A stretch of DNA of 52,623 nucleotides, taken from positions 1 to 52,623 of the forward strand of contig JAIYCH010000016.1 in NCBI GenBank assembly GCA_027488135.1. Direction: 5' to 3'. This stretch comes from Saprospiraceae bacterium (GTDB lineage: Bacteria > Bacteroidota > Bacteroidia > Chitinophagales > Saprospiraceae). Positions 1-52,623 of this stretch are shown here, piece after piece; position 1 is the first letter of the stretch; each line of letters opens with the position of its first letter. The translations under genes and the position numbers were made by a program. The notes under the pieces were generated by a model. The model ran no database searches and was not told where the DNA came from. It worked only from the letters and a program-made list of their open reading frames with translations.

Positions 1-855
1 AACCTCACCCCAAATATAGGTTCTTGAATTATGCCTTGCCTCATCGGTAGGCCCGGCGGGTCCCTGCTTAACTTTTTTGCGGGCAAATTCCTTAATGAAA
101 TTAAGTTTTAACAACCAGCTAAAAGCATTCATCCAACCTAGCTTACTGTATCTTTTTCTTGAAACAGTCGTATATGTTTCAATATTAGGAATACCTGTAG
201 TATAATAAGCGGTAGAGACATCCCCCCAGGGAATGGTCATAAAAAAAAGATTTTTCCCATTATGTTGAAGCTCCATAGATTTAAAACCGAGGGGAACAGA
301 CACAATTTTGCCATTTTCTCTCACTTTACTTCCCTCACCCATTCCTTCAACCATGGTAAGGGTTGTTCCTTTTGACATACCTCCACCCAAACCGGCAAAT
401 GCCAGTTTTAAGGAAGTAGCCGATGGTAGTTGATGTTTTAAAAACGAGGCAAGGCAATCAGTTGGCACTACATCAAAACCCACGCCGGGCATCAATAGAA
501 TATTCCTTTCAATGGCTCTTTGATTTAAGCTGGCGCCAAGTTCAAAAACATTAATCTCCCCCGTAATATCCAGATAATGTGTATTTGTTTTCAAACAAGC
601 CTCCATCATCTGAAGGGCCGTAAATCTGAAAGGGCCTGCACAATGGATAACAACATTTACATTTTGTAGTGCTTTCTCTGTTTCTGCGGCATTATTAAGG
701 TCAAAAATTACATAATCCAAACCCTTTTTGTCAGCCATTTCCTTTATAGCTTCTTTTGATCGCCCGCCAAGAATAGGTTTTAGCCCAAATGTATGAGCAT
801 CTTCAACCATAATCCTACCTGTATAGCCATTTGCCCCGTATATTAGTAGTCCCAT
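1..855 (-). CDS. Saccharopine dehydrogenase-like NAD(P)-binding protein (C-terminus outside window)
   Basis: The reading frame is open from an ATG at 853-855 to the window edge, giving 285 codons without a stop. The N-terminus, MGLLIYGANGYTGR, is the Rossmann G-x-x-G-x-x-G dinucleotide site of the saccharopine dehydrogenase/trans-acting enoyl reductase superfamily. It is followed by GGRSKEA (about 27-33) and CAGPF (about 70), which are typical of that group, and by PGVGFDVVPTDC. Family members usually have 340-420 residues, so the C-terminal part is missing here. It starts 11 bp after the SDR stop and is probably co-transcribed with it. The true substrate is unknown; members of this superfamily act on lipids as often as on amino acids. 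Family call firm, function not. Confidence 0.8.
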   Translation of the reverse strand, partial: MGLLIYGANGYTGRIMVEDAHTFGLKPILGGRSKEAIKEMADKKGLDYVIFDLNNAAETEKALQNVNVVIHCAGPFRFTALQMMEACLKTNTHYLDITGEINVFELGASLNQRAIERNILLMPGVGFDVVPTDCLASFLKHQLPSATSLKLAFAGLGGGMSKGTTLTMVEGMGEGSKVRENGKIVSVPLGFKSMELQHNGKNLFFMTIPWGDVSTAYYTTGIPNIETYTTVSRKRYSKLGWMNAFSWLLKLNFIKEFARKKVKQGPAGPTDEARHNSRTYIWGEV

Positions 856-866
856 AATCTAACGAT

Positions 867-1682
867 TTATATTTTTTTCAATAAATTTTCAAGAAGTTTG
901 AAATAGGTATCCGGAAATATTCTTACCAGCCAATCTACGGCTTTAGCATCTTTACCAATAAGAATTCTTGATTTATTTCTTTCAACACCATTTATAATAA
1001 TTTGCGCGGCTTGTTTAGCTGGCATGGTAAGCGATTTTTTTTCTATTTTGTTTAATAAATGCCAGGTTTGTTGTTCATCTAAATGATCCGATAACTTAGA
1101 TTTACGGATAATATTGGTTTTTATGCCTCCTGGATGAACCGAACTAACCCCAATACCAGCGTTCAATAGTTCTACTTTCAACGCATCGGTAAAACCCTTT
1201 ACGGCAAATTTCGAGGTACAATATGCAGAAGAACGAGGGGTAGCGGCATACCCTAACATACTTGAAATATTGACAATATGCCCATCTTTTCTATGATACA
1301 TGTGGGGTAAAAAGGCATGGGTCATTTTTATCACGCCCCAAAGATTAATATTTATCAGCCATTCAAAATCGTCGAGAGGTGTTTCCATAAAATAGCCGGA
1401 AGCTAAATTTACCCCGGCATTATTAAATAAAATGAGGGGAGAATCAGGAAATTCCCGAAGTACATTTTCCTTAAAAGCATGGATTGAATCCATTTTACTG
1501 ACATCTAAATCATACGCATAAATATTTGAGCCAGCCAATTGGACCGTTTCCTGCAATTCTTCTGGGACAATATCACCGATGACCACTTTCGCCCCTTTAC
1601 CTACTAATTCAATGGCCAGTGCGCGCCCAATTCCTGAGCCACCTCCTGTAATAACACATACACTATTTTTTATTGCTGTCAT
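867..1682 (-). CDS. Short-chain dehydrogenase/reductase (SDR)
   Basis: A 271-residue classical SDR. The cofactor motif TGGGSGIG is at 12-19, NNAG at 87-90, and the catalytic Ser (140/141), Tyr154 and Lys158 lie in the S-x12-Y-x3-K arrangement. The frame extends upstream to a TTG at 1700, but the ATG at 1682 begins just before the first beta strand and is preferred. It likely reduces a carbonyl or oxidises an alcohol with NAD(P)(H) in the cytoplasm. No sequence here fixes the substrate. It is followed after 11 bp by the saccharopine-dehydrogenase-like gene, so the two probably act together, perhaps in lipid metabolism (inference). About 65 bp separate it from the sulfatase upstream. Confidence 0.88.
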   Translation of the reverse strand: MTAIKNSVCVITGGGSGIGRALAIELVGKGAKVVIGDIVPEELQETVQLAGSNIYAYDLDVSKMDSIHAFKENVLREFPDSPLILFNNAGVNLASGYFMETPLDDFEWLININLWGVIKMTHAFLPHMYHRKDGHIVNISSMLGYAATPRSSAYCTSKFAVKGFTDALKVELLNAGIGVSSVHPGGIKTNIIRKSKLSDHLDEQQTWHLLNKIEKKSLTMPAKQAAQIIINGVERNKSRILIGKDAKAVDWLVRIFPDTYFKLLENLLKKI

Positions 1683-1765
1683 TTTAATATTTTTAAACAA
1701 GATAGCTAATTTTCAATCTATTTTATCTGTCAAAGAGGCCGAATAAAAAGGAAGAAAGGTGGTGA

Positions 1766-3256
1766 CTAATTTTTTAGTAATGCCATTTTAGATTTCATAA
1801 AGGCAACCTTACTTTCCATATTTTTCGCCAAATTAACCTTTTGACCAATATCCTTTTTCAAATTAAACAACTGATCTTCAGGCGCATTACCATTTTCTAT
1901 TTGTACCGTTTCAACGATTGGGCTACCCTTATAAGACGGGATATAGACATAATGGTCATATTTGTAAGCTAACCTTCCCGTTGCCTCAATCATGAGTTCC
2001 CTTCGCCCCTTTTTACTTTTTCCCAACAAAGCATTCAGGTGATTTTCTCCATCTCCTGCTGGCGATGGAAGACCGAGCAAGTTAGCCAATGAGGCTGTAA
2101 AGTCGAGTTGACAAACCATAGCATTTGAAACGGCTGGTTTTATCACTCCCTTCCAATAGGTAATGAAAGGCACACGGGTTCCGGCTTCATAGAGACTATA
2201 TTTTCCGCCTCTAAAATCGGCAAATGGGTTATGGTTTCCCACTTTTTCCACCGCGTCGTCAAAGTATCCGTCATTTAAAACAGGCCCGTTATCACTAGTA
2301 AAAACAATAAGGGTATTTTCCAGCATCTTTAGTTCCTTCAATTTCTTTAATAATTCACCCACGCACCAGTCAGCTTCGAGAATCGCATCGCCCCGTGGTC
2401 CCATTCCAGAGGTGCCAACAAACCGAGGATGAGGAACGCGCGGAACATGGGGCTGGTGAAGCGCAAAATATAAGAAAAACGGTTTGTCCTTTGAAGATTG
2501 AATAAAATCGAGACCTTTTTGAAGAAAAACATCGTTCATATCCTCATCTGTCCATAAAGCATTTTTACCCCCTTTCATGAATCCAATTCTTGGAATACCA
2601 TTATGAACACTTTGATTATGACCATGATGCCACTTCATTTTGGTCATTAACTGTGGGTGGGTAATAGCCGTTGGCTCATTGTCAAAATTTTGTTGATAAC
2701 TAACAAATAATGGGTCTTTTTCTTCTAAGCCCACTACCTTATTATTTTCAATATATACCGTTGGCACTCTGTCGGTGGTGGCGGCCATGATAAATGAATA
2801 ATCAAAACCTACATCGGAAGGAGCAAACGATATCTTTTTATTCCAGTCAATCATACCATTACCCAGACCTAAATGCCATTTCCCAACGACTGCCGTGGTA
2901 TAATTTGCCTTTTTTAAAATCTTAGGTAAGGTAGTCAGTGAGGTATCAATGATCAGGGGAGCGTCACCAGGCAATATTTTAGCCTGGCTATTTTTCCAAG
3001 GATATAGTCCTGTAAGCAAGGCATATCTACTCGGGGTACAGGTAGCCGAAGTAGCATAACCTTTATTAAAACGAACACCATTATTGGCTAAAAAATCAAT
3101 ATTTGGCGTATTGAGCAAACCTTTTTTATAGGCACTTACATCTCCAATACCCAAATCGTCCAGATTGATGATAATGATATTAGGCTTTTTTACTTGCCCG
3201 TTTATGGAACCCAACAGAGATAAGAAGGCAACCAGTGCAAGAAGAATATTATGCAT
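1766..3256 (-). CDS. Secreted type I sulfatase (formylglycine-dependent)
   Basis: A 496-residue protein with an N-terminal signal peptide (about 1-20, ending SINGQ). The alkaline-phosphatase-superfamily metal site NLDDLG is at 31-36, and C73-T-P-S-R-Y-A-L-L-T-G is the maturation motif whose cysteine becomes formylglycine. TSDNGP near 320 provides further metal ligands. The overall pattern matches arylsulfatase A-like S1 sulfatases, which remove sulfate esters from sugars in the periplasm or outside the cell. It ends a minus-strand gene series that includes a SusCD pair and Gfo/Idh/MocA oxidoreductases, suggesting that the imported glycan is sulfated. No sulfatase-maturing enzyme is in the window. 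The S1 subfamily cannot be assigned by eye. Confidence 0.92.
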   Translation of the reverse strand: MHNILLALVAFLSLLGSINGQVKKPNIIIINLDDLGIGDVSAYKKGLLNTPNIDFLANNGVRFNKGYATSATCTPSRYALLTGLYPWKNSQAKILPGDAPLIIDTSLTTLPKILKKANYTTAVVGKWHLGLGNGMIDWNKKISFAPSDVGFDYSFIMAATTDRVPTVYIENNKVVGLEEKDPLFVSYQQNFDNEPTAITHPQLMTKMKWHHGHNQSVHNGIPRIGFMKGGKNALWTDEDMNDVFLQKGLDFIQSSKDKPFFLYFALHQPHVPRVPHPRFVGTSGMGPRGDAILEADWCVGELLKKLKELKMLENTLIVFTSDNGPVLNDGYFDDAVEKVGNHNPFADFRGGKYSLYEAGTRVPFITYWKGVIKPAVSNAMVCQLDFTASLANLLGLPSPAGDGENHLNALLGKSKKGRRELMIEATGRLAYKYDHYVYIPSYKGSPIVETVQIENGNAPEDQLFNLKKDIGQKVNLAKNMESKVAFMKSKMALLKN

Positions 3257-3283
3257 AAAAAATATGATTTCCCGAAAGGGATA

Positions 3284-4183
3284 TTATTCACTTTTATAAG
3301 CCTCAAAATGCTTGGCAATATTTGAGGTTTCGTGGTTTCCCGCATGAATGATAACACGATAACGGAGCGTTAATTTATCTCCTTTACTGTAAACCGAACC
3401 CAGTTTTTCGTCTTTAGGCCAATACATTGGGGTAGGTGAAAAAAAGCCATAGTCGCGGGTAAACCATGGAGCTGGGTAGCCCGGATTTGAAGGGTTTTGC
3501 AAAATGGCCATGCCCTCCATTTTATCTCCTCTTTTTCCCGAGCAATCTATCCAGGGCGAAGGGAGGCCGAAAGTACCCTTTTCCGTTTGTGCTCCTTCTG
3601 CATTTACCATGATGCCACCATTTATTACGGCTAAATCAGGATCCATTCTTCCGCTAAAAAGAGAATGATTTGTTTTATCTATGACCACATTTTCCAACAT
3701 TTCCATGGTAATGTCAAAATCAATCTGATAAAGTTCACTGGATGGGGCAGAAATAGTGATTTTCCTAAAATCTTTAATAGGCGCATTGGCTCCCGGCCTT
3801 CTCCAGATACATTCATTTTCAATGACCACTTTATTGTCTCCTGAGGGAACAAGATCGGCACGCAAGGAGATAATTTGCCCTCTTTCCAACCCTTCCTGCC
3901 AAAAATTACCACCATTGACCTTATCGCAACCAAAGAAAAGGGAGCTGTGATGAGGGTAATTGGCATTTCTCATAGAAGTTACACCAGACGTGGATGGACC
4001 ATTTACAGGAAAGAAAAACGGATATTTTTCTTCCTCTGAAAACAAATAGGACGTAAATAAATTTTTATTAATGAGGATGTCTATTTTTTCGTTGTGTTTA
4101 ACTGCTGAAACTTTCAATTGACCATATACTGGTAGAAAAAGAGCCAATAGGCAAACAAATGAAAAAGAACTTTTATATTTCAC
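3284..4183 (-). CDS. DUF6807 (PmoA-like) family secreted protein
   Basis: 299 residues with a signal peptide ending at about VYGQ (22). The core FFPVNGPSTSGVTSMRNANYPHHSSLFFG is characteristic of the DUF6807 group often named 'PmoA family'; that label is historical and does not mean methane oxidation. The family commonly sits beside Gfo/Idh/MocA oxidoreductases, as here, and its enzymatic role is unknown to me. The start codon is GTG (4181-4183), chosen because it directly precedes the signal peptide. It lies 27 bp before the sulfatase and 19 bp after the Gfo/Idh/MocA gene, so it is almost certainly in the same operon. A sugar-related hydrolase or binding function is plausible but unproven. 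Confidence 0.75.
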   Translation of the reverse strand: MKYKSSFSFVCLLALFLPVYGQLKVSAVKHNEKIDILINKNLFTSYLFSEEEKYPFFFPVNGPSTSGVTSMRNANYPHHSSLFFGCDKVNGGNFWQEGLERGQIISLRADLVPSGDNKVVIENECIWRRPGANAPIKDFRKITISAPSSELYQIDFDITMEMLENVVIDKTNHSLFSGRMDPDLAVINGGIMVNAEGAQTEKGTFGLPSPWIDCSGKRGDKMEGMAILQNPSNPGYPAPWFTRDYGFFSPTPMYWPKDEKLGSVYSKGDKLTLRYRVIIHAGNHETSNIAKHFEAYKSE

Positions 4184-4202
4184 AATAAGGTAGATTAGGT
4201 TT

Positions 4203-5372
4203 TTAATTGGTTTCTAAAGTAACTTTCTCTGCTGTATTTTGCGCTTTAAGGGCAAGTTCCGTTGCCAGAAAACAGTGATGCTGAGACATTGCCGTTTCTG
4301 TTCTATTCAGAACATCGTCCACCAATTGTCTTCCATAAGGTAAATCTTGGTCTTTACAGTCAAAATATCTTGTTTCCTTATTATCAGTGAGAAAAAGATG
4401 ATTCCCCCCGGAGCGACCCGCAGGATCTATATTTTTCCTGATTTCAATGAATCCATCGGTTCCGAGGATAGTTAACCTGCCATCTCCCCATGATTTCAGA
4501 CCATCAGGAGTAAACCAATCGACTCTTATATAACCCATACCTTTATTACCTCTCACCATCACATCTCCGAAATCTTCAAATTGAGGATATTGTGGGAAAT
4601 TAGTATTCCCTACTTGTGCAGCGATAATATCTGCTTTAGTTGAGCCTGTAAAAAAGAGAAATTGATCAAATTGGTGGGAGGCAATATCACAAATTATGCC
4701 CCCGAAATATTGTTTGTCAAAAAACCAGGGAGGTCTTGACTTTACGTTCATTCTATGAGGTCCAAGACCAATGGTTTGAATTACCTTACCGATGGCACCA
4801 GCCTGAATGAGCTCACCGGCTTTAACCGTTGCCCTGTTTTCAAACCGTTCGCTATACATAATAGAATAAATTCTACCTGTATCTTTCTGTACTTTTTTTA
4901 CCTGAGCTAATTGCGAAAGCGTGGTGATTCCAGGCTTATCGGCCATATAATCTTTTCCACTTTTCATCACACGGATGCCTAAGGGAGCTCTTTCAACGGG
5001 AGTAATAGAACTTAAAACTAATTGAATGGAGGGATCATCTAAAATAGCCGCTTCACTTGTTGCTACTTTAGCCTGGGGATACCTTTTGGAAAATTCGGCC
5101 AATAAATCTGCTTCTTTAACGAAACAGGCAACCAATTCACCTCCACCCCGGATCACTGCATCGGTTTGACTGTAAATATGACCATGGTTCACGCCAATGA
5201 CCGCAAATTTAATTCTGGGAGCCAGATAAGGATTAACCGATAAAGGTTGAACCACTTCCGTTTTGACGGAACCAAAAGAGAAAGAAGGAAGCGCTGGGAG
5301 GACTAAGAGACCAGCCGCAGAGGCGACGGATTCCTTTAAGAAATCACGTCGCCTATTTGGTTGTTTTTCCAT
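4203..5372 (-). CDS. Tat-exported Gfo/Idh/MocA family oxidoreductase
   Basis: 389 residues. RRRDFLK at 7-13, followed by a hydrophobic stretch to about 34, is a twin-arginine signal. The Rossmann segment FAVIGVNHGHI (56-66) and the MADKPG loop (the family's EKP site, here DKP) identify a Gfo/Idh/MocA NAD(P)-dependent oxidoreductase. The C-terminal half carries the usual alpha/beta domain with GGIICDIASHQFD, which contains the conserved histidine region. Members oxidise or epimerise sugars and inositols, or hydrolyse glycosides through a redox mechanism. It is 8 bp downstream of a second Gfo/Idh/MocA gene. Export suggests action in the periplasm with tightly bound cofactor. Substrate unknown. 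Confidence 0.88.
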   Translation of the reverse strand: MEKQPNRRRDFLKESVASAAGLLVLPALPSFSFGSVKTEVVQPLSVNPYLAPRIKFAVIGVNHGHIYSQTDAVIRGGGELVACFVKEADLLAEFSKRYPQAKVATSEAAILDDPSIQLVLSSITPVERAPLGIRVMKSGKDYMADKPGITTLSQLAQVKKVQKDTGRIYSIMYSERFENRATVKAGELIQAGAIGKVIQTIGLGPHRMNVKSRPPWFFDKQYFGGIICDIASHQFDQFLFFTGSTKADIIAAQVGNTNFPQYPQFEDFGDVMVRGNKGMGYIRVDWFTPDGLKSWGDGRLTILGTDGFIEIRKNIDPAGRSGGNHLFLTDNKETRYFDCKDQDLPYGRQLVDDVLNRTETAMSQHHCFLATELALKAQNTAEKVTLETN

Positions 5373-5380
5373 AAAAAATA

Positions 5381-6760
5381 TTAAGAAATTTTTACGTTGG
5401 TCGTGCCGTAAGGTTTGCGCTGTGAACGACTGAGCATTGCATTAGCCTCATCATCTTTTACAAATCTTTCTGATTTTGGATCCCAATTCAACTTTCTGGG
5501 TAACTTCATCGCAATATGGCTTACTAAACAAACGGAACAAGTCCTGTGACCAATTTCCACAGGAGAAATAGGTTCTTTTCTGCTTTGAATACAATCTAAC
5601 CAATTACCGTGGTGTTCATCACTTTTATACAGATGAATTTCATTTGCACCTATAACGGAAGTCAGGATTTTAGGATCGCTGGCATCGAGCGCTTTACTAC
5701 TATTTGCAGCCGTTACTGGATCACTCGACGAAGCCACATAATTTCCTCTGGAAACAAAAATCCAGCCTTCAGTACCTTCATATCTGATACCATTTGGAAA
5801 ACCGCCACTGGTAAACATAGTAATACCATTAGCGTATTCTGCTTTCACCATAAAATCGCCATGAACATTCCAGAGACCAGCTTTAGGAAACTCTGCTACT
5901 GATTGAACGGTAACAGGACCTGTATATTCTGTGTCCATACCCCATGCAGCGGAATCAAAATGATGTTGACCCCAACCGGTAATCATACCAGCTCCATATT
6001 GTTCTAATCGAAGCCAACCAGGACGACCGTAGCCCTTTTGGGGATGTACCCCAATTTCTGTGTAAGGCACTTCTGGGGTAGAACCAAGCCACATATCATA
6101 ATTTAGCCCTGCAGGAACGGGCATTGCCGGAGCGGGAGGACCTGAAGGGTCACCAGGCAAGCCTATTTTAACGGTGTGAAGCTTTCCAATTCTCCCATTT
6201 CTAACCAATTCGGCAGCAATTCTAAATTGTGGCGAAGATCTTTGTTGAGTTCCTACTTGCAGGATAATCCCCTTCTTCTTTACTATATCACTCAATAAAC
6301 GACCTTCAGCGATAGTTAACGAAGTAGGTTTTTGCAAATAAACATCCTTTCCTGCCAATGCAGCTTCAAGGGCAGGTTGAGAATGCCAATGGTCAGGAGT
6401 ACTGATGATTACCGCATCAATATCCTTGTTATTCAACATATCATGATAATCATCATACATTTTAACATCGACATAATTTGCATTTCCTGTTTTTTTGGTA
6501 TAATAGGCTTCCACCAATTTTTTACCATCGATGAGGCGATTTTTATCTAAATCACAAACCGCCACTAAACGGGCAATTTCGTGTTGCATCGTACCAGGTA
6601 AATCATGATCGCGGGCAATACGACCGCAACCAATCTGTCCCACATTGATTTTATTGCTTGGTGCATTTTTTCCAAAAACACTGGAAGGAACAATAGTAGG
6701 TACCGCGATGGCACCTACTACACCCACAATAGATTTTCCTATAAAATCTCTTCTTTTCAT
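5381..6760 (-). CDS. Tat-exported Gfo/Idh/MocA family oxidoreductase
   Basis: 459 residues with a twin-arginine signal (RRDFIGK at 3-9, cleavage near 30). The nucleotide-binding GQIGCGRIA is at 41-49, and STPDHWH (120-126) is typical of this group. The usual EKP motif reads Q143-K-P, with the catalytic lysine retained. The long C-terminal domain contains AGMITGWGQHHFDSAAWG, as in the large exported subclass found next to SusCD genes. It begins 48 bp after the SusD stop, which ties the oxidoreductases to the imported glycan. It could be a nicotinamide-dependent glycosidase (as in GH109) or a sugar dehydrogenase; sequence alone does not decide. Paralogue of the following gene, but too diverged to be a recent duplicate. 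Confidence 0.9.
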   Translation of the reverse strand: MKRRDFIGKSIVGVVGAIAVPTIVPSSVFGKNAPSNKINVGQIGCGRIARDHDLPGTMQHEIARLVAVCDLDKNRLIDGKKLVEAYYTKKTGNANYVDVKMYDDYHDMLNNKDIDAVIISTPDHWHSQPALEAALAGKDVYLQKPTSLTIAEGRLLSDIVKKKGIILQVGTQQRSSPQFRIAAELVRNGRIGKLHTVKIGLPGDPSGPPAPAMPVPAGLNYDMWLGSTPEVPYTEIGVHPQKGYGRPGWLRLEQYGAGMITGWGQHHFDSAAWGMDTEYTGPVTVQSVAEFPKAGLWNVHGDFMVKAEYANGITMFTSGGFPNGIRYEGTEGWIFVSRGNYVASSSDPVTAANSSKALDASDPKILTSVIGANEIHLYKSDEHHGNWLDCIQSRKEPISPVEIGHRTCSVCLVSHIAMKLPRKLNWDPKSERFVKDDEANAMLSRSQRKPYGTTNVKIS

Positions 6761-6808
6761 TTAAAATTGGTTTTGCAATTTTTCGAATGCTTACAAGTTA
6801 AGAAAATT

Positions 6809-8641
6809 TTATTCTGGAATTTTATCTAATGCGGGTTTATTTTTTTCACTTCCTGCATAACCAATATTCTGATTCAGCTGATTAAGGCTATTCGCTAAGA
6901 TAGCATTTCTCGGAATGGGCCAAAGGACGTGGTAAGGACTAATAGTATAAGCATCTCCACGAACATTTTTTATATTGTTTTTATAAAAAACATTTTTATC
7001 CATAATTCGGTCATAAAAGAAGTTAGCAGCAGAGAAATTAGCTGTAGTATAGGTTTTTCCATTATAAGACTTTCCAGATTTAGCCATTTGATAAGCAATT
7101 CTGGTTAATTCCGTCTTTCTGTGTTCCTCGAAATACAACTCTCTTGCTCTTTCATCTAAGATAACACCTATATCTGCACCTCCAGCATACGGAGAACATC
7201 CTGCTCTGGTTCTCACCACATTTACATCGGCTGTTGCGGCTGCAATATTACCTTTAAAGAAGTGCGCTTCCGCTCTTAAGAGATAGGTTTCTGCCAAACG
7301 GAAAATATACCAGTCCGAATTTCCTCCTTGAAATGGGATACGTATGGCGTCTTCAATATAAAGTTTATAATGAGGCCAACTAAACCAGTTCCTTATGGTA
7401 TCTCCGCCTGAAATCAACAATTTACCAGTAGCATCTCTTAGTTGAAGGGGTTTACCATAGAAAGGAGAGGTCGTTTTAATGGATGGATTATTATAAACCA
7501 GATTTTCCATATTCATCCAATTACCAGATTTAACATCATGGCGCAGATCTTTTTCATCATCCCAGATGGTTAACGTGCTATAAGTAGTACCTCTGCAACG
7601 ACCAATACCACGGCCATATCTTGTTCCTAAATCTATTTCAACTACATTGGGATTCATGCCTTGTTTACCATCTGGCGTCAAAATATTTGGACTTGTATAA
7701 AACGGTGTCGCCTGACGCATAGAAGTTGTACCTGTAGTAGTCGCACTGGTCAAACCAAATCGATCAACTGCTGAAAATAATACCTCTGTGTTGGCAGGCA
7801 AAAATTTATTTAAGGGTCTGTGTAAATCCCAAATTACATTTTTTGTAGCATCTCCAGCATTAGCGCCAAAACGCGCAGTCATCAATTTAAAAGTTCCAGA
7901 ATTAATTACCTGGTCAGCAGAAGCAATAGCATCGTCATATAAACCAAGAGCCAGATTTACTTTCGTCAATAGATGCCCGATGGCCCCTTTATTTACATCT
8001 CCTTTATTGCCAGCAAAGGGAACAATTTTAAATGCAAAGTCAAGATCTGCTTTGATTTTTTGAAGAATTACTTCTCTTTTTACCGTTTGAAAGTCCAGTT
8101 TTGGCTCTGAAAGTTCCTTAAATGAAGTAGGAATATCTCCAAATTGATGAACCAGGCGATAGTAATGATAAGCCCGGTAGAAATAAGCTTTACCCAAGAT
8201 AAGATCTTTTGTTGCATCTTTTATCCCAGTTGCTGCGGGCAATCTATCTATAATTGTATTTGCGAGGCGAATACCTAACCATCCTCTTTCCCAATACCAG
8301 CCAATCCTGTTAAAATCAGGACTATTAAGATTCGCATCAGGCGTAATTAGGACATTTAAATTCACTGCAGGGCCAAACTTATCTGTGGTACCCTCAACAG
8401 CTACTTCAGAAAAAATACTTTCTGTAATAATAGGTGAACCATCCCCATAATATTCATCCCGAATATTACTGGCACACGAAGCTAAAGCTGAGTTGAAACC
8501 TGCTTCTGTGGTGAATGTATTTTCAGGAGTGAAGAAGGAAAGAGGCTGAGGTTCCAACCAACTTTCCTTGCAACTGGTATTGGCAAGGAGGACGAGTGTT
8601 CCAATGACCAATAGTTTATGAATTACTATATTTTTTTTCAT
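6809..8641 (-). CDS. SusD/RagB-family glycan-binding lipoprotein
   Basis: The frame opens at 8677, but the ATG at 8639-8641 gives a normal lipoprotein signal (MKKNIVIHKLL... LANTSC with the acylated Cys), so that start is used (610 residues). C-terminal SusD signatures are the RLAETYLLRAEAHF-type helical repeat, followed by RTRAGCSPY and DERARELYFEEHRKTEL. The protein caps the SusC pore at the cell surface and binds the incoming oligosaccharide. It follows SusC by 38 bp. The ligand cannot be read from sequence; downstream sulfatase and Gfo/Idh/MocA genes hint at a sulfated or otherwise modified sugar. Family call is firm. Confidence 0.94.
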   Translation of the reverse strand: MKKNIVIHKLLVIGTLVLLANTSCKESWLEPQPLSFFTPENTFTTEAGFNSALASCASNIRDEYYGDGSPIITESIFSEVAVEGTTDKFGPAVNLNVLITPDANLNSPDFNRIGWYWERGWLGIRLANTIIDRLPAATGIKDATKDLILGKAYFYRAYHYYRLVHQFGDIPTSFKELSEPKLDFQTVKREVILQKIKADLDFAFKIVPFAGNKGDVNKGAIGHLLTKVNLALGLYDDAIASADQVINSGTFKLMTARFGANAGDATKNVIWDLHRPLNKFLPANTEVLFSAVDRFGLTSATTTGTTSMRQATPFYTSPNILTPDGKQGMNPNVVEIDLGTRYGRGIGRCRGTTYSTLTIWDDEKDLRHDVKSGNWMNMENLVYNNPSIKTTSPFYGKPLQLRDATGKLLISGGDTIRNWFSWPHYKLYIEDAIRIPFQGGNSDWYIFRLAETYLLRAEAHFFKGNIAAATADVNVVRTRAGCSPYAGGADIGVILDERARELYFEEHRKTELTRIAYQMAKSGKSYNGKTYTTANFSAANFFYDRIMDKNVFYKNNIKNVRGDAYTISPYHVLWPIPRNAILANSLNQLNQNIGYAGSEKNKPALDKIPE

Positions 8642-8679
8642 AAAAATTCTTCGTTTAAACTTTAGAAATGTCTTCATTT

Positions 8680-11600
8680 TTAAAAAGTTACATTCAAGCC
8701 CAATGTTGTGGTAGATGGGGTAAGTCCTTTATTTTCAGGATCAAAATACTCCCAATTAGTAAATACCGCGGCATTTTGCTGGTTAACATAAACTTTCACT
8801 GCTGAAAACTTAAGTTTACGTAACATGGATTCTGGTAAACTGTAAGCCAGACTTAAGTTGTTTAAACGGACAAAGGAAGATTTACGCCATACAGTATAAG
8901 ACACGGAACCACCTGCTGCAGACATCATTTTTGCATAATCATTGATTGGATTGGTTGGTGTCCAATAAGGTCTTTTGTAAAATTGAGAACGATCATAAAA
9001 TAAATCGACGTTCTTAGCCTCATTATATGCCGTATTTTGCCCTAACCTGGCATAAAGCGCAAAAGAAAAATCTATATTTTTATAAATTTTAAACTCATTT
9101 CTTAGATTAAAAGAAAGTTTAGGATTCTGATGACCGAGGAATTGTTTATCCTCCAGGGTGTATTTCCCATCTCCATTAAAATCTTCCAATTTAAAATCCC
9201 CTGGTGTAAATCCATAAGATTTTGCTAAATCTCTTTCTTCTAATTGCCAAACACCTAAAACTTTAAAGTCCCAGATTTGGTTAATAGGCTTTCCGATGAA
9301 CCAGCCATTGGCCTGATCATCCTGATCAACCAAGGTTGTATTTCCATTGGCATCAGTTACAGGGACAGGACCATATAATTTTAAAATTTTATTTTCATTC
9401 GTCCAGGCAGAAAGACTTGTACGCCAGGAAAAATTATTCGTTTTTACATTTTCTGTGTTCAAGGTCAGCTCTACCCCGTTGTTGGCTACCTGTCCTAAAT
9501 TGGCAATAACACTTGAGAAGCCGGTAATATTGGGTAACGACCTATTCATTAATAAATCGGTCGTTTTTCTCTCATAGTAATCTAATGAACCTGTTATCAT
9601 GCTTCCTTTGATACCAAAATCAAAGCCAATATTGATTGAACTATTTCTTTCCCAGCGCAAGTTTGGATTACTCATATTTGCCGTACGAACGGCGCCTACA
9701 TTGAACGTTGTTCCTGTTGGCGTAGTATAGGAATAAACACTTGATGTCAAACTGGAAAGCGCAGCATAACGGCCAATTTCCCTGTTTCCATTTTCCCCGT
9801 AGGATAATCTTAATTTTCCATAATCAAGGAATTCCCTAAATCCTTTCATAAATTTTTCTTCCGTAACGACCCATCCTAAGGCTACTGAAGGAAAAGAAGC
9901 TCTTGGATTTCCCTGTCCGAAAGCAGAGAAACCATCTCTTCTTAAAGTTGCCGTAAAAAAATATTTGGAAGCATAATTATAATTTAATCTTCCCATCAAT
10001 GCATCTCCTGTTTGGTATTGATCGTTGCTTGTTATGCTTGGAAATAAAGTTGCTGCTGCTAAATTATGGTAACTCAGATTATCCCCTGGTGAAAAATTTT
10101 CAGCATTTACAATGGTATTCCAGATTTGATATTTCTCCGCATTTGCCAAAAAAGTAACATCAAAATTGTGTTTCCCAATGACCTTATTCCATTTTAACAA
10201 ATTATCTAATTGCCATTGAAATGTTTTTTCATTTTCTCGATAGCTAATACCATTCCTACTGGTTAAACCAGGTCTGATAGAAGAGGTATGATTAAAGTAA
10301 TTATAAAATTCAAAGCGGGGCGTATAATTAATCTGGTAGGAAAATCCTAAACCCAAATCTCCCTTTACAAATATGGAACTAAACATATTGGTAAATTTTC
10401 GCAGTCTATCCGTAAATGCTTGATCTATATATGGATTTGAATTATTACCCACATCATCATTGGTACTTTGACGATAAGTGACCCCATCCTCGGCAAATAC
10501 TTGTCCAAATGGAGTGGTTCTGATCATGTTTCCTAAATCAATGGGAACCGTACTTTCATCGCGGTCAGCAAATTGAAGATTCATACCAAAAGACAAATAA
10601 CTTGCTACCTTAGTTTCCAGATTCATTCTTGCTCTAAAGGTGCTGAAATAATCTCCCTTGGTTAAGCCCTGATTATTTAAATATCCAATGGACATGTAAT
10701 ATTTAGTGTTATCCGTACTACCAGAAATACTGGCGGTATGGTCTTGTTGTAAGGAGTTAAAATTATAAAGCTCTTTTTCCCAATCAGTTGATTTACCAGC
10801 TTTGTAATTTGCAATTTCTATCGGAAATAATCGAAGTCTGTTTAACCAAATATCCGTCGGATCCCCAGAACCACCACCTAAAGCTATCCATTGTTGTAAG
10901 CTGATATTAGATGGTAATTTTGTTGGATTCGTAAATTGGAATTCCCTGGCTGGGTCATGACCTACCATACTCCATAAAACATCGCTCCTCCAGTCAATAA
11001 ATTCGTCAGGGGTCAATAGAGGTAAATTTTTACCAATATTATTTTTACCAAAATTTACATTGAAGTTAATCTGTGGCTTTCCAGCTTTACCTTTTTTTGT
11101 AGTCAAAATAATGACACCATTGGCTGATCTGGCACCGAAGACAGCAGCTGAACTGGCGTCCTTTAAAATATCTACCGAGGCAATATCATTTGGATTAATA
11201 TCGCTTAACTGACCCGGGTAAATGACACCATCTACTACAATTAATGGTGAATTAGATGCATTTAAGGAAGCACGACCTCTCACTAAAAAATCACCCCCTC
11301 CTTTTGCTGAGCTATTTAAACTTACATCCAGACCAGCTGCATTTCCCCTTAACATATCCTGAACAGTCCGGGGGTTTTCATTTTCTAATTGTGTTGTTTT
11401 AATAGATGCAACGGCACCCGTCAAATCACTTTTTTTAACCTCTCCGTAACCAATAACGACTACTTCGCTAAGTAATTCTGAATCTTCCTCCAAAATTACT
11501 TTTACAAAATTTCTGCCGCCAATCTCAATTTGTTGGATTTTGTACCCAATGTAAGAGATAACTAATGTTCCGTTTAAATCTGGTACTGATAAAGTGAATT

Positions 11601-11832
11601 TTCCATTTTCATCTGTAGCCGCACCAATATCGGTGCCTTTAAGTTGTACGGTTGCACCAATGACAGGTTCCCCTGATCCATCGGTAACTTCACCTGAAAG
11701 TGTAACTGCAATGGAAGCTTCCATTGCGAAAATGGTGGTAGAAAATGAAAACATGCTAAGCATAATGACTAGCATAACATGTTTTACATTTTCATTAATC
11801 CACCTGGTTTTAATCTGTTGATTTTTTACCAT
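8680..11832 (-). CDS. SusC/RagA-family TonB-dependent outer-membrane transporter
   Basis: 1050 residues. After a signal segment (to about 37) comes a carboxypeptidase-regulatory-like domain (about 45-115), then the TonB-box-like EVVVIGYG (123-130), a plug domain (about 131-245) with the SusC hallmark DILKDASSAAVFGARSANGV, and a 22-strand-type barrel ending in an aromatic residue (LGLNVTF). With SusD it imports oligosaccharides using TonB energy. The 166 bp upstream (11833-11998) separate it from the NHL gene and are the likely site of its own promoter, but I found no good TAnnTTTG box there. It is only distantly similar to the second SusC at 27082-30144, consistent with a different substrate. 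Confidence 0.95.
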   Translation of the reverse strand: MVKNQQIKTRWINENVKHVMLVIMLSMFSFSTTIFAMEASIAVTLSGEVTDGSGEPVIGATVQLKGTDIGAATDENGKFTLSVPDLNGTLVISYIGYKIQQIEIGGRNFVKVILEEDSELLSEVVVIGYGEVKKSDLTGAVASIKTTQLENENPRTVQDMLRGNAAGLDVSLNSSAKGGGDFLVRGRASLNASNSPLIVVDGVIYPGQLSDINPNDIASVDILKDASSAAVFGARSANGVIILTTKKGKAGKPQINFNVNFGKNNIGKNLPLLTPDEFIDWRSDVLWSMVGHDPAREFQFTNPTKLPSNISLQQWIALGGGSGDPTDIWLNRLRLFPIEIANYKAGKSTDWEKELYNFNSLQQDHTASISGSTDNTKYYMSIGYLNNQGLTKGDYFSTFRARMNLETKVASYLSFGMNLQFADRDESTVPIDLGNMIRTTPFGQVFAEDGVTYRQSTNDDVGNNSNPYIDQAFTDRLRKFTNMFSSIFVKGDLGLGFSYQINYTPRFEFYNYFNHTSSIRPGLTSRNGISYRENEKTFQWQLDNLLKWNKVIGKHNFDVTFLANAEKYQIWNTIVNAENFSPGDNLSYHNLAAATLFPSITSNDQYQTGDALMGRLNYNYASKYFFTATLRRDGFSAFGQGNPRASFPSVALGWVVTEEKFMKGFREFLDYGKLRLSYGENGNREIGRYAALSSLTSSVYSYTTPTGTTFNVGAVRTANMSNPNLRWERNSSINIGFDFGIKGSMITGSLDYYERKTTDLLMNRSLPNITGFSSVIANLGQVANNGVELTLNTENVKTNNFSWRTSLSAWTNENKILKLYGPVPVTDANGNTTLVDQDDQANGWFIGKPINQIWDFKVLGVWQLEERDLAKSYGFTPGDFKLEDFNGDGKYTLEDKQFLGHQNPKLSFNLRNEFKIYKNIDFSFALYARLGQNTAYNEAKNVDLFYDRSQFYKRPYWTPTNPINDYAKMMSAAGGSVSYTVWRKSSFVRLNNLSLAYSLPESMLRKLKFSAVKVYVNQQNAAVFTNWEYFDPENKGLTPSTTTLGLNVTF

Positions 11833-11998
11833 AGTTGATTTTGTTTTATAAACTTTACAGATTAAAGTTAATAACTTAACCGAACAATTTTAACAAATTT
11901 CCAACTTTTGATAAATGTTTTTTATGTTTAACGAAATTTAGATAATGTTAGCAATTGATAAACTTGTACATCCGATACTAATAAAAAAGTGATAAACC

Positions 11999-13108
11999 CT
12001 ATACTCTGGTTAACTTTATTGGTGTCGTATGATTCGCATTCCACTGGCAAACATATAGGTTTAAATCATTGTCCACACATACATCATGACCATGATTGAA
12101 TACACGATTTGTTAATGCCTTTGACGCTTTCAATACGCCATTTTGATAAACAGGTTCTGTTCCACCCGGATTAGAAACCACTTTATTGTCTGCGGACAAT
12201 ATGGTAACAAATCCTGAATTATTTAATCGGTTTCCTTCATCATCTTTAGACCAGCAAACACCCGCATAAATATTTTCGCCCTGCATAACGGGTCTGCAGA
12301 CATATAAGCCAGGTAAATCGATACGCTTAATGAATTTGCCATCCAAAGTGAACACCTTAAAACAATTCTCCTCCCGGGAGGTACATATTAAGGTTGGATT
12401 CGCTGGGTTTCTATTGTCCACCGCAACCCCATGGGCATTTATTAAATTGTGCTCCGCGTTGGCATTATTCCTACCTCCGAAATGTCTTATGTACTGACCC
12501 TTTTGGTTATATTGAATGATATAATCAGAACCATAGCCATCGGCAACATATAGATCACCGTTGGGTGCAACAGCCGTTTCCGTTGGTTGAAACTTCTCAT
12601 TATCCTTATATATTCCAATGGTTCCTGGATGACCAATCGTATAAATAATTCTACCCGTCAAATCTGTTTTAATTACTTGTCCGGCCTGACTTTGCCCTTT
12701 GCCATATTTGTCCTGGTAATAACCACAATCGACAATAAAAAGAAAGTCTTCGCTTCCTTCTTTACTGAGAGTTAAGCCATGTCCGCCGGGAAAAGAATTG
12801 CCCCAGAAGTCGAGTAAATTACCAGATTTATCAAAAATGAGAATATTATTATTAGTATGGTCACCAATCATGATTAACCGTCCCTTACTATCCTGTACCA
12901 TCTCATGACAATTAATGAGCGGATTACTATTCAGGCTCATTTTTGCCCAGCCTTTATCTACTTTGTAAGTAAAGCCGCCATGTCCGATGACTACATCAGC
13001 TTCATCCTGAGATTTATTCTTTATAATTGAAAAGCCTGCTAAAGGAGAAACCGACAATGCAGCAGTGGCTAAAGCGGTGTTTTGAATAAATTTTCTTCTC
13101 GATGACAT
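11999..13108 (-). CDS. Tat-exported NHL-repeat (beta-propeller) protein
   Basis: 369 residues. RRKFIQN at 4-10 plus a hydrophobic stretch is a twin-arginine signal. The rest is a six-bladed propeller of the NHL/PAL type, with blades such as NGDLYVADGYGSDYI, AHGVAVDNRNP and GHDVCVDNDLNLYV. Related NHL proteins include peptidyl-amidoglycolate lyases and many non-catalytic propellers. It follows the DUF1501 gene by 30 bp and thus belongs with the PSCyt/DUF1501 pair. In planctomycetes and some Bacteroidota such genes often travel together near polysaccharide loci; the shared function is unknown. Propeller call firm, enzymatic activity not claimed. Confidence 0.82.
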   Translation of the reverse strand: MSSRRKFIQNTALATAALSVSPLAGFSIIKNKSQDEADVVIGHGGFTYKVDKGWAKMSLNSNPLINCHEMVQDSKGRLIMIGDHTNNNILIFDKSGNLLDFWGNSFPGGHGLTLSKEGSEDFLFIVDCGYYQDKYGKGQSQAGQVIKTDLTGRIIYTIGHPGTIGIYKDNEKFQPTETAVAPNGDLYVADGYGSDYIIQYNQKGQYIRHFGGRNNANAEHNLINAHGVAVDNRNPANPTLICTSREENCFKVFTLDGKFIKRIDLPGLYVCRPVMQGENIYAGVCWSKDDEGNRLNNSGFVTILSADNKVVSNPGGTEPVYQNGVLKASKALTNRVFNHGHDVCVDNDLNLYVCQWNANHTTPIKLTRV

Positions 13109-13138
13109 AAATCTTTTTGTTTTTGATTAAAAAAATGA

Positions 13139-14644
13139 TTAGGCTAAAATATCCTTCACAACAGAACCATGTACATCCGTTAAACGATATCTTCTGCCTT
13201 GAAATTTATAGATTAATTCCTCATGATTAATACCCATCAGATGGAGCAGGGTAGCTTGAAAATCATGCACATGAACTGGATCTTTAACGATATTATAGCT
13301 AAAATCATCAGTTTCCCCAAAGCTAAAACCCGCTTTAACTCCAGCTCCTGCCATCCACATACTAAAACATCTTGGGTGATGATCGCGACCATAATTATCA
13401 GGCGTCAAAATTCCCTGAGAATAGACAGTTCTTCCAAATTCACCGCCCCAAATAACCAGGGTATCTTCTAATAATCCCCGCCTTTTAAGGTCTTTGATGA
13501 ATGCAGCGGTTGGTTGGTCGATCACCTTACATTGTGATTTCATATTTTCCGGAAGTGAACCATGATGATCCCATCCCTGATGATATAATTGAACAAATTT
13601 GACATCTCTTTCCAATAATTTTCTGGCTAAAATACAATTGGCCGCATACGTTCCCGGATCTCTTGAAGAATCTCCATAAAGGTCAAAAACCTCCTCGGGT
13701 TCATCGGAAATATCCATCACTTCCGGCACAGAGGTTTGCATTCTGAAGGCCATTTCATATTGAGCTATCCTAGCATTGATTTCCGGGTCACCAATGGCTT
13801 CATTTTGGAGTTCATTTATTTTATTCAAATAATCCAGCATTTCCCTCCTGTCTGCTCCATCGTAACCGTCAGGATTATTTAAAAACAGGACGGGATCTTT
13901 CCCCGATCTAAATTGCACACCCTGATGCTCACTGGGCAAGAAACCATTGCCCCACAACCTGGCATATAAGGGCTGATCTTTTGGTGCATCTTTGGAAACT
14001 AAAACAATAAATGATGGTAAATTTTTATTTTCACTCCCCAAACCATAGCTAATCCAGGAGCCCATGGACGGTCTTCCCGGTAACTGATTTCCTGTTTGGA
14101 AAAAAGTAAGGGCAGGGTCATGATTAATAGCCTCCGAATGCATTGATTTTATGATACATAGTTCGTCTGCCACCTCTGCGGTATAGGGTAAAAGTTCGCT
14201 AATCCATGCGCCCGATGTACCATGTCTGTTAAACTTGAAGGAAGATGGAGCTACAGGTAACTCACTTTGATTAGCACTCATACCTGTTAGTCTCTGGCCA
14301 TTTCTAACAGATTCAGGGAGATTCTGACCAAAATAACGTGCTAATTCAGGTTTGTAATCAAATGTTTCAAATTGGGATGGCCCACCGCTCATGCACAGAT
14401 ACACAACTCTTTTTGCCTTTGGAATGAAATGAGGCAACGTATTCAACAGTTTTTGCTGAAAATCAGCCACCTCCAAATCAGCCTTATTATTATTTGAATA
14501 GCATCCCGACAATAGGCTTCCTGTTGCCAATGCCCCTAATCCGACCGCTGATTTAAATAAAAAATCACGACGATTCAACTGTTTATTTACATCGTCAAAG
14601 GCGGGATGATGAATGAAAAAAGGTTTATTATGATGAGAAGACAT
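13139..14644 (-). CDS. DUF1501 family exported protein
   Basis: 501 residues. NRRDFLFKS (24-32) is a twin-arginine motif, and LLSGC (44-48) is also a lipobox, so the protein may be a Tat-exported lipoprotein. The core has alkaline-phosphatase/sulfatase-like features of DUF1501: CMSGGPSQFETFDYKPEL near the N-terminus, HDPALTFFQTG, and VIWGGEFGRT with GRDHHPRCFSMWMAGAGVK towards the C-terminus. No experimentally defined reaction is known to me for the family. It starts 3 bp after the stop of the DUF1553 gene; DUF1553 and DUF1501 genes are habitual operon partners, so a joint exported machinery is likely. Confidence 0.9.
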   Translation of the reverse strand: MSSHHNKPFFIHHPAFDDVNKQLNRRDFLFKSAVGLGALATGSLLSGCYSNNNKADLEVADFQQKLLNTLPHFIPKAKRVVYLCMSGGPSQFETFDYKPELARYFGQNLPESVRNGQRLTGMSANQSELPVAPSSFKFNRHGTSGAWISELLPYTAEVADELCIIKSMHSEAINHDPALTFFQTGNQLPGRPSMGSWISYGLGSENKNLPSFIVLVSKDAPKDQPLYARLWGNGFLPSEHQGVQFRSGKDPVLFLNNPDGYDGADRREMLDYLNKINELQNEAIGDPEINARIAQYEMAFRMQTSVPEVMDISDEPEEVFDLYGDSSRDPGTYAANCILARKLLERDVKFVQLYHQGWDHHGSLPENMKSQCKVIDQPTAAFIKDLKRRGLLEDTLVIWGGEFGRTVYSQGILTPDNYGRDHHPRCFSMWMAGAGVKAGFSFGETDDFSYNIVKDPVHVHDFQATLLHLMGINHEELIYKFQGRRYRLTDVHGSVVKDILA

Positions 14645-14647
14645 ACC

Positions 14648-17600
14648 TTATCTTTTTGTCAGCGCTGCGTCTGTATTTAAAATCGTACTAACCACCACAG
14701 CATGGGCAGCTAAGCGGACAGAGTCCTTACCTGGTTTTAAGACATATTGACCTGAAGAGAGCCAGCCCCTCACCTTTTCCGGTTTTTTCCTGAAAGCCAT
14801 TTCCTGACTATTTTTTAGTTTTAACAGTAAATCCAGTTCTTTTTCTGATGGTTTCCTTGCTGTCAATTTTCTGAAACTATCTGAAATAGCCTTTTTTTCA
14901 TTATTATATTCTTGCATTTTTTCTGCCATAACTTTTGATACCTCTACAAAAGTAGGGTCGTTCAATGTAACTAAAACTTGCAAAGGGGTATTTGTTTTTT
15001 GCCGTCGAACCATACAAAAACTTCTGGATCCTGCATCGAAAGTTGACAAGGTAGGGTTTGGAACAGAACGTTTTATGAGGACATACAAACTTCGTCGATA
15101 AACCAAATCACCCGTATCAGCTTGATAACCAGCACTATTTATTTCCCATAATCTATCGGGCTGATAAGGCTTTATACTTTTTCCTCCAATTTTTTTATTC
15201 AGTAAATCACTGGCAAACAGAGCATTATCCCTCAACATTTCCGCAGTTAAGCGTTCTGAAGGACCTCTGGCAAGCAATCTGTTTTCAGGATCTTTTGACC
15301 TTAAGGCAGGAGAAGTTATCGTTGATTGTTGATAAGTTCCAGACATAACCAATAGTTTAACCATTGCTTTTACATCCCAGCCTGATTGTTGAAAGGTAAC
15401 GGCCAAATAATCCAGTAATTCCGGATGAGAAGGCAGTTCGCCCTGATTACCAAAATCCTCCGCTGTTTTAACGATGCCATTTCCAAAAAAATATTGCCAA
15501 AACCTATTGACTGCCACTCGGGAAGTAAGCGGATGATTTGGTAAAAACAACCATTTTGAAAGCCCCAGTCTATTTTTAGGCAAATGATTTGGAAAGGCTA
15601 AAACAGAGGCAGGTGTACCTGGAAAAACTTCCTTTCCTTTGTTTTCATAGTGCCCACGATGCAATAAGTATGTTTTTTTCGGTATTTTCGATTCCTGCAT
15701 TACCATCAATTCTTCCACCTGCTCTAAGGAATCAGCCAATGATCTTCTAAACAAGGATAAAGAATCGGCAAGGATTCTTAATTTTTTGTCCACTACATTT
15801 TCATAATACCCCTCTAAGACAGCTCTTTCAAATCTACCCAATGAGGTAATATTTTTTGTAGTAATGTCTTTCCATTTATTTTTTCCAGCAAGAACCGCTA
15901 CCTCAAAAGGTATTAGGTTACGATGATAAACGGTAACATTGTCCACCAAACCTCCTTTAAATCCAAGGCCACGCCACCAGCCACCTATTTGAATACCGGG
16001 TTCAACCTCTCTTCTGAATAATATTTCTTTGGTCAACTGATCCATGGTGGTAATCATTTGTAACTTTTGACCATCTACAAATAAATCAAACCCAGCGGCG
16101 GTAGAAGAACCATCATAGACGAGCGCGATATGAATCCATTTTTCTTTTGGAATTTTTTCCTTTGATATTTTTGTAATGGCATTGGAAGGAGCTGCGTGTG
16201 CCATATTTATTTCAAATTTTCCATCTTTATAATAAAGGTGAAACCCTCTGAAATTATATAATCTTTCCCCTTCACTCTTATGAAAAATAACCCCTTCCTT
16301 GAATGTTGAAGGCAACCAGACATCCATACCTATGGAAAAAGGGTCTGATTTTCTGAATACGCCAATATTACCCAAATCAAGATATTCATCACCATCCAAA
16401 CGGATAGCAAGACCCATTTTACCAGGTAAAAAAGTAGGTTTTGCCCCATCCATGCCAGCTTCCCTCTTCATCACTCCCTTTTCCTTTCTGTTTATCTTAT
16501 TTTGTAATTCAGCCTGATCAAAAGTGAATGTTGCCTTCAATCCATTTTGAGGAATTACCTGCTCTCCTAATTTTTTGTAGTCATTTGAAGACAACCATTC
16601 ATTAAATGAGTTACTATTTGAATTTTTTAAAATCCCGATATTTTTTTCCTCTTTATAAATCTTATGCTTAATGAAGTCAATCATCTTTTCCTGATCTTCC
16701 GTAGGTAAAAGCAAGGTAGGTGTTGGGGTAGCACTATTCCATGAAATCTGCCCTGCCTCTTTCACATTATTAAAGAAAGAAAAAAACTGATAATAATTTT
16801 CCTGGGAAATGGGATCATATTTATGGTCGTGACAGCGGGCACAACCTGTGGAAAGACCTAAAAAAGCTTCGCCGAAGGTGTTTGTTCTATCGGCCACATA
16901 TTCCATTTGAAACTCTTCCTCTATGATGCCCCCTTCCATATTTTGGGGATGATTTCTATTAAAAGCCGTTGCAATAATCATTTCCTTGCTTGGATTGGGG
17001 AATAAATCCCCAGCTAATTGCCATTGGGTAAATTGATTGAACGGCATATTCCTGTTGAAAGCGGAAATAACCCAATCTCTGTAAGGAGACATCTCCCTCA
17101 GCCGATCGACGGTATAGCCATGGGAATCGGCAAAACGGGCAATATCTAACCAATGTACCGCCATTTTTTCTCCATAATGTGGAGAAGCCAGTAGTTTATC
17201 CACTTGTTTTTCGTACGCATTGGGAGAATTATCCTTAATAAATTCATCCAAATCATCTAAAGAAGGAGGTAAACCCGTTAAATCAAGGGACAATCTTCTT
17301 AACAACAACTCTTTAGAAGACTTTCCTGAAGGTTCTATATTTTCCTCCTCCAATCTTTTATGTATAAATAGATCAATGTCATTTTTCACCTGATTTTTCC
17401 ATTTTGACTTAGGCAGATTGGGTAAAACAGGCTTAACCAATGCCCAATGGGGTTTATATTCCGCCCCATTTTCAATCCATCGAATTAAAATGGCTTTTTC
17501 TTTGTTCGTTAAAGAAAGATGCGAGGATGGCTCCGGCATCTGTATATCAGGATCATTGGAAATAATTCTATGGAAAAATTCGCTTTTCCTAAGGTTTCCC

Positions 17601-17875
17601 GGCTTTATAGCTACTTTATCAGGCGTTTCCGGTAGTGACGCGTAAGCATTTTCAGCAATATCCAGACGAAGGCCTGCTTTTTGCTTCATTTTATCAGGAC
17701 CGTGACAGGCGAAACACTTGTCGGACAAAATAGGCTTTACATGAAAATTATAATCGGGTTCAATGTTTAAATTCTTTAACTCTATGGCAATTTCATCAGG
17801 AATTTCTGGAGCGCAAGCAGAAATCCAAAGGGATAATACGATAGACCCAAATATATAGCACTTATTTACGAGCAT
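14648..17875 (-). CDS. PSCyt1/DUF1549-LamG-DUF1553 multi-domain lipoprotein
   Basis: 1075 residues. A signal ends in the lipobox WISAC (Cys21). A planctomycete-type cytochrome domain follows with a heme-binding C54-F-A-C-H58. Then come DUF1549/PSCyt2 (about 160-370), with a second CxxCH at 345-349 (GCARCHDH), a concanavalin/LamG-like domain (about 455-670) and DUF1553/PSD1 (about 790-1055; TSRVAVNRFWQYFFG, ARGPSERLTAEMLRDN). Two CxxCH sites suggest covalent heme, so electron transfer at the cell envelope is plausible; the LamG module suggests glycan binding. It leads directly into DUF1501 (3-bp gap). The architecture is abundant in Planctomycetota and also occurs in Bacteroidota. Reaction unknown. 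Confidence 0.9.
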   Translation of the reverse strand: MLVNKCYIFGSIVLSLWISACAPEIPDEIAIELKNLNIEPDYNFHVKPILSDKCFACHGPDKMKQKAGLRLDIAENAYASLPETPDKVAIKPGNLRKSEFFHRIISNDPDIQMPEPSSHLSLTNKEKAILIRWIENGAEYKPHWALVKPVLPNLPKSKWKNQVKNDIDLFIHKRLEEENIEPSGKSSKELLLRRLSLDLTGLPPSLDDLDEFIKDNSPNAYEKQVDKLLASPHYGEKMAVHWLDIARFADSHGYTVDRLREMSPYRDWVISAFNRNMPFNQFTQWQLAGDLFPNPSKEMIIATAFNRNHPQNMEGGIIEEEFQMEYVADRTNTFGEAFLGLSTGCARCHDHKYDPISQENYYQFFSFFNNVKEAGQISWNSATPTPTLLLPTEDQEKMIDFIKHKIYKEEKNIGILKNSNSNSFNEWLSSNDYKKLGEQVIPQNGLKATFTFDQAELQNKINRKEKGVMKREAGMDGAKPTFLPGKMGLAIRLDGDEYLDLGNIGVFRKSDPFSIGMDVWLPSTFKEGVIFHKSEGERLYNFRGFHLYYKDGKFEINMAHAAPSNAITKISKEKIPKEKWIHIALVYDGSSTAAGFDLFVDGQKLQMITTMDQLTKEILFRREVEPGIQIGGWWRGLGFKGGLVDNVTVYHRNLIPFEVAVLAGKNKWKDITTKNITSLGRFERAVLEGYYENVVDKKLRILADSLSLFRRSLADSLEQVEELMVMQESKIPKKTYLLHRGHYENKGKEVFPGTPASVLAFPNHLPKNRLGLSKWLFLPNHPLTSRVAVNRFWQYFFGNGIVKTAEDFGNQGELPSHPELLDYLAVTFQQSGWDVKAMVKLLVMSGTYQQSTITSPALRSKDPENRLLARGPSERLTAEMLRDNALFASDLLNKKIGGKSIKPYQPDRLWEINSAGYQADTGDLVYRRSLYVLIKRSVPNPTLSTFDAGSRSFCMVRRQKTNTPLQVLVTLNDPTFVEVSKVMAEKMQEYNNEKKAISDSFRKLTARKPSEKELDLLLKLKNSQEMAFRKKPEKVRGWLSSGQYVLKPGKDSVRLAAHAVVVSTILNTDAALTKR

Positions 17876-17938
17876 ATTAGGATTGATATTTTGAACAACC
17901 CATTAAATATAAAATAAATGATTGAAATCCTTAGGAAA

Positions 17939-20356
17939 TTAAAATTCTTTCTCTCCGTACTCCGTTTTTATGATCTTATTTTTTCTTCCTCCGTCATTTA
18001 ACCTAATGCCGGCACTGAGCATAACCAGCCGGTCATACTTGATGTAATCGGTGGTACTATAAAAATTGGAAGCCTGTGTTACAATGGTTTGAATATTGGT
18101 ATTAAATACATTTTGAACTTGCAATCCTACATTCCCCTTATTTCCCTTAAAGCTATATTTTAATCCCATGTTGGACAAAAAGTAATCAGAATCGGCCCCT
18201 TGTGGCGTTACCGTTCTGCCTATATAAGTAGCATCCCATTGAAAACGAAGGTTTTTCGAGAGATCAACAGATGTATTTCCATTTGCATTAAAATTCAAAC
18301 TTTTTTGAATGGTTTCAATGCCATTGGGATTTCCCTCCACATAAAACCGAAAAATATTTCCAGAAGCATACAGCTTCCACCATGAAGTTAATTTTATACT
18401 GGCAGAAGCTTCCATCCCTGAACTTATGGCTGTTCCTGCATTGGTATATGTTCTCCAAAGTATGGTTCTCGAATAAATATCATTGACTCTAAACACTTTA
18501 TCTTTTGTATAATTAAAATAGGCTATAGCTGAAAGTTCTACTTTTGACCATGTCTTTGAAAAAGCTACTTCAAAAACCTCTGCTAACTCAGGTCTCAAAT
18601 TGGGGTCACCCAGTTCAATGGTTTCGGCATGTCTGTGATTTTTAAAGGGAGACATCAACTTAGTCGTTGGTCTGTCGATGCGTCTATTGTAAGAAACTCT
18701 TAAAGATTGTGCATTTTTAAAAGATCTTAAAAACTGAACGGAGGGGAAAAAATTTAATTTCTTATAGATAAAAGGAGCTTCACCGAGCAGATGCGTTAAA
18801 TTTCTATCCATATATTCTGCTCTCAAGCCAATATTATAATTCCATTTTGTAAGAGATCCATTCAGATTTGCATAAGCAGCATGGATTTGCTGCCTTAAAT
18901 CCATGTTATCATTAAAAGCTGGATCAAGTTCCCATTTTTGACTGGCAATATTAAGATTTTCAAAAACAAAATCACCTGCATGATGAACAGACCTGAATTG
19001 ATACCCCAACTCCAGTTTTTTATTATCGGCTAACGCCTTTTGATAGTCTATTTGCCAGCGCAAAGCGGTTAAGGGACTCTTTTCCTCTGACCTTTCATGT
19101 AATGAAATCTGTTTATTATCTTCATTTTCATCTATATTATTAAGTGGACCGCCTAAAACCGAGAATTCATAAACGCCGAGCACGGTTACCTTGCTTTTAT
19201 TGGCAAAATTTCTGGTATAATCAGCATTCACCGTTTGAAAATTCCCCGTTCTTACAAATAGATTTTGATTAAAAAAACGACGAACTGGCGAACCAAATGA
19301 TGGGTTAAACAGATCGGTATTATTACCTATTTTTAAAAATTCTTCATAATGTAAATTGGCCGTTCTATCTGTTTGCTTTTCACCCATATACCAGTTTACA
19401 TTTAAAATATCATTTTTACCTAGAGAATAAGATACGCCAGATCGAATTCCGAACTGATAATCCTTATAATTTCTTATCCCTTCTGAAGGAAGAAAAGTAA
19501 GAGAATCTTTTAACAATGTTCTTATTTCTCCAATCCTAAAACCTTCAATATCAAAGCGCCTATAATCGGCTCCAACAAAAAAACTACCTTTTGAACCTGT
19601 ATAATTAGCTAAAAAATCAGATCCGTATCGTAAAGGTTCATTACCTCCTGACATGCCATTGGCAATAAGACTCCATCCTATTAATTGATCTTTTTTGGTA
19701 ATAATATTAACAATTCCAGCTTTGCCATCGGCGTCATACCTTGCAGAAGGAGAAGTGATTAATTCAATTTTCTCAATAGCGTTAGCCGGTATTTGAGCCA
19801 ATGCATCAGAAGCTGTTCTTTGGGTAGGTTTTCCATCTATCAACACTAGAAAGCTGGCACTTCCACGCAATAAAATTTCACCTTCAACATTTACGGTAAC
19901 GGATGGAAGCCTGGAAATAAGATCCAGTCCTGTTCCGTTGGCTGCATTTTGAAATTGTTTGGTATCAAATATTTGTTTATCTATTTGAACCGTCTGTGTT
20001 TTTCTCTCTCCACTGACAGTTATTTCCTCAAAGGTACTAACCGATGCAGTAAGATAAATAGCTGGAAGATTCCCTGTTTTCTCCCCTGGCTTGAAATCAA
20101 GTGATTCATAACCCATAAATTGAAATCGAAAAACACCTATTTTTCCTGCCTCTGATTTAACCTGAAACTTACCTTGCTCGTCAGTAACTGTTCCTAAAAT
20201 AATAGAAGAATCTTTACCCAAGGCTGACACCGATACAAATTCTATGGGTTTTTTTGTTTCATTGTCAAATACAACGCCCTGGAATTGTATAGATTGACCA
20301 TAAACATTATTTAATATCACAAGTGATATTAATAAAAAAAGAGGTGATTTCAGCAT
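17939..20356 (-). CDS. TonB-dependent receptor, outer membrane beta-barrel family
   Basis: 805 residues: signal peptide (1-20), carboxypeptidase-regulatory-like domain (about 26-110; FVSVSALGKDSS), plug (about 120-220) containing IELITSPSARYDADGKAGIVNIITKK, and a barrel of the OMP_b-brl_3 type. It is shorter than SusC proteins and has no SusD partner, so it is a lone receptor of the kind used for small molecules, metals or peptides. It lies 39 bp after the glycoside-hydrolase-like gene and 63 bp before the DUF1553 gene, so it may belong to one long transcript with both. Cargo cannot be inferred. Confidence 0.88.
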   Translation of the reverse strand: MLKSPLFLLISLVILNNVYGQSIQFQGVVFDNETKKPIEFVSVSALGKDSSIILGTVTDEQGKFQVKSEAGKIGVFRFQFMGYESLDFKPGEKTGNLPAIYLTASVSTFEEITVSGERKTQTVQIDKQIFDTKQFQNAANGTGLDLISRLPSVTVNVEGEILLRGSASFLVLIDGKPTQRTASDALAQIPANAIEKIELITSPSARYDADGKAGIVNIITKKDQLIGWSLIANGMSGGNEPLRYGSDFLANYTGSKGSFFVGADYRRFDIEGFRIGEIRTLLKDSLTFLPSEGIRNYKDYQFGIRSGVSYSLGKNDILNVNWYMGEKQTDRTANLHYEEFLKIGNNTDLFNPSFGSPVRRFFNQNLFVRTGNFQTVNADYTRNFANKSKVTVLGVYEFSVLGGPLNNIDENEDNKQISLHERSEEKSPLTALRWQIDYQKALADNKKLELGYQFRSVHHAGDFVFENLNIASQKWELDPAFNDNMDLRQQIHAAYANLNGSLTKWNYNIGLRAEYMDRNLTHLLGEAPFIYKKLNFFPSVQFLRSFKNAQSLRVSYNRRIDRPTTKLMSPFKNHRHAETIELGDPNLRPELAEVFEVAFSKTWSKVELSAIAYFNYTKDKVFRVNDIYSRTILWRTYTNAGTAISSGMEASASIKLTSWWKLYASGNIFRFYVEGNPNGIETIQKSLNFNANGNTSVDLSKNLRFQWDATYIGRTVTPQGADSDYFLSNMGLKYSFKGNKGNVGLQVQNVFNTNIQTIVTQASNFYSTTDYIKYDRLVMLSAGIRLNDGGRKNKIIKTEYGEKEF

Positions 20357-20395
20357 ATATTTTTTTAACTTCTCAAATATAATCTATTATATGCA

Positions 20396-22537
20396 TCATT
20401 CTACGGTTAACCAGGTATAGCTTTCAGCAGGAATAGTAACTACTAAGTCAGCCTCATAATTTCTATTTAACTTTAAAGACATTGGTTTTCCCTCTTTTTC
20501 CCTGAATACTGCTGTATCTGTCAGACCGGTGTAATAAAGAGGCACCGAAATGGTTCTGGTGATGTCCTTTTTGGTAGGATTGTACAACATAAGCATACCT
20601 TTGTATTTACCCGATGGATCGGCATGTAATAACCCATCCCAATCCCTGCCATCGGCTCTTCGCAGATGAATCATATCAGCATTTAAAATATCCCGATATT
20701 TTTTATACCATGCGACCGTTTTTAAAACCAATTGCCTGGTTTCCTCCGTGTCATATAATCGTGGACCCCGGTAACAAGCCTGGACTCCGGCGCCATAATA
20801 TTGCATCATTAGATTTTCATAATCCTTTAAATGCTCGCTTAAAGGTTCAAGAATCGCTTCCGGTCCACCCCCTTGATATTTTGTTAAGGGAACAAATCCC
20901 CAGCTCATGGAACCCATTTTTTCCAAGGTACCGTCATGAATATTTTGTCTGTTTAAGACCCTTTGTTGTTCTCTTGAAAGGGAAAAATTAACCTCCCTGT
21001 AACCAATGGCTATTTTATGCGTCCCGTCTAAAAAATACCAGTCAGGCGCATTGATATAAACCCCTTTTTCGTTTAACCACCGATAGAGTTCCTTTTGAAT
21101 TTCCATCTGCCTCCATTGAGAATCATCTAGACCCTCATGACCGGGATGCGAGGTTGATGCGCATACATCACCTGGATAAGGACCATCATTTTCCCAAATA
21201 TCAAATCCTGTTTTTTCAAAAAAATACTTGATTTTATCCCTAAAATCCAGTCCCCAGGTGCTTCCAAAACAAGGAGCATTGCCAAACAGAGCCCCACCGG
21301 GCTTACCTGTTTTGGGATCAATAACATCGTGTTCGTCACTTATACGACGGCTGCTGAATAGGGCATAACCACCAAGTAAAATGCCCTTGCTATGTGCATA
21401 ATCGGCTAATTTTTTCCATCGTGTAATATTGATTTCCGATGTGTCCTCCATTTTCAGGTGACTGCCAAAACTCAGGATAACGGCTTCATAACCAGTTTGG
21501 ACACATTGATCGATACAACGGACAACTTCATCATCACTTTTACTCACCAAATGCATGAAAACAGGATTCTGGGTAGTCCAAGGCGCTATGGTTCTATACA
21601 TTTTTTTCAACATCAATCCCCTCCTTTGTCTGTCATAACTGTCCATCAAGAGCTCATTGGTTTTGACTGAAGTAAAAATTTCGCCTCTTTTCAGTGTAAT
21701 ACCCGGTGCTTTTTCCGGATAAATTTCAAGCAAACAAGGTGTTTGAAAATTATAATTCACCTGGGACGTATAAACGCTATCGGTTTTCCAATGGGTAGTC
21801 TGATCACTAATATCATAACGCATGGCATTATTGAATGCATAATTAGTTTCAAAATAAATACCATGTTGTTTTTTCATTTCATCAGGAGAACCGACGACTG
21901 CACTTTCCTCTTCCACCAGGCCAAGCACTTCGTTTACCACGCGATGTAATTTCACTTCTTTTGTTGATTCATTGAGAATAGTCAACCATTTCACTATCAA
22001 AGGAATACCATCATATAGCGCATAATGAACTTCCACTTTTAACCCTTTCAACTCATTTATAGGAGATTCAAACTTAAGAATCAGTTCTTTTCCGGTGGCA
22101 GGCAGAAATTTACCTGTCCACGTATTCGATTTCCATTGAATGCCGGGTTTTATATCTGAGACCTGATAACTGGTAAACGTAAAATCATTTTCCCCTTTTG
22201 TCAGGGAAGGTAACCACTCAGGTAAAAAGTAGCCATTTTCTTTTTGACCCACAAGGCCTCCAATCTGATATTCATTGTGATCAATAATAAAGCGAGCTTC
22301 AGGCTTTATAGCCCTTATCAGTTGCTGTTGATTTGTCAGATTCACGAAATCAAAGCAACCTATATTTTTTCCCAGATAAAAGGATCTTCTCAATAATCCA
22401 TTTTGGATAACCAGCGTATTATTCTCTTCTACGACCGTTGTCTTTTGTGGAATGGAATGAATTAGCCAATCAGATTTAGATTTTTGGGCATTTAAACTGG
22501 AGGAAAAGAGGATAGCCAGAAACCAAAAGTATCTCAT
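20396..22537 (-). CDS. Secreted glycoside hydrolase-like protein, clan GH-D-like (alpha-galactosidase-like)
   Basis: 713 residues with a signal peptide (SSSLNAQ at about 12-18). An N-terminal beta-sandwich (about 30-320) starts with VIQNGLLRRSFYLG, as in GH36-like enzymes. A TIM-barrel-like part follows (GYEAVILSFGSH near 350-360; GILLGGYALFSSRR near 385-398). WENDGPYPGD (448-457) looks like a catalytic strand with Asp451 as nucleophile candidate, and a C-terminal beta domain closes the protein. The layout resembles clan GH-D (GH27/36, also GH31), but I cannot place it in a named family, and an unclassified group is possible. It is the first gene after the 22553-22592 terminator and should start its own transcript. 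Confidence 0.62.
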   Translation of the reverse strand: MRYFWFLAILFSSSLNAQKSKSDWLIHSIPQKTTVVEENNTLVIQNGLLRRSFYLGKNIGCFDFVNLTNQQQLIRAIKPEARFIIDHNEYQIGGLVGQKENGYFLPEWLPSLTKGENDFTFTSYQVSDIKPGIQWKSNTWTGKFLPATGKELILKFESPINELKGLKVEVHYALYDGIPLIVKWLTILNESTKEVKLHRVVNEVLGLVEEESAVVGSPDEMKKQHGIYFETNYAFNNAMRYDISDQTTHWKTDSVYTSQVNYNFQTPCLLEIYPEKAPGITLKRGEIFTSVKTNELLMDSYDRQRRGLMLKKMYRTIAPWTTQNPVFMHLVSKSDDEVVRCIDQCVQTGYEAVILSFGSHLKMEDTSEINITRWKKLADYAHSKGILLGGYALFSSRRISDEHDVIDPKTGKPGGALFGNAPCFGSTWGLDFRDKIKYFFEKTGFDIWENDGPYPGDVCASTSHPGHEGLDDSQWRQMEIQKELYRWLNEKGVYINAPDWYFLDGTHKIAIGYREVNFSLSREQQRVLNRQNIHDGTLEKMGSMSWGFVPLTKYQGGGPEAILEPLSEHLKDYENLMMQYYGAGVQACYRGPRLYDTEETRQLVLKTVAWYKKYRDILNADMIHLRRADGRDWDGLLHADPSGKYKGMLMLYNPTKKDITRTISVPLYYTGLTDTAVFREKEGKPMSLKLNRNYEADLVVTIPAESYTWLTVE

Positions 22538-22552
22538 GTAATTATTTTTGAT

Positions 22553-22592
22553 AATAAAAATAAAAAAGGGAATGATAAAACAATCATTCCCT
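22553..22592 (-). terminator. Intrinsic terminator of the GH16 operon
   Basis: On the minus strand a perfect 10-bp stem (AGGGAATGAT / ATCATTCCCT; plus-strand arms 22583-22592 and 22567-22576) with a 6-nt loop is followed immediately by a T-rich tract (plus-strand A tract, about 22553-22566). It sits 64 bp after the stop of the last GH16 gene (22657) and 15 bp before the next start (22537), so it separates the beta-glucan operon from the downstream gene series. Confidence 0.82.
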
Positions 22593-22656
22593 GCTAAATA
22601 TAGTTTATAAATACATTAAAATTAACTCTTCCAGAATTATGAAAATAAATATGATT

Positions 22657-23889
22657 TTATCCCTTTTGAAATACTTTTATATAATCGACAACAAACCAAC
22701 GTGGGAAAACCGTTCTGGCATCAGGCGAGCCAGGAAAATTTCCTCCTATGGCCAGATTGATGATAAAAAAGAAAGATTGATTAAACGGATAGGGTTGACC
22801 ATTCAAATCAGCGGGAGTTATTTGGTGATAAACGACATTATTAACCAACCATTGAATCTTATTTTCCTCCCAAACGATAGAAAACACATTAAATGAAGTA
22901 TTAAAATCATATTCACCTGAGGAAAAGGTAGCGCCGGTTCTAAACCGATGCTGCGCTAGTGTAGCACCAAAATGTGCCGTACCAACTACCCTGTTTATTT
23001 TATCTCCACTGGCCTCCATAATATCTATTTCGCCGCAAGCTGGCCAAGAAACCTGAGGAATATTATCCCCTAACATCCAAAGTGCTGGCCAATAACCCTT
23101 TCCTTCTGGAACAGCTGCCCTTATATCAATCCGTCCATATTTGAACGATTTCTTTCTTTGCGTTGTCAACCTGGAAGAGGTATAATTTTTACCTCCTACC
23201 GTTTCTTTTTTTCCCTCAATGATTAAATAGCCATCGGAAAGTTGGGCATTTTTTTCTTGATAAAACTGTAATTCATTATTTCCCCAGTTACAATTTCCAG
23301 GACAACCATCGCCAAGCTCGTAGTTCCAAACCGCACTATTCAGATTAGTTCCTTGAAAACCCTCCTCCCAGACTTTAGTGAAACCAGCATAAGCATCAGG
23401 TGAAATATAACCTGTCTTGGGAATATTTATCTTATCAATCAAACTAAAATCGTCATTGACCAGCGTAATGGTCATTCGAGTAGGTTCACCTAAAGTTGCA
23501 TTTAAGGCCTGAATGAGTACAATGTCTATTTTTTCGTCAGTCTCCTTAACGGCATCTCCAAATATTTTAATAGGAATGGACACTGTAAGTTCTCCCGGTT
23601 TCATGAATATTTTGCCCTCTGTAATGGCTTCATAATCAGACCCTGCAGTGGCTGTTAAACCATTAACCTGATATTTAACCATCACCTGGGTTCTGTTTTC
23701 CCCTTTCAGTTGAATACCTAACTGTATGGTGGTGTCTTTATTTCCCTCGGGAATGGAGAGTGTTTGAGCACTGAAAGAAACCTGTGGTGCATTGTAATCA
23801 GGCAACTCAGCAATGTCCCCCTCCTTAAAACACCCTTGAAGCAAAAGTAAAAAGGGTAAAAATTTAAATATATATCCTACGTTATTCAT
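22657..23889 (-). CDS. GH16 beta-glucanase lipoprotein with Calx-beta domain
   Basis: 410 residues. The lipobox LLLQGC puts the acylated Cys at 20. A Calx-beta domain (about 35-148; GSDYEAITEGKIFMKPGE) precedes a GH16 catalytic domain (about 165-410). The catalytic motif is E287-I-D289-I-M-E292, with nucleophile and acid/base glutamates in place, and the substrate-side signature CPGNCNWGNNELQ is typical of laminarinase-like GH16 (subfamily 3-like). It probably cleaves beta-1,3 or mixed-linkage beta-glucan at the cell surface. ATG directly abuts the stop of the upstream GH16 gene (TAAATG), showing tight coupling. Last gene of the operon, followed by the terminator at 22553-22592. Confidence 0.93.
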   Translation of the reverse strand: MNNVGYIFKFLPFLLLLQGCFKEGDIAELPDYNAPQVSFSAQTLSIPEGNKDTTIQLGIQLKGENRTQVMVKYQVNGLTATAGSDYEAITEGKIFMKPGELTVSIPIKIFGDAVKETDEKIDIVLIQALNATLGEPTRMTITLVNDDFSLIDKINIPKTGYISPDAYAGFTKVWEEGFQGTNLNSAVWNYELGDGCPGNCNWGNNELQFYQEKNAQLSDGYLIIEGKKETVGGKNYTSSRLTTQRKKSFKYGRIDIRAAVPEGKGYWPALWMLGDNIPQVSWPACGEIDIMEASGDKINRVVGTAHFGATLAQHRFRTGATFSSGEYDFNTSFNVFSIVWEENKIQWLVNNVVYHQITPADLNGQPYPFNQSFFFIINLAIGGNFPGSPDARTVFPRWFVVDYIKVFQKG

Positions 23890-24702
23890 TTAGTCCTTTT
23901 TTTGATAAACTCTCACATAATCGATAGAAAATCGAGCGGGGAAAGCCTTTGCATCAACCCCCATTTTTCCACCCAGATTACCCCCAACGGCAAGGTTCAG
24001 AATGATATGAAAAGGTTGGTCAAAAGGCCATTGTTTACTATTTGCCAATGCTTCTTTATAGAAAGTAAAATAGATTTTCCCATCAAATAAAAAATCCATT
24101 TTTTCAGGCGTCCAGTTAATGGCGTATAAATGATAATCCTCGTGTGGTTTTATTTTACCAACGCCTCCTCCCTTTTGTGTACCAATCATGTGATTAAAAG
24201 CTTCCGTATGAACGGTGCCGAAGATAGAATCCTGAGCAAACCCTACGTGTTCCAACAAATCAATTTCTCCACTTCCTGGCCATTCTCCGTAGGTGTTTTT
24301 CTCTGGTAAGAGCCAGATAGCAGACCAAGTACCTAAGCCAACGGGTGTTTTTGCTCTCATTTCAAAATAGCCATATTTCCAAGAAGCCCTATTTCGGGTA
24401 AGCAATCGGGCAGAAGTATATTCCTTCCCTCCCATTTTTTCTGGTCGGGCCTCAATGGTCAATTTTCCGTCTTTTACAGAAGCATTGTCAATATCTGCCT
24501 CGGTATAATATTGCCATTCATTGTTCCCCCAACCACAGATTCTGGGACAACCATCACCCACATCGTAAGTCCATTTACTGGCATCCGGCAATCCCTCTGT
24601 TGAAAATTCATCAGACCAGACAAGTTTGTACTTTTTGGGCGGTTTTGACATGGAAAACAACAAAAAAGTGCACAGAATTGAATAAAAAGTTAAGTATTTC
24701 AA
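23890..24702 (-). CDS. GH16 beta-glucanase (laminarinase-like)
   Basis: 270 residues: a single GH16 domain after a short signal peptide (about 1-19). The catalytic site is E146-I-D148-L-L-E151; CPRICGWGNNEWQ (52-64) and MRAKTPVGLGTWSAIW are laminarinase-type. It lacks the Calx-beta module of its neighbour and is a soluble or periplasmic enzyme rather than an obvious lipoprotein. The start is TTG at 24700-24702, accepted because it is the only start that gives a signal peptide; the next Met (18) would remove it. Non-ATG initiation could lower its level. Overlap-free coupling with the next gene. The pair probably divides endo-hydrolysis between cell surface and periplasm (inference). Confidence 0.92.
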   Translation of the reverse strand: MKYLTFYSILCTFLLFSMSKPPKKYKLVWSDEFSTEGLPDASKWTYDVGDGCPRICGWGNNEWQYYTEADIDNASVKDGKLTIEARPEKMGGKEYTSARLLTRNRASWKYGYFEMRAKTPVGLGTWSAIWLLPEKNTYGEWPGSGEIDLLEHVGFAQDSIFGTVHTEAFNHMIGTQKGGGVGKIKPHEDYHLYAINWTPEKMDFLFDGKIYFTFYKEALANSKQWPFDQPFHIILNLAVGGNLGGKMGVDAKAFPARFSIDYVRVYQKKD

Positions 24703-24713
24703 AATTAAAACGT

Positions 24714-25565
24714 TTATCGGGCTTCAAAATATAATTCAAACCAACCACCTCCTTTTAAAAATGGCGTTCTTACAATCATCTCTTTTTCAGTTAAACGCAC
24801 GATGTCATAGACATTCGAGGCATCCCAAACCCCCATAAAAGCACCTTCTGGCAGTTCAATGCGTGGAACACCCGCGGGACCAATGGGAATAAGTTGCCAT
24901 TGAGGTTTTCCTGGAAGTGCAAAGGGAACGGGCTTATATCCATTCCATGGATCGACAGTCAATCCATTATTTTCGTAAGTAAATTTGTTTTCTGCCCAGG
25001 CAAAACAGAAATTATCATCGTACTGCTCGTTCTGGAGACCATTTAGAGGAGAAGTAAACCATTCGGCTGAGCCTGGCGTCGGACCAACAGCTACTGCGCC
25101 TGCTTTTTTGCTGAAAGTCCAGCATTTTCGACTGGTTGGGTCACAGCCACCCGCTAAAAGGGTCGCCAAACCTGTACAAGGAGTAACCGCATCTTTGGGT
25201 ATAACCACGGAAAAACTTTGCTGTCCTGTGCCAGAGCCACCTTTAAATGATCCTGACCATATTATATTATATCGGCCTGCCTTTGGAAAATAAAAAGTAT
25301 CTAATCCTTTTTTTGTTCTATCTGGACTGGCTCCTACGGCCGACCACAAACGATCAAAAACCAAATCACTTTTTTCACTAACCACCACCCGATTAGAATC
25401 TGTTTTTAACTGGACCAGCGAAAGAGTTGGTAAATCTGGTGATTTTCCTAATTGAATATCAGGTTCCTGATAAGATTCACATCTTAAAAACAGGATACTG
25501 ACGAATATAAAAACGGGTAATCCCCTGGATAACATATAAAAAAATGGTTTCATAATCTTAAGCAT
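24714..25565 (-). CDS. PKD-like surface lipoprotein of the beta-glucan locus
   Basis: 283 residues. A hydrophobic N-terminus leads to FLRC (Cys about 29). Arg at the -1 position of the lipobox is unusual, so acylation is likely but not certain. A PKD/Ig-like domain follows (about 40-125; GLDTFYFPKAGRYNIIWSGS). A C-terminal beta-rich domain contains RKCWTFSKKAG, DDNFCFAW and MGVWDASNVYDIV, ending in MIVRTPFLKGGGWFELYF. Similar proteins occupy the SusE/SGBP position in Bacteroidota laminarin loci and bind glycan. It lies between SusD (10-bp gap) and the first GH16 (12-bp gap). A start at Met5 is also possible. Function inferred from position and fold pattern. Confidence 0.75.
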   Translation of the reverse strand: MLKIMKPFFYMLSRGLPVFIFVSILFLRCESYQEPDIQLGKSPDLPTLSLVQLKTDSNRVVVSEKSDLVFDRLWSAVGASPDRTKKGLDTFYFPKAGRYNIIWSGSFKGGSGTGQQSFSVVIPKDAVTPCTGLATLLAGGCDPTSRKCWTFSKKAGAVAVGPTPGSAEWFTSPLNGLQNEQYDDNFCFAWAENKFTYENNGLTVDPWNGYKPVPFALPGKPQWQLIPIGPAGVPRIELPEGAFMGVWDASNVYDIVRLTEKEMIVRTPFLKGGGWFELYFEAR

Positions 25566-25574
25566 TTATGTAGA

Positions 25575-27071
25575 TTAATACCCCTGATTTTGGGTAACAG
25601 CCCCATTACTAGCCTGAATCTGAGATTGAGGAATAGGAAACACCTTATGAATGTTTTCCTTAAATCCTAAAGTGCCCAGAAAACTTACCGCTCTACCTGT
25701 TCTCACCAAATCAAAAAACCGATGTCCTTCCATGGCCAGTTCCAATCTTCTTTCATTATAGATGGCTTCTAACAATGTATTTCCGGAAGTGGTTACTTCT
25801 GGTAATTTAACTCTTGCTCTTACCTGATTCAATGCATTTCTGGCGCTGGTCTGATCGCCCGACTGGAAGGAGGATTCAGCAAAAAGAAGTAAAACATCAG
25901 CGTATCTGATCACACGGTCGTTCGTTCCACCGTTAGGATTTGGGTCTCCAAAAGTAGCTTGCTCACTTCTGTTATTAAAGTACTTTTTACCGTAATAATC
26001 ATGAGGATACCCACCTGTTGCCTCTTTTGTAAAAATTCCGCGATCGCCCATGGGCTCTCCCACTCTAAAAACCGTAGCTTTTAAACGGGGATCTTCTGTG
26101 CCGGTAGCTAGAAAAGCGTCAACCAGACTTTTGGTAGGAATATTAAATCCATACCCATCGAATTGTCCTCTCGCCCGAGTAAAAACATTGGTAAAGGTTC
26201 CTTCATTATTATTGTTGTTTCCCCAATTTCCCCCTGATTCGGTCATGTACTGTATTTCAAATACCGATTCCACGCCATTTTCACCTGCTTTTGTGAAAAT
26301 GCGATTAAAATCGGGCTCTAATTTATACTCTCCGGACGAAATTAGGGCTTCTCCTACCTTTTTTGCGTCGGCCCACTTTTTACGCCACACCAACGATTTT
26401 AAAAGCAAGCCCTGAGCGGCACCTTTTGTTATTCTTCCCAAATCAACCTGGGTATATTGACTTCGAAGTGGAAGATTTGAAACAGCTAAGGTCAAATCAC
26501 TTTCGATTAAATTCCATATACTTTCAGCGGAAGAACGGGGCATTTTATATTCTGAAGGAGATAAAAGACGGTCTACCTTTGGAACATCGCCGAAAATAGT
26601 AACCAGATTATAAAAAAACCAGGCTCTAAGAAAATAGGCTTCGCCCAATATCCTTTTCTTTAATTTTTCGTCCATAACAATGGCGGGAACTTTCTCCAGC
26701 ACAATATTTGCCCTGTTAATCCCTTCGTAATCAGCAGCCCATTCGGCAGCCAGATAACCGGTATTGACAGGACCTTGAAATTGTTCAAGGGCAGCCAAAA
26801 GAGGCTGATCATTATCACCTGAACCACCCTTTACCGCGTCATCAGACATAATATCGCCCCAGAACCATCGAAAATGCCCTTCAGGCGACATTTCAAATTG
26901 TAAAGTTGCATAAGCAGCATGAATAGCGGAAACTGCGTCGGCTTCTGTCTGATAGAAGTTGTCAAGGGTTGTACCAACCAGCGGTTTTTTATCTAACAAT
27001 AGTTCTTCACAACTGCTGAACGAAAATAAAAACAGGAGTACAAACCATTTATTAATACTAAGATTCTTCAT
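25575..27071 (-). CDS. SusD/RagB-family glycan-binding lipoprotein
   Basis: The open frame begins at 27143 inside the SusC gene, but ATG at 27069-27071 gives a clean lipoprotein signal (MKNLSINKWF... FSFSSC) and removes a 62-bp overlap, so it is used (498 residues). SusD features: NRANIVLEKVPAI, the helical ILGEAYFLRAWFFYNLVTIFGDVP, and the C-terminal NERRLELAMEGHRFFDLVRTG. It starts 10 bp after the SusC stop. With two GH16 enzymes in the operon, the ligand is probably a beta-1,3 or mixed beta-glucan. Confidence 0.95.
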   Translation of the reverse strand: MKNLSINKWFVLLFLFSFSSCEELLLDKKPLVGTTLDNFYQTEADAVSAIHAAYATLQFEMSPEGHFRWFWGDIMSDDAVKGGSGDNDQPLLAALEQFQGPVNTGYLAAEWAADYEGINRANIVLEKVPAIVMDEKLKKRILGEAYFLRAWFFYNLVTIFGDVPKVDRLLSPSEYKMPRSSAESIWNLIESDLTLAVSNLPLRSQYTQVDLGRITKGAAQGLLLKSLVWRKKWADAKKVGEALISSGEYKLEPDFNRIFTKAGENGVESVFEIQYMTESGGNWGNNNNNEGTFTNVFTRARGQFDGYGFNIPTKSLVDAFLATGTEDPRLKATVFRVGEPMGDRGIFTKEATGGYPHDYYGKKYFNNRSEQATFGDPNPNGGTNDRVIRYADVLLLFAESSFQSGDQTSARNALNQVRARVKLPEVTTSGNTLLEAIYNERRLELAMEGHRFFDLVRTGRAVSFLGTLGFKENIHKVFPIPQSQIQASNGAVTQNQGY

Positions 27072-27081
27072 TTGATTATTT

Positions 27082-30000
27082 TTAAAATCCAAGTTGTAAA
27101 CCCAATGAGGCCATTCTTGCTTGAGGATAGAAACCCTGGTCAATGCCTATTTCTAAGGAACCACCGACACTTCCAATCTCAGGATCCAACCCGGAATATT
27201 TTGTCAAGGTCAATAAATTTTGACCGCTGAAATAAATTCTGGCTTTATCGATTTTCCATTTTTTCAATAGCTTATGTTTCAAATCGTACCCCAATTGAAT
27301 ATTTTTTAATCGCACAAAGGAACCATCTTCAATAAAACGGTCCGACACCCTTGCGTTCTTATTTGGGTCATTTAAATTAACTCTTGGCTCTGAGTTTGAG
27401 GTACCTGCACCAGTCCATCTGTTTAATACAGATTGAGGTCTGTTGGAATAGAAAAAGTCATACCTGAATATGCCATTATAAATGTCATTTCCCTGCGTTC
27501 CCTGAATAAAAATACTTAAATCAAAACCTTTCCATTGTACCTGAGAAGTTACCCCGTAGGTAAAGGAAGGGGTAGGATTTCCTATATACGTTTGATCTGT
27601 TTCATTGATGATACCGTCACCATTCAGGTCTTTAAAACGAATATCTCCAGGAGCTGTTTTTTCATTTTGAAAAGCGTGAGCCTTAACTTCCTCCTGCGAC
27701 TGGAAAATACCATCTGTCACGTAGCCATAAAAGGAAGCGATGGGGTATCCCACATCTGTTCGGGACACATTACCAGCAGAAAAAACATTGCCTGTGATAA
27801 TAGGTTCTCCACCAAGACCCAAACTTAGAACCTCTGACTTGACGAAGCCAATATTTGCCCCAAGACTGTAATTCAATGATTTCTTTTTTCCTTGATAAAG
27901 TAAGGATAATTCCAGGCCATTATTTGCCATCGTACCCACATTCTGAAAAGGAGCCCTTAATCCAACCAAAGTAGGAATCGGTATCCTTGCGAGCATATCT
28001 CTGGTCGTTTTTTTATAATAATCTGCCGTAAAATGAAATTTTCCATTGAACATTTCAAGATCAAGACCCGCATTAATCTGCTCCCCTGTTTCCCATTTCA
28101 AATCTGGATTACTGGCCTCTAAAGGTGTACTTCCGCTGGTAATGGTTTCAGACGAGCCAAAAGTATAATTCTGACCTGGATAAACAATGGTTGTATAACT
28201 ATACTCACCAATTCTGTCATTACCATTTTGCCCCCAGCTAGCTCTCAGTTTCAGAAAATTTAAAGCTTCTAATCCCCAGAAATCCTCTCTGCTTACGACC
28301 CAACCAGCCGAAACAGAAGGGAAGTAGCCATACCTGTTATTTTTACCAAACCTAGAAGATCCATCCCTTCTGAGGGTGGTAGATAACAGGTATTTATTAT
28401 CGTAATCATATTGAAAACGGGTGAAAAAAGATAGCATTCCGGAGGCTGACGCAAAATCACCAGAGCCTTGCGATTCTCTTGGCGCAATGGTATTTCCAAG
28501 AAAAGCATCCTTCACCTGATTTGAGGGCAGATTGGTATTTGAACCCGTTAAAAAATAATAACTATTTGCCAGTGCCGTTGAGCCAAGCAAAGCATTCAAC
28601 TTATGTTTCTCTTTGGTGTAGTCCCAGGTCAATACATTTTCCCATTGCCAGTTTTGCCAGGAAAAATCGTTTTTTATTACCGTATTGACTGGGTTTCGCT
28701 CGCTGGCCGGAGCATCATTACTGGCTGGGTCAAGACTTAAATTAAATATTGGGATAAAAATGGACTGGCTGGCAAAAGTCTCATCCCTGTTAAATGAAGA
28801 CCTGAAAACCAAGCCCTTTCTTATATTTACATCTGCTTGAATACTACTTAAAACACGATTACTTTGCCAGGTATTATGTTGATTTTCAATAGCATTGACT
28901 GGATTTGCCAAATCGGTGTCTACATAAATGGAATAATTGTAAGTTCCATCAAATTTACGGATGGAAGTGACCGGGTCAATATTTAAGGCCCTTACTAATG
29001 GCGTATTAAATTCATTATTCTCGGGAAGTCCATTTCTATTCAAATTGGTATAAAGAACATTTCCACTCATTTTTAGCCAGGGTTTTAATTGCTGGCTAAT
29101 ATTCAGTCTGGCCGTATATCGCTCAAAACCCGATTTTTCACCACCCACAACGCCAGCCTGATTAAAATAACTACCGCTAAGAGCGAAGGTTGACAAGGCA
29201 GAGCCACCCGTTAAAGATAACTGATGACTTTGAATAGGGGCAACCTGGAAGATTGCTTCTTGCCAGTCAGTACCTTTTCCCAGGGCTTCCGGATTTGAAA
29301 AAGCAGCTAAAGGGGTTTTCCCTCCGGCAATATGGGCTTCATTTGATAAGATGGCGTATTCTCTGGCATCGAGTAAATTCATTTTTTTCCAGGCTTGTTG
29401 CTGGCCAAAATAATTTTCATATTGGATAGATCCATATTGCTTCTCTGCCATTTTTCCCGTTTTCGTTGTTATGACCACAACGCCATTGGCACCTCTGGAA
29501 CCATAAATGGCCGCTGACGCTGCATCTTTTAAAACGTTTATGGTAGCAATATCCCCTGGGTTTAAAAAATCAATACCGGAAACCGGCACTCCATCAACTA
29601 AATAAAGAGGCTCACTATCATTTATAGTACCCGTTCCTCTAATTCTTACGGAAAGGGTACTTCCAGGTGAACCAGAATTTTGCGTTACCTGCACACCCGC
29701 CGTTTTTCCTTGAATGGCCTGTTCCGCCCTTAATAAAGGAACGCCCTCTAAATCTTTTGAGGAAACCGTTGATACGGCACCAGATATAGAACTTCTAATC
29801 TGAGTGCCGTAACCAACTACAACAATTTCATCCATAACTGAGGAGGAAGGGTTCAATAATATTTGAAAAACGCGCGTATTTCCAACTAAAATTTCCCTTG
29901 TTTCCATACCCAGATAGGAAATAACTAAAACACTTTTTTCATTAGGAACGGTTAATTCAAAGGTTCCATCCAATTCGGTGACAACGCCGTCTTGGGTATT

Positions 30001-30144
30001 TTTAATCAAAACGGTGACACCTGTAAGTTTTTCATTACTTCCACTTTCCGAAACGGTCCCCGTAATTTTTATTTGTCCAAAGACTGCATTACTTCCTACA
30101 ATGGAGGCAAGAATCAATAAGCATTTTAAAAGCCTCATTCCCAT
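27082..30144 (-). CDS. SusC/RagA-family TonB-dependent transporter (beta-glucan locus)
   Basis: 1020 residues. Signal peptide ends at about VFGQ (24); carboxypeptidase-regulatory-like domain about 26-100; TonB-box-like EIVVVGYG at 106-113; plug about 114-225 with INVLKDAASAAIYGSRGANG; then the barrel, ending LGLQLGF. Starts at Met1 or Met3 are equally plausible. Second gene of the operon after the T9SS protein (16-bp gap) and directly followed by SusD. It probably imports GH16 products such as laminari-oligosaccharides. Confidence 0.95.
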   Translation of the reverse strand: MGMRLLKCLLILASIVGSNAVFGQIKITGTVSESGSNEKLTGVTVLIKNTQDGVVTELDGTFELTVPNEKSVLVISYLGMETREILVGNTRVFQILLNPSSSVMDEIVVVGYGTQIRSSISGAVSTVSSKDLEGVPLLRAEQAIQGKTAGVQVTQNSGSPGSTLSVRIRGTGTINDSEPLYLVDGVPVSGIDFLNPGDIATINVLKDAASAAIYGSRGANGVVVITTKTGKMAEKQYGSIQYENYFGQQQAWKKMNLLDAREYAILSNEAHIAGGKTPLAAFSNPEALGKGTDWQEAIFQVAPIQSHQLSLTGGSALSTFALSGSYFNQAGVVGGEKSGFERYTARLNISQQLKPWLKMSGNVLYTNLNRNGLPENNEFNTPLVRALNIDPVTSIRKFDGTYNYSIYVDTDLANPVNAIENQHNTWQSNRVLSSIQADVNIRKGLVFRSSFNRDETFASQSIFIPIFNLSLDPASNDAPASERNPVNTVIKNDFSWQNWQWENVLTWDYTKEKHKLNALLGSTALANSYYFLTGSNTNLPSNQVKDAFLGNTIAPRESQGSGDFASASGMLSFFTRFQYDYDNKYLLSTTLRRDGSSRFGKNNRYGYFPSVSAGWVVSREDFWGLEALNFLKLRASWGQNGNDRIGEYSYTTIVYPGQNYTFGSSETITSGSTPLEASNPDLKWETGEQINAGLDLEMFNGKFHFTADYYKKTTRDMLARIPIPTLVGLRAPFQNVGTMANNGLELSLLYQGKKKSLNYSLGANIGFVKSEVLSLGLGGEPIITGNVFSAGNVSRTDVGYPIASFYGYVTDGIFQSQEEVKAHAFQNEKTAPGDIRFKDLNGDGIINETDQTYIGNPTPSFTYGVTSQVQWKGFDLSIFIQGTQGNDIYNGIFRYDFFYSNRPQSVLNRWTGAGTSNSEPRVNLNDPNKNARVSDRFIEDGSFVRLKNIQLGYDLKHKLLKKWKIDKARIYFSGQNLLTLTKYSGLDPEIGSVGGSLEIGIDQGFYPQARMASLGLQLGF

Positions 30145-30160
30145 TAATTTGTTAGTTTAT

Positions 30161-32557
30161 TTATGGATTTATCACCAATTTGCGTACATCTCTCTTTTCT
30201 CCCTGATATATTACCGCCCAATAAACGCCTGGTTGAAGACCTGATACATCTATGTTTAGTGATTGGGTAGCCTTGGGTAAAGTGTAAGATTGGCAAATAC
30301 GTCCAAGGGCGTCCATCAACATCCACCGAGCTGTTTCTGAGCCAGCTAATTTTAAATTCAACTGAATCTCAGCGGTTGCAGGATTTGGAAAAATGCTGAA
30401 CAGTGGCGCGAAGCTAATGTCCCTGGCATCTGTTGTAGTACAATTTGTACAAGCATTAAAACAAGCTACACTTAAAACGCTATCCTTACTTACCGTTAAA
30501 ACCCTGTTTGTAAATCCACCTGATGTAACCGTACAAGATTCTCCACCTTTGAATTCTTCCTGCGCTGTCCATCCGTCAATTTGATATTTAAATTCAAATT
30601 TTCCATCTGGTAAGTTAATTTCTGCCGTCCAGATTTTATCATTATCGTCATCCTTCAAAGGATTTTTATTAGCGGACCATTCATTAAATTGTCCACTCAC
30701 ATAAACCCCAACAAAAGACTTGGTATAAGATTTCATATTCACCCTGAAAGTTACTTTCCTGGTTACCTGAACACCACAACTTGCCGTAGTAGTACATTGA
30801 CCGAAGCAGGTATTTAAAATGGTATCTTTTGTAAAAGGACCCATTTTCCTATCATTATAATTATCTGCATTGGCACAAGCCTGTCCGCTGATAATTTCCT
30901 TACAACTGTAATCAGCACAAGAACCATTAGTAAAAGTATAGTAGGAAGTAAATCCTATGGGTCTTTCAAAAGTAATGGAGTAAATACCGTCTTTATCAGC
31001 ATCTTTTAGGGGGAAGTTTCCTGGTACGCCAAAATTTCCGCCACCTGCTATGAATATACCCGTTGGAGCAACAGTGATATGCTGTGTACCAAGATTAACC
31101 GTAAACTTAATGGCTTTTCCACAAGCATAACAGCTATTAAAACAAAAAGTATCCTTTTTAACACCTGACGCTGGAATAACCAGATTTCTGTTGGTAAAGC
31201 CACCATCTGTTACCGTACAAGTTTCAGTTCCGGTAAACTCTTCTTGTTTTGCCCATTTATCGAGTTGAAACTTATATTGAATCGTTCCGGGGTCGAGGGA
31301 CAATCTGGTTGTCCAGATACCGTCTTTATCAGTGTCTTGAAGTGGATTAGAACTGTCAGACCAGTTATTGAATGTTCCACTGATATAAACCGTTTGAAAA
31401 GCACCGGTGTATTTCTTCATATCAACGGCGAAATCAACATCAACTTTACTTGGTGCAGCAGCTGTACACACTTTAATATCATCTACATAATTTGTGTCGG
31501 AAGAAGTCGCGCCGGTTTTTCCAAAATCAGGAAACAGAACAATAGTCTGATAGGTAAAACTTGCCGCTGGTTTTTTAGGATCTTCTAAAGACGGCAGGGT
31601 TGGATCAAAACAAATTTCCACCCATTCTTTTGCTTTTGGAACCTCCACTTGTTGCACCCAATTAGCACCGCCTGTTGAGGCACCTTCGAGTTTTACAGCA
31701 AAAACACCCGCTTTTTTCATCCATACTTTCATGCAAATTTTAGAACCTGGCGCAGTAAAGCTTACTGGAATTTTAGGATTCGGGGAACTAAAAGCACCTC
31801 CCCAAGTCTGGCTATCTGCTGGTTTAAATATTTCAATTACTTTTTTACTGTCATTTCCGGCTGTTACTGCAGGGTTATTCACCACTTTATTCTTTTGTCC
31901 ATCTAATCCACTGCCAAAATATTGGAAAACGGTTGAAGTGGAATCTACTTCGAAATCTAATACTGTTTTACATCCGGGAGCAGGAGGAAGTTTCAAGGTA
32001 AAATCATCCAGATAAGAAGTTCCCGCAGATTGAGCACCGGTTTTTCCAAAATCAACAAATATTACAATTCTTTTATAACTGAAGCCCAATGCAGCTTTAA
32101 AAGGATCTTCTATAGAAGCTTTACTCACATCAAAACAAACTTCAACCCATTCCTTAGCCTTATTTACAGGTTCGGTAATCGTCCAGTTAGGTCCGCCATT
32201 AGTTGATCCCTCAAATTTTAAGGCCACATTTCCTACCTGATTCATCCATACTTTCACACAAACCAAAGAACCTGGCTTACTTAAATCTACAGCCTTGTCG
32301 AAGTCAGGCGTAATGAATGCACCTGCCCAGGTTTGAGCATCAGCTGGCTTTACATATTCTGCTACTTTCAAACTAGTATTCAACCCGGTCGCGCTTGGAT
32401 TATTGATTATTTTATTTTTCTGACCGTCCAGTCCACTACCAAAATATTGAAAATCTCTGCTTGTCTCCGGTTTTTCAAAATCCAGGATAACCGTTTGCCC
32501 CTGCATGGAATTCATGTATAGGGTAAAGCTAAATAGTAAGTAAATTATTTTTTTCAT
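30161..32557 (-). CDS. T9SS-exported multi-module glycan-binding protein
   Basis: 798 residues without a recognisable catalytic domain. Signal peptide 1-20. Two tandem homologous jelly-roll-like modules (about 22-195 and 196-370) both carry FQYFGSGLDGQKNK and DAQTW/DSQTW with KAKEWVE. Three starch-binding-like (CBM48/CBM20-fold) repeats follow (about 372-480, 481-590, 598-706; e.g. VYISGTFNNWS, VYVSGQFNEWS). A T9SS type A sorting domain (about 718-798; SIFPNPATAE) closes the chain. Cys pairs recur at module ends. It leads the beta-glucan operon from a promoter candidate about 36 bp upstream of its start. Likely a surface or secreted binder that holds glycan or enzymes at the cell (inference). 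Confidence 0.85.
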   Translation of the reverse strand: MKKIIYLLFSFTLYMNSMQGQTVILDFEKPETSRDFQYFGSGLDGQKNKIINNPSATGLNTSLKVAEYVKPADAQTWAGAFITPDFDKAVDLSKPGSLVCVKVWMNQVGNVALKFEGSTNGGPNWTITEPVNKAKEWVEVCFDVSKASIEDPFKAALGFSYKRIVIFVDFGKTGAQSAGTSYLDDFTLKLPPAPGCKTVLDFEVDSTSTVFQYFGSGLDGQKNKVVNNPAVTAGNDSKKVIEIFKPADSQTWGGAFSSPNPKIPVSFTAPGSKICMKVWMKKAGVFAVKLEGASTGGANWVQQVEVPKAKEWVEICFDPTLPSLEDPKKPAASFTYQTIVLFPDFGKTGATSSDTNYVDDIKVCTAAAPSKVDVDFAVDMKKYTGAFQTVYISGTFNNWSDSSNPLQDTDKDGIWTTRLSLDPGTIQYKFQLDKWAKQEEFTGTETCTVTDGGFTNRNLVIPASGVKKDTFCFNSCYACGKAIKFTVNLGTQHITVAPTGIFIAGGGNFGVPGNFPLKDADKDGIYSITFERPIGFTSYYTFTNGSCADYSCKEIISGQACANADNYNDRKMGPFTKDTILNTCFGQCTTTASCGVQVTRKVTFRVNMKSYTKSFVGVYVSGQFNEWSANKNPLKDDDNDKIWTAEINLPDGKFEFKYQIDGWTAQEEFKGGESCTVTSGGFTNRVLTVSKDSVLSVACFNACTNCTTTDARDISFAPLFSIFPNPATAEIQLNLKLAGSETARWMLMDALGRICQSYTLPKATQSLNIDVSGLQPGVYWAVIYQGEKRDVRKLVINP

Positions 32558-32592
32558 GCTTGCGTATTTTTAGGAAATAAAAGTTTTCAAAA

Positions 32593-32624
32593 CAAAACTA
32601 CTCTTTGTAAGTTTTATTCCCACA
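32593..32624 (-). promoter_or_regulatory. Candidate Bacteroidota-type promoter of the beta-glucan operon
   Basis: Read on the minus strand, TAGTTTTG (plus 32593-32600) matches the Bacteroidota -7 box TAnnTTTG exactly. TGTG (plus 32621-32624) lies 20 bp upstream of it, the expected distance for the -33 TTTG box, with one mismatch. The start codon at 32557 would follow after a leader of about 30 nt. Confidence 0.5.
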
Positions 32625-32661
32625 TTTTATATTACAACACAGATACAACACCCTTTTTTTT

Positions 32662-32697
32662 ATTACATCATTCATTACATCATTACTACATCAAATG
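32662..32697. repeat. Three tandem 12-bp units (attacatcattc-like)
   Basis: ATTACATCATTC, ATTACATCATTA and CTACATCAAATG follow each other without gaps, the third being degenerate. They lie between the operon promoter candidate and the regulator gene. A period of 12 bp places copies roughly one helical turn apart, as expected for cooperative regulator binding. Binding by the adjacent LuxR-type regulator is inferred only. Confidence 0.55.
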
Positions 32698-32772
32698 ATA
32701 ATTATTAAAAGTTATCTTTACAAATGTTTCTGTGCAAAAGCCTTTTTGGTTGTTGTTTATCAAAGGAAAATC

Positions 32773-35586
32773 ATGAATCATTTTTTGATTAAAATTATTT
32801 TCATTTCCTTACTTTTTATTTTTCCGACTTTCACAAATGGTCAGGGACTGCCCTTTATTTCAAATTTCGAAAAAGGTGTTTATCAGGGTGGGACACAACA
32901 TTGGGAAATAGTTTCTGATGCTTATGGTGTTTTGTACGTGGCTAATAATGATGGATTATTAACTTACGATGGATATACCTGGCGAAAATACCCCGTAAAA
33001 AACCGAACCATTGTTCGATCTGTTTTATTGGATAATAATAAAATATTTGTTGGTGCCCAGGGAGAGTTTGGATATTTTAAGGGAGACAATCCACGGGAAA
33101 TGGTATATGTTTCTCTCCAAAAACAACTAGATTCCCTAAAGGTCAAACTGGAGGATATCTGGGATATTGTCAAAAACGACCAAGGCGTGATTTATTTTTA
33201 TTCCGGGCGACAATTATTCCGTCTTGAGAATGGAAAAATAGATTTCCATGAACTACCCGCTGATATCTCCTATCTGGGCGTGACAGATAATCAACTGTTT
33301 ATTCATTGCTTACAAAAAGGACTTTACAAACTAAACCCCAATGGAAAGCCTGTTTTTTTAACTTCCATTCCCTTAAAAGACGGCGCTATAACCAAGGTCA
33401 TGCCCTTCAGCAAGAATATCTTCCTGGTAGCAACCTTAGAGGGTTCCCTGTATCTTTTTGACGGAAAAAAGCTGAGTTTATGGGATAATCAGGCAAAAGA
33501 ATACCTTTCCCGACACAAGATCTATACGGCAACTATCCTTTACAATGGCCAATTTGCACTGGGGACCTCCAGAGGTGGCATTGTTATTTTGGACAAATAT
33601 GGAAAAACCCAATTTGTACTAAACAAGGAAAATGGACTGATTAATAATAATGTGCTAAGTCTTTTTAATGATAAACAAGGAAATCTATGGGCAGGAACAG
33701 ATAATGGCATCTCCTGTATTCAACTTTTTTACCCATTCACTTATCTTTATCCCGACGAAAATATGGGCGGAACAGCCTATTCTGCCATAAAAAAAGGAAG
33801 AAATTTCTATTTTGGCACGGTGAATGGCCTCTACCAGCATACCGCCGAAGAAAATGGTCGACTGGCAAAATCAAAGGCTTCCCTCATTCCTAATACGGAA
33901 GGACAAGTCTGGCAGGTTCAATCTTTTGGCAATGAAATCTGGGTAGGGCATCACCTCGGTGCTTTTGTGTTTAATGAAAATGATAAGCCCAGACATATAT
34001 TGAAAAATACAGGTGCTTGGCTTTTCAAAGAAATCCCAGGGGTTAAAAACAAACTGCTCTGTGGCTCCTACAATGGCATTTACCTCCTTGAAAATAAAAA
34101 TAGCGTCTGGAATCCTCTGGGCAAATTATCCCGATTTGATGAATCTGCCAGAATCATCATACCAGAATCAAATCATTCCTTTTGGATAGCTCATCCCTAT
34201 CGAGGTATTTTTAATCTTCGTTTAGATGAATCTGATTTCTTTTCTTCCAGCGTTACCTATTTGAATACAAATCAAAAATTACCTTCAAACAATGGAAATT
34301 CCGTTTATTCCATTTATAATCAAGCTGTTTTTACCACTGAAAATGGCATTTACAAATATGATCCTATCCAACGTTCCTTCTTTCCCTACACTTTGTTGAA
34401 TCAAGTTATTGGAACGTCCAATAAAGTTAAAACCTTAGTGGAAGGATTTGACGGGGATATCTGGTTTGCCCAGGGCGATGAGGTGGGGTATTTGGCCCGT
34501 GCTGAAAAGTACAGGGATTCCGTTGTTTTTAAAAAGAAAATGATCCCATTTTTAAAAAATAAGCTGGTGGGTGGCTTTGAATTTATCTATCCATACCAAA
34601 AGGATAAGGTTCTTTTTGGGACAGATAAAGGATTTCTATTTTATGACATGAAAATCCAGAATCAATATCCGGAAAATATCCTGTTGCGTAATTTTTCATT
34701 TGATAAAAACCTGAATACCGCCACTTTTGAGTATGTTTTACCATATTTATCCCAAAGTCTGAATATTCAATATGCTATAAAACTGGAAGGCTTTGATAGG
34801 GCGTGGAGACCCTGGACGAAGGACAATAAAATGACTTATAGCAATTTACCACCTGGTTCCTACCGTTTCCTGGTAAAAGCCCAAATTGAAGGAATAAAGT
34901 CATGGAAACCTCTTCCGTTTTCCTTTACCGTCGATCCTCCCTGGTACTTAAGTCGTGGGTTCAAGTTTTTTTATCTTTTTATCTTTCTACTTACCATTTT
35001 CCTTTTATTATTTATTCCTCGAAAAAGATTCGACAGGGAAAAGAAATTAATGGAACAAAAACTTCAAAAGAAGACGCTATCGGAGAAAATCAGGGCTGAC
35101 AAAGCTTTAGAGGATATTGTTCGATTGGAAAATGAAAAATTACAACTCGACAATGATACCAAAAATCAGGAATTAGCCTCCACAACGTTGCATTTATTGC
35201 AGAAAAATGAATTAATTCAAGACCTAAGCATAAAACTTAGCGAAATCAGCAAATCTAGTAAGGAAAAAGAGACAAAACAAGCTATAGATCAACTACTCAA
35301 TAAGGTAGCCAGCGATCACCAGATGGATGAAGACTGGGAGGTTTTTGCGTTACATTTTAATCAGGTTCACCTTGATTTTTTACATAGGATAGTTGAAAAA
35401 TATCCTGATATTACCCCAAAGGATCAAAAATTGTGCGCCTTTTTAAGGATGAACCTATCGTCAAAAGAGATAGCTCCTCTTCTGGGAATTTCCATCCGAG
35501 GCGTTGAAATAAGTCGTTACCGGTTAAGAAAAAAGCTTCACCTGAGAGCTGATGATAATCTTTCAACCTTCATTCTACATTTTTAA
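32773..35586 (+). CDS. Membrane-spanning propeller/Y_Y_Y sensor with LuxR-type HTH output
   Basis: The frame opens at 32695, but ATG at 32773 has AAGGAAA just upstream and begins a proper signal peptide (MNHFLIKIIFISLLFIF), so it is preferred (937 residues). The order is: periplasmic two-component-type propeller repeats (about 25-655; YGVLYVANNDGLLTYDG, GNLWAGTDNGISCI), a Y_Y_Y domain (about 660-722; YSNLPPGSYRFLVKAQ), one transmembrane helix (about 727-749), a coiled coil, and a C-terminal LuxR-like helix-turn-helix (about 882-925; SSKEIAPLLGISIRGVEISRYRLRKKL). No kinase or receiver is present: sensing and DNA binding are in one chain. Divergent from the beta-glucan operon, which it probably controls. 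Its last 12 bp overlap the convergent lyase gene. Confidence 0.9.
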   Translation: MNHFLIKIIFISLLFIFPTFTNGQGLPFISNFEKGVYQGGTQHWEIVSDAYGVLYVANNDGLLTYDGYTWRKYPVKNRTIVRSVLLDNNKIFVGAQGEFGYFKGDNPREMVYVSLQKQLDSLKVKLEDIWDIVKNDQGVIYFYSGRQLFRLENGKIDFHELPADISYLGVTDNQLFIHCLQKGLYKLNPNGKPVFLTSIPLKDGAITKVMPFSKNIFLVATLEGSLYLFDGKKLSLWDNQAKEYLSRHKIYTATILYNGQFALGTSRGGIVILDKYGKTQFVLNKENGLINNNVLSLFNDKQGNLWAGTDNGISCIQLFYPFTYLYPDENMGGTAYSAIKKGRNFYFGTVNGLYQHTAEENGRLAKSKASLIPNTEGQVWQVQSFGNEIWVGHHLGAFVFNENDKPRHILKNTGAWLFKEIPGVKNKLLCGSYNGIYLLENKNSVWNPLGKLSRFDESARIIIPESNHSFWIAHPYRGIFNLRLDESDFFSSSVTYLNTNQKLPSNNGNSVYSIYNQAVFTTENGIYKYDPIQRSFFPYTLLNQVIGTSNKVKTLVEGFDGDIWFAQGDEVGYLARAEKYRDSVVFKKKMIPFLKNKLVGGFEFIYPYQKDKVLFGTDKGFLFYDMKIQNQYPENILLRNFSFDKNLNTATFEYVLPYLSQSLNIQYAIKLEGFDRAWRPWTKDNKMTYSNLPPGSYRFLVKAQIEGIKSWKPLPFSFTVDPPWYLSRGFKFFYLFIFLLTIFLLLFIPRKRFDREKKLMEQKLQKKTLSEKIRADKALEDIVRLENEKLQLDNDTKNQELASTTLHLLQKNELIQDLSIKLSEISKSSKEKETKQAIDQLLNKVASDHQMDEDWEVFALHFNQVHLDFLHRIVEKYPDITPKDQKLCAFLRMNLSSKEIAPLLGISIRGVEISRYRLRKKLHLRADDNLSTFILHF

Positions 35587-36750
35587 CCAAATCAATGGAT
35601 TTCTGATTGGTAAATTTCTAATGACCTCTTCATTTTCAGGAAAACGATTTAAATTTCCCCAGGTAGTTAACCAGGATTGATTTTTAAATGCCATAGCGCC
35701 AAATAATAAAAATGGCTGAGCCACCGGCCATTCTTCCCAATACATCACATCCTTCGGATAGGGCCATTTATTTTTATCTTCGATAAATGGATAAATAAAT
35801 GAAACACCATTTTTCATTGTTCTGCCATCGGGAAGGGAAAAATTCCACAAATTTTTATCGGCTAAAAGATGGCAAATCGTCGCCATGGCATCTAAATTAA
35901 ACAAGGAATAACCGAAGGGCTTCGTTCTTGCTAATTCCAGTGGAAACGACCCTTTTTGATCCATTTGGTTAGGTAATATAATGGTTTTAAATCTATTAGC
36001 ACAAGTATCAAGCAATGCCTGATTTCCCGTTAATTTAGCAAATGCTGCCACCTGCATGACCCAGCAAGTTCCGTGATTGTTTTTGGCATTTCGCTCATCA
36101 ATACCGTACTGATGCGTTGTCACCCACGATAAATATTTCTCAAACCAGTTTTTAACTCCTTTAATTTCCTCTTTTTTGTTTGGTAAAGCCTTTTCTATAA
36201 CCCTTAAACTTTGTGCCACTTCAATCATTTGAATCATATCAATAATACCAATACCACGGCCAGTTACTCTACCTTTTATAGCCTGAGCATAAAGAAGAGA
36301 AGGATTCATCAGCGTTTCCTCATTTAAAAACCATGCCTCGTAATGCTTGAAGGCCTGTTCCGCATATTCTTTTTTCCTTTCTATCAAATATGCAGAAGTC
36401 AAGGTACCCACCAGCTGGCTAAAACGAATCATCGCTTTTCTATGGGCTACAAAATTATTGGGATTGCTCATACCATCCCTTTGAATATAAGAGCTGTCCG
36501 GACTAACTGGATTTTCCCACCAATAATCTCCCTCGGAATAAAAGTCATGTTTTCCGCCTGCTGAACGAGGAGAAGTTTCATTGGTAACCGTTATCGGTTT
36601 TTCAATCATAGCCTGTTGTGCCAGGCTTATGATTTTATTTTTATACGCCTCATCCATCATATATTTTTCAACCCATGCCGATTGGGCACTCAGAAAATGG
36701 TAAGGCAGTATCAAACTAAGGATGAAAACATATTTAATGTTGGTCGTCAT
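35575..36750 (-). CDS. Secreted alginate-lyase-fold polysaccharide lyase
   Basis: 391 residues with a signal peptide ending LSAQ (about 23). GDYWWENPVSPDS (75-86), NNFVAHRKAMIRFS (98-111) and NNHGTCW (224-230) match the alpha/alpha-barrel Alginate_lyase domain (PF05426; PL5, PL38 and relatives), in which Asn and His of the NNHG segment act in catalysis. It probably cleaves a uronic-acid-containing polymer by beta-elimination; whether alginate or a glucuronan is unclear. It is convergent with the regulator (12-bp overlap) and divergent from the HUMPS operon, which could process its uronate products (inference). A GH88-type or kdgF-type partner is not in the window. Confidence 0.82.
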   Translation of the reverse strand: MTTNIKYVFILSLILPYHFLSAQSAWVEKYMMDEAYKNKIISLAQQAMIEKPITVTNETSPRSAGGKHDFYSEGDYWWENPVSPDSSYIQRDGMSNPNNFVAHRKAMIRFSQLVGTLTSAYLIERKKEYAEQAFKHYEAWFLNEETLMNPSLLYAQAIKGRVTGRGIGIIDMIQMIEVAQSLRVIEKALPNKKEEIKGVKNWFEKYLSWVTTHQYGIDERNAKNNHGTCWVMQVAAFAKLTGNQALLDTCANRFKTIILPNQMDQKGSFPLELARTKPFGYSLFNLDAMATICHLLADKNLWNFSLPDGRTMKNGVSFIYPFIEDKNKWPYPKDVMYWEEWPVAQPFLLFGAMAFKNQSWLTTWGNLNRFPENEEVIRNLPIRNPLIWLKM

Positions 36751-36776
36751 AAAAAGTATTTAAATTAAATGATGAT

Positions 36777-36801
36777 AACAAGAATAGTAAAATTTCTTGT
36801 T
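36777..36801. promoter_or_regulatory. Inverted repeat, operator candidate
   Basis: AACAAGAA (36777-36784) and TTCTTGTT (36794-36801) are perfect inverted arms separated by 9 nt. The site lies 27 bp from the lyase start and 44 bp from the HUMPS operon start, so one dimeric regulator could control both divergent units. No regulator gene is adjacent. Confidence 0.42.
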
Positions 36802-36844
36802 CCATAAATAAAAAAAGGTATGAAATAATATTTATCTTGTCAAT

Positions 36845-37552
36845 ATGAAACCAATAGTACAAATATCCTTGGACCTCACCAATATCGATGAGGCGTTAGA
36901 AACCGCAGCCATGGCCCTTCGCGCTGGCGTCGATTGGCTGGAAGCTGGAACACCCCTCATTTTAGCTGAGGGCTTGCATGGCGTAAGAAAACTTCGTGAA
37001 GCTTTTCCTGGTATTCCCATTGTTGCAGACCTGAAAACCATGGATGGTGGTTATCTCGAAGCTGAAATGATGGCAAAAGCAGGTGCGACCCATGTGGTTG
37101 TCATGGCTCGTGCTCATGAAGAAACCATTAAATGTGTTGTTCAGGCCGGTAAAGACTATAACATTAAGGTTATGGGCGATAATCTAGGCTGTCCTGATAT
37201 GGTGGCCGGAGCCAAATGGCTGGAAGATCTGGGCTGCGATTTTGTTATTCACCATATTGGTTATGATGAACGCAGAGGCATTGCCGCCCGAGGTCTTCGG
37301 ATGCCCAATCCATTGGATCAACTAAGAGAAGTCGTTGAAGCTGTTCGTATTCCGGTACAGGCTGTTGGTGGCCTAACCCTAGAACAGGCCATTCAATGTC
37401 CTCTTTATGGTGCACCTTTGGTGGTTTTGGGCGCCCCTTTAACTATTGATGCAGATGCCTTTAAAACGGCAGATGGTAATTTAGAGGCCTCCCTTAGGTT
37501 AATTTGTGAAAAAATACATGCATACAAGGATGTTCCTGTTCGGAATGCTTAA
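36845..37552 (+). CDS. HUMPS-family lyase/decarboxylase (3-hexulose-6-phosphate synthase / KGPDC-like)
   Basis: 235 residues of the orotidine-5'-phosphate-decarboxylase-suprafamily barrel. Asp10, Glu33, Asp62, Lys64 and Asp67 (A-D-L-K-T-M-D) form the Mg- and substrate-binding set shared by hexulose-phosphate synthase (HPS) and 3-keto-L-gulonate-6-phosphate decarboxylase. The H136-x-I-G-Y-D segment is closer to the HPS pattern (H-T-G-Y-D). The phosphate-loop area reads VLGAPLT, which departs from the usual V-G-G-A-I. No hexulose-phosphate isomerase or sugar kinase is nearby, so a different, perhaps non-phosphorylated, substrate is possible. First gene of a plus-strand operon with 11 bp to the next gene. 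Confidence 0.82.
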   Translation: MKPIVQISLDLTNIDEALETAAMALRAGVDWLEAGTPLILAEGLHGVRKLREAFPGIPIVADLKTMDGGYLEAEMMAKAGATHVVVMARAHEETIKCVVQAGKDYNIKVMGDNLGCPDMVAGAKWLEDLGCDFVIHHIGYDERRGIAARGLRMPNPLDQLREVVEAVRIPVQAVGGLTLEQAIQCPLYGAPLVVLGAPLTIDADAFKTADGNLEASLRLICEKIHAYKDVPVRNA

Positions 37553-37563
37553 AATCTAAAAAT

Positions 37564-38598
37564 ATGTCCAGTTTATCAAATCCCGCAGTAGTAAATTTTG
37601 CTCCTGAAAAAGGTTCTGTGGAAATTCGTGAAATCGCTGTCCCAGTTATTGGCGATGATGATGTATTGTTAGAAGTGGTCAATGTCGGCGTTTGCGGCAG
37701 TGACCTGCATCAATGGACGGCCGATCATAGCTGGCCTGTAAATTATCCGGTAGTTTTAGGTCACGAATTTGGTGGGCTCATTGCGGCTGTTGGTAAAAAT
37801 GTCTCTGTTTGGAAAGAAGGTGACAGGGTGGTTAGTGAAACAGCCGCTATCATTAATCCTAATAGTCCTATGTCAAAAACAGGATTATATAATCTCGATC
37901 CTGACAGAAAAGGATTTGGTTATGGCGTTAATGGGGCAATGACCCGTTATGTTAGGGTTCCTGCACGTTGTTTACATAAAGTTCCCACTCAATTGTCCTT
38001 CGAAGAAGCTTGTCTGACGGAGCCTTGCTGTGTCGCCTACAATTCCGTAGCCGTTAATAGTTCTGTGAAACCAGGAGATCGTGTCATAGTAATTGGCCCG
38101 GGAACCATTGGTATTTTATGTGCTGCCGTAGCTCGTATTTGTGGTGCTGAAGTAGCCGTAGTAGGTCTTGAATCTGATAAGTTGAGACTTGATATTGCTA
38201 AACAATATGGTTGTGAACCCATCATTGGAGATGCCACCGAATGGGCAAAGAACAGGGACGGACTGGGCGCTGATCTGATTGTTGATGCCGCAGGGGCAAG
38301 TATTACTTTAAAAATGGCGCTTCAATGGGTCAGACCTAACGGTCAAATAACCAAAGTGGGCTGGGGTCCTCAACCTTTGGGCTTTTCTCTCGATCCTTTG
38401 GTTCAAAAAAATGTAACCTTAAAAGGTAGTTTCAGTCATAACTGGCCCATCTGGGAGAGGGTGATTGCACTCCTCGCAAGTGGTAGCCTCAATGTTAAAC
38501 CCATCATCGGTGGCGTTTGGGCCATTGATCAATGGAAAGAGGCTTTTGAAAAAATGCACCACGGCGAAGTAGTCAAAAGTGTCCTAAAACCCTTCTGA
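37564..38598 (+). CDS. Zinc-type medium-chain dehydrogenase (MDR) without structural zinc cysteines
   Basis: 344 residues. Catalytic zinc ligands are Cys44 (VGVCGSD), His67-Glu68 (VLGHEFGG) and Glu153. The NAD site is IGPGTIGILCA (177-187). The loop that normally carries four structural-zinc cysteines (about 92-120) has none and instead reads through NPNSPMSKTGLYNLDPDRKG. It is related to polyol and threonine dehydrogenases (galactitol-phosphate, sorbitol, L-threonine types) and probably oxidises a sugar hydroxyl. It sits between the HUMPS gene (11 bp) and the SDR gene (stop and ATG 1 bp apart). Confidence 0.87.
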   Translation: MSSLSNPAVVNFAPEKGSVEIREIAVPVIGDDDVLLEVVNVGVCGSDLHQWTADHSWPVNYPVVLGHEFGGLIAAVGKNVSVWKEGDRVVSETAAIINPNSPMSKTGLYNLDPDRKGFGYGVNGAMTRYVRVPARCLHKVPTQLSFEEACLTEPCCVAYNSVAVNSSVKPGDRVIVIGPGTIGILCAAVARICGAEVAVVGLESDKLRLDIAKQYGCEPIIGDATEWAKNRDGLGADLIVDAAGASITLKMALQWVRPNGQITKVGWGPQPLGFSLDPLVQKNVTLKGSFSHNWPIWERVIALLASGSLNVKPIIGGVWAIDQWKEAFEKMHHGEVVKSVLKPF

Positions 38599-38599
38599 T

Positions 38600-39394
38600 A
38601 TGCGCCTTCAAGGTAAAGTTATTATAGTTACAGGAAGTACTACCGGTATCGGGAAAGCCATGGCTTACCGCTTTGTTCAGGAAGGTGCCAAAGTAGTTAT
38701 TCACGGTCTGGAAAAAGATTGGGGTGAAGAAATTATTCAGGAATTAGGGAAGGAAAATGCTGCGCTTTGCATAGGTGATCTTCAAGAGGAGGCAACCATC
38801 ACAGCATTGGCAAATTGTGCTCTTGCTTCGTTTGGGAAATTAGATGGTCTTGTCAATAACGCAGCTTGGGTGGTATCTTCTAATCTGGAGACTACCAGCG
38901 CCCCATTTTTTGAAAAAGTACTGAAAATAAACACCATAGTTCCCTTTCTTTTAATTAAAGAATGCCTGCCTTATTTAACGAAACAGAAAGGCGCCGTGTT
39001 AAATATTGGTTCCGTAAATGCCTACAGTGGAGAACCTAATCTGTTGGCCTACAGTGTGTCAAAAGGTGGTTTGATGACCCTCACCAGAAATTTGGGCGAT
39101 ACCTTACACAGGGAAAATGGCGTTAGGGTTAATCAGATAAACCCAGGCTGGGTCCTTACAGAAACCGAACAGCAAAGGAAAATGGCCCATGGATTATCGG
39201 AAAATTGGTTCAGTAAAATTCCTTCTGTTTTTGCTCCTTCAGGCCGGCTCATAAAACCGGAAGAAATTGCCGCCGCCGCTGTCTATTGGCTGGGTGACGA
39301 ATGTGGTCCCATTTCAGGTCAAATTGTTGAATTAGAACAACATCCTTTCATTGGAAGAAATCCACCCAAAGATTCTTCTACCATAAATAATTGA
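38600..39394 (+). CDS. Short-chain dehydrogenase/reductase (SDR) of the HUMPS operon
   Basis: 264 residues. TGSTTGIG is at 11-18, NNAAW at 86-90, and the catalytic Ser138, Tyr151, Lys155 triad is present (S-x12-Y-S-V-S-K). The cofactor loop after beta-2 (HGLEKD) does not clearly choose between NAD and NADP. In this operon it may reduce or oxidise the product of the MDR or HUMPS enzyme. ATG follows the MDR stop after a single base. Confidence 0.9.
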   Translation: MRLQGKVIIVTGSTTGIGKAMAYRFVQEGAKVVIHGLEKDWGEEIIQELGKENAALCIGDLQEEATITALANCALASFGKLDGLVNNAAWVVSSNLETTSAPFFEKVLKINTIVPFLLIKECLPYLTKQKGAVLNIGSVNAYSGEPNLLAYSVSKGGLMTLTRNLGDTLHRENGVRVNQINPGWVLTETEQQRKMAHGLSENWFSKIPSVFAPSGRLIKPEEIAAAAVYWLGDECGPISGQIVELEQHPFIGRNPPKDSSTINN

Positions 39395-39396
39395 AA

Positions 39397-40281
39397 ATGC
39401 CTCAGTTAGCTGCTTTTCCAAAAGCTTATATGAACGCCCTTTGTAAAGATGGAACCATGAAGGTTTCTGAATGGATTGATATTGCAGGTAATCTTGACAT
39501 TGACGGGATAGAATGGTATGCCGGATTTTTGGAAATGGAAAATGCTGCAAACTGGAAAATTTTCCGACGTCAGGTGGAAGATAAAGGTATGGTTATCCCG
39601 ATGATGTGCTGTTCTCCAGATTTTACTCATCCCGATAAGTCATTTCGCGATATAGAAATAGCGAAACAAAAGCATTGGATAGATATGACCTATGCGCTCG
39701 GTGGAAAATATTGTAGAGTGCTTTCAGGTCAGAAAAGACCCGAATTATCCATTGACTTGGGTATTCAACTTGCCGCAGACTGCATTCATGAATGCTTACC
39801 TTATGCACAGGAGCGTGATATAACCCTAATTATTGAAAATCATTACAAAGATGATTTTTGGACTTATCCGGAATTTGCCCAGAAAATGGATATTTTTTGT
39901 GCCTTGGTCGATAAGATTAATCATCCCTTTTTTGGCGTAAATTATGATCCCAGCAATACCTATCTGGCAGGTGAAGACCCCATTGAATTATTGAACCGGG
40001 TTTCCCATCGCGTGGTTACCATGCACGCCAGTGACCGATATTTAAAAGAAGGTACGCTGGAAGATTTACGCAATGAAGAAGGTGGTGCCGTGGGTTATGC
40101 CAAACGCCTCAGTCATGGGGAAATTGGAAAAGGCTTAAATGATTACGATGCCATTTTTTCTATCCTGAAAAAAGAAAAATTTGACGGTTGGATCAGCATT
40201 GAAGATGGCGTAGATGGCATTGAGCAGCTGGAACGAAGTGTATTATTTTTGCGTAAAAAAATGAAGGAATATTTCTCCTGA
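39397..40281 (+). CDS. Sugar phosphate isomerase/epimerase-like TIM-barrel protein
   Basis: 294 residues. An upstream TTG (39391) is in frame and overlaps the SDR stop, but ATG at 39397 two bases after that stop is preferred. The AP-endonuclease-2-like TIM barrel shows metal-site features: IDGIEWYAG (about 32-40), IIENHYKD (Glu and His), the GVNYDPSNTYLAGEDP strand, VTMHASDR and GWISIEDG. Family members include tagatose/psicose epimerases, hydroxypyruvate isomerase, inosose dehydratase and 3-keto-sugar enzymes. The neighbourhood suggests isomerisation, epimerisation or dehydration of a keto-sugar made by the MDR or SDR. 16 bp precede the transporter gene. Confidence 0.84.
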   Translation: MPQLAAFPKAYMNALCKDGTMKVSEWIDIAGNLDIDGIEWYAGFLEMENAANWKIFRRQVEDKGMVIPMMCCSPDFTHPDKSFRDIEIAKQKHWIDMTYALGGKYCRVLSGQKRPELSIDLGIQLAADCIHECLPYAQERDITLIIENHYKDDFWTYPEFAQKMDIFCALVDKINHPFFGVNYDPSNTYLAGEDPIELLNRVSHRVVTMHASDRYLKEGTLEDLRNEEGGAVGYAKRLSHGEIGKGLNDYDAIFSILKKEKFDGWISIEDGVDGIEQLERSVLFLRKKMKEYFS

Positions 40282-40297
40282 TTGCTGAATATTCCAA

Positions 40298-41644
40298 ATG
40301 AAACCTGCACCTACCCGATTTTTTGATATCCTGAAACACCTTGGTCCAGGCATTATTATAGCTGGCTCCATCGTGGGTTCCGGTGAGTTAATCGCCACAA
40401 CGCTGGTAGGAGCGAAAACAGGTTTTGTCCTCCTTTGGCTCATTGTATTAGGTTGTGTTATTAAGGTATTTACCTTGATAGAATTTGGCAGAAACACCAT
40501 CATACATTCCACTTCGCCCCTAGAGGCTTTAAACGAAATACCAGGTCCGAAATGGAATGTTCGCTGGATAATCTGGTATTGGTTTTTCATGATTGTCCTT
40601 ATTATTTCTCAACAAGGAGGCATATTAGGTGCTACCAGTCAAGCCGTTGCGGCTATTTCATTTACTGTTAGTGACAGCAGCTGGTTAAATAATATCAATA
40701 TATTATCTACCATCATTGCCTTGATAACCGCTTTCATGCTATATTTTGGGCGCTTTTCCTTTATTCAGTCCTTTTCAACTCTTTTAGTGTTTCTTTTTAC
40801 AACGGTTACACTCTTTAACGTTGTCTATCTGCAGTTTATACCAGGATGGGAAATATCGTGGTCTGATATAAAAGCAGGAATGAGCCTGGGTATTCCCGAA
40901 AGTACCGATGGGCTGGCCATAGCTTTAGCTGCATTTGGGCTCATTGGCGTAGGATCGTCGGAAATAATTATGTATCCGTATTGGTGTCTGGAAAAAGGTT
41001 ATGCCAAATTTACAGGCCCATATCAAGATACCCCTGAATGGCATGAAAATGCAAAGGGCTGGATCAAAGTATTAAAAATCGATGCCTGGTTGTCATTGAT
41101 TGTTTACACCTTAGCTACCGTCGCTTTTTATCTTCTTGGAGCTTCTATTCTGCATAGAAATGAGCTGTTACCAGAAGAAAATAACCTAATTACAACCCTA
41201 GGCGAAATGTATGTACCCGTGTTTGGGTTGTGGGCAAAACCTGTCTTTTTTGCGGGAGCTATCGCTGTCCTTTATTCTACCTTTTTTGTCGCCGCTGCGG
41301 GAAATGCCAGGGTTTTAGCCGATGGTTTTTCACTGATAGGTTTTATCAAAAACAATCCTTTAATCCATGAAAAATGGACTAAAATACTCTCATTTGCCTG
41401 GCCCATTGCCGCTTTAGTCCTCTTTCTATTCATTCAGGCGCCTAAATCGATGATCATCTGGTCTGGCATCGCTCAAGCTGTTATGCTTCCCATGCTCGCT
41501 TTTGCTGCCCTATATTTTCGTTATTTTAAAACACCAAAAAAACTTAAACCAGCTTTCATCTGGGATATCTTTTTAATTATTTCCGCTATGGGTATGCTTA
41601 TAGTCGCTGTTTGGACTTTATGGTCAAAATGGCCTTTTGGATAA
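40298..41644 (+). CDS. Nramp-fold transporter lacking the metal-binding residues
   Basis: 448 residues with about 11 membrane helices. The TM1 frame LGPGIII... aligns with Nramp proteins, but the metal-binding D-P-G-N is replaced by G27-S-G-E30. The TM6 region (217-229) reads GVGSSEIIMYPYW, without the M-P-H-N signature. The metal-coordinating Asp, Asn and Met are therefore absent or not alignable, and Mn/Fe transport is unlikely. Other Nramp features (GRNTII after TM2; long loop with PEWHENAKGW) remain. As the last gene of a sugar-type catabolic operon, it could import an organic substrate such as a uronate or keto-sugar (inference). Calling it MntH would be misleading. Confidence 0.8.
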   Translation: MKPAPTRFFDILKHLGPGIIIAGSIVGSGELIATTLVGAKTGFVLLWLIVLGCVIKVFTLIEFGRNTIIHSTSPLEALNEIPGPKWNVRWIIWYWFFMIVLIISQQGGILGATSQAVAAISFTVSDSSWLNNINILSTIIALITAFMLYFGRFSFIQSFSTLLVFLFTTVTLFNVVYLQFIPGWEISWSDIKAGMSLGIPESTDGLAIALAAFGLIGVGSSEIIMYPYWCLEKGYAKFTGPYQDTPEWHENAKGWIKVLKIDAWLSLIVYTLATVAFYLLGASILHRNELLPEENNLITTLGEMYVPVFGLWAKPVFFAGAIAVLYSTFFVAAAGNARVLADGFSLIGFIKNNPLIHEKWTKILSFAWPIAALVLFLFIQAPKSMIIWSGIAQAVMLPMLAFAALYFRYFKTPKKLKPAFIWDIFLIISAMGMLIVAVWTLWSKWPFG

Positions 41645-41985
41645 ATTTTAAACATTACTCATTGCGCATTACCCATCAAAAGCCTTTCATATACAAAGCT
41701 TTTGAGCTGTCCGGGTTACGGTTTGTGTACTACAGATTTTTATTTTTGTAAAGGATTCTTGTTTGACGTCTTCCTCACTATTTTTCAGGTTGTTTTTTCT
41801 TATTTTGATTATAAAATAGGTTTTGATTTTTGCGATATTCTTCATTTGCAACAAACCACATGCCTCCTTGACTTTGTTCCACAATGAATTAGTTGATAAT
41901 GCGATAGTACAACCCGTAACTGATGTAATCAATTTAGTTTTACCGATTTCTTGGATAATTAGTCAAGACTCCCTAGGTTTACGCC
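41645..41985. other. Intergenic region with a hairpin and no convincing gene
   Basis: Short frames on both strands here have no family features and are rejected. A bulged hairpin (CAAAAGC... GCTTTTG, 41677-41704) lies 33 bp after the transporter stop; it lacks a T tract and is only a weak terminator candidate. The right end contains the promoter candidate of the next gene. Confidence 0.4.
41950..41981 (+). promoter_or_regulatory. Candidate promoter of the luciferase-like oxidoreductase gene
   Basis: CTTG (41950-41953) and TAGGTTTA (41974-41981) each differ by one base from the -33 TTTG and -7 TAnnTTTG boxes and are 20 bp apart. The -7 box ends 4 bp before the ATG, so transcription would begin at or near the start codon. 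Confidence 0.32.
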
Positions 41986-43029
41986 ATGGAAATAGGAATA
42001 GATAGTTTTGCCGCCTTTGTAACGGATGCTCAAGGAAACCCTGTCGGTACCGCTCAAGATGCATTGCGTGAATTACTGGATCGCATCCAGTTGGCCGATG
42101 AAAAAGGGTTGGATGTATTTGCCATTGGGGAGCACCATCGAAAGGAATTTTTAGATTCCGCCACCTCAGTGATTTTGGCTGCTGCCGCCGCGCGCACCTC
42201 TCGGATTCGATTAAGCAGTGCAGTAACAGTACTCAGCGCAGCAGACCCGGTACGGGTATTCCAACAGTTTGCTACGCTGGACTTACTCTCCCAAGGTCGT
42301 GCCGAACTGGTTGTAGGGAGGGGTTCCTTTACAGAAGCATTTCCCCTTTTTGGTTTAAATATTCAAGATTACGATGCCCTGTTTGCAGAAAAACTTGATC
42401 TGCTATTGCAGCTCAATGAACAAGAGGTAATCACCTGGAAGGGGCGTTTTCGGCCTTCCTTGCAATCGCAAGCGATTTATCCAAGGCCCATGCAAGCCAA
42501 ACTCCCCATTTGGTTGGGCGTAGGTGGCACCCCCGCTTCCTTTGTGCGGGCAGGTTCCCTTGGACTTCCCTTAATGGTAGCGGTGATTGGTGGGGAGACA
42601 CACCGTTTCCGCCCCTTGATTGATCTGTATAGGGAAGCTGGATACAAGGCTGGCTTTGCACAAGAAGACTTAAAGGTAGGCTTGCATTCCCTGGGTTATG
42701 TAGCGAAAACCCATGAAGAAGCGGTGGAAACTTACTACCCAGGCTATGCCGAAACCTTCACCCGCATCGGTCGCGAGCGTGGTTGGCCACCCGTCACCCG
42801 AGGGCATTTTGAAGCCCAAAATGCTCCCCGAGGAGCCTACCTGGTAGGAGATTCCGATGAGGTGGCAGAGAAAATTCTGCGTCACAGTGCCTCATTGGGA
42901 GGAATTGATCGCTTTACCTTTCAGCTAGACAATGCCGGGCTGAGTCATCAGCAACTCAGTGAAACCATTGCCTTGATAGGGGAAGAGGTAATCCCTAAAG
43001 TAAAAAAAGCACTTTCCCATGAGGATTAA
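41986..43029 (+). CDS. LLM-class (luciferase-like) flavin-dependent oxidoreductase
   Basis: 347 residues. LDVFAIGEHHRKEF (39-52), RIRLSSAVTVLSAADPVRVFQQFATLDLLSQGRAELVVGRGSF and PIWLGVGGTP are typical of single-component LLM monooxygenase-like proteins that use FMNH2 or F420-like flavins. The product probably acts in the cytoplasm on an unknown small molecule. Base composition differs from the surroundings: many GCC, CGC and GGG codons, about half GC by eye against about 40% nearby. This suggests recent acquisition. No flavin reductase gene is adjacent. It marks the left end of the accessory island. Confidence 0.88.
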   Translation: MEIGIDSFAAFVTDAQGNPVGTAQDALRELLDRIQLADEKGLDVFAIGEHHRKEFLDSATSVILAAAAARTSRIRLSSAVTVLSAADPVRVFQQFATLDLLSQGRAELVVGRGSFTEAFPLFGLNIQDYDALFAEKLDLLLQLNEQEVITWKGRFRPSLQSQAIYPRPMQAKLPIWLGVGGTPASFVRAGSLGLPLMVAVIGGETHRFRPLIDLYREAGYKAGFAQEDLKVGLHSLGYVAKTHEEAVETYYPGYAETFTRIGRERGWPPVTRGHFEAQNAPRGAYLVGDSDEVAEKILRHSASLGGIDRFTFQLDNAGLSHQQLSETIALIGEEVIPKVKKALSHED

Positions 43030-43380
43030 GCTATTATATTCTTTCCTACCCAGGATTTCGGAAGCAAATTTGTTGAATTAAATAAAAAGTGAAAATAGTT
43101 ATTTAACTACATTGATCACTGGTCCGAAGAATGTTAAGGTATAGAAATGACCAAGAACCAGGACTAATATTAACAGGAAACTTTATTGAAAAGGTTTGTG
43201 ATTGACTAGAAAGTAGGCTCAAATAAATGTAATCACCAAAATTGACGAAGAGCCCAATTTCACCGGAATATGCACAGTTACTACATATTCTGCCTCATTT
43301 CGTTGTAAACGCCACTTTTGTCATCCAAATGCCACACAGAAGTCGTTCATTTAATTATTTATTAATACTAGTTTTGTAAA
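43030..43380. other. Intergenic region with a near-consensus -7 box at its right end
   Basis: No gene is visible in these 351 bp. TAGTTTTG at 43369-43376 matches the -7 box TAnnTTTG exactly and ends 4 bp before the ATG of the XRE gene. No good -33 box is present at 19-21 bp spacing, so the promoter call is tentative; if real, the transcript would be leaderless. Confidence 0.35.
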
Positions 43381-44172
43381 ATGAAAATAGGAGAACGCAT
43401 AAAAGAAATACGAGTAGCAAAAGGAATGACCCAATTGGAGTTAGCTGAAAAAAGCGGCGTAGCTCTTAGAACGGTACAGAGAATTGAAAATAACGAAGTA
43501 ACCCCAAGCTTTTACTCATTAAATGCCATTGGCGAGGCATTGGACATAAAATTGAATGCTGACCTTTTTATTGAAGGCGATAATAAATTTGAATTCAAAA
43601 TTGTTATCTCAAACTTCAGTAACCTTTTTGCAGATATTGGAACTTTAATTAAAAGAAATATGAAAACACTATTAGTGCTTATCACAGTAGCATTTGGCTT
43701 CTTGTCCTACGAAGATTTGAAATTATTGTTTGTTAATATATCAGATAATTCAATCATATCCGTCTCTACCATCAATTGTGGCACCAAAAATGAGTGTGAT
43801 ATTGAGCTTGTTAAAAAAGACGACGAGGGAATTGTGTTATGGAAGCGTGTAATAGGTGGAACAAGTTATGATAAGGCAGGACAAGTGGTAAGAACTAAAG
43901 ATGGCAGTTACATTGTCGTTGGGTCCACAAGTTCTTTTGGGAAGGGTAATTACGATGTATTCATTGTAAAGGTTAGTTCCAAAGGAGAAATTCTTTGGCA
44001 GAAAACTTATGGCGAATTCTTGAACGATTATGGATTAAGAATAGCAGAAGTTGTGGATAATTTATACCAGATAGAAGCAACGAAACAAATTTGTGCCACA
44101 TTTAATGTATCCAATGATTGTTATAATCAAGAATGGTTGTTTAAAATTGACGAGAGCGGACTTGTAAAATAA
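43381..44172 (+). CDS. XRE helix-turn-helix protein with transmembrane segment and propeller-like C-terminus
   Basis: 263 residues with an unusual domain order. An N-terminal XRE/Cro-type HTH (1-60; MTQLELAEKSGVALRTVQRIENNEVTP) is followed by a charged linker, one transmembrane helix (about 94-110) and an outside part with propeller-like blades (about 150-210; GGTSYDKAGQVVRTKDGSYIVVG, DVFIVKVSSKGEILWQKTYG). Only two to three blades are present, so the propeller is incomplete or oligomeric. It could be a one-component membrane regulator whose DNA-binding head is tethered inside while the blades sense outside. Its last 48 codons lie in a 155-bp segment duplicated at 45511-45665. Confidence 0.78.
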   Translation: MKIGERIKEIRVAKGMTQLELAEKSGVALRTVQRIENNEVTPSFYSLNAIGEALDIKLNADLFIEGDNKFEFKIVISNFSNLFADIGTLIKRNMKTLLVLITVAFGFLSYEDLKLLFVNISDNSIISVSTINCGTKNECDIELVKKDDEGIVLWKRVIGGTSYDKAGQVVRTKDGSYIVVGSTSSFGKGNYDVFIVKVSSKGEILWQKTYGEFLNDYGLRIAEVVDNLYQIEATKQICATFNVSNDCYNQEWLFKIDESGLVK

Positions 44173-44184
44173 TTTGCTTGTGGT
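44030..44184. repeat. 155-bp direct repeat, copy 1 (3' end of XRE gene)
   Basis: Copy 1 covers the last 48 codons of the XRE gene plus 12 bp. Copy 2 is at 45511-45665 in the same orientation. Comparing base by base I count 5 differences in 155, and the similarity stops sharply at both ends. The copies enclose 1326 bp. Confidence 0.93.
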
Positions 44185-44185
44185 C

Positions 44186-44197
44186 AGATAAAGTGTC
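44186..44197. repeat. 12-bp direct repeat, left copy (partner 44628-44639)
   Basis: AGATAAAGTGTC here and AGACAAAGTGTC at 44628-44639 match at 11 of 12 positions in the same orientation. They enclose the truncated toxin and its antitoxin and lie within about 10 bp of both truncation points. Confidence 0.6.
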
Positions 44198-44203
44198 TCT
44201 TAA

Positions 44204-44308
44204 CTATTTCAACTTATCAATTTTAATAAGAATTTTTTTGTCACCTGATTTCTTATATCTTTCTATATCTTGTTCGGCATCAAAAGTTAATTCAATAGAA
44301 TAAATCAT
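44204..44308 (-). pseudogene. Truncated YoeB/Txe-like toxin (34 codons)
   Basis: ATG at 44306-44308 overlaps the antitoxin stop as ATGA. The peptide starts MIYSIELTFDAEQDIERYKK and continues SGDKKILIKIDKLK, then a TAG. This is the beginning of a RelE-superfamily Txe/YoeB toxin (usual length about 85-90), whose catalytic C-terminal half is missing. The break falls next to the 12-bp repeat at 44186-44197 and the 155-bp repeat end at 44184. The product is presumably inactive. Confidence 0.72.
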
Positions 44309-44535
44309 ATTCCCAAAAATTCTTTTTGTTTGTCTTTAGGCAAACACTTTGTTTTTCCAGCTTCTGCTTGAGAAATAGATTTGTCAAGTTTAGCATAATA
44401 CTCCTCTTCATTTAATGAAGTTTCATCCTTTGTAGATGCTATTTCAAATTGTATTTTCATTTCTTCCAATAAAGATTTTAGCAGTGTCTTTTGTTTAGCA
44501 TTTTTGGGATAAATAATTATACTTTCCAATTTCAT
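44305..44535 (-). CDS. DUF2683-like antitoxin
   Basis: 76 residues: MKLESIIIYPKNAKQKTLLK, then a helix-rich part with KLDKSISQAEAGKTK. Such short proteins precede YoeB/Txe toxins in Bacteroidota and act as their antitoxins. The gene ends in an ATGA overlap with the truncated toxin, the typical toxin-antitoxin arrangement. With the toxin lost it may survive as an orphan antitoxin. Family assignment by pattern only. Confidence 0.65.
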   Translation of the reverse strand: MKLESIIIYPKNAKQKTLLKSLLEEMKIQFEIASTKDETSLNEEEYYAKLDKSISQAEAGKTKCLPKDKQKEFLGI

Positions 44536-44624
44536 TCACCTTTAATTTTTGGAGGAATATTAAGTGGCCAATGTGGCGTAATATAAGTTTCATCATTACC
44601 ACTTAACTTTAAAGACCTTAAATA
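44532..44624 (-). pseudogene. C-terminal remnant of an upstream operon gene
   Basis: An open stretch of 30 codons without its own start, ending TPHWPLNIPPKIKGE, overlaps the antitoxin start by ATGA. This coupling suggests that it is the tail of a former first gene of a three-gene operon. Its upstream end lies 3 bp from the 12-bp repeat at 44628-44639. I do not recognise the family. Confidence 0.35.
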
Positions 44625-44627
44625 CTA

Positions 44628-44639
44628 AGACAAAGTGTC
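44628..44639. repeat. 12-bp direct repeat, right copy
   Basis: AGACAAAGTGTC, partner of 44186-44197 with one mismatch. Confidence 0.6.
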
Positions 44640-44654
44640 ACAGGTCCTAACTTT

Positions 44655-44885
44655 TCATCTTCGATTTTTCAATATTGCTTCTATTGAAATGTCCTCATCT
44701 ATTAGTGGCCAATGAATTCCATAACCCGAAGGTGAAATTTTATATAATTCTCTCTCTATTTTATTTGCCTTAAATAGTTTGGGTGATAATTTGTCCAAAT
44801 TTAGTATTAAGGCCTCTCCGTCAATTTGAAGGGTTATAAAATTTGCTTCAAAACTTACTTTTTCAATGTTATGTATTGCAATCAT
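44655..44885 (-). CDS. DUF2442 family protein
   Basis: The frame opens at a TTG (44918), but ATG at 44883-44885, one base after the DUF4160 stop, is the likely start (76 residues). The end SGYGIHWPLIDEDISIEAIL is the DUF2442 signature. DUF2442 and DUF4160 genes form a conserved pair in many bacteria, widely suspected to be toxin-antitoxin-like but without a settled mechanism. Both genes appear complete here, unlike the neighbouring modules. Confidence 0.87.
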   Translation of the reverse strand: MIAIHNIEKVSFEANFITLQIDGEALILNLDKLSPKLFKANKIERELYKISPSGYGIHWPLIDEDISIEAILKNRR

Positions 44886-44886
44886 G

Positions 44887-45135
44887 TTATTTTTTAAAAA
44901 AGTTATGCCAAGAATCAATAATTAAATCAAAGTTTTGGTAAATTATTTTTTTAATTTCTCTCCTAGCATTTGGCGACATATTGAATGAAAACGCTTCCTT
45001 TATTTCCACTTCTTCAACTAATATCCAATACTTGCATTCCATATCACCTTTTTCAGCATGAATGTGAACAGGTTCGTTGCTTTCATTTGCATAAAAAAAT
45101 AATCTCCAACCATAAATAAATAAAACCGTAGGCAT
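44887..45135 (-). CDS. DUF4160 family protein
   Basis: 82 residues from ATG at 45133-45135 (an in-frame TTG lies at 45141). The start MPTVLFIYGWRLFFYANE followed by PVHIHAEKGD is the DUF4160 signature. First gene of a two-gene unit with DUF2442. Possible toxin-antitoxin-like or regulatory function; partner roles not established. Confidence 0.88.
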   Translation of the reverse strand: MPTVLFIYGWRLFFYANESNEPVHIHAEKGDMECKYWILVEEVEIKEAFSFNMSPNARREIKKIIYQNFDLIIDSWHNFFKK

Positions 45136-45510
45136 TTTCAAATAATATTAAAAATGATATTTCCAAAAAAAGAAAAAAGCTAATTTACCATTTGGTTTTA
45201 AAGATGGGTAGTTACTTGCGGTTATAAGAGTTTAAAATTGCTTTCTTTTACCATAATTGTAAATTTACCCAAAAGCGTTGAGAACTCCAAATTTGTTATA
45301 AGCCAAACTGCATTTAACAGCATAATGATTTAGGCAGAATTTTTTGCTTCACACTTTTGAGTAGAAAATGATTGATACTCGTAAACTATCTTAAAGGTTT
45401 AACCAATCGAAATAAGAAGTTTGGTTAAATATGGAATATTATGCGTTAAACATAATAAACCTTTAAAATAAACCAACCAAAATGGGTGGAATGCCCTTTT
45501 TTGTGTCCAA
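45136..45510. other. Intergenic region with nested inverted repeats
   Basis: No gene is seen. TTAAAGGTTTA (45391-45401) is inverted as TAAACCTTTAA (45456-45466), and TTTAACCAA (45398-45406) is inverted as TTGGTTAAA (45421-45429), giving two overlapping possible hairpins just before repeat copy 2. They could be element ends or regulatory structures; origin unknown. Confidence 0.45.
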
Positions 45511-45665
45511 ATGGATTAAGAATAGCAGAAGTTGTGGATAATTTATATCAGATAGAAGCAACGAAACAAATTTGTGCCACATTTAATGTATCCAATGATT
45601 GTTATAACCAAGAGTGGTTATTTAAAATTGACGAGAGCGGACTTGTAAAATAATTTCCTTGTGGT
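45511..45665 (+). pseudogene. 155-bp direct repeat, copy 2: 3' fragment of the XRE gene
   Basis: Encodes the same last 48 residues as copy 1, ending IDESGLVK and TAA (45651-45653), with four differences in the coding part and one after the stop. It has no start or upstream domain and is a gene fragment. It may be the original 3' end of the gene, displaced by the segment between the copies, or a later duplicate. Confidence 0.85.
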
Positions 45666-45721
45666 ACCAAAAAAGGTTATACTTTTATGGTGTTACCTTT
45701 TTTTTATTATTAATAGATTGT

Positions 45722-45960
45722 ATGGAAACGCCATTTAATAAGTATTTATATGTAGGGTTTGTTCTTGTGGGCTTATTTCAAGGACTTTTTTCTAAAGATT
45801 TGGGTTCTGCAATGTCTTCATTAGGTATTGCTCTTGTTTTTATCAATGGGGCTCCAAAAATTGGAAAGAGGCACCTGTTTGGCAAAAAGCTATTCTATTA
45901 GTCCATCTTGTTTTAGTTCTTGGTTTGCTCGTATATTGGTTCGGATCTAAGATTATATAA
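45722..45960 (+). pseudogene. Small membrane protein, frameshifted
   Basis: From ATG 45722 the frame reads METPFNKYLYVGFVLVGLFQ... GIALVFING and stops early at 45901. In the +1 frame the sequence continues as WKEAPVWQKAIL... LVYWFGSKII with TAA at 45958-45960. Both parts are hydrophobic and together make a two- to three-helix protein of about 79 residues. The shift lies near the GGGG run at 45848-45851 or the A5 run just after. A TTG-started longer frame (45659) enters the repeat and is unlikely to be real. Function unknown. Confidence 0.6.
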
Positions 45961-46221
45961 AAAAGGAATGTAACTTGATTCCAGTTCAGTCCTTTAATTC
46001 ATTATAATTAACCATTTCAATCATAGCTTTATAGCTACATCTTTCTTTGAAAAGGGTTGACACACTGGACAAGCCATCAGAAATGATGGATATTATCTGT
46101 ATATCAGCAAATTAAGACATTTTCATCTTTTTTTCTTTAATTAACTTTATAACAAATATCTCTTTTTTGTGATAAAGACCATTATTGAGTTTCAACAATC
46201 TTGAGCTGTAAATAAACACAA
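45961..46221. other. Intergenic region containing 28-bp repeat copy 1 (46029-46056)
   Basis: No gene is recognised. TTATAGCTACATCTTTCTTT followed by GAAAAGGG (46029-46056) matches 46394-46421 at about 24 of 28 positions, in direct orientation. Confidence 0.5.
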
Positions 46222-46275
46222 ATCGGCTCATTTTATTCGTATATTTGAGCCGATAAATCATCCTAATCGGCTCAT
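46222..46275. promoter_or_regulatory. Triple operator-like repeat upstream of Fic remnant
   Basis: ATCGGCTCAT (46222-46231), its inverted form TGAGCCGAT (46246-46254) and ATCGGCTCAT again (46266-46275) form a palindrome plus a third copy ending 1 bp before the ATG. This is the arrangement of an autoregulated promoter. Fic proteins with a DUF4172 N-terminus often carry a C-terminal DNA-binding part that could bind such sites; that part is lost here. Confidence 0.55.
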
Positions 46276-46276
46276 T

Positions 46277-46399
46277 ATGTATAATTGGCAACACAAAAAT
46301 TGGCCTGAATTTAAATTTGATAGCTCATCATTAGATAATGAATTGATGAAGTTCATATTAAAAGCCGGAGAACTAAAAGGTATCATCTCTGCATTATAG
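46277..46399 (+). pseudogene. Truncated Fic-family protein (DUF4172 N-terminus only)
   Basis: 40 codons starting MYNWQHKNWPEFKFD, which is the DUF4172 start of Fic/DOC adenylyltransferase-type proteins (normally about 350-380 residues). A TAG ends the frame inside 28-bp repeat copy 2, so the Fic catalytic domain is entirely missing. The control region upstream is intact. Confidence 0.75.
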
Positions 46400-46421
46400 C
46401 TGCATCTTTCAAGGAAAAGGG
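46394..46421. repeat. 28-bp direct repeat, copy 2
   Basis: Begins at the truncation point of the Fic fragment; partner at 46029-46056 (about 24 of 28 identical). Confidence 0.5.
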
Positions 46422-46431
46422 AAGTAATAAT

Positions 46432-46746
46432 TTAAGTTATTTCTATTCCAGTCCTTTTTACCAAATCAATCAATAAAGAATCTTTATTATTAATGAACCT
46501 ATCTTTTTCAATAAGATATGGCTCAATCCTTGAATTCACCCTTTTTGTCAAACGCCAAACTTTTCCAGTCAAATTATCATTATCATTCTCATTCTCCGTA
46601 ACTATCAAAACATCAATGTCACTTTCCTCGTTGGCTGTATTTGTCAAATAGCTGCCATATAAATATGCTTTATCAACGGTTATTCCCTCTGATCTTAAAA
46701 TAAAAATATATTTCCTTAATTCCTCTATAATCTCTCTTTTACCCAT
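46432..46746 (-). CDS. MNT-type minimal nucleotidyltransferase (MntA-like antitoxin)
   Basis: 104 residues. G31-S-Y-L... with D43-I-D45 is the GS-x(n)-DxD active site of minimal nucleotidyltransferases. Such proteins pair with HEPN RNases and neutralise them, in known cases by adenylylating the toxin. Upstream and overlapping its start is only the tail of a HEPN-like partner, so the module is probably antitoxin-only now. The gene itself looks complete. Confidence 0.83.
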   Translation of the reverse strand: MGKREIIEELRKYIFILRSEGITVDKAYLYGSYLTNTANEESDIDVLIVTENENDNDNLTGKVWRLTKRVNSRIEPYLIEKDRFINNKDSLLIDLVKRTGIEIT

Positions 46747-46820
46747 AGTAATAAGTCCTCAGTTTTATACAAATATTCATTTACTTTTATAATATCTGGT
46801 AAAACAGGGTTATAGCCTAC
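46725..46820 (-). pseudogene. C-terminal remnant of a HEPN-domain partner
   Basis: An open stretch of about 31 codons without a start reads YNPVLPDIIKVNEYLYKTED and ends LLLWVKERL. This resembles the last helix of HEPN proteins, where Y-N-P is followed by an acidic helix. It overlaps the MNT start in another frame, as in HEPN-MNT operons. A stop lies upstream in frame, and the CotH gene's 3' end follows within 20 bp, so the RNase core (R-x4-6-H) is gone. Confidence 0.5.
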
Positions 46821-46837
46821 CTAACATTCCTATGCCG

Positions 46838-48462
46838 CTATTGCTTCACAAAGGTGCTGGTGGTTACCTTTTCTCCATTTTCAATGATTAAATAATATAT
46901 GCCTGGGCTGAAATTCGTCATGTCAATCTTTTTTTCCAAATAACCAATATTCGTTTCGACCGAATTATTCGTATAACAAAGTCTTCCTTGTTGATCCACT
47001 ATCTTAAACTGGAAGGGCCCTGCTTTGTACATCGTAGTTTGAATAGTCAGCAAATCAGAAACCGGATTGGGATACACATTATTTATTCCTGATTCCCGTA
47101 CTTTCAATTCTTCAAGCTTAGATTGAAATTGATTATCTAACCAGGATGTTCTTAATTTAACCCAATTTTTAAGCCATACAATTTCCTCGTTGTGAGTCTT
47201 GCTGACATAAAAGTTTGGCCAGATATAACTGCCCAGGATAGGCCATTCCTTAAAATTTCTTGCTTGTGATTCTGATAATAAATTTGACATACTATCTATG
47301 TCCGACCATAATTTTTCGGTTGAATAGACTGTTTTTCTTAAGTTTTTCCAACGGTCATTCAACCTTTGTACAAATAATGGATCTTCCAACATCCTTTTCC
47401 ACCAAAATGGAATTAACCAGTAATCTTCCGGACAAATGGTGTTATATTCAAAAACAAATCCCTCCGGATTTCCATTTGCACAAAAATTGACATTTCCCAG
47501 CGCCAGATCAAAATCCCATATTGGTCCCATAAATAACTTACCGCCTAAATCGTCCCTTTTTTTATATAAAAAAGTACTTAGCCTGTAAGCATCCGGATTT
47601 TTTGTCAATTCATTTACAATCAGATAATCTATAAATGCATTTTCATCAATGTATTTTCTAAATCCTTTTATAGGATCGTTAAAATTGAATTGTAAAAGGG
47701 ATTTTTCAAAATCGGTGACATATCCCTGAATGTATTCCTTTTGTTTTGCGTTGATATCATCAGCATCAGGATATTCATACTGATAAAAAATAGTTTGTGC
47801 TCCCTTCCTGTTGATTGGAAAATAGGGTGAATGCCAACCTGTTCCTCCAGAACCCGTTTGTTTATCTATTTTAATGATATACCCACCCGTCAAGGCATTT
47901 CCTGTAGTTGTGGTTGCATCCAACTTACTGATATTAACCCTGTTGTTATCTCGTTTTATTTTTTCTATGAGTATAAAAACCCTTTATATTCTCCATTGAT
48001 GACCACCTCACAAAATTTTGTCCTTGGTGCATAATTCCCCAAAGCTGCACCCCATTTATAAGCCAACGCATTTCTAATCAACGATTTGTCAGTGTAAGGT
48101 GCATTTAAAATCCAATCTTCTTCTTTTGGTAACCCCAATAAAGAGACATTAATTCCTTCCTCCGCATCATTATAAATCTCAAAACCATACTGCTTTTTGG
48201 GAAACATCTGTGAACTGGAGCCTCTTATTTCTATCCCAATTTTACCCGAATAATCATTAGGAACATCTGTTATACGATTACGGTTATTAACACCATTATT
48301 AATAACTTTTAATCGTGCTACAATTTTAGGTTCATCCACAATGGTTTTATCTCCTGTTTCAATAAGGAAAATGGGTAGATTAGAATCTTTAAAATCAACC
48401 TGGGCCTTATGAATATTTACAAAAAACAACACCAACACAAAAACCAAAACCCCTTTTTTCAT
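46838..48462 (-). pseudogene. CotH-family protein with T9SS domain, split by one frameshift
   Basis: The N-terminal part (48462 to 47965, 165 codons) has a signal peptide and CotH motifs (GIEIRGSSSQMFPKKQYGFE, VVINGEYKG). It stops just after the plus-strand A5 run at 47975-47979. In the next frame the protein resumes with LIEKIKRDNNRVNISKLD and runs to 46838. That part contains GPIWDFDLALGN, the CotH kinase-like active-site segment, and a T9SS sorting domain (VYPNPVSD). A single missing base in the T run would restore about 540 residues. It may be a real mutation, a sequencing error or slippage. The start overlaps the sialidase stop (ATGA). Confidence 0.82.
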
Positions 48463-49610
48463 TTTACTCTTTTAAAAACGATCTCACTATAATTATTCCG
48501 CTCGTATAAGATACCTATAGTGTTTTTGTTCAATAGAACCAAATCTGAATAAGCACTCCAATCTCCTTTATAACCTGATGAGGATTTATCTACGAGCATT
48601 GATTTTGGCCAGGTAATGCCCTCATCGTAACTTATTTTTATCATCAGATTATCTCGTTTCAAAGGATCAGCAGGATTTGAAGAGGCCAATACCATTTTGC
48701 CTTTTCTTATGCCAATACCTAATATAGAACCTTGACAAACAGGGTCAATTAAATCATTATTAAAGAAAACGGTATCCCATTTTTCACCCCCGTTGGAAGA
48801 ATAAGCAATCATTCTATTTCTAATATCTCCCGATTGATTTCTTATATTCATGATCATCCTATCGCCTGAAAGTGCTGCACCTATCGCCTCATTAGATCCT
48901 TTCAAAGCAATATTTTCGCTTAAATGGAAGGTTTTACCATGATCGTCTGTATAATAACCATGGGCATGATAATCTCTGAATTCATTTTGAGGTTCGCCCT
49001 GGGAATGATTTGCCGCAATAAAAATTCTTCCTTTATATTTTCCTTCCATGAATTGAAAACCATGGCCCGGCGTATTCGCATAACTTCGCCAATCTTCTTT
49101 AAAATTATAGGCCTGGTGAAAGGGTCTATGAACCTGAGATGTAATATTCACAGGATCTGACCAGGTTTCACCCATATTAACCGATTTTATATACCAAACT
49201 TCCCGGATCCCATGCCCTTTTCTAATTTCATTTTCATGATTATTACCTGTATTATAAAATAAATAAACAACCCCATTTGGATAGGATGGGTCAAAAAGGT
49301 CCACCACCGGCGCAGGATTTCCTGCCTGAAGTTTATCAACATCTACCAATATTTGCAATACCGACCAGGTTTCACCTTGATCCATACTTTTCTTCATCAC
49401 CAGATTAATGTCGCCAAAATCTGCACTATTCTGAACCCTTCCTTCGGCAAAAGCCAATAGGTTACCATTAGGAAGACCTAAAATGGCTGGAATTCTGTAA
49501 GTTTTATGCCCTTCTTGTCCGGACTTAAATACTGGTATAGCATCCTGACTATTTAACAACAGAGGCAATAAGAGACAAATCAAAATTAAGTGGCGCATAA
49601 TCCAATTCAT
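48459..49610 (-). CDS. Secreted exo-alpha-sialidase (GH33-like)
   Basis: 383 residues with a signal peptide (start at Met1 or Met5; cleavage near LLNSQ). TYRIPA carries Arg39 of the arginine triad, LAFAEGR (52-58) the conserved Glu, and DFGDIN the acid/base region. Asp boxes recur: SMDQGETW (75-82), SVNMGETW, TDDHGKTF, SSNGGEKW and SYDEGITW. This is a six-bladed sialidase propeller of GH33 type that releases terminal sialic acid. The following CotH gene is coupled by a 4-bp overlap. No sialic-acid uptake or catabolism genes are in the window. Confidence 0.9.
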   Translation of the reverse strand: MNWIMRHLILICLLLPLLLNSQDAIPVFKSGQEGHKTYRIPAILGLPNGNLLAFAEGRVQNSADFGDINLVMKKSMDQGETWSVLQILVDVDKLQAGNPAPVVDLFDPSYPNGVVYLFYNTGNNHENEIRKGHGIREVWYIKSVNMGETWSDPVNITSQVHRPFHQAYNFKEDWRSYANTPGHGFQFMEGKYKGRIFIAANHSQGEPQNEFRDYHAHGYYTDDHGKTFHLSENIALKGSNEAIGAALSGDRMIMNIRNQSGDIRNRMIAYSSNGGEKWDTVFFNNDLIDPVCQGSILGIGIRKGKMVLASSNPADPLKRDNLMIKISYDEGITWPKSMLVDKSSSGYKGDWSAYSDLVLLNKNTIGILYERNNYSEIVFKRVK

Positions 49611-49688
49611 TAAATGATTAAACCTAAGTGAAAATATAAGGAATAAGTGACAAAATAGTATATTTAAAAACGCTTAAAGACTTTTATT

Positions 49689-50570
49689 ATGAATTCGAGA
49701 AGAAATTTTTTTAAAACCGCTGGAGTAGCTTTTTTAGCCTCCTCGATTAAGCCCTCTGAAATGTCCTACCTGTTTGAAAAAAACACATCGATGCCTCAAC
49801 TTTCTGTTCAATTATATACGATTAGGGAAGAAATAAGTAAAAATCCCACCAAGGCCTTACTGCAATTGAAAGAAATTGGCTTTGAATGGGTGGAAACAGC
49901 CTTTTGGCCGGAAGGAATCTCATTGACTGAAGGTGGAAAATGGTTAAAAGATGCTGGTTTGAAAGTTTCATCCTCGCATATTGAGCTAACAACTGATAAC
50001 CTTGAAAAGCTGATGGTTGAAACGGCCAGTGCTTATGATTGTAAATACCTCATCTGGCATGGTTGGCCGGAAGATTCCCTATATCAGTCTTTGTCTGGAA
50101 CTAAATCGCTCATCGACAGGTATAATCAAGCAGCTGAAATAGCCGAACGACATGGACTTCATTTTGGGTTACATAACCATTGGTGGGAGTATATGATTAA
50201 AAATGAGGATTTATTCGTTTACGAAATCCTTTTGAAGGACCTTAATCCTGCTATTTTCTTTGAAATGGATGCCTATTGGGTAAAGGTTGCAGGCCAAGAT
50301 CCTGAAAAAATCGCTAAAAAAATAGGGGACAGACTGAAATTTATCCATGTAAAAGATGGTCCTGCCCAATGGAATGACCAATTAGCCATAGATAATCCCG
50401 ATCCAATGACAGCGGTTGGAAAAGGAACAATGGATTATTCAAAAATCATAAAAGCCGCCAATGGGCATCCGGACTGGCTGGTAGTTGAAATGGACAAAAC
50501 TGCGGGCGATGTGTTCACCGCATTAAAAGAAAGTTTTGATTACATCATGAAAAACCAATGGGTTTCCTAG
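49689..50570 (+). CDS. Tat-exported sugar phosphate isomerase/epimerase-like TIM-barrel protein
   Basis: 293 residues. SRRNFFKTAG (3-12) is a twin-arginine motif. An AP-endonuclease-2-like TIM barrel follows: PQLSVQLYTIREE, FEWVETAF, FGLHNHWWEY, IFFEMDAYWVKVAG, FIHVKDG and WLVVEMD. The metal-binding His, Glu and Asp residues appear kept. It is an exported relative of xylose isomerase-like epimerases; such proteins often sit with Gfo/Idh/MocA enzymes in exported sugar pathways. It stands alone here, divergent from the sialidase. Substrate unknown. Confidence 0.85.
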   Translation: MNSRRNFFKTAGVAFLASSIKPSEMSYLFEKNTSMPQLSVQLYTIREEISKNPTKALLQLKEIGFEWVETAFWPEGISLTEGGKWLKDAGLKVSSSHIELTTDNLEKLMVETASAYDCKYLIWHGWPEDSLYQSLSGTKSLIDRYNQAAEIAERHGLHFGLHNHWWEYMIKNEDLFVYEILLKDLNPAIFFEMDAYWVKVAGQDPEKIAKKIGDRLKFIHVKDGPAQWNDQLAIDNPDPMTAVGKGTMDYSKIIKAANGHPDWLVVEMDKTAGDVFTALKESFDYIMKNQWVS

Positions 50571-50669
50571 CTATTTATAGCAAAAATTATGTTTAAACGA
50601 GTAGAGACTCCCCACTTCGTAACGCTGTGTCTAGATTGGCGTGCCTTTAGAAACAAACAAAAAGTAAAA

Positions 50670-51650
50670 ATGAATAATCGTTTTGCAGACATAATTAAGT
50701 TAATAAAACATTCTCGGACTAATGCCATGAAGTCTGTAAACGCTGAGTTAATAAACCTTTACTGGAATATAGGAGCGTATATCCACAAAAAAATTGAGCA
50801 ATCAGAATGGGGCGATGCTATTGTAACTGAACTATCAGATTTCATAAAGCTTAACGAGCCCGAAATTAAGGGTTTCTCTAACAAGAATATTTGGAGAATG
50901 AAACAGTTTTATGAGAGCTATAAGGATTTTCAAAAATTCGCTCCTATTTTGAGAGAAATTACCTGGACGAATAATTTGATAATTTTTTCAAGATGTAAAA
51001 CAATTGAAGAAAAGGAATTTTATTTAAGTATTGCTAGGCTAGAAAATTACAGTAAACGGGAACTCGATAGACAAATATCTTCAAGCCTTTTTGAACGGAC
51101 TATGATTAGTAATTCAAAACTCTCACCAGTGGTGAGAGAAAGCAATAAAGACATTATAAATACATTCAAAGATAGTTATGTCTTTGAGTTTTTAAATTTA
51201 CCCGAACCACATAATGAAAGTGACTTGAAGCAAGGTTTAATAAGTCAAATGAAAAAATTCATTCTCGAACTTGGCAAAGATTTTCTGTTTGTTGGTGAAG
51301 AATACAGGTTACAAGTTGGTAATAGCGACTTTTTTATTGATCTGCTATTTTATCACAGGGGCCTTCAATGTTTAGTGGCATTTGAACTTAAAGCGGGTAA
51401 ATTCAAACCAGACCATTTGGGACAACTGAATTTTTACCTTGAAGCTTTGGATAGAGATGTTAAAAAACCTAGTGAAAATCCGAGTATTGGCGTCTTGCTG
51501 TGCAAGGATAAAGATATTGAAGTTGTAGAATATGCTTTAAGCAGAAGCCTCTCACCTACAATGGTTTCAGAATATGAAACGCAACTCCCTGACAAGAAAA
51601 TTTTAAAGCAAAAACTACAAGAGCTATTTGAATCTGAAACAGAGGGTTAA
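50670..51650 (+). CDS. DUF1016 (YhcG-like) PD-(D/E)xK nuclease domain protein
   Basis: The frame opens at 50589, but the first 27 codons cover a GC-richer stretch with an imperfect inverted repeat and have no family match; ATG at 50670 (MNNRFADIIKLIKHSR) is used (326 residues). The N-terminal DUF1016_N helical domain (about 5-150; LINLYWNIGAYIHKK, GFSNKNIWRMKQFYESY) precedes the PD-(D/E)xK part with D224 (FFIDLLFYHRGL), E239 and K241 (FELKAG) and a downstream GQLNFYLEALD. It probably acts on nucleic acid. Often found in mobile or defence contexts, but no cognate partner is visible. Confidence 0.88.
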   Translation: MNNRFADIIKLIKHSRTNAMKSVNAELINLYWNIGAYIHKKIEQSEWGDAIVTELSDFIKLNEPEIKGFSNKNIWRMKQFYESYKDFQKFAPILREITWTNNLIIFSRCKTIEEKEFYLSIARLENYSKRELDRQISSSLFERTMISNSKLSPVVRESNKDIINTFKDSYVFEFLNLPEPHNESDLKQGLISQMKKFILELGKDFLFVGEEYRLQVGNSDFFIDLLFYHRGLQCLVAFELKAGKFKPDHLGQLNFYLEALDRDVKKPSENPSIGVLLCKDKDIEVVEYALSRSLSPTMVSEYETQLPDKKILKQKLQELFESETEG

Positions 51651-51813
51651 CAGAGCACCTTATATCTTCGACCAGGTCAGAATAGTATTTAGCTTTACCC
51701 AGCCTTTTTCAAAAAGTAGAGAATTTGTGACTGGACAGTTACAAATAATAAGAGAATGCAATAATCTTGGCGCAGGGAATCCTGTTCATTTCATTTCCCT
51801 TTTACCCTCGCTT

Positions 51814-52623
51814 TCAATATTTTTGGAATGAACCAATGGCCGTTTTTTGATTATCTGAACTAAGGGAAATGAAATATTGCCCTTGCGGTAATTCAATCAG
51901 AGAGATAGATAGCTCCGTGCTATTTTCCCATTGCCATTCTTTAAGTTTTGTCCCATTCAAATGATATATTACTCCATTTTTCAAAGGTGTTGCACTTGAA
52001 ATCTTTAGAATGTTCCCTGTGGGATTAGGATAAAGCGTAATGCCCATTTGCGCCAAGGTATTCGACGTACCTGTTGTGATCAACGCCGTAGTTGAATAAG
52101 TATAAGGCGACCATCCCTTTTCACCCTTCGCAACGACTCTGAACAAGGTGTTGGCATTAAATCCCGCCTCAGACATAGTATATTGAGTCGTATTAGAAGG
52201 TAAATTTTTTAAAACCTGATAAGATTTACCCCCATCTATGGAGTATTCAATTTGGTATCCCGTTTCATCCATGGCAACATCCAGCCACTCCATAGAAAGG
52301 ATGCCTTGGGCAACATTTTTTGTTACTTTCCACTGTGCCGGCGCATCAGGTGTTTCTAAACCTGCCAGTCTTATTTTCAATTGTTCATCGTATAACGATT
52401 GTGGGCTGACCTGTTTAAAGGCATGTTCCATATAACCAGGAGGCTGACTAAACCGATGATTTCCCGTAAAAGTAATATTTCCACCTATGGCAAAATTTTG
52501 ATGGAAAGGTGGTTTTTGGATAACTGCCTGATTATACGTTGGCCGGTCGGAGGTAACATTCCATGCCACCCCTGAGGTGGTTGACCATCCATGCGCTGTT
52601 CCATAACTCCCTCTGTTGTATAA
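51814..52623 (-). CDS. C-terminal part of a T9SS-exported protein (N-terminus outside window)
   Basis: Open from the right window edge to a stop at 51814 (269 codons). The N-terminal piece (RGSYGTAHGWSTTSGVAWNV, then QPPGYMEHAF) looks like the last coils of a right-handed beta-helix-type carbohydrate-active protein; I am not sure of this. A fibronectin III-like domain follows (APAQWKVTKN... GYQIEYSIDGGKSYQV), then a T9SS sorting domain (ITLYPNPTGNILKI). An apparent internal GTG start at 52569 is not real because the frame continues upstream. Likely a secreted polysaccharide-active enzyme. Confidence 0.72.
   Translation of the reverse strand, partial: LYNRGSYGTAHGWSTTSGVAWNVTSDRPTYNQAVIQKPPFHQNFAIGGNITFTGNHRFSQPPGYMEHAFKQVSPQSLYDEQLKIRLAGLETPDAPAQWKVTKNVAQGILSMEWLDVAMDETGYQIEYSIDGGKSYQVLKNLPSNTTQYTMSEAGFNANTLFRVVAKGEKGWSPYTYSTTALITTGTSNTLAQMGITLYPNPTGNILKISSATPLKNGVIYHLNGTKLKEWQWENSTELSISLIELPQGQYFISLSSDNQKTAIGSFQKY

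Follow-up and report, generated by a model that had tools for sequence, protein, structure and literature searches.

An Nramp-superfamily carrier without the canonical metal-site motifs ends a putative sugar-type catabolic operon in Saprospiraceae and may take an organic substrate

Nramp relatives encoded with the enzymes of organic-acid pathways have been described in Corynebacterium glutamicum (PxpT) and Bacillus subtilis (YcsG), in both cases with the 5-oxoprolinase pathway. Deletion of pxpT abolishes growth of C. glutamicum on 5-oxoproline, and the authors propose 5-oxoproline uptake without excluding a metal (PMC13274462). For YcsG, encoded in an oxoprolinase operon, another group reports Mn2+ import and a promoter bound by MntR (PMC10448178), and MumT, encoded in a urea-carboxylase operon, is reported to support Mn accumulation (PMC5050338). 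The NRMT proteins (EleNRMT and CabNRMT), Mg2+ transporters with a non-canonical site, carry the signature DxxG-TxxA/T (PMC8806188). Slc11/Nramp-related proteins without the TM1 and TM6 motifs and without most proton-path residues have been termed the Nramp ‘outgroup’ (PMC9606685) and ‘Nramp-related proteins’ (PMC12873925), the latter being paraphyletic and lacking both DPGN and MPH, so that the loss of these motifs in Nramp relatives is already in print; the accessible parts of both sources describe no GSGE clade, operons or substrate. No report of sugar-acid transport by an Nramp relative was found among the papers listed in searches of open-access literature. Added here are a definition of the GSGE clade, a controlled survey of its genomic contexts, and its association across genomes with a single catabolic enzyme.

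The window, meaning the whole stretch of DNA that was analysed, is an entire contig of 52,623 bases from a 4.2-Mb Saprospiraceae genome, and its relatives at 90–91% identity are genomes assembled from metagenomes, which carry the labels Haliscomenobacteraceae, Haliscomenobacter, Saprospiraceae, Bacteroidetes or Bacteroidota. As with the PxpT-type relatives, to which it is likened by description and not by sequence, the carrier is encoded with catabolic enzymes, arranged as follows.

32695..35586, + strand: likely sensor/regulator with a beta-propeller and a Y_Y_Y domain, upstream (PF07494, PF07495)
35575..36750, - strand: alginate-lyase-family polysaccharide lyase, divergent from the operon (PF05426, E 3.4e-84; nearest solved structure the alginate lyase 3nfv, E 2.5e-56)
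36845..37552, + strand: OMP-decarboxylase/HUMPS-superfamily enzyme, like hexulose-6-phosphate synthase or 3-keto-L-gulonate-6-phosphate decarboxylase (PF00215, E 3e-23; nearest solved structure 9lj9, E 1.5e-41)
37564..38598, + strand: zinc-type medium-chain dehydrogenase (PF08240/PF00107)
38600..39394, + strand: short-chain dehydrogenase (PF13561/PF00106)
39391..40281, + strand: xylose-isomerase-like TIM-barrel isomerase or epimerase, TTG start (PF01261, E 1.5e-36)
40298..41644, + strand: Nramp-related carrier, 448 aa, fifth and last operon gene (NCBIfam NF037982 Nramp_1, hhalign, tree)

The first-pass annotation had placed the carrier at the end of a five-gene sugar-type operon, and this is borne out by the tight intergenic spacing (11 bp, 1 bp, a 4-bp overlap and 16 bp, in order) and by a gene order preserved in the four distinct relatives at 90–91% identity whose contigs extend far enough (L002, L003, L004 and L006), L077 being the same contig as L002. 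Promoter or terminator signals in 36700–42050 showed no excess over shuffles, and it is therefore by their spacing and conserved order that the five genes are judged probably to form one operon. Eight further ORFs scanned within 32695–44172 gave no match to a transporter family. The nearest NCBIfam models of the zinc-type dehydrogenase are threonine and scyllo-inosose dehydrogenases, both below cut-off. The HUMPS-like enzyme carries GAPL, presumably where the phosphate-binding stretch GRxI would be expected, and the scanned operon genes include no kinase; the enzyme may work on unphosphorylated substrates. The nearest structure to the divergent lyase, 3nfv, is one we take to belong to family PL38, which would make the lyase PL38-like. 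Upstream, the minus strand holds a long series of ORFs (867–32557), including a SusC homologue of 1020 aa at 27082–30144, and perhaps represents polysaccharide utilisation loci beside the operon; the large ORFs at 17939–20356, 20396–22537 and 30161–32557 had no solved-structure match at E 1e-10.

The membership of the carrier in the Nramp superfamily is apparent from profile comparisons. It scores 84 bits against the NCBIfam model NF037982 Nramp_1 (cut-off 50), while a Pfam search with the carrier alone listed nothing up to E 10, PF01566 failing to detect it, and phmmer gave no match to solved structures up to E 1. A profile of 30 clade sequences (A1), used in hmmsearch of solved structures in place of single-sequence searches, matched 16 distinct solved sequences, each bearing the name of an Nramp-type or divalent metal transporter or of the aluminium transporter. 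The best match was 7qia (E 4.1e-11), across the N-terminal part of the profile up to about TM5 (positions 15–190), followed by 10ky across positions 24–441 (E 3.5e-10), 8ont (E 1.7e-6) and MntH entries from 3.5e-6. Against ten canonical Bacteroidota Nramps, hhalign returned a probability of 98% (E 2.3e-13, 401 columns), compared with 0.4% for a single amino acid permease that served as negative control. The assignment of the labels DraNramp and EleNRMT to PDB entries is in part provisional. By these profile alignments the carrier is a distant, full-length relative within the Nramp superfamily in the broad sense, and would be predicted to adopt the Nramp (LeuT-like) fold; an AlphaFold2 model from seven near-identical sequences (the window protein and six relatives at 90–91% identity) has a mean pLDDT of 33.5.

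The carrier shares with canonical Nramp/MntH proteins, in addition to full-length profile homology, an LGPG before TM1 and a tyrosine, Tyr226, that falls on a Tyr in both the 8e5s and the hhalign alignments, but it differs in its neighbours and in the loss of DPGN and MPHN. The positions concerned are as follows.

40376..40387, + strand: TM1 motif G27-S28-G29-E30, after L15-G16-P17-G18, replacing D-P-G-N
40463..40465, + strand: Lys56 in TM2 (K in 34/34 clade rows of a wider alignment)
40946..40984, + strand: TM6 stretch G217–W229 (GVGSSEIIMYPYW), without M-P-H-N (hmmsearch, hhalign and clade conservation)

The replacement of D-P-G-N by G-S-G-E at residues 27–30, claimed in the first-pass annotation, is confirmed in both hmmsearch against solved Nramps and hhalign against the ten Bacteroidota Nramps, where the two motifs align free of gaps. 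The same annotation had found M-P-H-N missing from residues 217–229 (G-V-G-S-S-E-I-I-M-Y-P-Y-W), which likewise holds in every register tried, with the canonical TM6 residues kept in no alignment. The register itself, and hence the residue at the position of the metal-binding Met, differs between methods: hmmsearch to the MntH entry 8e5s places S221-E222-I223 on M-P-H ungapped, whereas hhalign places V218-G219-S220-S221 on M-P-H-N with a three-residue gap, and the TM6 alignments of A1 to 10ky and 8ont are also gapped. G27, S28, G29 and E30 are invariant in 30/30 clade members, and 30/30 of the best-scoring canonical Bacteroidota loci hold an ORF with DPGN and MPHN; GSGE is therefore neither a sequencing error nor a chance substitution. 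Position 222 is Glu in 29/30 members and Asp in the remaining one, while position 221, Ser in the window, is Asp in 23/30, Glu in two, Gly in two, and Ser, Ala and Thr in one each. The further claim that the protein has no metal-binding residues is too strong because carboxylates are conserved in TM1 and TM6: the canonical site is lost, but the invariant E30, Glu at 222 and the frequent Asp at 221 are possible ligands, and E30 and E222 are predicted to lie in or near the stretches that formerly held the metal. At TM2 position 56, Ala occupies 10/10 canonical rows and Thr 4/4 GPGT-type rows. Lys56 was dropped as a marker of organic carriers on account of L180, a GPGT-type protein without Lys56 whose gene directly precedes hydantoinase/oxoprolinase genes.

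With the NRMT proteins the carrier has in common a non-canonical site, but not its form. Its GxxE in TM1 lies on D-A-G-G of 7qia, an NRMT structure (PMC9606685), with DxxG absent, and its TM6 reads VxxS or LxxV depending on the register, with no TxxA/T, the 7qia alignment itself stopping at about TM5.

In a tree of 59 rows, a single branch splits off the GSGE clade (34 rows, support 98/94), with the ten canonical rows standing apart (100/100), so that the tree and site inspection put forward with the original claims yielded a separate clade. Nine near copies or repeated loci were excluded beforehand and the tree carries a long-branch warning that includes L074, L055 and L073. The window protein pairs with L018 (52% identity; support 100/96) and groups more loosely with L055 (92/96) and L015 (81/69). 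Members of the clade occur in Bacteroidota and on plasmids of Actinomycetota, Alphaproteobacteria and a haloarchaeon. Within the phylum, clade carriers are present in 18/395 genomes, with best E values of 9.4e-79 or better, and one more genome (G286; L025/L056) has a copy of the clade gene broken by in-frame stops. Searches at the family, class and order levels, in overlapping sets and with cut-offs of 1e-20 and 1e-30, found 10/61, 6/395 and 9/298 genomes. The distribution beyond the Bacteroidota comes from 11 plasmid records (tblastn), including one partial match (H11), of which eight possess the clade motifs (L067–L074) and two, L075 and L076, fall outside the clade; seven of the eight are in the tree, L069 having been left out as a near copy of L067. 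The plasmid hosts are Skermanella (two), Rubrobacter, Streptomyces (two), Roseomonas, Microscilla and, more distantly, Halocatena, and the records annotate the clade genes as ‘Nramp family divalent metal transporter’.

The only PF01566 match in the genome of the window, up to E 1, is on another contig (C18; L037 1414–2691) and is of a non-canonical type, with IGPGT in TM1 and TTIVPYN in TM6; no Nramp with DPGN and MPH was seen in that search. Many canonical Bacteroidota Nramps are about 620–640 aa (L125–L129, L131 and others), and the C-terminal extension of one of them, L125, resembles by eye a universal-stress-protein domain.

The clade carriers are found in several settings with genes for sugar or sugar-acid metabolism. 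On the two Streptomyces plasmids, aldo/keto reductase, aldolase and phosphoglycerate-dehydrogenase-type genes lie just upstream of the carrier, with a four-carbon acid sugar kinase, PdxA and DeoR divergent from the aldolase group; no other named transporter was among the genes listed for these stretches, the gene table being incomplete. A UxaA-family hydrolase lies 22 bp downstream of the carrier in Rubrobacter, a mannonate dehydratase is divergent from it in Halocatena with a DHDPS-family gene nearby, and in Microscilla the carrier follows a family 43 glycosylhydrolase by 8 bp within a SusC/SusD locus. At Bacteroidota loci, the genes adjacent to the carrier or a few genes away include GH67 and fucosidase genes (L038), a tannase/feruloyl esterase (L044), an FAA hydrolase (L048), Gfo/Idh oxidoreductases (L045 and L080), and a TIM barrel with a GMC oxidoreductase (L042). 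The neighbour tabulation suggested with the first-pass annotation gave, by judgement, a sugar or sugar-acid gene near the carrier in about eight of 21 Bacteroidota loci taken one per genus (the window, L038, L040, L042, L044, L045, L048 and L080), a pattern that agrees with a sugar-linked role in part, the contexts being uneven. No such gene was among the neighbours scanned one by one at L043, L053, L078, L082 and L083, a scan that covered part of the neighbours at some of the 21 loci. Other settings speak against such a role: both Skermanella plasmids encode an SLC13 permease downstream of the carrier, with a sugar ABC transporter close by, and near the carrier of L041 are genes for a P-type ATPase and HlyD. 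In Roseomonas (L072 8920–10338) the clade carrier lies 136 bp after an alpha/beta hydrolase-fold gene and downstream of a catecholate siderophore cluster, an iron setting at odds with a sugar-acid substrate.

On the Rubrobacter plasmid (L068), two different Nramp relatives (8908–10332 and 14262–15731) flank the UxaA-family hydrolase and a GntR regulator. Other Nramp-related types are also encoded beside organic-acid genes, including one with CoA-transferase/thiolase genes (L175 4968–6236), one directly beside an amidase gene (L177 4968–6260) and one directly beside the hydantoinase/oxoprolinase genes mentioned above (L180 4998–6206), while L176, L178, L179 and L181 showed no organic-acid operon, L181 having an MgtC/SapB gene nearby.

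A control compared the 21 clade loci (78 neighbours) with 16 canonical loci chosen by best PF01566 scores (61 neighbours), again one locus per genus, with neighbours defined as up to two mechanically called ORFs of >=120 aa per side. Iron-dependent repressor domains were present in 6/61 canonical neighbours, along with four FeoA, possibly the same proteins, and two FeoB, whereas the listed families with matches in at least two of the 78 clade neighbours included no iron repressor, Feo protein or metal regulator, the families listed being the best 25 of 125 and the best 25 of 85 in the two neighbour sets. The difference in repressors gives a Fisher p of 0.006 if clade loci have none beyond the listed matches and 0.04 if they have one. 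The clade neighbours included TIM barrels (4/78), an excess that is not significant (p 0.13 to 0.38), and two Gfo/Idh proteins. Scanned one by one, 60 clade neighbours yielded one P-type ATPase and neither an iron repressor nor a feo gene.

Matches to the first operon enzyme were present in 14/395 genomes at E<=1e-15; in 12 genomes they reached 1.1e-40 or better, and in one of these (G194) the match consisted of two pieces. The clade carrier is present in nine of those 12 (and likewise in nine of the 14) versus 18/395 overall, giving hypergeometric p values of 1.7e-11 and 1.5e-10, respectively, and 2.8e-10 when the genome of the window is left out. Counted by genus, p is 1.5e-8, or 1.1e-6 when both genes are required in one genome. 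PF01566 matches in general are more weakly associated with the enzyme (12/12 versus 261/395, p 0.006), and in three of the 12 the sole such match, at about 1e-12, is weak and could be the clade protein itself. Part of the co-occurrence signal may come from a shared lifestyle and from relatedness among the genomes. In the eight other co-occurring genomes, the carrier and the enzyme lie on separate contigs or, where they share one, at a long distance from each other; in draft assemblies, separate contigs are no proof of unlinked genes. The enzyme cassette is found without an adjacent carrier at L109–L112, L119 and L120. Among these sibling cassettes, L109 adjoins a GMC oxidoreductase (homologue in L111), L110 a Gfo/Idh protein and L112 a gluconolactonase (homologue in L119), which points to oxidised sugars and lactones as entries to the pathway. 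On haloarchaeal plasmids (L121–L124), an aldolase, a zinc dehydrogenase and a TIM barrel with 53–55% identity to that of the window occur among sulfatase and Gfo/Idh genes, with no annotated Nramp in the stretch.

Taken with the PxpT precedent, the independent operon contexts, the contrast with the neighbours of canonical Nramps and the co-occurrence with the first enzyme argue, with moderate confidence, that the carrier probably takes a different, possibly organic, substrate, and this is favoured over metal supply. The suggestion of a different, perhaps organic, substrate made in the first-pass annotation is thus the better-supported one, although altered sites can still carry Mg2+ or Mn2+. 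That the substrate is a sugar acid goes a step further and is the most likely identity by gene context. The carrier would be a secondary carrier of the inner membrane, with a rebuilt metal site, that supplies the co-encoded enzymes with a sugar acid, or else with an oxidised or keto derivative of a sugar, by import. In such a scheme the flanking lyase and the SusC-type system would break a polysaccharide down to a monomer that crosses the inner membrane via the carrier; the two dehydrogenases and the TIM-barrel enzyme would oxidise and isomerise it, and the hexulose-phosphate-synthase-like enzyme would then cleave or decarboxylate the product. E30 and E222 could hold either an ion for coupling (H+ or Na+) or the hydroxyls of the substrate.

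Judged by the residues alone, a purely metal and a purely organic function were both set aside because the changed site of EleNRMT, of the DxxG-TxxA/T group, still passes Mg2+ and Mn2+ (PMC8806188). The retained carboxylates of the clade could bind a divalent ion. It is conceivable, but unlikely, that the protein is still a divalent-cation carrier (Mg2+/Mn2+, like NRMT, YcsG/MntG and MumT) feeding the metal-dependent enzymes of the operon. HUMPS enzymes and TIM-barrel isomerases commonly require Mg2+ or Mn2+, acidic residues are conserved in TM1 and TM6, and no solved protein matches the profile better than the NRMT structure 7qia. YcsG is reported to raise cellular Mn2+ (PMC10448178) and MumT to be needed for Mn accumulation (PMC5050338). 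Weighing against metal supply, the canonical ligands (Asp, Asn, Met and His) are missing and the NRMT signature is absent, the 60 scanned neighbours lack iron repressor and feo genes, though one P-type ATPase is among them, and the clade carrier travels with chemically unlike sugar-acid pathways. Export of a toxic or excess pathway intermediate or co-product, in place of import of a substrate, is improbable: the position of the carrier as last operon gene and the occurrence of the cassette elsewhere without an adjacent copy mean that it may be accessory, but the precedent, PxpT, is reported to act in uptake (PMC13274462), and the analysis, though aimed at other features, brought up none typical of an exporter. 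Least probable of all is a carrier with no specific link to the operon, its terminal place being an insertion fixed in one genus, for although sibling cassettes lack the carrier, copies at 90–91% identity come only from close relatives and clade contexts vary, the 16-bp gap, the conserved order and the presence of clade and first enzyme together in 9/12 genomes stand against it.

Returning to an organic substrate as the preferred reading, its extension to the whole GSGE branch can be offered tentatively, at somewhat less than an even chance: a branch with a TM6 Glu, often as Asp-Glu, and an invariant TM2 Lys would have swapped metal binding for sugar-acid binding and would form a class of importers that is widespread but has gone unrecognised under its present annotation as divalent metal transporters, and in which the paired-glutamate site may couple to H+ or Na+. 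The clade bears on the published dispute over whether Nramp relatives in catabolic operons carry an organic substrate (PxpT) or manganese (YcsG/MntG and MumT), and the annotation ‘divalent metal transporter’ may hide a class of carbon-source importers. If this is true, the Nramp fold would have exchanged a metal ion for a polar organic acid as its substrate, and GSGE, Glu222 and Lys56 would be clean markers of the change.
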